From assembly GCA_030674185.1 (NCBI GenBank), contig JAPXFY010000026.1:39328392-39392391 (forward strand): a stretch of DNA of 64,000 bases, in the 5' to 3' direction. The stretch's first letter is position 1, and every line of letters starts with the position of its first letter. Below are positions 1-64,000 of this stretch, piece after piece. Below the pieces are notes generated by a model that saw only the letters and a program-made list of their open reading frames with translations, had not been told where the DNA came from and searched no databases. This stretch comes from Monoplex corrugatus. Lineage: Eukaryota > Mollusca > Gastropoda > Littorinimorpha > Ranellidae. The translations under genes were made by a program, and so were the position numbers.

Positions 1-830
1 TCTATTATATTCACAAAGTTTTGTAGGTCCCCTTCATTTTCTGCAATTAGTACGGTGTCATCTGCGTATCGAATGTTGTTTATCATTTTTCCCTCCAACC
101 TTTAATCCAGGGTATTCCTCGAGGTTTCTCATGATGTTTTCGCTGTAAAGTGAAAACAGATCTGGTGACAGAACACAACCCTGTCTGACTCATCTTTTGA
201 TATTTTGGAAACAGCTTATAGTGTTTTATGTTCTCATTGCAGCAGTTTGTTCCCAATATATATTTCTGATTATTCGTAGATCTTTTCCATTAATATTGAG
301 TTTTTCTAGTTGGTTGATCAATTCTTCATGTCTTACCCGATCGAAGGCCTTGGTATAATCAACAAAGCACAAATATAAATCCTTATTCAACTCGATTGAC
401 CTCTCTATGATAGTTCTCAGGATGTACATGGCATTAATAGTTCCTTTCCCTTCCACAAATCCACACTGTTCTTCTGCTATTTCTCTTTTGATTTTATTCC
501 TTGTCCTCATCACGATTATTCTTAATAGGATTTTTGTTACATGACTCATCAAGCTGATTGTGCGATGGAGTTCGCATTCTATAGCCCCTGTTTTCTTTGG
601 AAGTGCAATGAAAATTGATTTTGACATACCTTTGGGGATTTTTCCAGTGTCATAAATGTTATTTAGGAGGACTGTTATTTTTTCAATACCAAATTCTTCC
701 AGGGTTTCAATCGTCTCTGTAGTAATGTTGTCTGGTCCTGGGGCTTTTCCTGGTTTCATCTTTTTCAATGCTGCTCTAACTTCATCTTTCATTATGGGTG
801 GTCTTTCAGCGTTCTTTCTTTATAATGTGT
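1..830 (-). pseudogene. RTE-A reverse transcriptase domain (partial)
   Basis: The segment 226-792 is an open stretch beginning MKDEVRAALKKMKPGKAPGP, the usual fingers entry of a LINE RT, followed by the palm motif FVDYTKAFDRVRH with the first catalytic Asp. Bases 1-225 continue with VRQGCVLSP and IRYADD, which carries the two catalytic Asp residues. An in-frame opal stop (TGA) replaces the Gly codon normally preceding VRQGC, and a one-base shift lies before IRYADD. The thumb and C-terminal part lie outside the window. It would act in target-primed reverse transcription if intact. Confidence 0.85.
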
Positions 831-1186
831 TCTTCGTTTCTGTCATCTTCAAAAGGGTGTGTAATGTACTCTCCCCATCTATGTAATAGTTTGTTTTTTT
901 CCATGATAAACGTACCATCTTTCGATTTAAAGCAACTAGTTGATGTGCATGTCTTTTTCCTGTGCACAATTTCTTCAATTCATCTGTACATACCCTGAGG
1001 ATCCGTTTTGTGTAGGTCTTCTATTTCTTTGCATTTAGTTTTCAGCCAAGCTTCCTTTGTTTCATTGCACCTATTCCTGATTTCTTTGTTTATCTTCCAG
1101 TATATTTCCCCCTTTCCTTTTGCCTTACTCCGTTCCTCCGTCAAGCCTAGAATTTCTTATGTCATCCAATTCTTTTTGCTTTTCTA

Positions 1187-2245
1187 TCTATTCTAGCGAT
1201 TTCTTCACAAGCTTCATTTCTCGAATTTCTCGACTGTGTCCATTGTTCCTCACTGTCACCAACGTCTTCCAGAGCACTGAATTTGTTTTGAACATGTACG
1301 TTAATTTAATTTTATATATCGCTTCATCTGTCTTTAAGAATCCAAGATCTAGTTTGATGTTGCTTTTGGTCTCTTTCTTTTTCCTTAATTTCAGCCTAAA
1401 TCTTCCCATTACAGGATTGTGATCATTGTTGCAGTCAGCGCCTGGTAGTGTTTTTACTGTCAGCAAAGAATTTCGAAATCTTTTATTGATCAGGATGTAG
1501 TCAATCTGATTTTTGGTATTATCTCCTGGACTCGTTCATGTCCATTTTCTTCTATTAGGCTGCTCAAACCAGGTGTTTCCTACTATGAACTCATTTATCT
1601 GTGCCCATTCTACAAGTTTCCCTCCCCTTTCATTTTGTGTACCAAGGCCATGAGGTCCAACTATATCATCCACCCTATCCTGTCCCACTTTAATATTAAA
1701 ATCTCCCATTCTTATCGTAACTTCTTGTTATTTACATTGAGCCTTGGCCATCTCTAATACTTCGTAGAAGTTGTCAGTGTCGTCCTGAGTACTTGCGGAT
1801 ACATCCGAATGAGAGACAGGTTCAGCCAGGTAGCCATGATATCAAATGGCTTGCCACCCAATTTAACCAGCAACACAGCCCAGTATCCGTTAACTGCTTT
1901 TGATTTGTCCCTGTCAATTATGATTCCTACTCCTCTTTCATGTGTGTTTCCACCACAATATATTATTGTATGCTCTCCTGATGTTATCATGCCTGCTCGC
2001 TTCCATCCTAAAATACTAATGTTAAACCTTTCTATCTCTATTTTGAATTTTGACTTTCTCTAATTTTGTCTTTTGCAGCAATGTCCTCACATTCCATGTT
2101 GCGATTTTTTACTGAGATTTAACGCAGTAGCTTGCTGACGGTCTGGTGTCACCTGCGCAGCATGACGGTCCGTACCGGATGAAGGTGCTCCATAGGAGCC
2201 CCTATTTACGTCGTTATCCTCATTTTTCTTGTTTTGTCTAGCCAT
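1187..2245 (-). pseudogene. RTE-A apurinic-type endonuclease domain (broken)
   Basis: From the start at 2245 the reading frame gives MARQNKKNEDN, a polar leader, then after a one-base shift KIATWNVRTLLQKTKLE, the start of an exonuclease-endonuclease-phosphatase fold. Further fragments in shifting frames match RTE-B: TSGEHTIIYCGGNTHERGVG, then the loop with ADCNNDHNPVMGRF that supplies the catalytic Asp-His. The domain would nick target DNA. At least three frame breaks are needed to read it, so it is a remnant. Confidence 0.8.
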
Positions 2246-2599
2246 GATTTTGCTTGGAAAAGTACGATGGTGGTTTCCCGTTGCCTTTCATTGGTTTGTG
2301 TACGGTCTCTCCGCTAGCCTTTGTCGTTCCCACGACAACCTACAAGGCAGTAGGGGTGACTTTTTTTCAGGGTTTACTCCCTTAGCCTTAGTCTCTCCCG
2401 AGATATCCACAAGGCAGTGGTGCTATTTACCCATAGCTTGGGGGTCTGGTTCGTGGGCACCAGGGCGTATCCACCCGCAGGTGGGCCTAAGTGCCGCACG
2501 TCTGGGGTCCAGACCTCCTCCGTGTCTCTCGAGTTTTAGCCTGAGTCCATGAGGTGCTCAGTTACCACATGTCACCACGAGGAGGCACAGCGTAGTGCT

Positions 2600-3816
2600 T
2601 GTTGATGGAGAGGCTAGGTACTAACAGAGAGAGACTTACACATTCTGCTCTTGTTTTCGCATAGCTGCAAGCAGCAGTGCTAGCCAGCGGTGCAGGCTGA
2701 AAGTGAGAGGTGACAAGCACGCAGTCACTAGCCAAGACACTAGACGCATCACATCAGCCATTTGACATACTCATTAACATTATACCTGCAAAAATGTGAT
2801 CATGTAGACCTGTATTGTGTAGACGCCGTATAGGTGGAGGCTGGATGTAAAAAGAAAGTATTTTTCTGTATATGCCTGTGACGGATGTGTTGTATATATT
2901 TTCATAGTACTGTTTTTGCTTTTGTGGATCGGAGCACCCAGTGTTTTCGGTGTCTTTATTCTGATTGGCTGTGAAGTAAAAGCGTGGAGTGCGCGGAGCG
3001 TGGAATGCGTGGAGCGTGGAATTCGTGTAGCGTTGTGTGCGTGTCGAAAATCTGTGAACTAAAAGTCAGTTCTACAGTGATTTCCAGATGGAGCGGTGGC
3101 ATTTCCTTGCCGCCTGAAGAGAACTAAATCTGTTTTGTCTTAAGCTGCTATGTTAGCAGGTTGGTGAATCTTTTGATTTTTACCAAAAATTGAGACATGT
3201 AGAGATTATGAAGGAGCTAGTTGAATTGGCCTGTTATGAAACAAGTTATAAGAAAGTCAGGATTCATGGATGAATGATAGATAAGGGAAACAATTTGTTG
3301 CAAGCTTCTGAGGTGAAGAAACGTAGTTGTGTAAAAGTGAAGTGAATTATTTTGGCAGTCAAGAGTTGTATTAAGTTGTAGTTCTTGATTTAATGTTTAA
3401 TGAATTACTGTTTTGTGGTTTCGATCTTTAAATGATGTGCAGTCAGTGTGAACTTTATGGATAATTATATGTATTGAGAGTTTGGACTTTTGAAACATGA
3501 ATGGCGAATTTTGTGTTAAATTCTTTATTGTGAGATGTTATTTTGTTAAATGAATATGAAGCTAAGTTAGTGGTCATTTTTTGGAAATTGAAGTTAGTGT
3601 AGAATATTTGCTGTATGTCAAACAATATTATTTTGGGATAAACGTCTGTCAATCATATAATATAAAAAATATGGTGTGGCCATTGACCCAATATATATTT
3701 TATTGACAATTTTGTAGATGGAAGTACTTAGCAAATTCTTTTTATCTACAGCTTCTGACGTGGGGAGCTGTCTGGTCTGATTAGCTCACGAGGGAGCCAC
3801 ATACGTACGTGACTTT
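2600..3816. other. No gene recognised
   Basis: AT-rich, no convincing open frame, no splice-flanked exon and no repeat shared with the rest of the window. The only structure noticed is a short GC-rich stretch at about 2976-3045 with imperfect repeats of GCGTGGAGCGTGGAAT. Confidence 0.6.
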
Positions 3817-4067
3817 GTTTTGAGGGGTGGATGCCTGATCCAGTCCCTGTTCCTAAGCTGTTAGGACTCTGCTGAATACCTGCTGGTTTGAGGGGTGGAT
3901 GCCTGATCCAGTCCCTGGTCCTAAGCTGTTGGGACTCTGCTGGGTTTGAGGGGTGGATGCCTGATCCAGTCCCTGGTCCTAAGCTGTTAGGACTCTGCTG
4001 AATACCTGCTGTTTTGAGGGGTGGATGCCTGATCCATTCCCTGGTCCTAAGCTGTTAGGACTCTGCT
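3817..4067. repeat. Tandem array, four units of 58-69 bp
   Basis: Four units begin with TTTGAGGGGTGGATGCCTGA at 3818, 3887, 3945 and 4013. They differ mainly by presence or absence of an 11-base block (AATACCTGCTG), giving alternating 69, 58 and 68-base spacing. Apart from that block the units are nearly identical, so the array is young. Confidence 0.9.
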
Positions 4068-4599
4068 GTGGGCGTGTCTGGTCACTGACGCCTCTGTGTT
4101 TCGTCTTGCTCCCTAGGATTGTGTGGTAACTGTATTTACATAGAGTGATGAACTGAATCCTCAACAATGATTTCGATGCTGTGAAACAAACTGACTGAAG
4201 TGCTGACGCAGTGAAAGAGTTCATGTGAAAGGACTTTTTGGGACGGAAACCTGAATCTATTACTTTCTATTGAACAGTGGTCAATGAACATTTATTTCTG
4301 TCTTATATGTTTGTTGATCCAGTTGGATGAAAAAGGAACTGATGATATCTGATTAATTATAAATATTTAAATATACTGTTTTGTTTACAGAGGTTGTTGA
4401 AGTGACTGAGTGGAAGATTGTGTGTGGTTGGGGAAAACACATAGAACACGCACCTACATACACACAATCTACTTTCATTCTATTTCTGTCAGTCACACAT
4501 AAACGGACCTTCTGTAACAATGCCACTGACCTAAAATGTTTTCTTGTTTTTGGTACTTGCTCCTCTCTCTCATCTCTCCGTCTGTATTTGTCTGTCTGT

Positions 4600-4661
4600 C
4601 TGTCCTTCTCTTTCTGTTTGTTTGTTTGTGTGTGTGTCTGTATACACACACACACATCACT

Positions 4662-4750
<89 letters not shown>

Positions 4751-4822
4751 GTATACAGATGCATATGTTATATATATATATATATATATATGCATAATAT
4801 ATATATATATGTATATATATCT

Positions 4823-4855
<33 letters not shown>

Positions 4856-4897
4856 ACTCTCTGTCTCAGTCCCTGTCTGTCTGTCTGTCTCTGTCTG

Positions 4898-4929
<32 letters not shown>

Positions 4930-4935
4930 CACCCC
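4600..4935. repeat. Compound simple repeat: (CA)n, (TA)n, CT/CTGT
   Basis: An uninterrupted CA run lies at about 4666-4733, followed by AT runs to about 4820 and then pyrimidine-rich CTCT and CTGT repeats to 4935. Long open frames here (poly His-Thr or Cys-Val) are artefacts of the repeats. Confidence 0.95.
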
Positions 4936-5002
4936 CATAGCTCTGTCTCGTCTGGATCTCAGTACTGTTCAAATTTTTTCGTCGGTTGATCAACTGGTTC
5001 GA

Positions 5003-5113
5003 ATGAATGAATGAATGGTTGGTTGATTGATTGATTATTGATTGGTTGGTTGATTGATTATTGATTGGTTGATTGATTGATTGATTGATTAGTGATTGAT
5101 TGATTGATTGAAG
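5003..5113. repeat. (TTGA)n / (GAAT)n tetranucleotide repeat
   Basis: GAATGAAT then GATTGATT-type units with GGTT variants fill this stretch. It runs directly into the proposed 3' splice site of the GPCR exon at 5114. Confidence 0.9.
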
Positions 5114-5249
5114 GTGCGATCCTCCTGTACCAAACGCCAGGCTTATATCACCATTACGGTGCTGGTGTTGTCGATTCTTTGATGACATCCAATTTGCTTT
5201 TTGGTGTGGAGATTCATCCCATGTGGAAAGAGTGTACATATTCAGAAAG
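5114..5249 (+). CDS. GPCR exon (ICL2 end, TM4, ECL2 start), frame broken
   Basis: Reading from 5114 gives VRSSCTKRQAYITITVLVL, a basic loop followed by a hydrophobic helix typical of class A GPCR TM4. After a missing base near 5177-5182 the next frame gives TSNLLFGVEIHPMWKECTYS, an ECL2-like segment with a Cys. The exon ends at a strong donor (AAG|GTAAGT, 5250) in phase 2, which fits the exon at 13401 (one base completing a Ser codon). The 5' border is uncertain because the preceding AG sits in a TTGA repeat. No TM1-TM3 exon was found in the window; it is probably to the left. The missing base is either a disabling mutation or a consensus error. Confidence 0.6.
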
Positions 5250-5401
5250 GTAAGTCACTTCAAACATTTGTTGTTCATTATACCGTGACATTTTGAAATG
5301 TCTTTAAAAAAGTAGGTTGGGAGACGGTAGTAAAGGAGGTTATTTTGTATTTACCACGTGTGTGTGTGTGTGTGTGTGTGTGTGGTGTGGTGTGTGTGTG
5401 T
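5250..5401. repeat. Intron start and (TG)n run abutting the LINE A 3' end
   Basis: Short intronic sequence, then a TG run with GGTGTGG interruptions from about 5358 to 5401. It touches the 3' terminus of LINE A, so in element orientation LINE A ends in (CA)n. Confidence 0.85.
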
Positions 5402-5668
5402 TCGTTCTTTGATTTAACGTCTTTTCACTGTAAGTGATATTAGACGGGGGAGGGGAGAGGGGAAGAAAAAAAAAAGTATGTATAAATACAATAAAATGGA
5501 GAACGGTAGTTGGACAGGTTGGATTGGGGTAGAGGGGAGACAGAGGAAAAAGTCATAAATAGGTGGTAGAATAGTAAAATGGAACGAAATCTTAACTCTA
5601 ACATTAGTAACAATTAATTGCAACAATGTGAAGGGAAAATTTAACACTAAAACACAAACTGCATAAAG

Positions 5669-6724
5669 TTAAAGTAATGCATTAACAGGACTGTGAACTA
5701 ATGATTCTGAAATTTTAACAAGCAAAGATTGATCTGATGTTACTTTTTTGAAATGAGTTTCAGAATAGTTTTCTTGTGTAAACATTTTCGGTAGAAAAGA
5801 ACGTAGCATTTTGCAATAAAATAAACAGTGAAACAATGTGAACTGTTTGCCGCAAATACACTTGACATTTTTACAATATTTTGTTTTCAATGCGTTTAGC
5901 TGAATACGAAAACGAACAGCAACAATCGATCGCAAATGATACATGGATGAATACTGCATTTTTTTATATAAATTTTGAACGGAAAGTTTTATCATTTGTT
6001 GTGACACAAACTGTTCATTGAAATGTTCATGAAATCGAATCCATGAGGCTGATTCGAGCATGTTGCAAGCTTCTTTTACGGAAGTATGAACATGGAATTC
6101 TATAGAATTAACAGAATTCTCTGCACCTTGCTTAGCTGCTCTGTCAACTACTTCGTTGCCATGAAGACCAACGTGAGAAGGCACCCAGCATAAACTGATA
6201 TCTGTACCTTTTATCCTTAAACAATGTACAAGATGATTTGCCTCAGTAATTAAATCTGGTCTTGTGTCGGCATCAAAAGACCGTAAGGCATATAGTACAG
6301 ATTTTGAGTCAACAAAGAGAACTACTTTGAAAGACACGGGTTTAAGATTTACTAGATAATGCAATGCTTGTATAATAGCGACTAATTCCGCTGTGAATAT
6401 AGATATGTTTGCCCCAATGAAAAATGACTTTTTTATTTTAAATTTTGGAACATAAAATGCTGCTCCAGCACATTTATTTTCTAAGGCTGAACCATCGGTA
6501 AAAATATGAAGGTGGGTACGGTATTTTTCATCGACGTGTTGTCTTGCTGTGGATATCGAAATGTTGACGTTTTCATGTTTCTTAGCGTCTGTATAATCAA
6601 TATCAAAAGAGGCTTTTTGCATTTCCCATGTAGGGATAGGCGTTGTTGATGGTGTCTCAGCTATTTCATCCATATTTAGGTGACACTGTTTGACCAAGTC
6701 AGATATGTAAGTTGCAACAGTCAT
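5669..6724 (-). CDS. LINE A ORF2 C-terminal part: RNase H plus Cys/His tail
   Basis: This 351-residue open stretch carries a full RNase H domain: D77 in FTDGS, E113 in FTAELVA, D139 in LFVDSKS, H184 in PSHVGLHGNE and D194 in VVDRAA. All catalytic positions are kept. RNase H would remove the RNA strand during element replication. Near the end lies CICGKQFTLFHCLFYC, a C-x-C-x7-H-x4-C arrangement also present in LINE D (CICGEQFTLYHCLFYC) and, less perfectly, in LINE B, so it is probably a nucleic-acid or zinc-binding tail. The natural protein is continuous with the RT upstream; the Met at 6724 is not a real start. A frame change separates it from the RT. Confidence 0.85.
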   Translation of the reverse strand: MTVATYISDLVKQCHLNMDEIAETPSTTPIPTWEMQKASFDIDYTDAKKHENVNISISTARQHVDEKYRTHLHIFTDGSALENKCAGAAFYVPKFKIKKSFFIGANISIFTAELVAIIQALHYLVNLKPVSFKVVLFVDSKSVLYALRSFDADTRPDLITEANHLVHCLRIKGTDISLCWVPSHVGLHGNEVVDRAAKQGAENSVNSIEFHVHTSVKEACNMLESASWIRFHEHFNEQFVSQQMIKLSVQNLYKKMQYSSMYHLRSIVAVRFRIQLNALKTKYCKNVKCICGKQFTLFHCLFYCKMLRSFLPKMFTQENYSETHFKKVTSDQSLLVKISESLVHSPVNALL

Positions 6725-8371
6725 TTGTGATGAAATGCTGTTTGCTTGCTTTGGAAAGTCAACATCAGACCTAATTTTATTTCCTTACTCACAAAATTGT
6801 CCGTTTGTGAAGTACTTCTAACGACAAATTTTGTTGTCGCTAACTCACGATAGTTGTTCAGAGGCAGAATTCCAGCAACTTTGTACGTTTCCAGATTAGA
6901 AGCGTGAGCAGAGACACCTAGAGCAATTTTAATACTTTTGCAATCTAAGCTTTGTATCTTCTTTAATAAATATTTTGGTGCACTGAAGAACACTTCTTGT
7001 GCATAGGATAATTTAGATCGTACAAGTGCTGTTGATAGATGAATCAGTATGTTTGTATCCATTCCCCAAGGTAATCTGCTTATTATCTTAAGAAAATTTA
7101 AGGCTTTTCTTGCTTTTGTTGAAATATAATCAAAATGGACAGTCCAGTTTAATTTCGATGTTATAAAGACTCCCAGAAATTTTACAACCTGTTTGAAATG
7201 TAACACTTCACCAAGCAATCTAAAAGTAGGCAAGTTACTTAAAGTACCACCAGGATTAAATAGCATCATGTTAGTTTTTTCCGCTGACAACGACAGACCA
7301 TTTTCTAACATATAGTTTCCAAGATTATCAAGATCAGATTGATACAACTTCCTAATGTAATTCTGCGCTCTTTGTGGAGTTGTCTTTTTTAAAGTAATAT
7401 TCATCCAAATACATATATCATCAGCGCACTGTACCAAAACAACATGATTTGAGAGTGCTTTAGGAAGATCCTGTATAAGGATATTAAATAAAAGAGGTGC
7501 TATCACTGAACCTTGTGGAATTCCCATGTCAAGATTTCGTGAAGTAGAATAACACGAGTGGGAACTCGTGCCTGAATTGTTCTATTGGCTAAAAAAGACT
7601 TAATGTAATCATACATATTGCCCGATAAACCAATAGACTTCAGCTTGTACAATAAACGCGTATGCAAACTTGATCGTAAGCTTTTTTCACATCAAAAAAA
7701 GTAGCTAGAACACTTTTTCTGCGGGCAAACTGTTGCTTTATCTGAGTTGTAAGTTTAACGAGGTGCTGAACTGTGGATATCCCTTTTCTAAAACCTGCTT
7801 GATTTACTGGAGTAACATTATTTTTATCACAGTAATGTATAAGTCTGTTTAAGACCAATCTTTCCATTAGTTTGCTCGTATGGGATGTCAACGCAATAGG
7901 TCTGTAACTGTTTTTATTGTTCTTAGGCTTACCTGCTTTTAATATTGGTATAACAATAGACCTTTGCCATATCTGTGGTACAGTTCCACTAACCCAGCAT
8001 TTCTGAAAAATTTTGTGTAAGAAAATAATGCAGTTTTCCGGAAGATGTTTAATCATTTCATTTGAAACTGCATCGACACCTACTGAACTTCTTTTGTTGT
8101 GTAGAGACAAGATAGTGTTTTTTAGCTCTTGTAAGGTGATTGGAGCATTAAACCAGCGATCATTCTGAGGTATTGGGTCAGTGAAGATAGGGTTATTTGC
8201 TGCCATTTCCCTGTAGTGTTTGCAGGTAGGAGATAAACCGTCTACTTTACTATTTTCGGCAAAAAGTTCCACAAACGTTTCAGCTTTGTCCATATCGGAA
8301 GGAAATTTGTGACACGTGTCAATCATTATTGGACACCTAGGTAAGTTGACTCCATTTTTCATTTGATTCAT
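6721..8371 (-). pseudogene. LINE A reverse transcriptase (frameshifted)
   Basis: The N-terminal half (8371-7640) includes SYRPIALTSHTSKLMERLV, the conserved RPIALTS block, and FFDVKKAYDQV with the first catalytic Asp. A lost base at the following Trp (LINE D keeps YDQVWHKRLL) breaks the frame. The second half (7527-6721) starts in MGIPQGSVIAPLLFNILI and contains VLVQCADDICIW. The catalytic Asp pair is intact, but the usual Tyr of YADD is Cys. Thumb sequence follows to 6721. The domain would copy element RNA at the nicked target. Confidence 0.85.
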
Positions 8372-9290
8372 TTTTGTCCAGACTTTATGGAAATCCCCGA
8401 AATCTGAAATTTCTTTTTTGCAGTAGTACGCCCAATAATTTTTCTTTGATTCAATGATAATTCTATTACACTGGGTGTTAGCTTTTTCATCTCCATATGA
8501 TCTTCGGGTGTTCTGCTTTTGATGTAGATTTTGTATTTCTCTTTTTTATACTGAACTGCTTTCTCACATGCCTCTGTCCACCAAACATTACCCAAACGGT
8601 TATTGGACTTAAAGGTTTTGAGTTTCAGGATTGAGAGGTCTGCAGCAGCCAGAACTGACTCCTGGAATTTAGTAAACATAACGTCTACATTGTCACTTTC
8701 ATAATGTTTGTATTCGTGTTTAGCAAGAGCAGTCTGAAACCAGGACCAATCAGTGCGCGTGTAATTATATTTTGGTATAATATCAGTAGTGCTGTCTTTT
8801 ATCCTGATATTTTCATTAGTTATCGTTATGATGATAGGTGAGTGATCACTTCCCAAAGTATCTATATGAGTGTCCCAGGTACAGCATGGTACTAATTCTG
8901 GTGATATTAGTGACAGATCAATGGCTGTTGCCTGGTGTTTGGAAACATCAGGAATTCTAGTGACACTCCCATCATTCAAAAGGTAAAGCGCACTGTCTAC
9001 TATATTTTCTACCAACCGATTGCTTGTAACAGTACAACAGTCTTTTTCCCAAAACGGGGAGTGGGAATTAAAGTCTCCACCAATTAGCCATTTACCGTGT
9101 TGCAGATCCGGAATCGTACGCAGCCATTCTGTGTTGTGGTCATTTGGGCCTGTTGGCAGGTAGACTGACATAACGTTCAGGATAAATGAATTACTGAAGT
9201 GTACTGTGGCGGCACAAACGTGTAAGTCTTCAGCAGATGTTAATACTGGGGAAGTAAATATGTGATACTGCAACTCTAAGTATATATATA
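8368..9290 (-). pseudogene. LINE A endonuclease, C-terminal part
   Basis: Contains LNVMSVYLPTGPNDHN, KWLIGGDFNSHSPFWEKDC with the conserved GDFN, and LGSDHSPIIITI with the catalytic Asp-His, followed by a basic linker towards the RT. The Tc1 element ends the reading at 9290. Joining to 10904-11134 across the insertion restores a stretch the same length as the equivalent region of LINE B (46 residues from AIY to YLP) if the TA run is cut back to four units. Confidence 0.85.
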
Positions 9291-10903
9291 CTCCTAATCA
9301 TAATTTAAGGGCCACTTCTTCCTTCCTCTCTAATTTTAAGTTGAAATAATTGACAATGTTTAGAATTGATTCTATGTTTTATTTCATCATTTCCACACCT
9401 GTTTTGGAAAAAGAAATTAGCACAATGACCCATTAGTGAACAGCACATGCATTTAAAGGAACATCCCCCCCTTTTCAAAAAACAGAAAGTGTCAGATTTG
9501 GCCAATCTGTTTTCAATATCGCGTGTGTCCGCCCCGAGCCTGGATGCATGCTTCACAGCGCCGATGCATCGACCCCACAAGGGTACGGAGTGTGTCCTGA
9601 GGGATGGCCGCCCACTCGATCTGCAGGATGTCGACCAGCCTGGCCTGGGTGCCCGGTGGGGGGTGGTTGTCCCTGATGCGCCTCCCGAGCACATCCCAGA
9701 GGTGTTCAATTGGGTTCAGGTCAGGTGAGCACGCTGGCCAGGCCATACGGACGACTTCATGCTGCTCCAGGAAGTCGGTCACAAGGCGTGCTCGATGCGC
9801 AGGTGCATTGTCGTCCTGGAAGATGGCGCCTTGACCAAGGTCCACAAGCGCAGGCAGTGCCACGGCCGCCAGAACCTCGTCCCGGTACCGGACCCCGTTC
9901 AGGATGCCGTCAATGGGGAGCAGGGGGGTCCGGGTACCACGGCTCATGCCACCCCACACCATCACCGACCCGCCGCCGTACCGGTTATGCTCTTGGACAG
10001 TGGCGTCAGCGAACCTCTCCCCTTGACGTCGCCACACCCGAGCCCGGCCATCGTTAAAGGTCAGGGTGAACCTGGACTCATCCGAAAACAAGACCCGGGC
10101 CCACTGTTGCCTTGTCCAGGTCACGTGCTCCCTGGCCCAGGTCATGCGGCGCACTCTGTTGACCGGTGACAGCATGGGTCGGACGGCCGGTCTCCGTGAC
10201 CTCAAGTTTGCCTCATGTAGCCGTCTTCTCACCGTGCTGCAGCTGATGTTAGCACCTGTTGCGTCCCTCAGCTGACCCCTCAAGGTCACCGCAGTGGATG
10301 CCCTTTCCCTCAGGACGGAGAGGGCAAGGTAGCGGTCTTGCTGTCTTGTCGTTACTCTGGGTCGACCCGTGTGACGCCTTTCCTGGACTGCTCCAGTCTC
10401 ATTGAAGCGCTCCAGCAGTCTCTGGATTGTGGAATGCGACACTTCAAGTCGTCTAGCAACTTCCCGCTGCGCTAGGCCTTCATCAAGCAGAGCGAGGGCT
10501 CTCCCCCGCTGCTCATCCGTCATCCGTCGTCTTGCAAGCATGGTTAAAACGAACCAAGAACGGGTCCTTTTTATCCTCGTCTGCGGGCAACTTTGGCTGG
10601 AGTAGTGTTCAAAAAGGGCTTGCCTTGCACGTGCAAAGCGAATTTTGTCGCTACCTTGCCTGCGTCGTCAGAGAGACCCTGCTGAAGATTCGACAATTTC
10701 GTGTGGAAATTGTCTTCCTTGGGCCGCCCATTGCAAATCGGCAAATCCCCAAACACGTGCCAAAAGGAAACTGCAATGTTGTCTGAGCTCTTATCCATTC
10801 AGTTACGGCAACGAATTGGAGAAAAGAGTAAGAGAAAATAGGTTATTTCTCCTTTCAAAAATTGACTCAAAAACGTTCCTGGCCCTTCAATAATGACGTG
10901 TAG
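9291..10903 (-). mobile_element. Tc1/mariner-superfamily transposon, intact, inside LINE A
   Basis: The element is 1613 bp. Its ends form imperfect inverted repeats: CTCCTAATCATAATTTAAGG at the left and, reversed, CTACACGTCATTATTGAAGG at the right, both continuing GGCCA. TA repeats flank both sides, consistent with the TA target rule. It carries one full transposase gene and visibly higher GC than the LINE around it. Removal makes the LINE endonuclease frame continuous, which fixes the boundaries independently of the terminal repeats. Confidence 0.88.
9513..10541 (-). CDS. Tc1-like transposase, DD34E, full length
   Basis: A 342-residue uninterrupted frame with the usual Tc1 length. Residues about 8-55 and 62-115 form two helix-turn-helix DNA-binding segments separated by the GRPR motif (59-62). 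The catalytic triad is visible: D154 in LFSDESRF, D244 in FQDDNAPAH and E279 in SPDLNPIEHLWD, with exactly 34 residues between D244 and E279. It would cut and paste its own element at TA sites in the nucleus. No stop or frameshift is seen, unlike every LINE ORF around it. The GC-rich codon use suggests a recent arrival or a different source genome, possibly by horizontal transfer, which is common for this family. Confidence 0.95.
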   Translation of the reverse strand: MLARRRMTDEQRGRALALLDEGLAQREVARRLEVSHSTIQRLLERFNETGAVQERRHTGRPRVTTRQQDRYLALSVLRERASTAVTLRGQLRDATGANISCSTVRRRLHEANLRSRRPAVRPMLSPVNRVRRMTWAREHVTWTRQQWARVLFSDESRFTLTFNDGRARVWRRQGERFADATVQEHNRYGGGSVMVWGGMSRGTRTPLLPIDGILNGVRYRDEVLAAVALPALVDLGQGAIFQDDNAPAHRARLVTDFLEQHEVVRMAWPACSPDLNPIEHLWDVLGRRIRDNHPPPGTQARLVDILQIEWAAIPQDTLRTLVGSMHRRCEACIQARGGHTRY

Positions 10904-11134
10904 TATATATATCGCAGTGGCTACCTTCTTCCCGGAATTCCCAAATTCATATATTGGTGGATAATAATAATTTTGAAAATTGGGAAGTTTGGTTGGAATA
11001 ACATTAAGCGACTGCAAAATCAATATTTCACACTGATTTGATGCGAGAAAATGTTCGAGGTATGCGGAATTGGTGGAAATAGATCTACAATTCCACTGTA
11101 AAATTTTTATTTGTGATTGTTGGCGCATTTTCAT
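10904..11134 (-). pseudogene. LINE A endonuclease, N-terminal part
   Basis: Reads MKMRQQSQIKILQWNCRSIS, then an open stretch to KKVATAIYI where the Tc1 element begins. QWNCRS is the start of a LINE apurinic endonuclease (catalytic Asn). The matching part of LINE B reads INIVQWNTRSIGKN. The open frame continues a short way into the transposon, but that part is not LINE sequence. Confidence 0.8.
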
Positions 11135-11479
11135 CGATGGCTAATCTCTTATTTTAAATTAAGACTTTGGTTTTCTGTGTACGAGAAAAATGGCCAGAAA
11201 GAAAACATTAATTACTTAGACTACTATTGGGGAAAAAAAACTATGGGAAGAAGTCCTTCTAATAGAGATAAGAGTTAGATTCAGAACAGAAACAAATAAC
11301 AAATAAATAAAACAATGGTATACACGTCTTCAAATGAACAGACAATATAGTCTGACTGAGTCCTGATAGTCTGACTAAATCCTAGCGTTTATATACTTTC
11401 AACAAGAAAATTGTCAGAGATGACAGGGAAAAAGTCCTGTGACACGAAACGTTGATAACTGTAGATCTATTAAAACATT
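11135..11479. other. LINE A spacer between ORF1 and ORF2
   Basis: AT-rich spacer of about 345 bases with no coding signal. A similar spacer lies between ORF1 and ORF2 of LINE B (31859-32038), so it is part of the element. Confidence 0.55.
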
Positions 11480-12905
11480 TCATATGGCAGCCACCACGGT
11501 TCACAGTTGTCAAAATGGATGAACCGTCCTCGGGGGAATCTAGAGGCGTGTAGCCGTGCAGATCGTGATCCTGTTGTCCTCCTTGGGGTCTCCCAAAACA
11601 GATCTCGAATGTGTCTTCCGAGGTTCCCCGCCATAACACTGCTTCCTCTGGTAGTGGGGTGAATATTGTCGTGTAGAAACTGCTGGTTAGTATGAAGGTT
11701 TTCATGGGAGACAAAAGATACATTTTTTTATGTCAACAAGCTCAGCAGATAAGAAGCGTTGAACAAATTCCGCTGAACCTCCATACGTGCATGTCGTACA
11801 GGGGCGACCTTGCTGATAACTATCTTTGAGTTTGGGTAAGTTTGTGTTACATCATACATGTATGATGCAGGAAGCGAGATGTTGAGTTTTTGCTGCAAGA
11901 TCTTTGTTATTCAAGTCGTGGACACCACAATAGAAAACAATACAGTCTGCAGGGTTGTTAAGTTTGGATAGTGTCTTGTCTAAAGAACTTTTGATATCAT
12001 GAATGTTATTCACAGGACACGAGTCTCCTTCAAAACCATAAGATCGTCCCAGTCTCTTGGAGTTGACACCTTTCAGTACCGAATCATGTACAGTGGAAAC
12101 CATTTATAACAGGACCGGTTATAACAGGAATCCGGATATAACAGGGCTTTTTTCAATCCCCATTTTTTCTTCCTCTTTGTCTCTATTAAAACTTATCGGC
12201 AATAACAGGGAGACAAGAGGGCTCGATCGGTTATAGCAGGGATGCCGAGACGGGCTCTGCAGCAGAAAGGCCTAGGCCTAGACTCAGCACGCCACGCAGT
12301 AGGCCTAGATCTAGATCTAGGCTAGCCTTGGTATACTGTGTACTGTACACTGAAAGAACGCTTCGCAATGCGAGCGTGATGCGCACGCAAGCGTGTAGGC
12401 CTGAGGCCACTGAGTCAGTGACTGACTGCGCCATCATTCAGTTTGTAAGCTTACACCAGACCAGATCTAGGCCTAGATCTACTGTTTATCTTTCCATGAT
12501 TTACAAAAGTCAAGAGTTAGTTGATCAGTCCTTATTTCCCTTGATATCTGATATAACAGGGATCTGATATAACAGGGATTTTGATTTGGTCCCATCATCC
12601 CTGTTATATCAGGTTTCCACTGTACATGTATAGTCACAACATAAGGAAGGTCGTGGTTCCTCTTACGTTGTTCTGATGTCTTTTTAGAGTTTGACGCGGC
12701 ATGTTTGAGCTGTGAGGTGACGTCTTTAACTTTTTTGATGTCATGAAGTCGTTCTTCCCCATCTTTGATTTTCTTTTCGGTCACTATTTTCACTTGTTTT
12801 GTGTTATTGCGGCTAGCTTTAGGAGCGTCTGATTTGTGTGCCTGTTGGTCGTCCTGCCTGTGTGTTTGTTTTTGTTTTAGAACCTCTGCGTACGTGGGGT
12901 TTCTT
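11480..12905 (-). pseudogene. LINE A ORF1: SGNH-hydrolase-like protein, broken
   Basis: Outside the MITE the fragments read, in order: a polar N-terminal region with PTYAEVLKQKQ, a Lys/Glu-rich probable coiled segment, then PYVVTIH..HDSVLKGV (Ser block), IVFYCGVHDLNNKD (block III, usually GxND), KIVISKVAPVRH, and DNIHPTTRGSSVMAGNLGRH (Asp-x-x-His block). The order and spacing match the SGNH/GDSL esterase fold and match LINE B ORF1 block by block. Frame breaks near 11730-11870 and the MITE at 12091 inactivate it. In CR1-type LINEs esterase-like ORF1 proteins are known; one on an RNase H LINE is unusual to my knowledge. The function of the esterase is unknown. Confidence 0.75.
12091..12622. mobile_element. 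pogo/Tigger-like MITE in LINE A ORF1
   Basis: 532 bp with terminal inverted repeats (CAGTGGAAACC at both ends, continuing towards ATAACAGG) and a TA on each side. The type is judged from the CAGTGGAAACC start and TA duplication, which resemble pogo/Tigger-like mariner relatives. The interior repeats ATAACAGGGAT-like words near both ends and has no transposase. Removing it joins VVTIH to VHDSVLKG of LINE A ORF1 in frame. Confidence 0.85.
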
Positions 12906-12909
12906 TCAT

Positions 12910-12910
12910 T

Positions 12911-12974
<64 letters not shown>

Positions 12975-13200
12975 TGTCTGTGTGTGTTTGATGTGTATGT
13001 GTGTGTGTGTGTATGCGTGTGTGTATGCGTGTGTGTATGTGTGTTGTGTATGTGTGTGTGTGTATGTGTGTGTGTGCGTGCATACCTGTGTGTTTGTGTA
13101 TGTGTGACTGTATCTGTGTGTATGTATGTGTGTATGTGTGTGTATGTGTGTGAGTGTTATGTGCGTGCATGCATGTGTGTGTGTGTATGTGCAGAGCGCG
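12910..13200. repeat. (TG)n and variant microsatellite
   Basis: Pure TG at 12914-12972, then TGTATG/TGCG variants to about 13200. It marks the lost 5' side of LINE A. Open frames across it are artefacts. Confidence 0.95.
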
Positions 13201-13400
13201 CGCCCGCCCAAGCGTGTGCGTGTGTGTGGAGGGTAGTGATGGTGGTGGGTGGTTAGACATAAAATTCAAAATAAGATAAAATAAAGCCTTCTCGACGGAA
13301 CCGAAGCTGCAATAGATTAACAAGAAAAGAATGTATGTTCGCATAGCTTCTTCTCCTTCCACGTTCAATAGCCACGTCTTTTACGTTTATATCCACACAG

Positions 13401-13645
13401 TTACAGCGCCAGATTCGAGAAAGCATGGACCTGGTCAGACCTTGTGCTGTCCTGCTTCGTTCCTTTCCTCGTTCTTATCCTGAGCAACACGGTGCTGATC
13501 TGGAAAGTGCTGCAGTCTGTCAGAACGGCCAAGCAGCGTCTGGCTGGGGATCGGGGTGCAGATCAGGTGGCCACCCGGGAAAAGAAAACGTCCTCCATGA
13601 TTGTGACTTTGGTGACGGTGTCCGTCGCCTTCGTGGTTCTCACAG
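13401..13645 (+). CDS. GPCR exon (TM5, ICL3, TM6 start)
   Basis: Acceptor CCACACAG|T and donor ACAG|GTAGGT bound a 245-base exon, entering in phase 2 and leaving in phase 1. It encodes YSARFEKAWTWSDL, then TM5 (LVLSCFVPFLVLILSNTVLI), a basic third loop with Lys/Arg clusters, and the start of TM6 (SSMIVTLVTVSVAFVVLTG). The incoming phase fits the donor at 5250 and the outgoing phase fits the acceptor before 16756. The layout and helix order suit a class A peptide-type receptor at the plasma membrane. The ligand cannot be told; resemblance to FMRFamide-type invertebrate receptors is only an impression. Confidence 0.8.
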
Positions 13646-13674
13646 GTAGGTCAGTCAGGTTGTTGTTCTCAGGT

Positions 13675-14236
13675 AAAAAGTTTCAGTTACAGTTTCTCGA
13701 GATGACATTTCCGCGCTCGGAATGAATTCCATACGCACTAAGGTCACAGGTGCCATGTGATGGAGAAGATCCAGAATGATCATGGCACAGGCCTTAAGCC
13801 TGCACATAAACCCACGAGCTGGACAGGTCCTGAGGTCCTACCTAGATAGTTCCACGACCCTGAGGTCGTAGGGGAGTGAAGTGGCAGAGACCTCAACTTT
13901 TCCCGGGGCCAACACCACGAGGGCGGCGCCCGTCCCCTCTCCCTCGCTTCAAATTCATATTCATATTCATATTTTTTTAAACCAAGACTTCAGAAAGGCA
14001 AGAAGGCTAATTTGTCTTCAAGGGGTGGAACCTAGTAAATCAAACTATCTCTTCAATGTTTTATTACCAAGGCAGCCTGGCAATGCCCTGCTTTTCACCA
14101 TTTTCAACTGCCGTGGGATCTTTAGCGTGCGCAGCCAAAAAGGCACACGGGTCCGACTCGTTTTTCATCCCCTTTCAAAGGACTAGACGTTCAGGTTGAT
14201 TTTCCGGTCAAACTGAGGAGAAAAGTTGAGGCCTCT
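13675..14236 (+). mobile_element. Dispersed repeat family Y, copy 1
   Basis: Starts with TTTCAGTTACAGTTTCTCGA and runs about 560 bases through shared blocks (GGTGCCATGTGATGGAGAAG, CCTGAGGTCCTACCTAGATA, CAAGGCAGCCTGGCAATGCC) to ACTGAGGAGAAAAGTTGAGG. The same blocks recur at 40.0-40.6, 45.5-46.0 and 61.4-62.2 kb. No coding capacity; probably a non-autonomous element or long SINE. It sits in the GPCR intron. Confidence 0.8.
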
Positions 14237-14439
14237 ATGGTAAGTGAAGGTATAGTAGAAACAACGAAGCTTTTCTCATCACCTTGGAGTCGTACAGTAG
14301 GATTGTATTGTTCTGGGTTTAGGTGGGTTTTTTTTCTGAGGATCATCGCATTTAGCGAGATTTCTTTTGTGCTGACCTTCCTTCCCCACCCCTCTTTTTG
14401 TTTTGTTTTGTTTTGTTTTGTTGTTGTCCTGTTTTCTAC

Positions 14440-14838
14440 ACCACCTTAATGGTCACAAGAGCTGGCGATAATGACGATGACGATGATAATCACGATGCTG
14501 TGGAGTTCTGTCTAGGACTACGTGACAGGGCTGTAACATGGACAACAAAGAAAACAAACCAGTCAGTCTTGATGGAGCAGACACAAGAAAATCGTTAATA
14601 AAGAAGATGAGGAAAAGACAAACAACATTTATGACATTTTATGAAGGGAGGGGAATTAGAACACTTAGTCACAACAGGAAAGCTGGAGGGAAAGAGAGCA
14701 CCAGGTAGACCCAGAGAGAAAACATTGGACGGACTTGCAGGGTGGCTGAGGACGGAGAGGGTGGGAGATGTTCTTGCAGCGACAAGGGATAAGATTCGAA
14801 TGGAAGGCCATGATCGCCAACGCCATGCGGCAGGGCAC

Positions 14839-14882
<44 letters not shown>

Positions 14883-14893
14883 AATGATGATGA
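14440..14893 (+). mobile_element. RTE 3'-end fragment with (GAT)n tail
   Basis: Matches the C-terminal part of RTE-B (blocks corresponding to TAKKTN, LEHLVTTGKLEGKRAPGRPR and MEGHDRQRHAAGH in one frame) and ends in an ATG/GAT run at 14838-14893. 5'-truncated LINE copy. Poly-Met and poly-Ser frames across the tail are artefacts. Confidence 0.9.
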
Positions 14894-15184
14894 TTGGAAC
14901 AATAAGATGGACAGCGTGCTGGCCAGTTTTTATGCTGGGCACTGTGTCATTGGCAACTCGTGACATTGGGTCCTGAATCTACCTTACACCTCTTCAAAGT
15001 TATCGTTGCTGATAATGTTGGAGCTCCAGTTGTTGCTGTCATTTTTTGTTTTTTGTTTGTTTTTGTTTTTTGCTGTTTTTACTGCAGTTGTTATGTTGCT
15101 GTTTCGTGATGGTTGCTGTAATGGTAGTAGTTCTTGTTGTTTTTTGTTGTTGTTGTCATTGTATATTCTGCAGTTTGGAATTTT

Positions 15185-15320
15185 GGAGCTTTTTTTTCAG
15201 ATGGAATCATCGCACTGGGATGAATCCATGTGCGTTCCACCCAAATCTGCCAGTAAATATTTGGCAGACTCTTAAAGCCTGAGCAAAATCTTATGCGCTG
15301 GCAGAGTCTGGAGATGTGGA
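15185..15320 (+). mobile_element. SINE-like fragment (shared with 52563-52725)
   Basis: CAGATGGAATCATCGCACTG through CTTATGCGCTGGCAGAGTCT aligns, block for block, with the reverse complement of 52563-52725. Two diverged copies on opposite strands show a dispersed element. The stretch before it (15006-15184) is TTG/TTGT-rich without other features. Confidence 0.65.
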
Positions 15321-15342
15321 AGAATTTGTGTGTGTGTGGGTG

Positions 15343-16425
15343 GGGGGGGGGGGGGGGGGGGAGGGAGGAGGAGGTACTCGTATGTGTGTGTTTATGTATT
15401 GTTTGTCTCTCTGTGTGTATGTATGTATATTTGTATGTACTCGTATGTGTGTGTTTATGTATTGTTTGTCTGTGTGTGTGTATGTATGTATATTTGTATG
15501 TACTCGTATGTGTGTGTTTATGTATTGTTTGTCTCTCTCTGTGTGTATGTATGTATATTTGTATGTACTCGTATGTGTGTGTTTATGTATTGTTTGTCCT
15601 CTCTGTGTGTGTTATGTATGTATATTTGTATGTACTCGTATGTTGTGTTGTTTATTGTATTGTTTGTCTCTGTGTGTGTATGTATGTATATTTGTATGTA
15701 CGCGTATGTGTGTGTTTTATGTATTGTTTGTCTCTGTGTGTGTATGTATGTATATTTGTATGTACTCGTATTGTGTGTGTTTATGTATTGTTTGTCTCTG
15801 TGTGTATGTATGTAATTTGTTGTACTCGTATGTGTGTGTTTATGTATTGTTTGTCTCTCTGTGTGTATGTATGTATATTTGTATGTACACGTATTGTGTG
15901 TGTTTATGTATTGTTTGTCTCTGTGTGTGTGTATGTACATTTGTATGTACTCGTATTGTGTGTGTTTATGTATTGTTTGTCTCTCTGTGTGTATGTATGT
16001 ATATTTGTATGTACTCGGATGTGTGTGTTTATGTATTGTTTGTCTCTGTGTGTGTATGTATGTATATTTGTATGTACTCGTATTGTGTGTGTTTATGTAT
16101 TGTTTGTCTCTGTGTGTGTATGTATGTATATTTGTATGTACTCGTATGTGTGTGTTTATGTATTGTTTGTCTCTGTGTGTGTATGTATGTATATTTGTAT
16201 GTACGCGTATGTTTTGTGTTTATGTATTGTTTGTCTGTGTGTGTGTATGTATGTATATTTGTATGTACGCGTATGTGTGTGTTTATGTATTGTTTGTCTG
16301 TGTGTGTGTATGTATGTATATATTTGTATAGTACGTGTATGTTTTGTGTGTTTATGTATTGTTTGTCTCTGTGTGTGTATGTATGTATATTTGTATGTAC
16401 TCGTATGTGTGTGTTTATGTGCGTG
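15343..16425. repeat. Minisatellite, ~63-bp unit, about 16-17 copies, in GPCR intron
   Basis: A G-run (about 15342-15360) leads into units starting GTACTCGTATGTGTGTGTTT and containing TATGTATTGTTTGTCTCTGT. Starts are at 15373, 15437, 15500, 15565 and so on to about 16397, spacing 60-67. Units vary by small TG or single-base changes. Frames of 450-500 residues rich in Cys, Val and Tyr here are repeat artefacts. Confidence 0.95.
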
Positions 16426-16735
16426 GTGCGGTGTCTGTGGTGTGTGTATGTGTGTGGTTGCGTGCGTGCGTGTGTGTGTATGTATGTGTGTGTGTGTGTG
16501 TTTGTACATGATCGTGTCTGTGTGTGTGTGTGTGTGTTTGTACTTGAGTGTGTGTGTGTGTGTGTGTGTGTGTGTATCTGCGTGGTTGCGTGTGTGTGTG
16601 ATTGTGTGTGTGTGTGCGCGTGTCTGTGTGTTTATGCTAGTGTAGGTGTGCGTGTGTTTGTGTGTGTGTGCTTGTATGTTTGTGCTTGTGTGTGTATGTG
16701 TGTGTGTCTATGCTTGTGTAACTATGCGCATTCAC
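16426..16735. repeat. (TG)n-rich simple repeat
   Basis: TG runs with TGCG and TGTATG variants follow the minisatellite and end about 20 bases before the last GPCR exon. Confidence 0.9.
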
Positions 16736-16755
16736 ACGGTTCTGTTCAAAAACAG

Positions 16756-17050
16756 GTCCCAGTGCCTTTTTCTCTGTTGTGGCGAAATACGTTTGGAAAC
16801 AAGACACAACGAAGATATCCGCACCAAGTATCCCCACAGTGATTTCGTATCTGCCCTCACCGGTCTTCTGAGTTATTCGAACAGCGCCATCAATTTCTTC
16901 CTCTACATTCTGGCTGGAACCCGCTTCAGGCAAGAGTTCAAGGCTCTCCTGGGTCTGGGTTCAAATCCGCAACAGAGAGAAATAGTGGCAATAACGGCAG
17001 AGAAGGCAATAACGGCAGAGAAACATCAAGATCGAAAAAGCGCGTTTTAG
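16756..17050 (+). CDS. GPCR terminal exon (TM6 end, ECL3, TM7, C-tail), frame broken
   Basis: After the acceptor CAAAAACAG, the phase from the previous exon gives GPSAFFSVVAKYVWKQDTT, the rest of TM6 and an outer loop. That frame then stops. One frame over, from about 16840, comes SALTGLLSYSNSAINFFLYI, a clear TM7 in which NSAINFFLY stands where NSxxNPxxY is usual (Pro to Phe), then LAGTRFRQEFKALLG (helix 8) and a short tail ending at TAG 17048-17050. The shift is the same type as in the TM4 exon (one base missing). Either the gene is dead or the consensus has single-base losses; intact helix sequence on both sides favours error or recent death. Confidence 0.75.
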
Positions 17051-17117
17051 TCTGAAAAGAAACAACGGGAAGCCCAGTTCAGAGACCCACGTCGATTTCC
17101 AAGAACCATGAACACGG

Positions 17118-17240
17118 GAGGCACACACATGAAGATCATTGATAAAGAAGATTAGGAAGAGACGAGCAACATTTATAGGACATTTGATGAGGAAAGGGGA
17201 ATTAGAGCACCTGGTCACAACAGGAAAGCTGGAAGGAAGA
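17118..17240 (+). mobile_element. RTE fragment downstream of the GPCR stop
   Basis: GATCATTGATAAAGAAGATT through GTCACAACAGGAAAGCTGGA matches the RTE C-terminal coding region (KIRKRQATFIGHFMRKG-type block). It breaks off at about 17240 without a GAT tail, so it is cut at both ends. It would fall in the receptor 3' UTR. Confidence 0.8.
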
Positions 17241-17476
17241 ATTATCGAGAATTCTTACTTTTGATAGACAAACGCGCAGAATTTGATCACTGACTGTGGG
17301 GAATTGATGGTGTTTTGATAAGCCGGTACTTTAAATGGCTTGTGTGTATTGTCTGTGAGCAACAGTTAAAAAAACTCCACCCATCTAACTGACTAATTAA
17401 AAGAGTGATGTTGAACAACTGAGTTGAATTTATCAAAATGTACGTTTCTGACTTGTTATGTTACCCTGAAATCAAC
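17241..17476. other. No gene recognised
   Basis: AT-rich, no repeat or frame recognised. Confidence 0.6.
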
Positions 17477-17584
17477 TTGTGTGTGTGTGTGTGGTGTGTG
17501 TGTGTGTGTACATGCGTGTTGCGTGCGTGCGTGCTTGCGTGCGTGCGTGTGTGTGTGTTGTGTGTGTGTGTGTGTGTGTGTGTG
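17477..17584. repeat. (TG)n run abutting LINE B 3' end
   Basis: TG with TGCG interruptions; ends at TGTGGTCTTTGATTTAATG, the 3' terminus of LINE B on the minus strand. Confidence 0.9.
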
Positions 17585-17942
17585 GTCTTTGATTTAATGT
17601 CTATCCACTAAAGTGATTTTAGACCCAAAAAAACAACAACAACAAACAAACAAAAAGAAGAAAAAAGGATACATGAGGAGAAAAGAGGAAACTTGGAAAC
17701 GGTTAATCTTCAGGATAAAGAAATGAACCAGAAAATCAATATGCCGAAGACGAGAAAGAAAAATTCACAAATGACGATTGAAACAGCAAAATTGGCTAAC
17801 CATAACATTGAACATGAGAAATAACGAAACGTTAAAGATAATTCGCTATAGGACTTTTTGACAGGCTAACAAAAAATTCATATGTTAAGGATGATGAGGC
17901 AAATATGTCAGAAACTGTCTTCGTTGATAGCATAGGTATATG

Positions 17943-18607
17943 TCATTTTACCCAAACGCATGAAAGAATATGACTATGTGTTATCTTCTTTCCACACAGA
18001 CACACTACATTCCTAGTGTATTTTGTTTTGAATGCATCAAGTTTCCACCTATACATAAGGGATTGTATACTTCTGCTGGCAGGAAACTGCTTCGGTGTTT
18101 TGCTAATTTCAAAGTTCATGTAACATTTTTCATACTTTTTCTGTTTATCTTGAAACTGCTTCCATACGTAGGTGTCCACTAAGGTATAACACTCATGCAA
18201 TGAGAGGGAAAGTTGTATGTGATTTGAATCTGGTGAGCCCTATCAATCATATCATTGTAATGAAAAGAACTATGAGATGGTATCCAGCAGAAAGTAATAT
18301 CAGTGCCTCTTAAGGATAAACTATTAATCAAGTGAGTAATTTCCAATGTCATTTCAGATCTTGTTTGTAATTTTGATAATTCAAGAGCTTGAAGTGCAGA
18401 TTTTGAATCAATGCAAAAAAATATCTGGGGAATCGTCCTAGAAAGATTTATCATATAATTCAAAGCCATTAAGACTGCAAAGAGTTCTGCAGTAAAGACA
18501 GATTTATTAAGTCCTATATAGAAAGATTTCTCAATTTTGAGAGCAGGTATTAAAAACGCTGAGCCTGCTTGTCTTTCAATTATTGATCCATCAGTGTAAA
18601 CTTTCAA
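17943..18607 (-). pseudogene. LINE B RNase H and tail (frameshifted)
   Basis: The 18179-18607 part gives MKVYTDGSIIERQAGSAFLI, with later blocks VFTAELFAVLMALNY, FCIDSKSALQAL and WIPSHSSFHYNDMIDRAH. The Asp-Glu-Asp-His-Asp set of RNase H is retained although the SHxGxxGN loop is altered. The downstream frame 17943-18200 carries VVCLCGKKITHSHILSC, matching the Cys/His tail of LINE A. A frame change lies between them. Confidence 0.8.
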
Positions 18608-18627
18608 GTGATCGGAATAAAAGTCTT

Positions 18628-20299
18628 CTATATGACTTTTAACTTGACTTGCCAGTAAGTTGATTTTTTTTTTTTTTTAAAGTCAGTGTGGTGTATGTCA
18701 AATCGTGCTCTTTGAAGTTCCCAACTGGGTACTGGTGAAAACGAAGGTCTTAAAGTTACTGGATCTGTTTCTAGATCAATTCCAGAGCCTTTCACAACAT
18801 CAGCTGTAAATGTTGCAAGTGTGACCTGCGAGGATATTGATTTAGCTCTTTTCGAAAAGTCGGTTTCTGATCGTACTTTTGTCTCTGTTTCGATGCTGTT
18901 TTCTATGGTGATGTTTCTGAACAGAAATTTAGAAGAAGCGACTTTCCTTTGTTCATCAAGCGGCAATAATTTGATTGCATTGTATGTGCGAAGGCAAGAG
19001 GCATGCATTGGAAGACCCAGTGCAAGTTTGAAACCTTTACAATCTATGCTCTCCAGTTTTGTTAGTAAGTGTTTTGGTGCACTGAAGAAGATTTCTTGGG
19101 CATAGGTTAATTTAGATCTAATAAGCGATTTACAGAGATGAACAAGTGTTGATGTATCTTGTCCCCATATCTGTTTGCGAACTATTTTTAAGAAATTTAG
19201 TGTTTTGAGCTTTTGTTAATAAGTATTCAATATGCTGATTCCAAGATAATTTCTCTGCAAGGAAAATTCCTAAGAATTTAATCGACTCGTTATAATGAAG
19301 AAGAGTATCTCCCAGTTTGAATGTGGGAACATTTGCTGGGTTAGCTCCACTGTTAAACAAAACTATCTTTGTTTTTTCCACGGATAGATGCAGTCCATTT
19401 TCTACCATATATCGTGCTATTTTATCAAGCTCTAATTGATACCATTTACGTGTATAATTAAGACAGCGCAAAGGAATTTTCTTTTCATATTTACCTGCAT
19501 CCACATGCATAAATCGTCAGCATATTGAGCTAAAATTACATCTTTAGAAATTTTACTGGGTAAGTCATGCAATAATATCATGAAGAGAAGGGGAGCAATA
19601 ACGGATCCCTGAGGGATCCCTGAAGAAATCGTTTTGTGGAATACACATTTTCGATCCTCGTTTGAATTACACGGTCTTCTAAGAAGCATTTGACATGATC
19701 AAAAATGTGACCTGTTAGGCCAATACTTTTCAATTTGATTAATAATCGGGAGTGCCATACTTGGCCGTATGCTTTAGTTATATAAAAAAAATGTAGCTAA
19801 AACACATTGGCGTCTGGCAAATTGTTGTTTGATATTAGTGGTTAGCTTTGTTAGGAGTTCTACTGGTGACCTGCCTTTTCTAAATCCTGCCTGATTCACT
19901 GGTAATATGTTATTCTTTTCACAGTAGTGCATCAATCTCTTCAAAATTATTTTCTCCATTAGTTTACATACGTGCGATGTTATTGCAATTGGCCTATAGT
20001 TTTTCAAGTCAGTATTACATTTACCTGCTTTTAGTACAGGAACCACTATTGATTGTTTCCAATAGTCAGGCAGTTTGCCGCTGTTCCAGAATTTTTTAAA
20101 CATACTATGTAGCAAGTTTAAAACATTTTCTGGTAAATTTTTCAACATCTCATTGGAAATTGCATCAAATCCTACTGATGTCTTTTTATTTGGAATTGAT
20201 TTAATGGCATCTACTAATTCTTGGAGCGTGATTGGTGTATTTACGTAGTGCGTATTATCTGGGGCAGGATCCTTGTATGCGTCGGTCTTTTCTTCCTGT
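18628..20299 (-). pseudogene. LINE B reverse transcriptase (several frame breaks)
   Basis: Pieces in order from high to low coordinates: NYRPIAITSHVCKLMEKIIL and GFRKGRSPVELLTKLTTN (19774-20148), SGIPQGSVIAPLLFMILLHD and LAQYADDLCMW (19432-19689), thumb with ENGLHLSVEKTKIVLF (19130-19510), then a connection to RNase H (18628-19008). Here the active-site box is a normal YADD, unlike LINE A (CADD) and LINE D (HADD). The FFDVKKAYD motif is destroyed by a shift near 19780. Confidence 0.85.
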
Positions 20300-20309
20300 A
20301 CCCTATAAT
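20300..20309. repeat. Target-site duplication of RTE-B, left copy
   Basis: ACCCTATAAT, identical to 30341-30350. Both copies lie in LINE B sequence. Confidence 0.9.
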
Positions 20310-20532
20310 AACAGAGATGGAAAGACTTAACATTGGTATTTTAGGACAAGGGGAAGTGAGATGGAAGGGGGCAGGCATGATCACATCAGGGGAATACACA
20401 ATCATATACTCTGGTGGTAACTCACATGAAAGAGGAGTAGGCATCATGATGGACAAAGACAAATCAAAAGGGATACTGCGCAGTGTCCGACAGAGTTTTG
20501 CTGGTCAAGTTGGGAGGCAAACCATTGGATAT
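20310..20532 (+). pseudogene. RTE-B endonuclease, first part
   Basis: ERLNIGILGQGEVRWKGAGM, then TSGEYTIIYSGGNSHERGVG match RTE-A (TSGEHTIIYCGGNTHERGVG). A shift near 20490 and the LINE C insertion at 20533 end it. The gene continues at 24512/27804 with NIIQVYAPTS. Confidence 0.85.
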
Positions 20533-20663
20533 TGAATTGAATTGAATTGAAAAACTTTATTGTCCATATATGTTAACAAACATGGAAATTTTTCTTTGGC
20601 AGCACAGCAACGAGTAAAATCCACATGCATATAACACAATTAAAAGTCAGGCCAACTATCCAA

Positions 20664-20680
20664 CGCGTGCACGCATGTAC

Positions 20681-20749
<69 letters not shown>

Positions 20750-21342
20750 CACACACATACACACACACACACAGCTTCCGTTAGACCGACATATGCCGGT
20801 TTTTACCGGTGAACAGTAGGTTTGAACCGGCAAAAATGCACTGCTTCAGTATCCAGTACCGATAGACTCAAGAATTCGGCCCTAACCATTTGCTTACCCT
20901 ATTTATCGCTATAGTATCGAGGCAGCATCGCTGATGCCTACAGTTAGACGGCGGTCTAGCCGCCTGTAGAAACCAGATTAATTTTCTCCCTTCCTTTCAC
21001 ACGCTGCTGGCCCACACGTTGTTATGTTATCGCCAGGCAGGCTGAAAGCTGACGTGATGCAATTTTCAACTGGCCAAGCTGCCTCTTGACAGTCCACATC
21101 TGGTTATCGTTATATCCCTCCCTCCCCTCTGCTGCTCCTGCTCTCGATCTAACTAAAATCTTGCTCGGGAACAGCCGGGTATGTTACGAGAATGGGTTAT
21201 TCATGGTAGGCTACCGGCAATTTTAGCCCTAGAACCGATACAAATTTTGGCTGCCGGTAACCGGTACTGGTAGATTCTGGATGCTAGCGGAAACTCTGAC
21301 ACACACACACACACACACATTCACACACACACACACACACGC
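20664..21342. repeat. CA runs in LINE C 3' UTR, split by a MITE
   Basis: CA runs at about 20681-20773 and 21299-21342 are the two halves of one microsatellite separated by the hAT-like insertion. Short variants (CACT, CACG, CACCC) occur in both. Confidence 0.8.
20772..21298. mobile_element. hAT-like MITE within the CA run
   Basis: 527 bases with imperfect terminal inverted repeats: CAGCTTCCGTTAG at the left, CAGAGTTTCCGCTAG (reversed) at the right. ACACACAC lies on both sides, compatible with an 8-bp duplication but also with the surrounding microsatellite. Several inverted CCGGT words lie inside. No coding capacity. Class called from the CAG start and 8-bp flank only. Confidence 0.5.
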
Positions 21343-21479
21343 ACACCCACACACTCCTACGTTAACATAAAATGCCTAAAATATAAATCGTACATCAGCA
21401 GCCAACCCATTCTCGCATTCACACGAGGGAGCAGTTGAGTGACCCTAGGGCCGCATCATAGGCCTACAACACGTCTGCA

Positions 21480-24359
21480 TTAAGGATGGTGATAGCAGAC
21501 GGGACAAAAGAAAAGCGGTAAAGATTTCTTTTCCCAAGCTGGTACACGGAGTCTACGCCCCGAACGCAGAAACTGAAAGCAGTTCCGCAGTGGGTGCTTG
21601 TCATCAATCAAGATACTTTGGGCCTTCTTCTTGACTGTCTGACGGTGGATATCTGGCAAGGATTTCTGTTTTTTACCTATCACTTTACTAGCTGAATTTA
21701 CAATGCCATTTAATCTGGTCTTCTCTTTCACACGCAGATTCCCATACCAGGTCACGATATTAAAGGCTAAAATGCTTTCCACTAAAGATCTGTAAACAAG
21801 TTGTAAAACAGCAGAATCAACATCAAAACTCTTCAGTTTTCGAATGAGGTACATCCTCTGGTTAGCCTTTTTACAAATAAAATCAACGTGTTCACTGAAC
21901 TTCAAATCCCTGTCTAAAACTGTGCCCAAATATTTAAACGAGTCAACTTTTTCAACGTTTTCAGAATCAATTTGGACGGGGCGTAGCAGGGCGGGATCGC
22001 TCGCACGGTCTGTCCCAAAACAAATTTCTTTAGTCTTTTTGATATTCAGTTTTAGAAAACTTTCATCGAACCAGAGGGCAAGATTACTGATAAAATCAAA
22101 ATACTGAGAAAGAGAATGTTCATCTTTCATTCTAGCAATAAGGGCCATATCATCTGCAAACTTCACAAGTGCAAGAATGTTAGTGTTGCACGTCATTTCG
22201 TTGGTATAAATTGAAAATAAAACCGGGGAGAGAACGCAGCCCTGCGGCGCACCTGTATTTAAAACGAGTTCCTTAGACATAATGCCATCAATGCTGACTC
22301 TCTGTGGCCGACTGCATAGAAAAGAACGGATCCAGAGCACAAGGCCTGGGCTGACCTCGATGTCAAGAAGACGCTTGATCAGCAAGTGGGGTTGAAGCGT
22401 ATTAAACGCGGAACTAAAATCCATCATCAAGACCCGTACAAAGGTACCAGCTTTGTCAAGATGAGAGAACGCTAGATCAAGTAAGGTCAAGGTCGCATCT
22501 TCGACACCCCGCTTTGCCTTATAGGCAAACTGCAGGGGGTCCATGCGATCGGCCACAGAGGCCGTCAGCTGGTCACACACTATCCTTTCCATGCATTTAC
22601 AGATCACAGATGTCAAGGCCACCGGCCTGTAATCATTCATGTCTTTTGCATTTGGCTTTTTGGCAACAGGAATGATGGTAGATGTACGCCAGATTCTAGG
22701 AACAAAATGAAAGTTCATAAACAACTGAAACAAACGACTAAAAACAACACAAAGCTGACTAGAACATTCTTTTAAGACTTTTCCCCCCACCCCATCTGGT
22801 CCACTAGCTTTCCTTGGATTCAAACGAGAGAAAACTTTCTTTACCATGGCTTCTGAAACAGTGACATTATTGGGGGTAGTAAATAGAGGCTGACACACAC
22901 GTTCAATTTCACGAGAAAAGTCCTTGTTGTCAAAGCGTGCATAGAACGCATTTAGGTCATTGGAGAAAGAAACCGGGTCATCACACTTCACGCCTTGCTT
23001 TTTTACCTTCTTCCCCATCATCGTATTCAACCCATCCCATGCCGCCCTCCCATTCCCCTGTGTCAACTTTTCCTCCACTTTGTCCTTGTATTCCCTTTTA
23101 GCAACTTTACTTTTCCTTCTAAACTCCCTGTTTAACTCTTTTTGTCTTTCTTTATCCCCCTGTAAATAAGCCTTCTTTTTCTCTAATAAAATCTGCTTCA
23201 TTTCCTTATTAACCCAAGGCTTAGTGTTTGAATACACCTTTACTTCTTTTTTTGTGACAACATTCTCTTCACAAAAACGAACATACGATGTGACAGAGTC
23301 AGAAACAATGTCAAGATCATCCTCATCTTCGAAAAACACATTCCAGTCTGTGGTTTCAAAGCAACCCCTCAAAGTCTCTGCTGTCTCATAATCCCATTGA
23401 CTAACAGAACGTGTCTTTAACCCCTCCCTCTTTATTAACTGTTTATATTTGGGAAGCAGGTGAATGACATTGTGGTCCGATTTACCAAGGGGTGGCGAGT
23501 AGCGGTCTGTGTAGGCATCGTGAATGTTTACGAAACACTTGTCAAGGATGTTACCCATGCGTGTCGGATTTGTTACACACTGCTGGAGTTGAGGTAAGTG
23601 TTTGGACACATCGCACGTGTTAAAGTCACCTAACAACAACACGGGCTGGTCGGCTGACCTGCTGAGCGCACGATTATAGCACTCGGCGATGCTCTCTGCC
23701 GCTGCGTCGTCGTTCGGGCCTGGCACGTACGCTAAAATAACTGAAACCTGTGTGAATTCACGGGGCAGGTAGTGCGGGCGAAACGACACAGACAAAATCT
23801 CGCAGTCATGTGTACTGACAGTTTCCCTCACAGTTATGTTGGTAGCCCAGTCTTTGTTTACAAACATGATCAGTCCTCCCCCTATCTTTTTCTCTGTTTT
23901 CACTGTATCTCTGTCCAGTCTGACTGCTGTAAAACCATCAAGATCAGCGTTCTTCTCCCCTGACAGCCAAGTCTCGGTAACACAGATGATGTTACTGCGG
24001 CGATAGTCGCCGTCGTGTTGCACGAGCGCTGCCAACTCGTCCATCTTGTTGTTTACGGACCGGGCGTTAGTGAATGTCACAGTAGGCATAGGAAGCCTAG
24101 CCCCTCTACGACGTAGCCGATTCCTGACCCCTCCCCTGGACCCTCTCTTCTTCTGTCTGCCTTTCATTTCCCCATAGTCAATGTCTATGCTGGGAGCGAT
24201 CTTGGAAAGGGGGTGGTGCCTGAGGCTTAACATAAACTCACGAGTGTTAGCAGTGTTGGCAGTATCGCTATAAAAATGTCCGCCATTTTGGTTGTGACCG
24301 GTCTGCTGTGTACTCACAAGGACTCCTCGCATCGACGAAACAAGCAAACATAACGCCAC
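21480..24359 (-). CDS. LINE C ORF: endonuclease-reverse transcriptase, 959 residues open
   Basis: Residues about 94-300 are an apurinic-type endonuclease: N98 in TFTNARS, E129 in VTETWL, D245/N247 in LLGDFN, S294-D295-H296 in GKSDHN. Residues about 510-760 are the RT: DYRPVALTS, D647 in MMDFSSAFN, GAPQGCVLSP (703-712) and FADD (734-737). It nicks DNA and primes reverse transcription of its own RNA. The second copy at 25697-27691 shows the natural start 12 codons earlier (MCTMELRKCFVTVVALCLLV); one extra C near 24361 shifts it here. At the C-terminus a frame slip near 21525 hides the usual Rex1/CR1 ending: the neighbouring frame reads NLYRFSFVPSAITILN. Apart from these two slips the frame is open, so the copy is young. 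Confidence 0.92.
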   Translation of the reverse strand: MALCLLVSSMRGVLVSTQQTGHNQNGGHFYSDTANTANTREFMLSLRHHPLSKIAPSIDIDYGEMKGRQKKRGSRGGVRNRLRRRGARLPMPTVTFTNARSVNNKMDELAALVQHDGDYRRSNIICVTETWLSGEKNADLDGFTAVRLDRDTVKTEKKIGGGLIMFVNKDWATNITVRETVSTHDCEILSVSFRPHYLPREFTQVSVILAYVPGPNDDAAAESIAECYNRALSRSADQPVLLLGDFNTCDVSKHLPQLQQCVTNPTRMGNILDKCFVNIHDAYTDRYSPPLGKSDHNVIHLLPKYKQLIKREGLKTRSVSQWDYETAETLRGCFETTDWNVFFEDEDDLDIVSDSVTSYVRFCEENVVTKKEVKVYSNTKPWVNKEMKQILLEKKKAYLQGDKERQKELNREFRRKSKVAKREYKDKVEEKLTQGNGRAAWDGLNTMMGKKVKKQGVKCDDPVSFSNDLNAFYARFDNKDFSREIERVCQPLFTTPNNVTVSEAMVKKVFSRLNPRKASGPDGVGGKVLKECSSQLCVVFSRLFQLFMNFHFVPRIWRTSTIIPVAKKPNAKDMNDYRPVALTSVICKCMERIVCDQLTASVADRMDPLQFAYKAKRGVEDATLTLLDLAFSHLDKAGTFVRVLMMDFSSAFNTLQPHLLIKRLLDIEVSPGLVLWIRSFLCSRPQRVSIDGIMSKELVLNTGAPQGCVLSPVLFSIYTNEMTCNTNILALVKFADDMALIARMKDEHSLSQYFDFISNLALWFDESFLKLNIKKTKEICFGTDRASDPALLRPVQIDSENVEKVDSFKYLGTVLDRDLKFSEHVDFICKKANQRMYLIRKLKSFDVDSAVLQLVYRSLVESILAFNIVTWYGNLRVKEKTRLNGIVNSASKVIGKKQKSLPDIHRQTVKKKAQSILIDDKHPLRNCFQFLRSGRRLRVPAWEKKSLPLFFCPVCYHHP

Positions 24360-24511
24360 CCACAGTCACAAAACACTTTCTCAGTTCCATCGTGCACATG
24401 CTTGCAGACTTTCAGGCACTGTCCTCACGCAGAACATAACAAAAAAAAATGTCATCCACCGGAGCTCTTTCTGTGCTGCTAGGGTCGCTTACAGAGTCGC
24501 GCCCCCTATAT

Positions 24512-24809
24512 CAACATCATTCAGGTGTATGCACCAACATCCGCAAGTACTCAGGAAGACATCGACAACTTCTACGAAGTATTAGAGATGGCCAAAGTCC
24601 AATGTAAATCACAAGAAGTTACTGTAATAATGGGAGATTTTAATGCTAAAGTGGGAAAGAATAGGGTGGATGATATAGTTGGACCTATGGCCTTGGTACG
24701 CAAAATGAAAGGGGTGAGAAACTTGTAGAATGGGCACAGATGAATGAGTTCATAGTAGGAAACACCTGGTTTGTGCAACCAAACAGAAGAAAATGGACTT
24801 GGATGACAA
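24512..24809 (+). pseudogene. RTE-B endonuclease, middle part (duplicate of 27804-28102)
   Basis: NIIQVYAPTSASTQEDIDNF then VTVIMGDFNAKVGKNR. Differs from the copy at 27804 by one missing C (GGACCTATGG versus GGACCTCATGG) that breaks the frame. Ends where sequence quality collapses. Confidence 0.8.
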
Positions 24810-25701
24810 AATAAAATTTTTGGGCTTGATGGAGGGGAAAGGGGGAAAGGGCAAAAAAAAAACGAAGAGATCTACGGGAAAGATAAAAAAGGGAAAAATC
24901 AGGAATAGGTGCAATAAAGGCAAAGGAAGTTTGGGTTGAAAACAAAGTGAAAAAGAAATGGGAAGACTGACCCCAAAAAGGGGATCTCAGGGTTGTACAG
25001 AAGAATTGAAAAAATTTGTCCCCCGGAAAAAAAATACTGCACATCATCTGGGTTTTTGAAATTGAAAGATGGAAAGCCCCCATCATTGAAAAAAAACCCA
25101 AAAAATTGGTAGATGGGGGGGGAGTACATTAAAGACTTTCGAGGGGTGACAAAAAAACGAAGAAAACCCTTATAAAAAAAAACTTTGAAGGCCCCTTTAT
25201 AAAGAAAAAATGAAGTTTTGAGCGGCATGAAAAAGATGAAACCAAAAAGGAAAAAGCCCCGGACCCGACAAAAATTACTACAAAAGATTTATTGAAGCCC
25301 TGGAGGAATTTGGGATAGAAAAAAAAAAACAGTCCTCCTAAATTAAAATTTCGACACTGGGGAAAAAACCCCCAAAAATTTTGTCAAATCAATTTTTTAT
25401 TGCACTTCCCAAAAAAAAAACAGGGGCTATAGAATGCGGAAAAATCCATCGCACAAAACAGTTTTTTTGAGTCATGAACAAAAAAACCAGTTAAGAATAA
25501 TCATGTGGGACAAGGAATAGAACAAAAGAGAAAATAGCAGAAGAACAGTGTTGGGGTTTTTGGAGGGAAAAGGGAAATATTAATGCCCTATACATCCTAA
25601 GAATATCATAGAAGGTCAAATGAGGGGAAAAAGGTTTGTATTTATTTCTTTGTTTATACATCAAAGGGTTTTTAAAAGGGTAAAAAAAGGGGGAATTTAT
25701 A
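24810..25701. other. Homopolymer-smeared copy of RTE-B RT region (assembly fault)
   Basis: Aligns in order to 28478-29310 but nearly every short run is lengthened and neighbouring bases replaced (for example GGAGGAAAGGAGGAAGG becomes GGAGGGGAAAGGGGGAAAGG). The piece corresponding to 28103-28470 is skipped at a GGATGA match. It ends at 25701 in an abrupt jump into the middle of LINE C. This is the pattern of a low-quality read tail joined to another contig, not of evolution. No gene should be called here. Confidence 0.85.
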
Positions 25702-27691
25702 CGGAACTAAAATCCATCATCAAGACCCGTACAAAGGTACCAGCTTTGTCAAGATGAGAGAACGCTAGATCAAGTAAGGTCAAGGTCGCATCTTCGACAC
25801 CCCGCTTTGCCTTATAGGCAAACTGCAGGGGGTCCATGCGATCGGCCACAGAGGCCGTCAGCTGGTCACACACTATCCTTTCCATGCATTTACAGATCAC
25901 AGATGTCAAGGCCACCGGCCTGTAATCATTCATGTCTTTTGCATTTGGCTTTTTGGCAACAGGAATGATGGTAGATGTACGCCAGATTCTAGGAACAAAA
26001 TGAAAGTTCATAAACAACTGAAACAAACGACTAAAAACAACACAAAGCTGACTAGAACATTCTTTTAAGACTTTTCCCCCCACCCCATCTGGTCCACTAG
26101 CTTTCCTTGGATTCAAACGAGAGAAAACTTTCTTTACCATGGCTTCTGAAACAGTGACATTATTGGGGGTAGTAAATAGAGGCTGACACACACGTTCAAT
26201 TTCACGAGAAAAGTCCTTGTTGTCAAAGCGTGCATAGAACGCATTTAGGTCATTGGAGAAAGAAACCGGGTCATCACACTTCACGCCTTGCTTTTTTACC
26301 TTCTTCCCCATCATCGTATTCAACCCATCCCATGCCGCCCTCCCATTCCCCTGTGTCAACTTTTCCTCCACTTTGTCCTTGTATTCCCTTTTAGCAACTT
26401 TACTTTTCCTTCTAAACTCCCTGTTTAACTCTTTTTGTCTTTCTTTATCCCCCTGTAAATAAGCCTTCTTTTTCTCTAATAAAATCTGCTTCATTTCCTT
26501 ATTAACCCAAGGCTTAGTGTTTGAATACACCTTTACTTCTTTTTTTGTGACAACATTCTCTTCACAAAAACGAACATACGATGTGACAGAGTCAGAAACA
26601 ATGTCAAGATCATCCTCATCTTCGAAAAACACATTCCAGTCTGTGGTTTCAAAGCAACCCCTCAAAGTCTCTGCTGTCTCATAATCCCATTGACTAACAG
26701 AACGTGTCTTTAACCCCTCCCTCTTTATTAACTGTTTATATTTGGGAAGCAGGTGAATGACATTGTGGTCCGATTTACCAAGGGGTGGCGAGTAGCGGTC
26801 TGTGTAGGCATCGTGAATGTTTACGAAACACTTGTCAAGGATGTTACCCATGCGTGTCGGATTTGTTACACACTGCTGGAGTTGAGGTAAGTGTTTGGAC
26901 ACATCGCACGTGTTAAAGTCACCTAACAACAACACGGGCTGGTCGGCTGACCTGCTGAGCGCACGATTATAGCACTCGGCGATGCTCTCTGCCGCTGCGT
27001 CGTCGTTCGGGCCTGGCACGTACGCTAAAATAACTGAAACCTGTGTGAATTCACGGGGCAGGTAGTGCGGGCGAAACGACACAGACAAAATCTCGCAGTC
27101 ATGTGTACTGACAGTTTCCCTCACAGTTATGTTGGTAGCCCAGTCTTTGTTTACAAACATGATCAGTCCTCCCCCTATCTTTTTCTCTGTTTTCACTGTA
27201 TCTCTGTCCAGTCTGACTGCTGTAAAACCATCAAGATCAGCGTTCTTCTCCCCTGACAGCCAAGTCTCGGTAACACAGATGATGTTACTGCGGCGATAGT
27301 CGCCGTCGTGTTGCACGAGCGCTGCCAACTCGTCCATCTTGTTGTTTACGGACCGGGCGTTAGTGAATGTCACAGTAGGCATAGGAAGCCTAGCCCCTCT
27401 ACGACGTAGCCGATTCCTGACCCCTCCCCTGGACCCTCTCTTCTTCTGTCTGCCTTTCATTTCCCCATAGTCAATGTCTATGCTGGGAGCGATCTTGGAA
27501 AGGGGGTGGTGCCTGAGGCTTAACATAAACTCACGAGTGTTAGCAGTGTTGGCAGTATCGCTATAAAAATGTCCGCCATTTTGGTTGTGACCGGTCTGCT
27601 GTGTACTCACAAGGACTCCTCGCATCGACGAAACAAGCAAACATAACGCCACCACAGTCACAAAACACTTTCTCAGTTCCATCGTGCACAT
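25697..27691 (-). CDS. LINE C ORF, duplicate, truncated in the RT
   Basis: Starts MCTMELRKCFVTVVALCLLV (hydrophobic, signal-like N-terminus), then is the same as the 21480-24359 product through the endonuclease and the RT up to MMDFSS, where the assembly join cuts it. It lacks the PQG, FADD and thumb parts. It supplies the better version of the N-terminus. Confidence 0.85.
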   Translation of the reverse strand: MCTMELRKCFVTVVALCLLVSSMRGVLVSTQQTGHNQNGGHFYSDTANTANTREFMLSLRHHPLSKIAPSIDIDYGEMKGRQKKRGSRGGVRNRLRRRGARLPMPTVTFTNARSVNNKMDELAALVQHDGDYRRSNIICVTETWLSGEKNADLDGFTAVRLDRDTVKTEKKIGGGLIMFVNKDWATNITVRETVSTHDCEILSVSFRPHYLPREFTQVSVILAYVPGPNDDAAAESIAECYNRALSRSADQPVLLLGDFNTCDVSKHLPQLQQCVTNPTRMGNILDKCFVNIHDAYTDRYSPPLGKSDHNVIHLLPKYKQLIKREGLKTRSVSQWDYETAETLRGCFETTDWNVFFEDEDDLDIVSDSVTSYVRFCEENVVTKKEVKVYSNTKPWVNKEMKQILLEKKKAYLQGDKERQKELNREFRRKSKVAKREYKDKVEEKLTQGNGRAAWDGLNTMMGKKVKKQGVKCDDPVSFSNDLNAFYARFDNKDFSREIERVCQPLFTTPNNVTVSEAMVKKVFSRLNPRKASGPDGVGGKVLKECSSQLCVVFSRLFQLFMNFHFVPRIWRTSTIIPVAKKPNAKDMNDYRPVALTSVICKCMERIVCDQLTASVADRMDPLQFAYKAKRGVEDATLTLLDLAFSHLDKAGTFVRVLMMDFSSV

Positions 27692-27800
27692 GCTTGCAGA
27701 CTTTCAGGCACTGTCCTCACGCAGAACATAACAAAAAAAAATGTCATCCACCGGAGCTCTTTCTGTGCTGCTAGGGTCGCTTACAGAGTCGCGCCCCCTA
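25702..27800 (-). mobile_element. LINE C second copy, 5' part (probable duplicate of 22409-24507)
   Basis: Identical by eye to 22409-24507 except for one C indel near 24361/27653, including the flanking RTE-B junction (CCCTATATCAACATC). Its low-coordinate end is not a LINE end but the join described above. Most likely the same physical locus assembled twice. Confidence 0.85.
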
Positions 27801-27803
27801 TAT

Positions 27804-28317
27804 CAACATCATTCAGGTGTATGCACCAACATCCGCAAGTACTCAGGAAGACATCGACAACTTCTACGAAGTATTAGAGATGGCCAAAGTCCAATGTAAA
27901 TCACAAGAAGTTACTGTAATAATGGGAGATTTTAATGCTAAAGTGGGAAAGAATAGGGTGGATGATATAGTTGGACCTCATGGCCTTGGTACGCAAAATG
28001 AAAGGGGTGAGAAACTTGTAGAATGGGCACAGATGAATGAGTTCATAGTAGGAAACACCTGGTTTGTGCAACCAAACAGAAGAAAATGGACTTGGATGAG
28101 TCCAGGAGATAATACCAAAAATCCGATTGACTACATCCTGATCAACAAAAGATTTAGAATTTTTTTACTGTCAGCAAAAGCACTACCAGGCGCAGACTGC
28201 AACAGTGACCACAATCCTGTAGTGGGAAGATTTAGACTGAAATTGAGGAAAAGGAAACAGACCAAAAACAACATCAAATTAAACCTTGGACTCTTAAGGA
28301 CAGATGAAGTGATACGT
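27804..28317 (+). pseudogene. RTE-B endonuclease, C-terminal two thirds
   Basis: One open stretch: VYAPTSASTQEDIDNFYEVL, IMGDFNAKVGKNRVDDIVGP, WAQMNEFIVGNTWFVQPNRR, NPIDYILINKRF and ADCNSDHNPVVGRFRLKLRK with catalytic Asp-His. This part has no break until a stop at 28315-28317. Together with 20310-20532 it forms the RTE-B endonuclease. Confidence 0.9.
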
Positions 28318-30329
28318 TAAAAATTTAATGTACATGTTCAAAACAAATTCAGTGCTCTGGAAGACGCTCGTGACAGTGAGGAACATTGGACAAAGTTGAG
28401 GAATTCGATAAATGAAGCTTGTGAGGAAATCCCTAGGGCAGATAGAAAAGCAAAAAAGAGCTGGATGACTAATGAAATTTTGGGCTTGATGGAGGAAAGG
28501 AGGAAGGCAAAAACAAACGAAGAGATCTACAGGAAGATAAACAAGGAGATCAGGAATAGGTGCAATGAAGCTAAGGAAGCTTGGCTGAAAACAAAGTGCA
28601 AAGAAATAGAAGACTGACACAAAACGGATCCTCAGGGTATGTACAGAAGAATTGAAGAAATTGTCCACAGGAAAAAATACATGCACATCATCTGGGTGCT
28701 TGAAATTGAAAGATGGCACGCTCATCATTGAAAAGGACAAAATATTAGGTAGATGGGGAGAGTACATTAAAGACCTTTCTGAGGATGACAGAAACGAAGA
28801 ACACATTATAAAAAAGAACTTTGAAGGACCACTCATAATGAAAGATGAAGTTAGAGCGGCACTGAAAAAGATGAAATCAGGAAAAGCCCCAGGACAGACA
28901 ACATTACAACAGAGATGATTGAAGCCCTGGAGGAATTTGGCATAGAAAAAATAACAGTCCTCCTATATTAAATTTACGACACTGGAAAAATCCCCAAAGA
29001 TATGTCAAAATCAATTTTCATTGCACTTCCAAAGAAGACAGGGGCTATAGAATGCGAACTCCATCGCACAATCAGTTTGATGAGTCATGTAACAAAAATC
29101 CTGTTAAGAATAATCATGATGAGGACAAGGAATAGAATCAAAAGAGAAATAGCAGAAGAACAGTGTGGATTTGTGGAGGGGAAAGGAACTATTAATGCCA
29201 CATACATCCTAAGAACTATCATAGAGAGGTCAAATGAGATGAATAAGGATTTGTATTTATGCTTTGTTGACTACATCAAGGCTTTCAATCGGGTAAGACA
29301 TGATGAATTGATCAACCAACTGGAGAGACTCAATATTAATGGAAAAGATCTACGAATAATCAGAAATATGTACTGGGAACAAACAGCTGCAATGAGAATA
29401 GAAAACAATGTAAGCTCTTTCCAAAACATCGAAAGATGAGTCAGACAGGGTTGTGTTTTGTCACCAGATCTGTTTTCACTTTACAGCGAAAACATCATGA
29501 GAAACCTAGAAGAAGACCCTGGATTAAAGTTTGGAGGGGAAATGATAAACATTCGATACGCAGATGACACCGTGCTAATTGCAGAAAGTGAAAGGGACCT
29601 ACAAAACCTTGTGAATATACTAGAAATAGAAAGCAAAGGTAAAGGGCTGGAACTAAACAGCAGGAAGACTGAAGTCATGGTGATCAGTAAAAAACATGAA
29701 ATTCCCTCATGGAAAATAACAGCAAATTGCACAACCTTGACACAAGTTGATAAATTCAAATACCTGGGAACGATCATTTCATCAGACGGCAGATGTACAT
29801 CAGAAATAGCCAGCAGAATCAGCCAAGCCAAAACAGCATTTGGGAAGATGACAGGCATTCTTACCAACAAATGCCTATCAATTAACATCAGGAAGTGAGT
29901 TCTTGAATGTTATATAGAACCAATACTGTTGTACGGATGTGAGGCGTGGACAGTCAATAAACAAAGCCAGAACAAGATTGAGGCAGCCGAGATGTTGTTT
30001 CTAAGAAGAATGTTGAGAGTTCCATGGACAGCAAAGAAAACAAACGAGACAGTCTTGATGTAGGCAGACACAAGTAGATCACTCATAAGGAAGATTAGGA
30101 AAAGACAGGCAACATTTATAGGCCATTTTATGAGGAAGGGGGTTTGGAGCACCTGGTCACAACAGGAAAGCTGGAGGGAAAGAGAGCACCGTGTAGACCC
30201 AGGGATAAAATGCTGGATGGACTTGCAGAGTGGCTGGGGACGAGGGGGGTGGGAGAGATGCTAGGGGCAACGAGAGATAGAGACAGATGGAAGTCCATGA
30301 TCGCCAACGCCATGTGGCAGGGCACCTGA
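28318..30329 (+). pseudogene. RTE-B linker, reverse transcriptase and C-terminal domain
   Basis: Linker frames (28396-28617, 28652-28918) lead to the RT: KDEVRAALKKMKSGKAPG, LHRTISLMSHVTKILLR, CFVDYIKAFNRVRHDELI (29002-29439), an in-frame TGA where Gly normally precedes VRQGC, then VRQGCVLSPDLFSLYSE and IRYADDTVLIAE (29458-29898). After two more stops comes the RTE C-terminal block CEAWTVNKQ, RMLRVPWTAKKTNETVL, FIGHFMRKG and WKSMIANAMWQGT ending at 30329 before the GAT tail. Stops and a few shifts make it inactive. Confidence 0.88.
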
Positions 30330-30340
30330 TGATGATGATG

Positions 30341-30350
30341 ACCCTATAAT
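30341..30350. repeat. Target-site duplication of RTE-B, right copy
   Basis: ACCCTATAAT, identical to 20300-20309. Confidence 0.9.
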
Positions 30351-31858
30351 TTATACTAGAGGCAGGAAGTCCTTCTACTCGACAGACCTCTGCAAACATG
30401 TCTGCAAAAGCTTCTGCTTTCTCCTGTGAGCTAGGTAAAGGGTTGTTTTCTAGCTTTACTGGAATTGATGGCAACTTGATCCCATTTTTCATTGTTTTCA
30501 GTTTTTCACAAATCTTTTGCCTATCTTTATGGTCACTTACTTCATATGTACAAAACGATGTCCAGTATTGTTCTTTAGCTTGTTCTATGACTCTGTTACA
30601 GTTTATATTGACACTTTTCATTGCCGTATGATTTTCAGATGACCTATTCACTATATATTGTTTGTATTTTTCTTTCTTTTCGTTGACTGCCTTTTCACAA
30701 TCTTTATTCCACCAGACGTTTTCATGATGTTTTCCTGTTTTTGACGCTTTAAGTTCTGGAATTGAAATTTTTGCAGCCCTTAAGAGTGACTTACAGAGAC
30801 ATGCGTACATATCGTTTAAGGTCATTGTTTCAGATAGATCTGTTCTTGTATTTCGTAGGAAAGCTTTAAAACTAGGCCAATCTGCGTATTTATAGTTAAA
30901 CTTGGGTAAACTATCTTATGGTATTGCATCAAACTCAGTGATATGGTTAAGGGTAAGAAGTATGGGGATGTGATCTGATCCCAACAAATCATCCTGTTTG
31001 CCATGTGGCATTTGGTGCTAGCGATGGTGAGATTAAGGTAAGGTCGATAGCTGTGGGTCTGTGAATTGGTATATCAGGGACACGGGTAACGTGTCCGTTG
31101 TTAAGTATAAATTGGAATCTATAATATTTTCAATCAACCTGTTGCTAGTTATGTTTTTACAATTCTTGTCCCAAAATGGGGCATGTGCATTAAAATCACC
31201 ACCAACTATCCACTTGTCACGTTGGTCATGAAAATGTTTCAACCACGAATCTATCCAATGTTGCTGCAAGTATATCTCCCACCCTCTCTGTCTTCAGCCA
31301 ATCTGCAAGTCCATCCAATATTTTCTCCCTGGGTCTACCTGGTATTCTTTTTCCCTTCGGCTTTCTTGTGTGACCAGATGCTCTAATTCCCCTTTCCTCA
31401 TAACATGTTCTAATTCCCATTCCCCCATATGCAATCCAATAAAAGACAGTTTCATTCTTGGGACTGAAATTTCTTCAATTCACAGAATCGGGACCTCTTG
31501 GTAGATAAGTAGAGGCCAAATTCAGAACTAATGATGATGAACATGTTATAATAATTGCACACGAAGAAATAGATAAGGACGATTTTGGTACTGGCGATGA
31601 TCTTTCACAGTAGTTCAGTCCTTCACGAACATATATAGCTGTTTGTATTCGGCCACCGTCATTGATAGAGTCATATACTGGCGGATAATAAAACCCCGAT
31701 ATTTTAGGTATAATGGTATTGGTGGTATTCAGCGATTGTAGAAGCAAGCCTTGGATGTTTCTAGAAGATAGATAGTTACTCAAATAGGAGATATTTTTAC
31801 CAATGGAACGTGTGTTCCACTGAACAATGTTGATGTCACTGACTACACACTTTTTCAT
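30351..31858 (-). pseudogene. LINE B endonuclease and linker (interrupted)
   Basis: N-terminal part (31858-31475): INIVQWNTRSIGKNISYLSN through STYLPRGPDSVN. After the RTE insertion: WLKHFHDQRDKWIVGGDFNA and FWDKNCKNITSNRLIENIID (31269-31033), then linker with NVWWNKDCEKAVNEKKEKYK (30825-30351). GDFN is kept; the Asp-His loop lies in a frame-broken stretch near 30960. Lines up with LINE A throughout. Confidence 0.85.
31243..31468 (-). mobile_element. RTE C-terminal fragment, rearranged subfamily, copy 1
   Basis: On the minus strand it reads like 34480-34700: an unusual start (AAACTGTCTTTTATTGGATT), HMGEWELV, then RKGELEHLV-type coding and the RTE tail block up to TTGGATAGATTCGTGG, where it is cut without a GAT tail. 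It interrupts the LINE B endonuclease. Confidence 0.85.
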
Positions 31859-32038
31859 GATGAACAGTTGAATAAACTTGGAGTAGTATCCTACATTTAG
31901 ATAATTAGATAATCAATTAATCTAACGTTCAAGTAAAATTTATGAGTAAGCAAACAAGTATATAAGTAAGTAAAACAATACAGTTGAGTACTGAACAGAG
32001 AGGAACTGAATCTGGGCTGAATCTAAAATGACCTGAAT
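31859..32038. other. LINE B spacer between ORF1 and ORF2
   Basis: AT-rich, non-coding, in the same place as the LINE A spacer. Confidence 0.6.
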
Positions 32039-33248
32039 CTAAAATGACCAGGGAGGGAAGAAAAACTGACGGTGAAAGCCGGGTCTTGATTGATGGTGTT
32101 GATGGGTTGATCTCCTCGGTTTTTCCCAGAAAAGCTGATGGATGAGCCTCCCTATATTTCTGGCCAGAACACTCGCCCCTCTGGGGGTGGGATGTAGGTC
32201 GTCCTGGCTGACTTGGGTGTACCGGCTTGTTTGCAGATTATCGTGGCTGATGTAGTTGACATTTGCTGCGTTGAGGAGTCTCTCTTTGGTCAGGGCATTA
32301 AGGAGCTCCCTTTTCACGTTTAGGTGTTTGTTTCGCACAGGAGCGACCTGACTTAACACTACCTTGGCTTTTGGAAATTGGGTGTTAATTGATTTTACAC
32401 AAAAGTCTAGATTGGTAGTCATACATTTGGCTCCTTTGTTTTTAGATCTGTTATACCGACGTGTAAAAGAACGCAGTCAGGTTCAGGTGTCAGCTCTTCT
32501 TTAGATTTTTCAATAGCTCGCTTACAGTCCTCGATGGTACGTATTTTTCTCGTCGCCACCTGGAAACCATAGGACGATTCTAATCTCTGTCCATCCACTT
32601 TATTCAAGACAGAGTCATGAATAATGAGGACACGTGGGATAACACTGGACTGAGATCTGGTATCTGTAGATACAGTAGTTTTGACGTCACGTTTTGGTTT
32701 GGTAAAGACGTCATGTTTTTCGCTTGATGTCAGTTCTCTGTCCAAGATCAACGTTTTCCTGAACTTCTGCTTTGGGCAGTTGAGCTGCGCATTCTGCGTA
32801 TGTTAAAAATTTGTCCATTGGTGATGTGGTGGAAAAGTCACAGTGGACTGCGGAGTCAGTCTGGCACTCTGTGGTGGTGGTAGTTATTGTGCACTTTTTG
32901 ACTTCGCGCAGCTTTTGTAACATTTTGTAGTTTTCTCGCTGGTTTTCTTTCTGATTGAAGCATGTCTGTGAGTCGGCCGATTTGCATGGACATTTGATGT
33001 ATTGTGTTTTTGAGATTGTTTATTTCGCTTACCACCTCTTGACAGCCACATGATGGTACTGACTGTGGTTGTGGAGGTGGAGGCTGACTCGTGGACGACA
33101 AACCTGTCTGGTGGGAGCTATCACTTTTGGAAAGATTGTCATCATCCTGGATGTTGCAAGTGGATGGCGTCTCGGTTTTGGTGGTGGCTATCTTGGTGGT
33201 GGTCGTCGTGGCTTTCTCTTTGGTGAGACAACGTTTCGAGCGTGTCAT
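32039..33248 (-). pseudogene. LINE B ORF1: coiled segment plus SGNH-hydrolase-like domain
   Basis: From MTRSKRCLTKEKATTTTTKI (start 33248) comes a Thr/Lys and Pro-rich N-terminus, then CQEVVSEINNLKNTIHQMSM, a likely coiled coil, then KFLTYAECAAQL. The second frame (32751-32419) has RVLIIHDSVLNKVDGQRLE (Ser block) and DCVLLHVGITDLKTK (block III). The third (32422-32039) has KAKVVLSQVAPVRNKHLN and DDLHPTPRGASVLARNIGRL (Asp-x-x-His block) followed by IHQLFWEKPRR. Two single frame changes separate the pieces. The Ser, Asp and His of an SGNH esterase are all present. The role in LINE particles is unknown; RNA binding by the basic N-terminus is inferred. Confidence 0.8.
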
Positions 33249-33283
33249 TTTCTGCCCAGTTGATTCCTCTCTTAAAATGTTCA

Positions 33284-33304
33284 GTTAGTAAGCCGCCATC
33301 TTGG
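33284..33304 (-). promoter_or_regulatory. YY1-like site at the LINE B 5' end
   Basis: Minus strand CGCCAAGATGGCGGCTTAC contains the AAGATGGCGGC core recognised by YY1 in animals. It lies about 40 bases upstream of the ORF1 start and next to the outer limit of element sequence, the same place YY1 occupies in mammalian L1. Function here is inferred only. Confidence 0.45.
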
Positions 33305-33310
33305 CGTAGG

Positions 33311-33323
33311 AATGGGGTGTGTG

Positions 33324-33361
<38 letters not shown>

Positions 33362-33640
33362 TGTGTGTGTGTGTAGTAATGTAATGTAATGTAATGTATG
33401 TATGTATGTATGTGTGTATGTATGTATGTATGCTTGCATGTATGTATGTATGTATGCATGTATGTGTGTAAGCGCGTGTGCACGCACGCACACGTGTATG
33501 TATGTCTGTATGTGTATATGTATGTATGTCTATCTGTATGTACGCAGGCATGCACGTATTATAAACGTATGTACGTACGTATGTATGTATGTATGTACGT
33601 GTATGTGTAGATATGCATGTACATACGTACGTAACTACGT
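33311..33640. repeat. (TG)n, (TATG)n and TACG variant repeats
   Basis: TG run at about 33316-33375, GTAAT repeats, then TATG/TACG units to 33640. Frames through it are artefacts. Confidence 0.95.
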
Positions 33641-34184
33641 ACGTGTTTATGGAGATTATGTGTTAATACATAACCGACATCAGTGGCCTAAATATTCAAG
33701 AAATTGTCCACAAAAGTCAAGGCAGAGCGGCCTGGAGGGAGATGGTGGTGACAAAGTGTGCAGCGGCCAACACCAAACCCGGTGACCCCAACAGGTGAGA
33801 CAGGTGAGATATATGTTAATATGTATCCATGTATATCCAGTCTGGATACGGTTATAGGGCGAGTCAGAGGGAATTATCCTCAATGTGCCTGTCGACGTCA
33901 GACGTAGGGCTGCTTCAGCAAGAACCTGTCTTGTCTTCCTATCATGCAATGTCTATGACATGAGAAAGTGCTACATCAGTTACAAAGAAGACAGCGTAGA
34001 CGATCACGAGTTTAAAAAATTGCGCCGATACTTGAGTTACACGTATAATAAAGTCTAAGGATTTCAAGTTTAGGGGTTGCTCTGTTCAGAAAATCGTTTT
34101 TTTTCTTTTTTTTTTTCTTTTTTTCTCTTTTCTTTCTTTTTCTTTCTTTTTTAAAAAAATTACAACAAAGGCAACCACAAAATG
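33641..34184. other. No gene recognised
   Basis: A short stretch at 33700-33785 can be read AAWREMVVTKCAAANTKPGD, which hints at a LINE C-terminus but is too short to call. A T-rich run lies at 34098-34150. Confidence 0.5.
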
Positions 34185-34292
34185 ATTAGAAACACACGAA
34201 AAGAGAATGAGATCGCGTATTTAACTGACGGAACAAGACAGGTGTCAATTTTCTGCCGACTGGTCTTTGTCAAATGTCAAACACGCAAAGAC
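34185..34292. repeat. Single arm of foldback family Z
   Basis: GCGTATTTAACTGACG, CAAGACAGGTGTCAATTTTC and GCCGACTGGTCTTTGTC align with the arms of the foldback element at 36806-37182. Only one arm is present. Confidence 0.6.
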
Positions 34293-34479
34293 AACAAAGA
34301 AAAGGTTAGACAAAAACAGTAAGGTTTGATGACTTCCCTGGTATTTTGCTGAGCTAAAGAAAATAAACCTGGTATTATATAAATAAGAATTTGTGAATTA
34401 TTGTAACTGTGTGAAAAAGAAAAACAGAAAGAAAAAAATGACTGACATGAAATTCTTCTGTGATATTTTTTAGTGAATC

Positions 34480-34757
34480 GATCCCAAGAATGAAACTGTC
34501 TTTTATTGGATTGCATATGGGGGAATGGGAATTAGTACATTTTATGAGGAAAGGGGAATTAGAGCATCTGGTCACACAGGAAAGCCAGAGGGAAAAAGAA
34601 TACCAGGTAGACCCAGGGAGAAAATATTGGATGGACTTGCAGATTGGCTGAAGACAGAGAGGGTGGGAGATGTACTTGCAGCGACATTGGATAGATTCGT
34701 GTGGAGGGCCATGATCGCCAATGCCACGCGGCAGATCACATGATGATGATGATGATA
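34480..34757 (+). mobile_element. RTE C-terminal fragment, rearranged subfamily, copy 2, with GAT tail
   Basis: Begins AATGAAACTGTCTTTTATTG, contains HFMRKGELEHLV and GRPREKILDGLADWLK coding blocks, and ends in CACATGATGATGATGATGAT. Shares its odd 5' part with 31243-31468. Confidence 0.88.
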
Positions 34758-35094
34758 TGAGGAAAAATAATGGTCGGTAACATTTTGAACACGAACATAT
34801 TAGATATCAATACACAACTGCACCAGCCACAGAAGTACTAGTTTGACTTCAGGGTACCTTGCATACGGAGAAATACTAAACACAAAAACTATTGCACACT
34901 AACGTTCATTTAGATTACATCGTTGAAAAGTACTGCGCATGGCAATGCGTTAAAATGATGGACACACAAAGAGTTAAAATAAGCTGTGTGCCATTATCCA
35001 CTCGCTTGCCATGAAAGCAATCCTTGCAAACTATCTACTGGCGTTATACCAGTTTGACTCGTCCGTTTGTGTTTATATCCTGTGTGTTCATTCA
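34758..35094. other. No gene recognised
   Basis: AT-rich sequence without repeats or frames of note. Confidence 0.6.
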
Positions 35095-35500
35095 CAAGAC
35101 CACATTTTGTTATATGTTGCAGTTTGGGTTAAGAGTCAACATTCAACACTCATTAAGAAGGTTTGTTGTTGATGACACATCTGAGTGCAGCGTAGCACGA
35201 AACAATATTTTCAGAATCATTGAAAATGTCTGTAATTGGAGGCACATGTGCATAGCACGTGGTGTTTGTAGCCTGCACACAGTTTCATTAGACATTTTGC
35301 CACATGTTGAATTTGGGTTAAGAATCAACGTATGAGAATAACTGAAAATGTTTGTAGTTGGAGGTACATCAGCATACAAAGTGGTGTTTGTAGACTGCAC
35401 ATAGTTTCACAAGACAACATTTTGTATGGTTTCATGAGATACCATTTTCCACAGGCTGAATTGGGGTTACGAATCAACATATGAGAATCATTGAAAATGT
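35095..35500. repeat. Degenerate tandem repeat, about three units
   Basis: GTTTGGGTTAAGAGTCAACA near 35123, AATTTGGGTTAAGAATCAAC near 35310 and GAATTGGGGTTACGAATCAA near 35458 head diverged units that share GTGGTGTTTGTAG and CACATAGTTTCAC blocks. Unit length varies. Confidence 0.6.
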
Positions 35501-35629
35501 TACAGAACTACTGAAAGAGGCACATTTCCTGACAACTTATGTCGAGTTTTAATATGGTTACTTTAGATTAATACGCTTGTACGTAAATTGAGCTTTGATA
35601 TCTTTTGACATATTTTATGAGTTTAGATC

Positions 35630-35992
35630 AGTCGCCGTGGTGTTGTGGTTGGCGAGACAGACTGCTGACTGGAAGGAAATGAGTTCGGATCCCCATCAGT
35701 TCCTTCAAAAATCATTGTGGGATTTTCGGCTCCAACTGGCTCTAATCCAGAGTTAGGAAGACTGGGATAACACAGTCGAGTCTCATCCACTTCACGGATG
35801 CGTTACTGAGGATGTAGCTCAAATCTTCTGACCAACGCCACAGATGTCTGTATCTCTCGGGCCTGGTTGACGCCAGGATATATTATGATAGTAAGGATAG
35901 AATACAGTCCCGGTACGCAGTCTCCGTTCTAGATGGAACTTCATAGCATCATGATTATCATCTTCATCACCATCATCATCATCATTGCACTG
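35630..35992 (+). mobile_element. tRNA-derived SINE
   Basis: A pol III box A-like TGGTGTTGTGGTTGGCGA (about 35638-35655) and box B-like GAGTTCGGATCC (35681-35692) with usual spacing, followed by about 260 bases of body and a CAT/ATC tail at 35948-35990. Too diverged in the acceptor region and with too long a body to be a working tRNA gene. Confidence 0.7.
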
Positions 35993-36218
35993 TACAAACT
36001 GTGCAGTTCTGTGGCCATTATGTGGCATAGACAATGGGACAGAGAAAATGTATGTTTTCAGACATTTGCACACATGCCAACTGGTCAAACCGACCATTTT
36101 ACACTCACTCACTGTCCATTTTGTCATTGGCATGCATGTGGAACAGCAACGATCATCCGCTTCTGTCTCTTCTGGGCCATCCTTTTGTATTTCTTTGTTA
36201 TTTGTTATTTTTGTTTAA

Positions 36219-36425
36219 AGCCCAGCCGACTGCGTAGAGCCATATCTGGGCTATAACTGTTTCAAAACATACACAATATTCAACAGGACAAAAAAAAAGG
36301 AAATGAAAATTAAGTACACACGTCAATACATTCGCCTACATAATTAAGAAGATGCCGTCCAATTTATCGCACAGAGGGTTTAAAAATAACATACCTGAAT
36401 ACAAATTTAAAATGGTGATGGGATT
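36219..36425 (+). repeat. Family X repeat, copy 1 (5' part)
   Basis: AAAGCCCAGCCGACTGCGTA, GAGCCATATCTGGGCTATAA, a poly-A stretch, AAATTAAGTACACACGTCAA and GATGCCGTCCAATTTATCGC match the other X copies. Ends near ACATACCTGAATACAAATTT. Confidence 0.8.
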
Positions 36426-36805
36426 TAAAAAAAACAATTGTAAGCAGAAGCGTTTGCAAGCCGCAGCAAGTACGTGAAATATATATGCGCTGATAGTCCT
36501 TGTGTGAGTGTGCGAGAAAACAAAAACAAACACAAAAGAAAAACAAATAGAAAAAACAAAACACAAAACAAAACAAAACAGGAAAAAAAACGCCCTGCAT
36601 CAGTGTGATTTTTTTGGTTTGTTTCGTGTTCATTCTAAACGTCTTTTCGTTTGCAGCATTTTGCTATTGATACTGAAGATAAAAATAAATAAAAAGAGGA
36701 AGGAACGTAGGGACCAGGGCTTCTCTGTCACTACTACCCAGTACTGTGCTGTAGCCTATCTGTTTCATGACTGGAAATGTGCCACATTGTGTTTGATTGT
36801 CGTTT

Positions 36806-37182
36806 TCCAAAACAAGTGTGACTGCCCGCGTTCAAGCAAACAGGAACCAGAAAAGCACGAAAATAGAACCAGAACGCGTATTTAATACACCAGACGAGAC
36901 AGGTGCAATGTTTGGCCAACTGGGCTTTGTGAAGCGTGAATGTAAGATCACCAACAAACCAACACCAAATACAGAAATGAGGAGAAAAAGACTCAAACCT
37001 CCCTGCTGCTTCGTCCAGTTTCAGTCCTTTTCTCCTAAATTTTGTATCTGGTGTTTGTTTGTTTGTGATCTTACATTCACACTCGACAAAGGCCAGTTGG
37101 CCGAAAATTTGCGCCTGTCTTGTCTGGTTGTATTGAATACGCGTTCTGATTCTTTTTTGTGTGTGTTTTTCGGGATTCCTGT
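36806..37182. mobile_element. Foldback element, family Z
   Basis: Two inverted arms of roughly 160 bases (about 36848-37000 and 37021-37178) around a short centre. Shared words are AGAACGCGTATT, AGACAGG, TTGGCCAACTGG and GTGAATGTAAGATCAC. The outer left end adds CCAAAACAAGTGTGACTGCC. TTGTCGTTT flanks the element at 36797-36805 and 37183-37191 (9-bp duplication). Open frames in both directions arise from the mirror structure. Confidence 0.75.
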
Positions 37183-37191
37183 TTGTCGTTT

Positions 37192-37757
37192 GATAAAAAG
37201 CACTGATTCTGTGATGATTCGTTGACAAGGAACAATAGGTATATCTATTTCACATGGAAGATAATTGTGTGATGTGTATGGATTCAGTTGTGATTTTGAT
37301 TGTGTTTTAACAGAACAAATATACGTACAAACAAATAAAACCCACAAAAAGAACAACAAAACAACCCTCGTGTACCTGACCACCACAGGCCACTGTTCAC
37401 AGTGGTCAACCGCTAAAGTTTGCTTTGAAAAGCAGCTGGTGATTGACTTTAGTGTGTTTTGTGGCCTCAGCATGTGAACGAATCTAGATCAGGAATAGTA
37501 TCATGCGTCACGTAATTAATGAGGAAGATGTGGATATACTCGAGAACACGAGACACAAGACAAAAAAACAAAACAAAAACAAAACAAAAAGTTTGGCCAG
37601 AAATTGTTCTTAGTAAGTTCTTTGATGTCAAGGGAAGGTAGGCACGAAGTCGTGTCTGCGGGGTCTGGGTTAGCCCCCTGTTTCTGAATATACAGAGACT
37701 ACTGTCAGGATCGGTTAATTCTGTTTTGCTTCACCTGAGATGACCAGGTCCGTTATT

Positions 37758-37762
<5 letters not shown>
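37192..37762. other. No gene recognised
   Basis: Mixed AT-rich sequence, A-rich at 37560-37590. No frame or repeat recognised. Confidence 0.6.
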
Positions 37763-37796
<34 letters not shown>

Positions 37797-37798
37797 TG

Positions 37799-37865
<67 letters not shown>

Positions 37866-37935
37866 GTGTGTGTGTGGTGTAGTGTATGTGTGTGATTGTG
37901 TGTGTGGTGAGTGTATGTGTGTGTGTGTGTTTGCT
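37763..37935. repeat. (TG)n microsatellite
   Basis: TG run with a few TTG and GG breaks. The same end sequence (TTTGCTCTTCGCGCGTGCAT) follows the repeat at 43310, where block 2 begins. Confidence 0.95.
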
Positions 37936-38019
37936 CTTCGCGCGTGCATGCGTGTATGCGCGATTATAAAAATAAACTGTTTTACGTTTATTCCTTCATG
38001 GCTTCGTTGTCTCACCAGT

Positions 38020-38245
38020 TCATTCTTCATTATTTCATTCATTCTTATTCATTTTTCATTCAGATGTTCATTCATTCATTCTTCATCCATTCGTTCATTC
38101 ATTCATTTCTCATTAATCCATCCATCCATTCATTCATTCTTCATTCATTTATCCAACCCATTTGTTCATTCACTCATTCATTCATTCCTCATTCACTTAT
38201 TCATTCACTCACTCATTCATTCACTTCAATCCATTTCATTCATAT
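38020..38245. repeat. (ATTC)n-type degenerate tetranucleotide repeat
   Basis: TTCATTCATTCATTC with ATCC, ACTC and TTTC variants; same at 43400-43620. Confidence 0.9.
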
Positions 38246-38524
38246 GCTGATTCATTTATAAACCCATCTAGTCTTAAGTGATACACGCTAAGACAGCCTC
38301 CCACTGAAAAACCCCAAACTGGACTGTTTCAGGTGAACTGCAAATTAAGATTAACCTGCGTGAATACGTAGGTTGTATGAATTTGTAAGCTGAGATAGGT
38401 AGTGCTCGTGGCAGCTGTAGACTGTGCAAGAAGAAGAAGGTGAGATAACTGACGGCTGGGATGCTGTCGGCCTGGAACTTGGGCGTCATGGTCATCCAGC
38501 GAGCCGTCAGTGTCATCTGGCTAC

Positions 38525-38860
38525 ACTAGGTACAGACAGACAGACACACAACACACACACATACGCACAAACAGACACATAGATACAGACAGACACAGAC
38601 AGATAAACACAGACACACATACAGACACACACACACATACACCTCTTTATCTTATTTATTATCTATTTATTTATTTATTATTTATTTTTTATTTTGTTGG
38701 GGTTTTTTTCGTCTAAAAGCAGCATTTGTATAGACATTAAAAGAAATAACGACACACACACACACAGACACATACATACAAATACAGACACACAAACACT
38801 CACGCACACGCACGCATACATAAATACACACAACCCTGAGCAAACTTATGAAACTTGATT
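38525..38860. repeat. CA/CAGA and TTTA simple repeats
   Basis: ACAGACAGACACACAAC-type runs at 38530-38640 and 38750-38830, separated by TTATTTATTTATT at 38650-38695. A related CA run with AGAG follows at 39075-39200. Confidence 0.85.
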
Positions 38861-39220
38861 GTTGTTCTAATGTTCTGACTGCTTTTCTATTGTTCGTTAA
38901 ATTGTTTGATATTACCTTATATGATACAATGCCTCTATGATTTCCTATATTCGTTCACCCCATAGACACCTCTTTATCTTATCTCATCTTATCTTATCTT
39001 ATGTTTTATTTACTTGTCTTTTTTTTTTCGTCTAAAAGCACATATGTAATAGACATTAAAGAAATAACGAATGAACACACACACACACAGCACCACCACA
39101 CACACACACAGACACGCACGCACACACACACACACACACACAGAGAAAGAGAGAGAGAGAGAGAGACGCACGAAGAGAGAGAGAGAGAGAGGAGAGAGAA
39201 TAGAAGACAAATCTGTTCAA

Positions 39221-39835
39221 AGGTTTAATACTCTCTGACAATTCCACAAGCCCTCTATCCAAATCAGCCATCAGTTATCTCTCTTGCTTCTTTAATACTC
39301 TGACAATTCCACAAGCCCTCTATCCAAATCAGCCATCAGTTATCTCTCTTGCTTCTTTAATACTCTGACAATTCCACAAGCCCTCTATCCAAATCAGCCA
39401 TCAGTTATCTCTCTTGCTTCTTTAATACTCTGACAATTCCACAAGCCCTCTATCCAAATCAGCCATCAGTTATCTCTCTTGCTTCTTTAATACTCTGACA
39501 ATTCCACAAGCCCTCTATCCAAATCAGCCATCAGTTATCTCTCTGCTTCTTTAATACTCTGACAATTCCACAAGCCCCTATCCAAATCAGCCATCAGTTA
39601 TCTCTCTTGCTTCTTTAATACTCTGACAATTCCACAAGCCCCCTATCCAAATCAGCCATCAGTTATCTCTCTTGCTTCTTTAATACTCTGACAATTCCAC
39701 AAGCCCTCTATCCAAATCAGCCATCAGTTATCTCTCTTGCTTCTTTAATACTCTGACAATTCCACAAGCCCTCTATCCAAATCAGCCGTCAGTTATCTCT
39801 CTGCTTCTTTAATACTCTCATTCCACAGCTCTATC
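39221..39835. repeat. 65-bp minisatellite, about 9.4 units, allele 1
   Basis: Unit begins TTTAATACTCTGACAATTCC and ends TTATCTCTCTTGCTTC. ATTCCACAAG recurs at 39241, 39306 and so on every 65 bases. Units are almost identical internally; the last is eroded. Confidence 0.95.
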
Positions 39836-39984
39836 ATGCAGCCACATTATCTCTCCTTCTTCGCTCTTACACTCTACAGCTCAGCTCTACCTCGCTTACA
39901 AATTCATACAAACCTGCGTACTCAGCGCAGGGAGCGGATTTTTTTTTGCGTGTCTGGCCTTTCTTTATATCGTCGTATTCCATT

Positions 39985-40560
39985 TTTGGACAGCCTCCAC
40001 TTTTCTCCTCAGTTTGACCGATAAATCGAACTGAACGTCTAGTCCTTCGGAAGGGGACGAAAAACGAGTCGGACTCGTGTGCCTTCTGGCTGCGCACGCT
40101 TAAGATCCCATGGTAGTTGAAAATCGTAAAGAGCAGGGCATGACCTGGCTGCCTTGGTAAGATAAAAAATATTGGCGAGATAGGTTGATTTCCCAGGTCC
40201 CACCCCTTGAAGACCAATTAGTCTTCTTGCCTTTCTGAAGTCTTGATAAAAAAAAAAGTGAATATGTGTGCGAATTTGAAGCGAAGAAGAGGGGATGGAC
40301 GCCGTCCTTGTGGTGCTGGCCCCAGGAAAAGTTGAGGTCTCTGCCACCTCACTCCCCTATGACCCCAGAATTATGGAACTATCTAGGTAGGACCTCAGGA
40401 CCTGGCCAGCTCGGGGGTTTATGTGCAGGCTTTAGGCTTGTGCTGTGATCGTTCTGGATCTTCTCCATCACATGGCACCTGTGACGTTAGTGACATGTGG
40501 AATTCATTCCGAGCGCTGAGACGTCATGTTGAGAAGTTGAAACTGAAACTGAAACTTTTG
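39985..40560 (-). mobile_element. Family Y, copy 2
   Basis: Reverse-complement match to 13675-14236, ending on the + strand in TTGAAACTGAAACTGAAAC. Blocks GGTAGGACCTCAGGACCTGG and CACATGGCACCTGTGACGTT are conserved. Confidence 0.85.
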
Positions 40561-41529
40561 GACAGCTACGGAGAGAATTTAGTAGACATACAGTCGAATG
40601 GTCTGAAAGGCAGACAGACATAACTAAAGTCTTGTGAGGAAAAGAGAGCAAGACAGGAAAGAGAAACCCATATCTACCTAAACACAAACTGGACGGCTCA
40701 TGTGGCTCAAAAACAGGAGGGGACCTTACTCTCTGCATCCACAGTGTCACATGTAAAAATGTAGGTGACTGGTAGTGTCTTGCAGTTTATGCAGGTTCGT
40801 GAAGATCTAGCAGTTGATCATTCTTCTCAGAGACAGAATACACCAGTCCAGGTTAAACGAAAATGATCCTTTATTTGAAAACGTAGACAATATAACAGGA
40901 ACTGGGTAAGACTTCACACATCCGATGCACCACTCCTAGTTTACAAAATTCTTGTTCTTCAGCCCTCAAATCTACAGGCAGCAACTCAACGAGTCTACAT
41001 CGACTTCTCTATCTCTGACAGCAGGCTTACACTTCAATTCTTTTATCGCTCTCTCAACCCACAGTCACGCTTTATTTATAACATCATGGAAAGTTCCACA
41101 ATATTCTCGGCTTTTCCTAGATTTTCAGCCAATCATAGCCACATTCTCGAACTTTCCCTTTCTGGAATATTCTGTAGTTCTAGCCAATCATTGTACAGGT
41201 TAAATTTGTTTACGATTTTCGGAACATTCTCGAAAGATCTAAGGTATTCTACGTTTTTCTTGTCATTTCTAGATTGTTCCAAAGCATTCTACATATTTCC
41301 ATACAACGCAATCAAACTTAAACATACATTTTCAGTGTTAGCGTAAACCAAAACAAATATTCTCGATTCATTATCGAGTGAATCACAAACTAATCTTCGA
41401 GAGCGAACAGGGGACAGTAGCTGAATTGACAGACACATTTTGACGTCACACTTCTCTTATCCCCATTCACACTTTCACACTAAGTTTCTGTTTTCTCACT
41501 TTTGTTTTGAAATATAACGCACAATAGCC
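40561..41529. other. No gene recognised (unique part of block 1)
   Basis: About 970 bases matched only by 46031-46990. Includes repeated AGATTTTCAGCCAATCATAG and TTCTGGAATATTCTGTAGTT-like words suggesting an old degenerate repeat, but no coding signal. Confidence 0.55.
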
Positions 41530-41705
41530 CGTTACAGGAACAGTTTTTTTTCTTCCCTTTTCTTTTCTCGTCTCTCCCTCTCCTTCCCTCCCTTTTTCTG
41601 TTCTTTTCCATTCTTTCCTTTTTCTCTTTCTCTTCTCTTTTCTCTTCTCTTCCTTTTACTTTCTCTTCTCTTTTCGTTTTTCTTTCTTTTCTTTTTTTCT
41701 TCTTG
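41530..41705. repeat. Polypyrimidine (CTTTT/CTCTTT) repeat
   Basis: Nearly all C and T on the + strand; same at 46990-47185. Confidence 0.9.
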
Positions 41706-41964
41706 TCCCCCACAGCGAGTGTGATCATTGAGAGGAAGGACGATTAATGGGGCAGCAGCAGACGATCTTTGTTCTTTGAGTGCACATAATTTCTCGATGA
41801 GAAAGGGCTGGGACGCTTCCATTATCTTTTTATTTATTATTATTTATTTCACTCTTGTTTTGTTGGAGACAGCATTGGCAACGTTGTTGTTATTCCGTCA
41901 GACTTGAGTCATGACTTTGTATGCCTTCAGAATCTTTTTGACATATTTCAAGGGACAAGCCCTC

Positions 41965-42390
41965 TCATCATCATCAAGTGCCTTGCCACATGGCGTTGGC
42001 GATCATGGCTCCCCATATCCCTTGTTGCCGCAAGCCCATCTTCCACCCTCTCTGTCTTCAGCCACTCTGCAAGTCCGTCCAATATGTTTTCCCTGGGTCT
42101 ACCTAGTGCTCTCTTTTCCTCCAGCTTTCCTGTTGTGACCAGGTGCTCCAATTCCCTTTCCTCATAAAATGGCTTATAAATGTTACCTGTCTTTTCCTAA
42201 TCTTCCTTCTGAATGATCTTCTTGTGTCTGCCTCCATCAAGACTGTCTCGTTTGTTTTCTTTGCTGTCCATGGAATCTCAACATCCTTCTAAGAAACCAC
42301 ATCTTGGCTGCCTCAGTCTTGTTCAGGCTTTGCCTGTTGACTGTCCACGCCTCACAAGCCCTCTACTCAGCTGGAATTGTTTGTACCATG
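41965..42390 (-). mobile_element. RTE 3'-end fragment
   Basis: Minus strand reads KTNETVLMEADTRRS, RKIRKRQ, LVTTGKLEEKRALGRPREN and SHDRQRHVARH-type coding, and ends in the GAT tail (CATCATCATC at 41966-41975). Confidence 0.9.
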
Positions 42391-42479
42391 CAAGCGATGG
42401 TTTTGGGCAATCATTTCAATAGTCTGAGCAAGGTGGGTAAGTTGTCGAAGATTAAGTGGATCGAAAAGTTCTCCTGCAA

Positions 42480-42800
42480 CAATGACAAGAACAATAACAA
42501 TGACGACAACGACGATGATAATGATGATGATGTGTGTGTGCATGTCTGTAGTCTTAATGTATTGTGATGATGATGATGATGATGATGTGTGTGTGTGTGT
42601 GTGTGTGTGCGTGCGCATGTGTGTGTGTGTGGTGCGTGCGTGTCTGTAGTCTGAATGTGTGCGTGCCTGCGTGCGTGTGTGTCATGTGTGTGTGTGGTGT
42701 GTGTGCGTGTGTGTCGTGCGTGGTGTGTCTGTAGTCTGTGTGCGTGCGTGCGTGTGTGTGTGTGTCTGTAGTCTGTGTGCGTGCGTGCGTGTGTTTGTGT
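42480..42800. repeat. GAC/GAT and TG compound repeat
   Basis: GACGACGATGATAATGATGATG, then TGATGATGATG and TG with TGCG variants and repeated GTCTGTAGTCT words about every 60 bases. Confidence 0.9.
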
Positions 42801-43139
42801 AAGACATAAAGGCACAGTGTATATATGCGTATTAGTAAGAGAAAGAAGAGACATAAAAAGAGAGAGTATGTGTGTGTTTGTCTTTGTGTGTGCGCTCGCG
42901 CGTGTTTTTGTGTGCGTGTATTTATGGAGCCTTCTTTTTTTTCATTATCACAAACATCATCTACGACCCACATGTACACTTTTGCTTCATTACATCACCT
43001 TAATTTCTAAACTTCTCCACTTCATCTTTCCCTTCTCAACAAACGTGCACTTTTTAAAAAGTAGTGTTCGTACAAGAAATCCTTCATTATATGACCTTAC
43101 TTTTTAAGCTCCTCCACTCCATCTTTCCCCTCTTAACAA

Positions 43140-43239
43140 NNNNNNNNNNNNNNNNNNNNNNNNNNNNNNNNNNNNNNNNNNNNNNNNNNNNNNNNNNNNN
43201 NNNNNNNNNNNNNNNNNNNNNNNNNNNNNNNNNNNNNNN
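43140..43239. other. Assembly gap, 100 N
   Basis: Exactly 100 N, the usual placeholder for a gap of unknown size. Sequence left of it equals the sequence ending at 48593; sequence right of it equals about 37850 onwards. Confidence 0.98.
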
Positions 43240-43394
43240 TGTGTGTGTGTGGTGTGTGTGTTTGTGTGAGTGTGTGTGTGATGTGTGTGTGTGTATGTGT
43301 GTGTGTGTGTTTGCTCTTCGCGCGTGCATGCGTGTATGCGCGATTATAAAAATAAACTGTTTTACGTTTATTCCTTCATGGCTTCGTTGTCTCA

Positions 43395-43620
43395 CCAGTT
43401 CATTCTTCATTATTTCATTCATTCATTCATTTTTCATTCAGATGTTCATTCATTCATTCTTCACCATTCGTTCATTCATTCATTTCTCATTAATCCATCC
43501 ATCCATTCATTCATTCTTCATTCATTTATCCAACCCATTTGTTCATTCACTCATTCATTCATTCCTCATTCACTTATTCATTCACTCACTCATCATTCAT
43601 TCAATCATTCATTCATATGC
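43395..43620. repeat. (ATTC)n-type repeat, block 2
   Basis: Counterpart of 38020-38245 with small length differences. Confidence 0.88.
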
Positions 43621-43904
43621 TGATTCATTTATAAACCCATCTAGTCTTAAGTGATACACGCTAAGACAGCCTCCCACTGAAAAACCCCAAACTGGACTGT
43701 TTCAGGTGAACTGCAAATTAAGATTAACCTGCGTGAATACGTAGGTTTGTATGAATTTGTAAGCTGAGATAGGTAGTGCTCGTGGCAGCTGTAGACTGTG
43801 CAAAAAGAAGAAGGTGAGATAACTGACGGCTGGGATGCTGTCGGCCTGGAACTTGGGCGTCATGGTCATTCAGCGAGCCGTCAGTGTCATCTGGCTACAC
43901 TAGG

Positions 43905-44500
43905 TACAGACCAGACAGACACACACACACAAACACACATAGATACAGACAGACACAGATAAACACAGACACACATACAGACACACACACACTTTACACT
44001 CTATTTATCTTATTTATTTGTTTTATATTTTATTATTATTATTTTGTTGTGTGTTTTTTGTCTGAAAGCAGCATTTGTATAGACATTAAAAGAAATAACG
44101 CACACACACACACAGACACACAATACATACAATACAGACACACAAACACTCACGCATACGCACGCATACATAAATACACACAACCCTGAGCAAACTTATG
44201 AAACTTGATTGTTGTTCTAATGTTTGACTGCTTTTCTATTGTTCGTTAAATTGTTTGATATTACCTTATATGATACAATGCCTCTATGATTTCCTATATT
44301 CGTTCACCCCATAGACACCTCTTTATCTTATCTCATCTTATCTTATCTTGTTTTATTTACTTGTCTTTCTTTTTTCGTCTAAAAGCACATATGTAAATAG
44401 ACATTAAAAGAAATAACGAATGAACACACACACACACACACCACACACACAGACAGACACACACACACACGCACACACTCACACACAGAAAAGAGGGAGA
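43905..44500. repeat. CA/CAGA simple repeats with a unique middle, block 2
   Basis: CA-rich runs at 43915-43995, 44100-44180 and 44423-44490 with about 240 bases of unshared sequence (44181-44422) matching 38832-39074. Confidence 0.8.
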
Positions 44501-44509
44501 GAGAGATCT

Positions 44510-45320
44510 GTCAAGTTAATACTTCTGACAATCCCACAGCCTCACCAACACCCATCAGTTATCTCTCTGCTTCTAATACCGACAATTCCACAAGCTCTAT
44601 CCAATAGCCACAGTTACTCTGCTCTTAATACTCTGACAAGTCACAAGCCTCTACCAAATCAGCATCATATCACTGCTTCTTTAATACTCTGACAATTCCA
44701 CAAGCCCTCTATCCAAATCGGCCATCAGTTATCTCTCTTGCTTCTTTAATACTCTGACAGTTCCACAAGCCCTCTATCCAAATCAGCCATCAGTTATCTC
44801 TCCTGCTTATTTAATACTCTGACAATTCCACAAGCCCTCTATCCAAATCAGCCATCAGTTATCTCTCTTGCTTCTTTAATACTCTGACAATTCCACAAGC
44901 CCTCTATCCAAATCAGCCGTCAGTTATCTCTCTTGCTTCTTTAATACTCTGACAATTCCACAAGCCCTCTATCCAAATCAGCCATCAGTTATCTCTCTTG
45001 CTTCTTTAATACTCTGACAATTCCACAAGCCTCTATCCAAATCAGCCATCAGTTATCTCTCTTGCTTCTTTAATACTCTGACAATTCCACAAGCCCTCTA
45101 TCCAAATCAGCCATCAGTTATCTCTCTGCTTCTTTAATACTCTGACAATTCCACAAGCCCTCTATCCAAATCAGCCGTCAGTTATCTCTCTTGCTTCTTT
45201 AATACTCTGACAATTCCACAAGCCCTCTATCCAAATCAGCCATCAGTTATCTCTCTTGCTTCTTTAATACTCTGACAATTCCACAAGCCCTCTATCCAAA
45301 TCAGCCTCAGTTATCTCTCC
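44510..45320. repeat. 65-bp minisatellite, about 12 units, allele 2
   Basis: Same unit as 39221-39835. The first three units (44510-44700) are riddled with single-base losses only, which looks like consensus error rather than mutation. Confidence 0.92.
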
Positions 45321-45454
45321 TTCTTCCTCTTGCACAGTCTAAAGCTGCCACAAGCACTACCTACCTCAGCTTACAAATTCATACAAACCTGGTACTCAGC
45401 GCAGGGAGCGGATTTTTTTTTGCGTGTCTGGCCTTTCTTTATATCGTCGTATTC

Positions 45455-46030
45455 CATTTTTGGACAGCCTCCACTTTTCTCCTCAGTTTGACCGATAAAT
45501 CGAACTGAACGTCTAGTCCTCGGAAGGGGACGAAAAACGAGTCGGACTCGTGTGCCTTCTGGCTGTGCACGCTTAAGATCCCATGGTAGTTGAAAATCGT
45601 AAAGAGCAGGGCATTGGCCCTGGCTGCCTTGGTAAATAAAAATTATTGGCGAGATAGGTTGATTTCCCAGGTCCCACCCCTTGAGGACCAATCAGTCTTC
45701 TTGCCTTTCTGAAGTCTTGGTAAAAAAAAAGTGAATATGTGTGCGAATTTGAAGCGAAGAAGAGGGATGGACGCCGTCCTCGTGGTGCTGGCCCCAGGAA
45801 AAGTTGAGGTCTCTGCCACCTCACTCCCCTATGACCCCAGAATTATGCAACTATCTAGGTAGGACCTCAGGACCTGGCCAGCTCGGGGGTTTATGTGCAG
45901 GCTTTAGGCTTGTGCTGTGATCGTTCTGGATCTTCTCCATCACATGGCACCTGTGACGTTAGTGACATGTGGAATTCATTCCGAGCGCTGAACGTCATGT
46001 TGAGAAGTTGAAACTGAAACTGAAACTTTT
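45455..46030 (-). mobile_element. Family Y, copy 3 (allele of copy 2)
   Basis: Same position and orientation within block 2 as 39985-40560 in block 1. Confidence 0.85.
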
Positions 46031-46989
46031 GGACAGCTACAGAGAGAATTTAGTAGACATACAGTCGAATGGTCTGAAAGGCAGACAGACATAACTAAAG
46101 TCTTGTGAGGAAAAGAGAGCAAGATAGGAAAGAGAAACCCATATCTACCTAAACACAAACTGGACGGCTCATGTGGCTCAAAAACAGGAGGGGACTTACT
46201 CTCTGCATCCACAGTGTCACATGTAAAAATGTAGGTGACTGGTAGTGTCTTGCAGTTTATGCAGGTTCGTGAAGATCTAGCAGTTGATCATTCTTCTCAA
46301 GACAGAATACACCAGTCCAGGTTAAACGAAAATGATCCTTATTTGAAGAACGTAGACAATATAACAGGAATTGGGTAAAACTTCACACATCCGATGCACC
46401 GCTCCTAGTTTACAAATTCTTCTTCTTCAGCCCTCAAATCTGCAGGCAGCAACTCAACAGTCTACATCGACTTCTCTATCTCTGACAGCAGGCTTACACT
46501 TCAATTCTTTTATCGCTCTCTCAACCCACAGTCACGCTTTATTTATAACATCATGGAAAGTTCCACAATATTCTCGGCTTTTCGCTAGATTTTCAACCAA
46601 TCATAGCCACATTCTCGAACTTTCCCTTTCTGGAAAATCCTGTAGTTCTAGCCAACCATTGTACAGGTTAAATTTGTTTACGATTTTCGGAACATTCTCG
46701 AAAGATCTAAGGTATTCTACGTTTTTCTTGTCATTTCTAGATTGTTCCAAAGCATTCTACATATTTCCATACAACGCAATCAAACTTAAACATACATTTT
46801 CAGTGTTAGCGTAAACCAAAACAAATATTCTCGATTCATTATCGAGTGAATCACAAACCAATCTTCGAGAGCGAACAGGGGACAGTAGCTGAATTGGCAG
46901 ACACATTTTGACGTCACACTTCTCTTATCCCCATTCACACTTTCACACTAAGTTTCTGTTTTCTCACTTTTTTTTGGAAATATAACGCA
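46031..46989. other. No gene recognised (unique part of block 2)
   Basis: Counterpart of 40561-41529. Confidence 0.55.
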
Positions 46990-47185
46990 CAATAGCCCGT
47001 TACAGGAACAGTTTTTTTTCTTCCCTTTTCTTTTCTCGTCTCTCCCTCTCCTTCCCTCCCTTTTTCTTTTCTTTTCCATTCTTTCCTTTTTTCTTCTGTT
47101 CTCTTTTCTTCTCTTTTCTCTTCTCTTCCTTTTACTTTCTCTTCTCTTTTCGTTTTTCTTTGCTTTTCTTTTTTTCTTCTTGTCC
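46990..47185. repeat. Polypyrimidine repeat, block 2
   Basis: Counterpart of 41530-41705. Confidence 0.9.
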
Positions 47186-47446
47186 CCCACAGCGAGTGTG
47201 ATCATTGAGAGGAAGGACGATTAATGGGGTGCAACATTAAGTAATACTCGATGAGAAAGGGACTGGGACGCTTCCATTATCTTTTTATTTATTTATTTAT
47301 TTCACTCTTGTTTTGTTGGAAACAGCATTGGCAACGTTGTTGTTATTCCGTCAGACTAGGTCTGACTTTGGTATCCGTGGCATGATCATAAATGCCTCGC
47401 TATGCCTTCAGAATCTTTTTGACATATTTCAAGGGACAAGCCCTCT

Positions 47447-47880
47447 CATCTCATCATCAAGTGCCTTGCCACATGGCGTTGGCGATCATGGCTCCCCATA
47501 TCCCTTGTTGCCGCAAGCCCATCTTCCACCCTCTCTGTCTTCAGCCACTCTGCAAGTCCGTCCAATATGTTTTCCCTGGGTCTACCTAGTGCTCTCTTTT
47601 CCTCCAGCTTTCCTGTTGTGACCAGGTGCTCCAATTCCCTTTCCTCATAAAATGGCTTATAAATGTTACCTGTCTTTTCCTAATCTTCCTTCTGAATGAT
47701 CTTCTTGTGTCTGCCTCCATCAAGACTGTCTCGTTTGTTTTCTTTGCTGTCCATGGAAGTCTCAACATCCTTCTAAGAAACCACATCTTGGCTGCTTCAG
47801 TCTTGTTCAGGCTTTGCCTGTTGACTGTCCACGCCTCACAAGCCCTCTACTCAGCTGGAATTGTTTGTACCAGTGCAAGC
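47447..47880 (-). mobile_element. RTE 3'-end fragment, block 2
   Basis: Counterpart of 41965-42390; includes FLRRMLRLPWTAKKTNETVL on the minus strand. Confidence 0.88.
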
Positions 47881-47959
47881 GATGGTTTTGGGCAATCATT
47901 TCAATAGTCTGAGCAAGGTGGGTAAGTTGTCGAAGGTTAAGTGGATCGAAAAGTTCTCC

Positions 47960-48250
47960 AGCAACAATGACAAGAACAATAACAATGACGACAACGACGA
48001 TGATAATGATGATGATGTGTGTGTGCATGTCTGTAGTCTTAATGTATTGTGATGATGATGATGATGATGATGATGGTGTGTGTGTGTGTGTTGTGGTGGT
48101 GTGTGTGTGTGTGTGGTGCGTGGTGTTGTTGCGTGATGTGTGTGTGCGTGCGCATGTGTGTGTGTGTGCGTGCGTGTCTGTGCTGAATGTGTGTGGCGTG
48201 CGTGCGTGCGTGTGTGTGTGTTGTGTTGTGTGCGTGCGTGCGGTGTGTTG
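47960..48250. repeat. GAT and TG compound repeat, block 2
   Basis: Counterpart of 42480-42800, with more TTG variants. Confidence 0.88.
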
Positions 48251-48759
48251 TGTAAGTCTAAGGGAAGCGTGTGTATATAATGGTATTAGTAAAAGAAAGG
48301 AGAGACATAAAAAGAGAGAGTATGTGTGTGTTTGATCTTTGCGTGTGCGCTCGCGCGTGTTTTGTGTGCGTGTATTTATGGAGCCTTCTTTGTTTTCATT
48401 ATCACAAACACCATCTACGACCCACATGTACACATTTTCCTTCATTACATCACCTTAATTTCTAAACTTCTCCACTTCATCTTTCCCTTCTCAACAAACG
48501 TGCACTTTTTAAAAAGTAGTGTTCGTACAAGAAATCCTTCATTATATGACCTTATTTTTAAGCTCCTCCACTCCATCTTTCCCCTCTTAACAAATAAGAG
48601 CACTTTTTAAAAATATAGTTCGTATAAGAAATCCAACAAAAATGCACAAAATTCAGAACTGATGCATCTATCATACAAATAAAACAGCGGATTATTAGGC
48701 ACATATTGTCGACAACAAGTTCAGATAAAGATCAGTTGTTGTTGCTGTTACTGCTTAAA

Positions 48760-48965
48760 GACCAGCCGACTGCGCAGAGCCATATCAGAGCTATAAGCAT
48801 CTCAGAAAGTACAACATACCTCACTACAGAAAGAAAAAAAAATGCATGGAAAAGAAAATTAAGTAAACATATCAATGTGTTCGCGCACATAATCTAAGAT
48901 GCCCCTGACGCTAACCACTCCGTCCAGCTTATCATCAGGGGTCTTAAAAACATTCCTGAATACTC
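48760..48965 (+). repeat. Family X repeat, copy 2 (5' part)
   Basis: GACCAGCCGACTGCGCAGAG through CGTCCAGCTTATCATCAGGG. Directly followed by copy 3 in the same orientation. Confidence 0.8.
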
Positions 48966-48967
48966 TT

Positions 48968-49545
48968 ATTGTTGTTTAAAGCCCAGCCGACTGCTAGAGC
49001 CATATCAGGGCTATAACCACTTCAAAACATACAAAATACTTCAACAAGAAAAAAGAAAATATATCAATGCATTCGTGCACATAATCTAAGGAGATGCCCC
49101 TGGCGTTGACCAGTCCGTCCAATTTTTTGCACACGGGGATTTAAAAAAACCCAACCTGAATACAAATTTAAAACATAAATAAGGACACTAAAACATATAT
49201 AAAAACAGGCCTAAATTACCTAAAATTGCTTCCGCATATCTCATATCCCGAGAGCCAAAAATGCACTCAATACATGTGCCCAGTTATCAATCCTAAGAAA
49301 ACGTACTTAAGACTTTATCGAACACATACAGGTGAATGGACCAGCAAGGCAGAAAATAATAGGAAGAAAGTACAGAAAGCAAAGGAGCACGGCAGAAACA
49401 GAGAGTGACAGAAAGTAGACATTTCTAGCACAGAATTTCCAGAAGGTGGGGATATTGTTTATACTGACAGTGCCCCCGCATCCACACGGTGGGGGGGGGG
49501 GGATGCCCCGGCATCCCCACGGTGGGGGGGGGGGGATTTATCACC
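48968..49545 (+). repeat. Family X repeat, copy 3 (near full length)
   Basis: AAGCCCAGCCGACTGC through TTTCCAGAAGGTGGGGATAT and the CCCGGCATCCCCACGG end. The end is doubled with two G-runs (49488-49501 and 49522-49534). Confidence 0.82.
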
Positions 49546-50084
49546 AGGGAACCTAAAAAACATTCCTGATTAGAAATGCAAATAGAACTAAAGACACTAC
49601 AACAGGCATATGCAAACAGAACTAAAGACACCACAACAGGCATATGCAAACGGTCAACATCAATAGCAGTATAAGTGCATGAGTAAATGATATGTATTTT
49701 TTGTTTTCCCAAATACAGACAATCTGTTAATACATTCTTAACACGTGTATGCTTACAGTACATGAGAGATGATAACGTGTGCCTGGTTTGATGGTTGCTC
49801 AGATTAAAAAAATAATAAATAAAAGGAAAAAAAGAATAGAAAACACAACCATATTTTGCTGTCCATTGAGGGTCTAAAAAATCCATGGACATTTCTGCGC
49901 TTGTTGTCCTGAAAATCCTATTGCCTTCGAGTTTTACGTCATGTTCATTAATGGAATGTTGTCTTTTTTTCTATTTTTAGTTGTGAAGTCAGAAATTTAC
50001 CAAGAGATGACAGCGAAAATGATCATCAGAACCATCCAGAAGAACGTTAAATTTGATTGTACGCTCACTTGTGCAAGCACACGC
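49546..50084. other. No gene recognised
   Basis: A small duplication, GGCATATGCAAACAGAACTA/GGCATATGCAAACGGTCAAC (about 49602-49655), is the only structure seen. Confidence 0.55.
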
Positions 50085-50185
50085 ACACACACACACACCG
50101 CGACAACATACACACAGACACACGCATGACACACACACACACCAGACAGACAGACACAACACACATACATACACACACACGCGCG
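50085..50185. repeat. (CA)n with CAGA variants
   Basis: CA-rich stretch ending in CGCGCGCG at about 50182. Confidence 0.9.
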
Positions 50186-51107
50186 CGTGCGCATGCATAA
50201 ACCACGGTGGCGACAGCGACAGCTTAAATGATCGCATTTTAATGACTTTTCACACCATCACAGCAATAACATCATTTCACCGTCTCCATCAGTCTGACAT
50301 ACAGAATCATGGCATACACATAATCCAACAAAAATACATACTGTAGGATATACCAGCCTTAAATCTTTACGATAATCAGCAACAAAAACATATACTGTGA
50401 CAAATACTAGCACAAAAGGAAACTGTTACGATGATGTCCTCATTCGTTCACATGTTTCATTTTCACATGTGCATAAAACAAAACATGACCATTTCACAGA
50501 CACTGTGTGTATTACGGAAACTTAACATTTTAATCAAAATTGTGTTTTTTTCTAATTTTTCTCGTTCACGTATTTCTGATTTTCTGAGGTAAAAGTTAAA
50601 TAATTGTTTTTATTTTCTTTTTTTCCAATACAGAATCACTTTTTACAAAATTACAGCTTTTTCTGATTTTTCGAACATATTGTCGAATGATTTCTATTCA
50701 CAATTTTTTTGACATCTATGTCATGAAATTATTTCTTGATATTTTGTGAAAAGTATCTATGAACTAATAACTATTCCTAGTGTTTCCAACACAGAAACGT
50801 TAAATTATCTATCACTGAAAAAAACCCATTAAATTATATCACTGATCTTTCTGACACACATTTTAGTAAGTGGTCTCTTTCTTCTAACAAGGGTGCACTT
50901 TATTGAACCAGCTCATGTCTAGTTTGTCTATTTCATCAAATCTGAATCGCCTGGCAAAGGTTCGTCTCAGGTAATATACAGTTTATTAGCTGAAGTTCAT
51001 TTCTTACTTCAATACCTGAAGAACGATTTTACCTGTACAACCGCGTCGTTCATTTCTTATTTAAATAACTTCAAAACTACTTCACACTGACACTTACTTA
51101 TATTTTT
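50186..51107. other. No gene recognised
   Basis: AT-rich sequence with several weak TTTCTGATTTT-like words (50570-50680). No frame or splice-flanked exon recognised. Confidence 0.6.
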
Positions 51108-51157
51108 GCTTACAGCTCAGCCGACTGCATAGAGCCGTATCAGGGCAATGCTTCAAG

Positions 51158-51193
<36 letters not shown>

Positions 51194-51645
51194 AAAGAAA
51201 ATTAAGTACATGTATCAATGCATTCGCGCACACAATCTAAGGAGATGCCCCTGGCGTTGACCACTCCGTCCCATTTATCACACAGGTGATTTAAAAAACA
51301 CACCTGAATACATATTTAAACATAACTGAGCGGACACTAAAACATGTATATAAAAACGGGCCTAAATTACCAAAAATTGCTTCCGCATATCTCACCTCCC
51401 TAGAGCCAAAAATTGACTTAACATATGTACCCAATCATCAATTCTAAGAGAAAGTATGTACGACTTTATGGAAAACCTACAAGGTGAATGGACCAGCATG
51501 GCCGAAAATGATGGGAAAAAAGACAGAAAGCAAAGGAACAAGGCAGAAACAACGAGTGACAGAAAAGAGGAAATTTCTAGCACATTTCCAGGTGGGGATA
51601 CTATTTATACTGAAAGAGTCCCTGGCATCCTCACGGGGAGATTGA
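51108..51645 (+). repeat. Family X repeat, copy 4 (full length, long poly-A inside)
   Basis: CAGCTCAGCCGACTGCATAG through TGGCATCCTCACGG, with an uninterrupted A-run at about 51160-51190. Confidence 0.85.
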
Positions 51646-51659
51646 CACTTCTTAGATTA

Positions 51660-51832
51660 AAATAAAGCAACTTTGGATCAATTCAATGTAGTCAAATAAA
51701 GCAACTCTGGATCAATTCAATGTAGTCAAATAAAGGAACTTTGGATCAATTCAATGTAGTCAAATAAAGGAACTTTGGATCAATTCAATGTAGTCAAATA
51801 AAGCAACTCTGGATCAATTCAATATAGTCAAA
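51660..51832. repeat. 34-bp tandem repeat, five units
   Basis: AATAAAGCAACTCTGGATCA repeats every 34 bases with CTT/CTC and GCA/GGA variants. Each unit carries AATAAA on the + strand. Confidence 0.95.
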
Positions 51833-52562
51833 TTCAGCTTAACGCTTCTTTACACACTGAAATTTTCTAGACTTAACGCACATACCCCTCCCACGGATCT
51901 GTTGGTCAGTTCATGCATATGTACCTACTAGAATTAATCGTTTCAACTTTGACACGCATTTTACATCACTGATCTTTTATAAGGAACATAGCTATTTCAG
52001 ATCCATCATCACATATGTTCTTAACAAGTGTAAGAGTGACTTTTGTATCAATCAAATTTACTCATCTGTCAATCCAACTTATTTATCTATGTATTAATTC
52101 AACACTTACATACTTTGACGAACTATCAAAATCACAACAACAGAAAACATTATAACCTTCAGCTAAGGTTATAAACTGCAAAATGAGCTTAATGATGACA
52201 ATTGAAATAATTCAATATTTGAATTTACTCCGTAATTTGAAGTTCACACCACTAACAATTATAATAGTTAAGACATACGTTGTGAGAGATTTTTATGATC
52301 GTCCTCTCTTTACAACAACAAGGGCAAACACTCTTTAGGACAATAAAAAAAAGACCAACTCATCAATCCCCATCTCCTGTCCTGATCCAGCAACAAACCG
52401 ACACTTAGCCAATAACTTCCACCCAGTATGTATTCGTTTGACAGAGCCGTGGACTGAAGATGGGATGTCTCGAGTTCAATCCCAACCCGCAACAAGATCT
52501 GGCGTGTTCACTGCTCAATTTAAAGCCCCGATCATTCTGGTGGTGTCAGCTTACTGTTTAAC
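51833..52562. other. No gene recognised
   Basis: AT-rich, with a possible pol III box B-like word CGAGTTCAATCCC at 52472-52484 but no clear box A. Confidence 0.55.
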
Positions 52563-52725
52563 CAAGTCTCTTCCCTTCTTCACATTTCAAGATCATGCCA
52601 GCGTATACATAGGGTTTTGTGCAGGCTCAAGTATCCCGCCAGATAATTGCTGGTAGATCGGGTAGGAGCGCATGTGGAATTGTCAGAGTGCGATGAATCC
52701 GTCTGGAATAAACTCCAATACCTAC
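52563..52725 (-). mobile_element. SINE-like fragment (pair of 15185-15320)
   Basis: Minus strand CGGATTCATCGCACTCTGAC, CACATGCGCTCCTACC, TACGCTGGCATGATCTTGAA aligns with 15185-15320. Confidence 0.65.
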
Positions 52726-52865
52726 ACATGTGTCCGTAGCAAACTGACTGGGAACTCTCAATGTTACCTTGGTTGTACTTCGTATACACACACATACACA
52801 CAAGATCATTTTTCACAAAATTACAGCTTCTCTCCCCCCCTCTCTCTCTCTCCACACACATACAC

Positions 52866-53154
52866 ACAGAGGCAGACATAAGTAGATCATTCATAAAGAA
52901 GATTAGGAAAAGACAGGCAACATTTAGAGGCCATTTTATGAGGAAGGGGGATTTGGAGCACCTAGTCACAACGGGAAAGCTGGATGGAAAGAGAGCACCA
53001 GGTAGACCCAGGGAGAAAATGCTAGACGGACTTGCAGAGTGGCTGAAGATGAGGAGGGTGAAGGAGATGCTTGGGGCAACAAGAGATAGACAGATGGAAG
53101 TCCATGATCGCCAACGCCATGCAGCAGGGCACCTGATGATGATGATGATGATGA

Positions 53155-53158
<4 letters not shown>
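52866..53158 (+). mobile_element. RTE 3'-end fragment with GAT tail
   Basis: Coding blocks SRSFIKKIRKRQATFRGHFM, LVTTGKLDGKRAPGRPREKM and MEVHDRQRHAAGH, then GATGATGATG at 53134-53158 running into TA and TG repeats. Confidence 0.92.
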
Positions 53159-53201
<43 letters not shown>

Positions 53202-53203
53202 TG

Positions 53204-53240
<37 letters not shown>

Positions 53241-53255
53241 GTGTGTGTGTGTAAG
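53158..53255. repeat. (TA)n then (TG)n on an RTE tail
   Basis: TA from 53158 to about 53198 and TG from about 53203 to 53252 continue straight from the RTE GAT tail. Confidence 0.92.
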
Positions 53256-53285
53256 AGAGATCCGTTACCTCTGTTGGAAAGAGTG

Positions 53286-53697
53286 CCATGCTGATAATGC
53301 AAAGGTCATGGATTCGCCCCCAACACTGCCCTCCTTCAGTTGGACGACTATGTGTGAGTGTACATATACATACGCATATATATAAACTACACACAAACAC
53401 ACACACATATATATATGTATGTATATTATGTGTGTGTGTAAAATGTGTTTACACACACACACAAATACATATACATACATATGTATTATGAAATTGACAT
53501 AAAACTCATACACTGAGTAGGTCCTTAGGACTTTAACAGCACAGAGGGTTAATGCACCTGCTTATCACTCTGCCACAATAAGAAAAAAAATCTCCATTAC
53601 ACTGCATTTTTGGCATTAATGCATACAAGATATATATATGATAATGCAAAGGTCGAAGATTCGCCCCCATCCCTGCCCTCCTTCAGGTGGATCACTA

Positions 53698-53731
<34 letters not shown>

Positions 53732-54060
53732 CATACACATACATATATACATAAATGTATATACATACATACATATATAGATACATACATATATACATAT
53801 ATATTATATATACATACATATACACATACATACATAATATGTATTATATATATATATATCGTGTGTGTGTGTGTAAAATGTGTGTGTACACACAAATACA
53901 TAGATATACATACATATTATGAAATTGACATAAAACTCATACGCTCAGTAGGTCCTTAAGACTTTAACAGCACAGAGGGCTTACACGCCTGCTTATCATT
54001 CTACAATGATAAGGAAAAAAAACTCCACCACAATGCATTTTCGGCATCAATGCATACAAA
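53286..54060. repeat. Two-copy tandem duplication with AT/TG expansions
   Basis: GATAATGCAAAGGTC starts at 53293 and 53640. Both copies go on with GATTCGCCCCC, CTGCCCTCCTTCAG, a TA/TG microsatellite, then GAAATTGACATAAAACTCAT (53490, 53921) and GGTCCTTA..ACTTTAACAGC. The copies differ mostly in microsatellite length. Confidence 0.9.
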
Positions 54061-54477
54061 ATTTAATCAGAGCGCGAAGAAACTATCTTGAGAAACTGAA
54101 CTGAAACTTGGTAAGTCCTTTGCTGGCCAGAAAAGAAAAAAAAAACAACAAAAAACAAACAAAACACACACACACACACACAAAAAAAACCCCAACAATT
54201 GCGATCATATCATCAATCAGGCACCATTCCTCAAGAATTCAATGCACTCAAATCTCTATGTACGGTCTGGGTGGCCAATATACGGAGACTGAAAACAACA
54301 CAGCCACCTATATATATAGTACTAGAGTTTACACACTCAAAACACAACTGTAAGAACAACGAATAAATTTCTTTTACGTTAAGTTCAGTTCTTTTGTTTG
54401 TTACACTGGACTTACCATTGTGACATCCGACCTACTCGACCTGGAAGAAACAAGTCGCTGAAGTTCAACGCCACCCA
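54061..54477. other. No gene recognised
   Basis: A short GAGAAACTGAACTGAAACTT word (54090-54110) resembles the end of family Y. Otherwise A- and CA-rich. Confidence 0.5.
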
Positions 54478-54785
54478 TCAGTTTTCTTTTTTGTAGGCAA
54501 ACGTTTCTCTTTATTCTATGCAAGTAGATTTTTCTACAGAATTTTACTATGGACAACTCCTTTGTTGCAGTGAGATTTTCAACTGTTTACCGAATGCACG
54601 CTGCACACAGGATCTCACTTGACCGTCTCATCCAAAACATTAGCACCAAAACCAGCACTCAAAATCGAGTGGAGGGAGTAGGGAGGGGGAGGAGGGGGAG
54701 AAAATCCCTGTCTGGTCCCTGATCTGAACCCGAGTTTGTCACTTCCAAGGCAGGTATTTTAACCACTAAGCCACACTCTTCAAGA
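54478..54785 (-). mobile_element. tRNA-derived SINE with conserved central domain
   Basis: Minus strand box A TGGCTTAGTGGTTAA (54760-54774) and box B GGGTTCAGATC (54721-54731), then a body with GATGAGACGGTCAAG, CCTGTGTGCAGCGTGCATTC and AATTCTGTAGAAAAATCTAC. From memory the body resembles the conserved central domain of metazoan and molluscan SINEs (Nin-DC type). It would be transcribed by pol III. Confidence 0.75.
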
Positions 54786-55467
54786 AAAGTGGCAGCAGAT
54801 CGTTTGGTGTTTGACGTGGTGTCATAAACAACAAGAAGTTACTTTGAGGTCTCAGATATGCTATCACAAGATACTGTCAGAAGAAACAAAGTCATCTGAT
54901 GAACTGCAGATATGTCGTCATAAGAAGCAACAGTTATCTAGGGGCCATCAGATGTGACATAAAAAGAACCAACAGCATTATCTGGTGACTTTCAGGTATG
55001 CAGTCATAACAGGCAAAAACGTTGCTGGTGACTTTCTCATATGACGTCAAAAGAAGCAACAGTTATCAGGTGACTTCCAAATATTACGTCAAAAGAGGCA
55101 ATAAAGTTATCTGGTGACTTTCATGCATAACGCTGTATGAAGCAATAAATTTATGTAGTGATTTTCTGATGTCGTCATACGAAGCACTTAAGTTATCTAA
55201 TGACCAAATATGATATCAAAAGAAACAATAAAGTTACCTGGTGAAATTCTGATATAACGTCATAAAATCAGCAAAGTTATCTGGTGACTTTGAGATATGA
55301 TGTCATAAGAAGCGATAAATTCATCTAATGGCCTTTAAATATGACATCAGAGGAAGCAATAAAGTTATCTGGTGACTTTCAAGTATGACATCATAAGAAC
55401 CAATAATAGTGAATTTCATATATGACGTCAAAAGAAGCATTACGCTTACCTAAAAAAATACACACCT

Positions 55468-55940
55468 CACAAAAAATTATTAAAAAATGGAAAAGAAAAT
55501 TGAGTACACATATCAATGCATTCGCATACATAATCTACGGATATGCCCCTGGCGATGACCACTCCGTCCAATTCATCAACAGGGGATTTAAAAAAATACA
55601 CCGGAATACAAATGTAAACATTACTAAGGACACTATAACACACATAAAAATGGCCTGAATTACCTAAAATTGCTTCTGCACATCACATTTCCTTAGAGCC
55701 AAAAATGCACGTAATACATGTACCCAATTATCAATCCTAAGAAAAAATATGGAAGACTTTATTGAGCACATACAGATGAATGGACCAGCAAGTCCGAAAC
55801 TGATAGGAAATTAGAGAAAGCAAAGAACAAGACAGAAACAAAAAGAGTGACAGAAAAGAGGAAACTTCTAGCACAGAATTTCCAGAAGGTGGGGATACTA
55901 TTTATATAGAAAGAGACCTCGGCATCGCCTCGAGGGAACT
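55468..55940 (+). repeat. Family X repeat, copy 5 (5' end missing)
   Basis: GGAAAAGAAAATTGAGTACA through GAATTTCCAGAAGGTGGGGA and the CGGCATCG end. Inserted in the minisatellite. Confidence 0.8.
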
Positions 55941-56089
55941 CTCAGGTATGACATCATAAGAACCAATAAAGTTGTTTGGTGATCTTCAGACACGTATGAC
56001 GTTGTAAGATGCAACAAAGTTATCTAGTAAACTTCAGGTATGAAATCATGAAATGCAAAAAAGTCATTGTTATCATTATAATCATCATT

Positions 56090-56345
56090 TTCATTATTAC
56101 AATATTATTACAATTATCATTAATATTTAAAATCCAGCTGACTGCACACAGCCATGTCAGGACCATAACCATATCAAAACACACACGACTCGTTGATCCT
56201 GAAATAAAAACACGTTACACATATCAAAGTATTATCTAAGGATATGCCCTTGGCATTGACCGTTCCGCCCAACTTATCACCAGGGGGCAAAAAAAACAAA
56301 ACACCAACAAAAAACAATGCTGAACACAACTGTAAATATAACTAA
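56090..56345 (+). repeat. Family X repeat, copy 6 (5' part)
   Basis: AAAATCCAGCTGACTGCACA through GGCATTGACCGTTCCGCCCA. Followed immediately by copy 7. Confidence 0.75.
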
Positions 56346-56374
56346 ACACACTTAACCATTATCATTATTCATTT

Positions 56375-56825
56375 AAAGCCCCAGCCAACTGTGCAGAGCC
56401 ACATCAGGGACGTAACCATCTCGGAACATAAACACCTCGATGACCTTTGAGAAAAAAAAACTCGAACAAGAAAATGTAATATATCAGTGCATTCGCACAG
56501 ATAATCTAAAGATATGCCCCTTGCGTTGACCGTATATAAATACTGACCTAAATTACCTGAAATCGCATCTGCTCATATTTCCACAGAGCCAAAAATGCAC
56601 CAATACATAGCACCCAATCAACAGTCCTAACAGAGGGAATGTAAGGCTATAGAGAACACAACGGAGAATGGACCAGCAAGGCAGAAAAGGATAGGAAGAG
56701 TTAACAGAAAGCAAAGAAACAAGGTAGAAACAAAGTGAGTGACAGAAAAGCCAATTTCTGGCACGGGCTTTCCTGAAGGTGATGGCACTGTTTATACTGA
56801 AAGAGCCCTCGGCATCGCCATTGAG
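56375..56825 (+). repeat. Family X repeat, copy 7
   Basis: AAAGCCCCAGCCAACTGTGC through TATACTGAAAGAGCCCTCGG with an internal loss after GTTGACCG. Confidence 0.78.
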
Positions 56826-58064
56826 GGTAGGAACGAAGTTACCTGATTATGCTTAGACTTGACATATATAAGAAGAAATACAGTTATCTAAATGACCTGT
56901 AGATATGATGTCACAAGATGTAATAAAGTTATATGGTGACCTTCTGCTATGAGTCACAAAAAGTAACAAATTATTTGGTGATCTTCAGATGTGACGTCAC
57001 AAAAACAAGTTATCTGGTGAATGTCAGATATGACGTCGTAAGAAGTAACAAAGTTATCAGGTGACCCTCACATATGTCGTCATAAGCAGTAACAAACGTT
57101 ATCTGATGAATGTCAGTTACGAAATTGTCGGAGGCAACAAGATTATCTAATGACCTAATATGGCGTCATAAAAAGTAACAAACCTTATCTGATGACGTAC
57201 AGATGACATTACAGAAACAAACAAGTCATCTGATGACGTTTGGATATGACGTCATAAGCACGACAAAGTTTTTTTTTGTGACCTTCACAATGTATCAAAA
57301 CAGCAACAAGGTTTTTCGTGGTTTTGATCAAATCCACTCTTCACTTTGAGTTTCGCGTTCTCAGTCAAGACATCAGGCTCTTTAGTGTTTAGGACATCGT
57401 GTCGTGTACAATAAGTAAGAAGTTACGGACCCTGTGGCGACATCAGAAGCAACATCATCCTGGTTTCAAGAGTAGCAGCAAGTCATTTCATGGTACCAAA
57501 CGTGGAGTCACGAGAACAGCGACAAAACATTCAGCGGTCTTTGATGGAAAGTCATTAAAAATAAAGAAACTATATTTCGCCATCTGAAACGTAGTCATTT
57601 TAAGCAAGATATTTTAGTTCGACGTGAAGCCATTAGGAGCATTACGTTCTCTGGTGATCTAAGACATGAAGTCGTTAGAAAAGAGAAGCTATTTTGTGGT
57701 TTTGGATGCGAAGTCATTCGAGGTGAGAAGTCGTTTGGTGATCTTGGACGAGGATGTATTAGAAACATGAAGTTATTTCGTTGTCTTAAGACATGAAGAC
57801 TGATGAAGTTACATAAAGTCATTAGAAACAAGCAGTTATTTCGTGGTCCTGGATGTGAAGTCACTAAAAGCAAGAAGTTTTTCCGTGGTATTGGACGTGT
57901 AAGTCGTTAGTTGCGAAAAGTTATTTCATGATGTTAGACGTGAAGTCCCCAGAAGCAAAAAGTTATTTCCAAGTTATTTCTGGCCTTGGATGTGAAGTCA
58001 CTAAAAACAAAAAGTTATTTCGTGGTGCTGGACGTGTTGTAAGTCGTTAGAAGCACAAAAAAAG

Positions 58065-58750
58065 TTATTTCGTGGTCTTGGACGTGGTGTCCATCAACCC
58101 ATACACAGTGCTTTCGTCGTTGCTCTCCAAGCTGCCAGACGGGGCAGTGACTTCCACTTTCCCGCGAGAGGGCGCCAGCTGCAGGCGGGAGGGAGTGAAG
58201 GCAGTGTTGCCAGGTGGCAGGGAATGCAGGGCGCCCGAGGACAGGAAATCCCCACACATGGGCACAGCTCCGACACCACACCCTCCAGCCCCTCCCGCCC
58301 CGGCCACGGAGTAAGCAGGGCTGATGTCAGGGACGTTGGAGTAGTAGTGGTAGTAGGCCGGGGTAGCGCTGACACCGTCCCCGTAAGACCCCGACAAGGC
58401 CGACCCTCCCACACTCTCCCTCTCTCCGCTCAGAGAGTAGCGTGCCGGCATGGGCGTGGCCAGAGGGGCTGGGTTCCCCAGGGGGCTGTGCGACAAGAAG
58501 CCCGGCTCTACGGTCAGGTGAGCGGAGGCATACAGGCGCGGGATGGGGGGCAGCCCGCAGTCGTTGGAGGAAGACACTGGCATGGTGCCATGGCTCGGGG
58601 GGAGAGGAGGGAAGGTATGTGCGGAGCCTGCGGTAGATGAGGAGGCGGAGGAGGAGGTGTCGTAAAGGTGGGGGGCGGCGTAGTGCGAGGGCTGTAGGTA
58701 GGCAGGCAGGGTCATCGTGTTGGAGATGACCGTCTCCTCCCTCGCTATAC
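58065..58750 (-). CDS. Terminal exon of an unrecognised host gene
   Basis: Minus-strand acceptor CCTGTTCCAG|GTATAG at 58751, then an open 686 bases to TAA at 58065-58067. Entering in phase 1 it reads GIAREETVISNTMTLPAYLQ and goes on rich in Ser, Pro, Gly, Ala and Tyr (YDTSSSASSSTAGS, TPAYYHYYSNVPDISPAYS, GAGGAGGCGVG), ending ESTVYGLMDTTSKTTK. GC-rich, unlike its surroundings. No domain is recognised. The low-complexity, Tyr-containing composition suits a flexible C-terminal tail, cytoplasmic or nuclear. Phases match the exon at 62193-62312. The last nine codons coincide with a unit of the neighbouring minisatellite. Confidence 0.8.
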
Positions 58751-58865
58751 CTGGAACAGGCCGTTAGCACATTACGTCATAGTTCACCTCTGTTGGTTTG
58801 GGCGTCAGGCTGATGACGCTGGGTTCGTGTCTTTAACCCTTTTGATTCCTGTACCATATCTACAG

Positions 58866-58897
58866 TTTCAGTTTCAATTTCTCAAGATGACGTCTCC
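58866..58897 (+). mobile_element. Family Y head, split off by LINE D
   Basis: AGTTTCAGTTTCAATTTCTC and AAGATGACGTCTCCG match the start of copy 1 (13675). The rest of this copy resumes at 61434 after LINE D. Confidence 0.7.
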
Positions 58898-59318
58898 GAA
58901 AAAGTGTTTTAGCTACTTTCTTTGATGTAAAAAAAGCTTACGATCAAGTTTGGCATAAACGTTTATTGTTCAAGCTAAAATCTGTTGGTTTATCTGGCAA
59001 TATGTACAATTACATTAAATCTTTTTTTAGCTAATAGAACAATACAGGCTAGAGTGGGAGCTAGTTATTCTACTTCACGGCGCCTCGACATGGGGATTCC
59101 ACAAGGTTCAGTGATAGCACCTATTTTATTTAATATCCTTATATAGGATCTTCCTAAAGCTTTTTCAAATCGTGTTGTTTTAGTACAGCATGCTGATGAT
59201 ATATGCACTTGGATGAATATCACTTTAAAAAAGACAACTCCACAGAGAACACGGAATTACATCAGGAAATTGTATCAAATTGATCTTGATAACCTTGGAA
59301 ACTATATGTTAGAAAATG
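58898..59318 (+). pseudogene. LINE D reverse transcriptase, palm part
   Basis: VLATFFDVKKAYDQVWHKRL and GLSGNMYNYIKSFF, a one-base gain in a T run, then LDMGIPQGSVIAPILFNILI, a TAG stop, and VLVQHADDICTW. The YADD Tyr is His here. Read to MLENGLSL, where the foldback element enters. Confidence 0.85.
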
Positions 59319-59328
59319 GTCTATCGTT

Positions 59329-59508
59329 AACCAGAAGAACAAGAAAATCAATGCAAGCGCATCTCCAACAAGACAACACAAAACAAAACAAGCGCAAATT
59401 TTCGGCGCTTGTTTTGTTTTGTGTTGTCTTGTTGGAGATGCGCTTGCATTGATTTTCTTGTTCTTCTGGTTTGTGTTTGCTTGGGCGCAGGCAGTCACTC
59501 TTGTTTTG
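59329..59508. mobile_element. Perfect hairpin element (family Z) inside LINE D
   Basis: Arms 59329-59395 and 59405-59471 are exact reverse complements (67 bases) around the 9-base loop AAATTTTCG. A 37-base tail (59472-59508) matches the outer end of the foldback element at 36806 in reverse. GGTCTATCGTT flanks it at 59318-59328 and 59509-59519, an 11-bp duplication of LINE D sequence (coding GLSL). Confidence 0.92.
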
Positions 59509-61146
59509 GGTCTATCGTTGTCGGCAGAAAAAACTAACATGATGCTGTTTGATCCTGGTGGTAACTCAAATAACTTGCCTACTTTCAAATTGCTTGGTGA
59601 AGTGTTAAATTACAAACAGGTCGTAAAATTTCTGGGAGTTTACATCACTTCGAAATTAAACTGGAATGTTCATTTTGATTATACTTTAACAAAAGCACGA
59701 AAAACCTTAAATTTTCTAAAGATAATAAGCAAATTACCCTGGGGAATGGATACAAATATACTGATTCATCTGTCAACAGCGCTGGTCAGGTCTAAATTAT
59801 CCTACGCGCAAGAAGTTTTTTTCAATGCACCTAAATATTTACTAAAAAAGATTCAGAACTTGGACTGCAAAAGTCTTAAAATTGCACTAGGTGTACCAAC
59901 TCATGCTTCTACTCTGGAAACGTACAAAGTTGCTGGAATTCTACCTCTAAACAACCATCGTGAGCTAGCTACATCAAAGTTTGCAATTAGAACTACTTCA
60001 CAAGCGAATAATTTTGTGAGCAAAGAAATTAAAATCAGGTCTGATATTGACTTTCCAAAACGAGCAGAAAACATTTCATCACAAATTACAACCGCAACTT
60101 ACATATCTGACCTGATCAAACAATCCAGCATAACTATGGATGAAATAGCCGAAAAACCAATGTTAACGCCTATCCCTACATGGGAAATGCTAAAGGCCAC
60201 GTTTGATCTCGATTATGCAGACGTTAAAAAAGATGATAATGTCAACATTACGCTATCCACAGCTTGTGAACACATCGATGAAAAGTACCGTACCCACCTC
60301 CACATTTTTACTGATGGGTCAGTCTTAGCAAATCAGAGCGCTGGAGCAGCGTTTTATGTTCCAAAATTTAACATTAAAAAGTCTTTTTTCATTGGGGCAA
60401 ATGTATCTATATACACAGCAGAATTGGTCGCTGTTGTTCAAACGTTGCATTATTTAATAAGCCTTCGGCCTGTGCCTTTCAAAGTAGTTCTGTTTGTTGA
60501 TTCAAAATCTGTATTATATGCCTTACAGTCTTTTGATACAGACACAAGACCTGATTTAATAATTGAGGCAAATCATCTAATACACTGTTTAAAGATAAAT
60601 GGCTCGGAAATCAGTTTATGCTGGGTGCCTTCTCACGTTGGTCTTCACGGCAACAACGTAGTTGACAGAGCAGCTAAATCCGGTGCACTCCGTTTTGAAA
60701 ATTCCATAGAATTACATGTTAACACCTCGGTAAAAGAAGCTTACAACTCGCTAGAATTAGCATCATGGATTCGATTTCATGAACATTTAAATGAAAAATT
60801 TGTGTCTCAAAAAAGAATCAAACTTTCAGTTCAAAATATCTGTAAAAAATTGCAGTATTCTTCGATATATCATTTGAGATTAATTGTTACCACATATTTT
60901 CGTATTCAACTGAACGCTTTGAAAACAAAATATTGTAAAAACGTTTTATGTATTTGCGGTGAACAATTCACATTGTATCACTGTTTGTTTTACTGCAGAA
61001 AGCTTCGTTATTTTTTACCAAAGATGTTTACACAAACACAAGGAAACTATCTTGAAAAGCATTTTAAAGAAGTGATATCAGATCAAGTTCTGTTAGTTAA
61101 AATTTCAGAATCATTGGTTCACAGTCCTGTTAATGCGTTACTTTAA
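59509..61146 (+). CDS. LINE D thumb, RNase H and Cys/His tail, open
   Basis: After the hairpin the frame is open to TAA at 61144-61146. It gives GLSLSAEKTNMMLFDPGGNS (RT thumb), KLSYAQEVFFNAPKYLLKKI, then RNase H with HLHIFTDGSVLANQ, IYTAELVAVV, VLFVDSKSVLYAL and CWVPSHVGLHGNNVVDRAAK (all catalytic residues kept) and CICGEQFTLYHCLFYC. The open frame extends upstream into the hairpin, but those residues are not LINE-derived. The best-preserved RNase H of the three copies. Confidence 0.88.
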   Translation, partial: GLSLSAEKTNMMLFDPGGNSNNLPTFKLLGEVLNYKQVVKFLGVYITSKLNWNVHFDYTLTKARKTLNFLKIISKLPWGMDTNILIHLSTALVRSKLSYAQEVFFNAPKYLLKKIQNLDCKSLKIALGVPTHASTLETYKVAGILPLNNHRELATSKFAIRTTSQANNFVSKEIKIRSDIDFPKRAENISSQITTATYISDLIKQSSITMDEIAEKPMLTPIPTWEMLKATFDLDYADVKKDDNVNITLSTACEHIDEKYRTHLHIFTDGSVLANQSAGAAFYVPKFNIKKSFFIGANVSIYTAELVAVVQTLHYLISLRPVPFKVVLFVDSKSVLYALQSFDTDTRPDLIIEANHLIHCLKINGSEISLCWVPSHVGLHGNNVVDRAAKSGALRFENSIELHVNTSVKEAYNSLELASWIRFHEHLNEKFVSQKRIKLSVQNICKKLQYSSIYHLRLIVTTYFRIQLNALKTKYCKNVLCICGEQFTLYHCLFYCRKLRYFLPKMFTQTQGNYLEKHFKEVISDQVLLVKISESLVHSPVNALL

Positions 61147-61433
61147 GGTTATTATTTTAATTATCATTATCTTATTTTGTTTTGTTTTGCTTTTTATGAC
61201 GATTTTTCTTTTACATTTCATGTTAGCGTTGTTCTAGTTTCATTTCTCTGATCATCCATATCATTTTTTCTAAATCTTACCGATTCCTTTTAATTTTTTT
61301 TCCGTCTCTTACTCTGTTCCCTTCTTTCCCCTCCTCCCTCCCCTCCCCCCCCCCCCCAAAAAAAAAAAATCATCCTCCATGCCATTTTTATCCGTCTAAT
61401 ATCACTTATAGTGAAAAGATGTTAAATCAAGGA

Positions 61434-61960
61434 ACGATGAATTCCACATGCACTAACATCACAGGTGCCATGTGACGGAGAAGATCCACAACGATCACAG
61501 CACAAGCCTTAGGCCTGCACATAAACCGACGAGTTGGCCAGGTCCTGAGGTCCTACCTAGATAGTTCCATAACCCTGGTGTCGGACATGAGCGAGGAAAC
61601 AAAGACCTCAACTTTTCCCGGGCCCAGCACCACGAAGGCGGCACCCATCCCCTCTCCTCGCTTAAAATTCATATTCATATTTCTGTACCTAGACTTCAGA
61701 AAGGCAAGAAGGCTAATTGGTCTTTAAAGGGTGGAACCTGGAAAATCAACCTATCTCTCCAATGTTTTTTTTACAAAGGCAGCCGGGCAATGCCCTGCTC
61801 TTCACGATTTTCAACTGCTGTGCGATCTTTAACGTGCGCAGCAAGATGGAACACGGGTCCGACTCGTGTTTTGTCCCCTTCCAAACGACTAGACGGTCAG
61901 TTCGATTTTCTGGTCAAACGGAGGAGAAAAGTCGAGGTCTCTACAATGATAGGCTGATAC
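61434..61960 (+). mobile_element. Family Y, copy 4 (remainder after LINE D)
   Basis: GAATTCCACATGCACTAACA through GTCAAACGGAGGAGAAAAGT matches 13722-14236. Confidence 0.8.
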
Positions 61961-61994
61961 AATACCAGTATAAAATAATTATAGACTACGTAAA

Positions 61995-62160
61995 ACATAG
62001 GCAAGGTAGAGCCTCAGGACCTGGCCAGCTCATGGCTTTATGTGCAAGCTTAAGGCTTGTGCCATAATCACCATACACATGGCACCTGTGACGTTAGTGC
62101 ATATGGAATTCGTTCCAAGCACGGAGGCGTCATCTTGAGAAACTGAAACTGAAACTGACA
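61995..62160 (-). mobile_element. Family Y, copy 5 (5' part, inverted)
   Basis: GCCTCAGGACCTGGCCAGCT through TCTTGAGAAACTGAAACTGA is the reverse complement of a Y 5' region, facing copy 4. Confidence 0.78.
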
Positions 62161-62192
62161 CGGATACTCAGAACATGTAAAAAATCTCCTAC

Positions 62193-62312
62193 CTCTTTCT
62201 TTGTTCTCCACAAGATACAGGCCCGACACGCCCTGACTCCCAGGGGACGTCAGCACACTCTGATGCGCACTACGTTTGGCCACCTTGCCCCCTCGTGACC
62301 CTACACCATTCC
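62193..62312 (-). CDS. Host gene exon, 120 bp, phase 1-1
   Basis: Minus-strand acceptor TTGTTTGCAG|GG and donor AAAGAG|GTAGGAG. The exon reads NGVGSRGGKVAKRSAHQSVL, TSPGSQGVSGLYLVENKER. Both ends are phase 1, so it can be skipped without a frame change. It joins in frame to the terminal exon as KER-G-IAREE. No domain recognised. Confidence 0.78.
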
Positions 62313-62339
62313 CTGCAAACAAGGTCAACTTCGGTGGGT

Positions 62340-62410
62340 CTAGTCTCTCTCTCTGTCCCCCCCCCCTCTCTCTCTCTCATACACACACACACACACACAA
62401 ACACTTTCCC
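62340..62410. repeat. CT and CA simple repeat
   Basis: CTCTCTCTGTCCCCCCCCCC then ACACACACAC, between two host-gene exons. Confidence 0.85.
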
Positions 62411-62826
62411 TCTTCACTTCCCCATGCCCCCACTTCACAACTGTTCATCTTTAATTCTGGCATTGTTTATTCAAATTCATGTGCGTGTTGTATCTTAGTC
62501 AAATTTTAAAGTCTTATCGAAAGTCTATCCTTTTATTTTCATTACACCGCTACTCCCTAATAATATTAGTAACTAACTTGCAGCTTTGCAAAAAGTGTAA
62601 ATGTGTACATATCCAAAAACAGTAGAAAAATTGTAGTTTTTGGTTTTGATCCAAACACGAACCAGTCCGATTAAATCAAAACATGAGGGATACCTCACTG
62701 GAGCGATCATTAGTCCATGACCACAAGTGTCATAAACAATGAGTCACGATACATTTTCCCAAACTAAAAGCAGACGTACAATTATCTTATACAGTTACCA
62801 ATATAGCAAAGAGCCCTGAAACACAC
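62411..62826. other. Intron, nothing recognised
   Basis: AT-rich intronic sequence of the minus-strand gene. Confidence 0.6.
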
Positions 62827-62922
62827 CTGGAGTACCATACAGAGGCTGGCCTCGTGTAAACAGAAGTAGAGGATCTTCGTTGCTGCCCTTCATGCAAGTG
62901 TCATGATGGGCAGTAAGTAATA
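62827..62922 (-). CDS. Host gene exon, 96 bp, phase 1-1
   Basis: Minus-strand acceptor TTTTTGTATAACAG|TA and donor ACTCCAG|GTGTGTT. Reads LLTAHHDTCMKGSNEDPLLL, FTRGQPLYGTP. One Cys, no domain recognised. Length divisible by 3 and phase 1 at both ends, matching neighbours. Confidence 0.68.
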
Positions 62923-63082
62923 CTGTTATACAAAAATTTAGTAAATAGTGAGAAAACTGATAGAATAAAACTCTATACAGCATATGTCGAAACAGTCTAC
63001 TGACATCAACAGTAGTAACAATGAAACAGTAATGGTGACATCAACAACAGAAACAATGACATCCCTGAGACTGTTACTGTTA

Positions 63083-63625
63083 TTGTTGTTTACATCCCAG
63101 CCGACTGCACAGAGCCATATCAGTGCTTTAACCGTTTCAAAACATATACAATACTTCAACAGGTAAAAAAGGAAACGAAAATTAAATACACACATCAATG
63201 CATTTGCGCACATAATCCAAGGAGATGCCCCTGGCGTTGACCACTCCGTCCAATTTATCGCACAGGGGATTAAAAAAAACATACCAGAATACAAACTAAA
63301 ACATAAATATGCACACTAAAACATATATAAAAACGGGCCTAAATTATCTAAAATTGCTTCCGCATATCTCATTTCCTAGAGCCAAAAATGCACTTAATAC
63401 ATGTACCCAATTATCTATCCTAAAAAAAACAACTTAAGACTTTACTGAACACATACAGCTAAATGGACCAGCAAGGCAGAAAATGACAGGAAGAAATGAC
63501 AGAAAGCAAAGGAACAAGGAAGAAACAAAGAGAGTGACAGAAAAGAGGAAATTTCTAGCACAGAATTTCCAGAAGGTAGGTATAATATTTATGCAGAAAG
63601 AGCCCCCGGCATCCCCATGGGGAAA
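63083..63625 (+). repeat. Family X repeat, copy 8 (full length)
   Basis: CATCCCAGCCGACTGCACAG through CCCCCGGCATCCCCATGG. Its end stops about 10 bases before the donor of the host-gene exon at 63640. Confidence 0.82.
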
Positions 63626-63639
63626 TCCCTGAAACTGAC

Positions 63640-63717
63640 CTCGTGAACTAAGGGTGCACACAGGACTGGCCACCACACCACGTGAAGAGGCACGTGTCAC
63701 CAACCCGGCCCTGCGAA
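63640..63717 (-). CDS. Host gene exon, 78 bp, phase 1-1
   Basis: Minus-strand acceptor TTATTCAG|TTCGCAG and donor TTCACGAG|GTCAGT. Reads RRAGLVTRASSRGVVASPVC, TLSSR. Phase 1 at both ends; joins in frame to the 96-bp exon. A second AG six bases on would not keep the phase. Upstream exons must lie to the right of the window. Confidence 0.62.
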
Positions 63718-64000
63718 CTGAATAATACAAAATATCGTCAAGCCAGTCATAACCTTTTATTCATTTGTTTGTTCGTTCGTTAATTTATTGCGTGACCAAC
63801 ACAACTGCCTGTAATTTATCTTAAATCCAACAGCAAACAGAGATCAGTTCGTCTTTCGGTACACGCCATGAAATGCAAAACTTGAGTCTTCAAAATCACA
63901 CACAAAAATTCCCCTTGAATGCATGCATGTACGGTATGTATGGATGTATATGTTTCGGGAGAATACTTTCGGTTCGGCCCTTTCATGTTGCGCGTATGCG
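63718..64000. other. No gene recognised
   Basis: Probably intron of the minus-strand gene. TTCGTTCG words at 63760-63785. Confidence 0.55.

Follow-up and report, generated by a model that had tools for sequence, protein, structure and literature searches.

An SGNH-like ORF1 ahead of an RNase H-bearing ORF2 in two LINE families of a 64-kb window

Two broken elements in the window analyzed here (the whole 64-kb stretch of DNA, which has the makeup of animal DNA and a GC content of 41%, and is dense with nested transposons and microsatellites) are very probably dead copies from two families of one APE-type LINE lineage with an unusual pairing of ORFs. We refer to them as LINE A and LINE B. Their ORF2 includes an RNase H domain, and their ORF1 is best described as a long N-terminal helix, probably a coiled coil, followed by a polar linker and a C-terminal SGNH domain of the CR1/L2/RTEX esterase type. 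We regard as established the domains, their order, the fold as predicted by modeling, and the fact that database relatives conserve the catalytic Ser, Asn, Asp and His. Weighing on the other side, both window copies are broken, neither has the Asn, and LINE A has Tyr at a position where a transposon-specific His is expected. The pairing suggests that esterase ORF1s have spread further among jumping genes than was thought.

LINE A extends from ~12912 to 5402 and LINE B from ~33316 to 17585, both on the minus strand (Table 1). LINE A is broken by a ~1.6 kb insert within ORF2 that holds an open ORF of 342 aa (9513-10541), a Tc1/mariner transposase by look. LINE B is broken twice, by a ~230 bp stretch and by ~10 kb of nested inserts with two near-identical partial copies of a CR1-like LINE. 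The latter lie in direct 2.4 kb copies (22409-24806 and 25702-28099) that are 99.9% identical and represent either a recent duplication or an assembly artefact. Adjoining the CR1-like copies are plus-strand LINE fragments (27775-29898) that look RTE-like. A third copy, LINE C, is a 5´-truncated relative of LINE A, with DNA identities of 87.1% and 83.5% over two long stretches, and no ORF1 was found for it. Elsewhere in the window, 91-849 on the minus strand weakly matches the RT of another LINE (25-31% identity), and two tandem arrays 5 kb apart (39224-39818 and 44625-45326) have a nearly identical 65-bp unit.

Table 1. Features of LINE A, LINE B and LINE C, in window coordinates
Feature	Position	Strand	Basis
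LINE A (AC)n array, 5´ side	12913..13191	-	
LINE A ORF1, linker remnant ahead of SGNH domain; N-terminal part missing	12638..12910	-	Open frame, TYAEV block resembling P0129 TYADV; weak, E 6.2
Probable insert dividing LINE A ORF1	12104..12637		Inferred; short tandem repeats near both ends
LINE A ORF1, SGNH first part (HDSVL, GVHDL)	11855..12103	-	Profile E 2.3e-15; tblastn of relatives
LINE A ORF1, SGNH middle part	11731..11910	-	Profile E 1.9e-7
LINE A ORF1, SGNH last part (DNIHPTTRG)	11473..11727	-	Profile E 5.4e-19
LINE A ORF2, beginning of the APE endonuclease	10901..11134	-	P0003 residues 1-76
LINE A ORF2, rest of APE, then RT and RNase H, frameshifted	5672..9306	-	P0003 residues 68-1277 in order; Pfam RVT_1 7.1e-13, RNase_H 8e-14
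LINE A 3´ end, stem-loop	5402..5447	-	93% to LINE C 61392-61437; similar to LINE B 3´ end too
LINE A (AC)n array, 3´ side	5358..5401	-	
LINE B (AC)n array, 5´ side	33317..33374	-	
LINE B ORF1, polar N-terminus	32856..33248	-	Open frame starting MTRSK, as in some intact relatives
LINE B ORF1, SGNH first half (HDSVL, LHVGITDL)	32422..32802	-	Profile E 2e-21
LINE B ORF1, SGNH second half (DDLHPTPRG)	32042..32476	-	Profile E 1.1e-35; Pfam PF00657 0.0012, PF13472 0.0095, both below cut-off
LINE B ORF2, first part of APE	31478..31837	-	P0011 residues 5-124
LINE B ORF2, rest of APE and linker	30343..31245	-	P0011 residues 127-429
LINE B ORF2, RT and RNase H, resuming past ~10 kb of nested inserts	17835..20307	-	P0011 residues 428-1259; RNase_H 1.7e-8 in 18179-18676
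LINE B 3´ end, stem-loop, passing into (AC)n	17542..17624	-	89 columns, partly (AC)n, 85% to the LINE A 3´ end
LINE B (AC)n array, 3´ side	17478..17584	-	
LINE C, 5´-truncated, end of RT and RNase H	58897..61146	+	P0003 residues 596-1277

The SGNH-like ORF1

A sequence-only reading of this DNA had proposed that the ORF1s of LINE A and LINE B both carry HDSVL, GxxDL and Dx(I/L)HPTxRG blocks in SGNH order, and we located all three in each element on the minus strand. In LINE A, a match to HDSVL lies at 12077-12088, the 11855-12103 frame holds GVHDL, and DNIHPTTRG is at ~11644-11670; the corresponding sites in LINE B are 32608-32619 for HDSVL, the 32422-32802 frame for GITDL and ~32177-32203 for DDLHPTPRG. 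The span first singled out, 11480-12905, does correspond to LINE A ORF1, though this ORF is spread over several frames with one in-frame stop, has lost its N-terminal part, and probably is divided by an insert at ~12104-12637. The coiled or polar N-terminus ascribed to both elements was borne out in part: it is polar in LINE B, the long helix is predicted in relatives only, and in LINE A this part is absent.

The joined LINE B ORF1 as query retrieved two proteins (from 4591 candidates), and an alignment query consisting of both window ORF1s and these first two relatives retrieved 11, including those two (7996 scored candidates). For the test profile we used 10 database relatives without any window sequence; P0123, a near copy of P0001, was omitted both here and from the count of invariant residues. 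Searched against 1913 window ORFs, the profile matched five pieces of the two ORF1s with E-values from 1.1e-35 to 1.9e-7 (Table 1), and the next ORF had an E of 0.72. The reversed window gave zero matches up to E 1; among three windows shuffled by base in 500-base blocks, one was empty and two had a single match each (0.53 and 0.49). These controls rule out a chance motif match for the ORF1 pieces. A check against SGNH/GDSL families in Pfam, which had been suggested along with the proposal, gave scores below the cut-offs for the window pieces on their own. The second half of the LINE B domain matched PF00657 and PF13472 below the cut-off, but the other pieces matched neither: with E up to 1, there was no match for 32419-32802, 32856-33284, 11852-12103 or 11470-11727 taken alone, and 11728-11910 alone gave a single weak match to an unrelated family.

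ORF1 nevertheless appears to be SGNH-like as proposed, the SGNH (flavodoxin-like) fold being present in the structure predictions of two intact relatives. A long helix is predicted ahead of the domain, at residues 70-123 in P0001 and 59-95 in P0129. Model confidence was low in the loop that carries the Asp and His of block V (mean pLDDT 48 for P0129 residues 331-340). The alignment behind the first model had one misaligned row (window:32856-33284), and that behind the second did not.

The catalytic Ser, Asp and His had been described as kept in both elements, and the alignment agrees: all 13 rows with a letter at the block I Ser have S, and all 13 with letters at the block V Asp-x-x-His have D and H. 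Together with the Asn, these residues are invariant in all 10 relatives counted, which are 23-47% identical to P0129. The block III Asn is N in 11/11 relatives, a count that leaves out the fourteenth row (32039-32476), whose N there is out of frame; it is replaced in the window copies, by T in LINE B and by H in LINE A. Block II looks to be lacking, since no Gly lies within four columns after strand 2 in the 13 rows, at a site judged from the model and not superposed. The equivalents of two residues reported as transposon-specific, H191 and S228 of the zebrafish element ZfL2-1, were assigned from sequence alignments; of 13 rows, 12 have H at the first site, the exception being Y in LINE A, and all have S at the second.

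ORF1 might keep the SGNH fold without being an enzyme and act as a lipid- or RNA-binding module, as has been proposed for inactive SGNH proteins such as Oskar. The block II Gly that was not seen and the Asn missing from both window copies would fit such a role, as would the report that the ZfL2-1 esterase is active at a low level and binds phospholipids (PMC3905857, in the portion we draw on). We consider this somewhat unlikely, however, with the four catalytic residues invariant in relatives so diverged.

An independent capture of a host esterase, separate from the CR1/L2/RTEX elements, strikes us as still harder to credit. There is precedent in the GDSL ORFs of the bdelloid elements Vesta and Athena, which cluster apart from LINE esterases and are read as separate captures in the available part of the source (PMC5408684), and the identity of the ORF1s to the ZfL2-1 structure 4c1b is low. 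Yet 4c1b is the best match among PDB sequences, its E-value beating that of the top cellular esterase by over six orders of magnitude, and both transposon-specific residues are kept. The 4c1b chain was absent among the best 50 structure matches, which says nothing on its fold. We infer that ORF1 was passed between LINE lineages and was not invented anew.

By analogy with ZfL2-1, ORF1p would oligomerize via its N-terminal helix and coat the element RNA, binding through charged stretches. The SGNH domain may bind or hydrolyze membrane lipids or acyl groups, and RNPs might thereby assemble on, or travel with, membranes. ORF2p would nick DNA and, through target-primed reverse transcription, copy the RNA from the 3´ stem-loop, with the template removed by the RNase H of ORF2p.

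ORF2 and the placement of the lineage

The RNase H reported for ORF2 was recovered as Pfam PF00075 in LINE A and LINE B (Table 1) as well as in LINE C (3.9e-12), and Pfam did not find it in the window's CR1-like LINE. The intact protein P0003 maps along LINE A in order (residues 1-76, 68-342, 341-613, 603-648, 646-910 and 909-1277), and the intact P0011 does so along LINE B (residues 5-124, 127-429, 428-974, 703-1124 and 1129-1259), setting aside weak scattered matches and those to the CR1-like LINE. With LINE A ORF2 as query, 586 relatives were retrieved from 6055 candidates, and Exo_endo_phos_2, RVT_1 and RNase_H are all present in 30 of the 30 relatives aligned. The order APE, RT, RNase H is that of I group LINEs (I, Nimb, Ingi, Loa, R1 and others).

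The RTs of LINE A and LINE B are 58% identical to each other and far from those of the window's CR1-like and RTE-like LINEs; identity to the CR1-like LINE, so labeled by look and domains only, is 23% for LINE A and 21% for LINE B. Our RT tree, with the RTE-like LINE as root, has 123 rows; those covering no more than 150 residues of the region had been removed, and LINE C was left out. LINE A and LINE B share a 35-tip group (support 0.907). A set of 121 tips (support 0.893) includes both of them along with every database row, but not the CR1-like LINE. The tree is no independent test of clade, because its proteins were found by similarity to LINE A. PMC4640811 names the I group, along with plant L1, Proto1 and Dualen, as LINEs that have RNase H. 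An I-group element is thus the likeliest reading of the lineage, the RT comparison covering database relatives and the window's own CR1-like and RTE-like LINEs. Against a CR1 or L2 LINE (Jockey superfamily) stand the presence of RNase H and the low RT identity to the CR1-like LINE. As for clades within the I superfamily, those given for molluscs in the cited part of PMC10294476 are Nimb, Ingi and one unknown octopus clade. No CCHC family is among the Pfam matches for ORF1, which is an SGNH protein, unlike that of the Nimb element Limi; Nimb would still be compatible, because the clade is defined by RT and CCHC is typical, not defining.

Linkage of the two ORFs and the element ends

In both LINE A and LINE B, the SGNH ORF1 is directly upstream of ORF2 on the same strand, separated from the ORF2 start by 335 bp in LINE A and ~180 bp in LINE B. 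The SGNH domains of the two elements are 41% identical (69/170), so the arrangement does not go back to one recent event and, given the RT identity as well, the two families are old. LINE B can be read through from a 5´ part starting CATTCCTACGCCAAGATGGCGGC to ORF1, ORF2, and a 3´ end with a stem-loop like that of LINE A and LINE C. Since two clearly different families keep the same order and strand, ORF1 is part of the same element as ORF2, as the sequence-only reading had supposed. With the place and strand of ORF1 shared by diverged families, and LINE B continuous from its 5´ part to its 3´ stem-loop, a chance neighborhood is very unlikely. The wealth of nested inserts in the window and the esterase ORF1s of CR1, L2 and RTEX LINEs might invite the idea that an SGNH ORF from another such element just happens to precede the RNase H ORF2, but this is very improbable and an ORF1 of a CR1-type neighbor is rejected, with the arrangement found in two diverged families and the gaps leaving no room for another RT.

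Scans of viral-contig and genome-contig collections for records with both ORFs gave no relative. The sole hint of linkage outside the window comes from the ORF1 relative P0126 and the ORF2 relative P0115, which are on records of equal size (4979, ena), a coincidence that chance could produce; in the RT tree, P0115 shares a part of 76 tips with LINE A and LINE B. For the other ORF1 relatives, inspection by eye found no record of equal size among the best 120 of the 586 ORF2 relatives.

The 3´ stem-loop is present in all three copies (GTCT, TCACT, AGTGA/AGTGG, AGAC/AGAT) and is followed by TTAAATCAA. LINE A and LINE B are each bordered by (AC)n arrays at both ends, with AC always on the sense strand of the element; the 3´ end of LINE C has no (AC)n. 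Of the sequence outside the two elements, (AC)n accounts for 3.7%, or 5.7% with longer-period AC-rich arrays. With these fractions halved for orientation, two random insertions would both land in such arrays with a chance of 3e-4 to 8e-4; for two hits out of three, counting LINE C as a miss, the chance is 1e-3 to 2.4e-3. Both values were calculated post hoc. The 3´ arrays could have grown from the tail of the element, the 5´ arrays less easily. LINE B is apparently full-length, with a 5´ UTR of ~70 bp. Targeting of AC-type repeats is known from R1-clade elements, for instance Mino and Waldo. We regard (AC)n targeting by the LINE A/LINE B lineage as a lead; if the association holds, this would be one more microsatellite-targeting LINE. 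Tentatively, and with more doubt than confidence, we can imagine a widespread I-group-like RNase H LINE lineage that took over a transposon SGNH esterase as its ORF1 and prefers (AC)n sites, with the shared 3´ stem-loop then TTAAATCAAAGA (or nearly so) as the RT recognition signal.

Comparison with known esterase ORFs and RNase H LINEs

Esterase ORF1s had been noted for CR1-like LINEs, and in the parts of the sources cited they are indeed on record for CR1, L2 and RTEX, as well as for Penelope-like elements (PMC5408684, PMC3905857), with GDSL ORF3s in bdelloid LTR elements (PMC5408684). Within the Jockey superfamily, the consulted portion of PMC4120745 gives esterase ORF1s for only two vertebrate subgroups. 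In the literature covered, partly through excerpts, we found no report of an SGNH/esterase ORF1 with an RNase H-bearing APE-type LINE; a database-only annotation of the pairing, as in Repbase, may exist. An esterase ORF1 in two diverged families of RNase H LINEs widens the range of these proteins into a branch whose described member considered here, Limi, has a CCHC gag-like ORF1. The pairing supports the view that distant LINEs have exchanged ORF1 as a whole module. It also provides a second context, where intact relatives exist, for asking how a lipid-binding esterase serves retrotransposition.

Several known elements, as far as the excerpts of the cited papers describe them, share one half of this pairing. 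The bdelloid rotifer elements Vesta and Athena have a GDSL esterase ORF, but are LTR and Penelope-like elements, respectively (PMC5408684). Amphibian Ngaro-like YR retrotransposons combine an SGNH ORF with RT/RNase H in one element, but are tyrosine-recombinase elements with the SGNH ORF after the recombinase (PMC9210276). Limi, a Nimb element of locust, resembles LINE A and LINE B in having an ORF2 with APE, RT and RNase H, whereas its ORF1 has three CCHC zinc knuckles (PMC3391268). Zebrafish Nimb-2_DR and the snail nimbus are I-group LINEs as well, likened by APE, RT and RNase H in a comparison that concerns ORF2. RTEX LINEs have an esterase-type ORF1 outside CR1/L2 (PMC3905857, PMC5408684), but are placed in the RTE clade; LINE A and LINE B differ in RT and in having RNase H. 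In zebrafish ZfL2-1 (CR1/L2 group; PDB 4c1b), ORF2 is drawn with EN and RT only, and the LINE A/LINE B family further differs in a block I of H/S-D-S, and no block II Gly was seen in it. ZfL2-1 and this family nonetheless have in common an ORF1 with coiled coil (a probable one in this family), linker and SGNH domain ahead of an EN-RT ORF2, the LHVGxND and DGxHPxxxG blocks, and the equivalents of H191 and S228.
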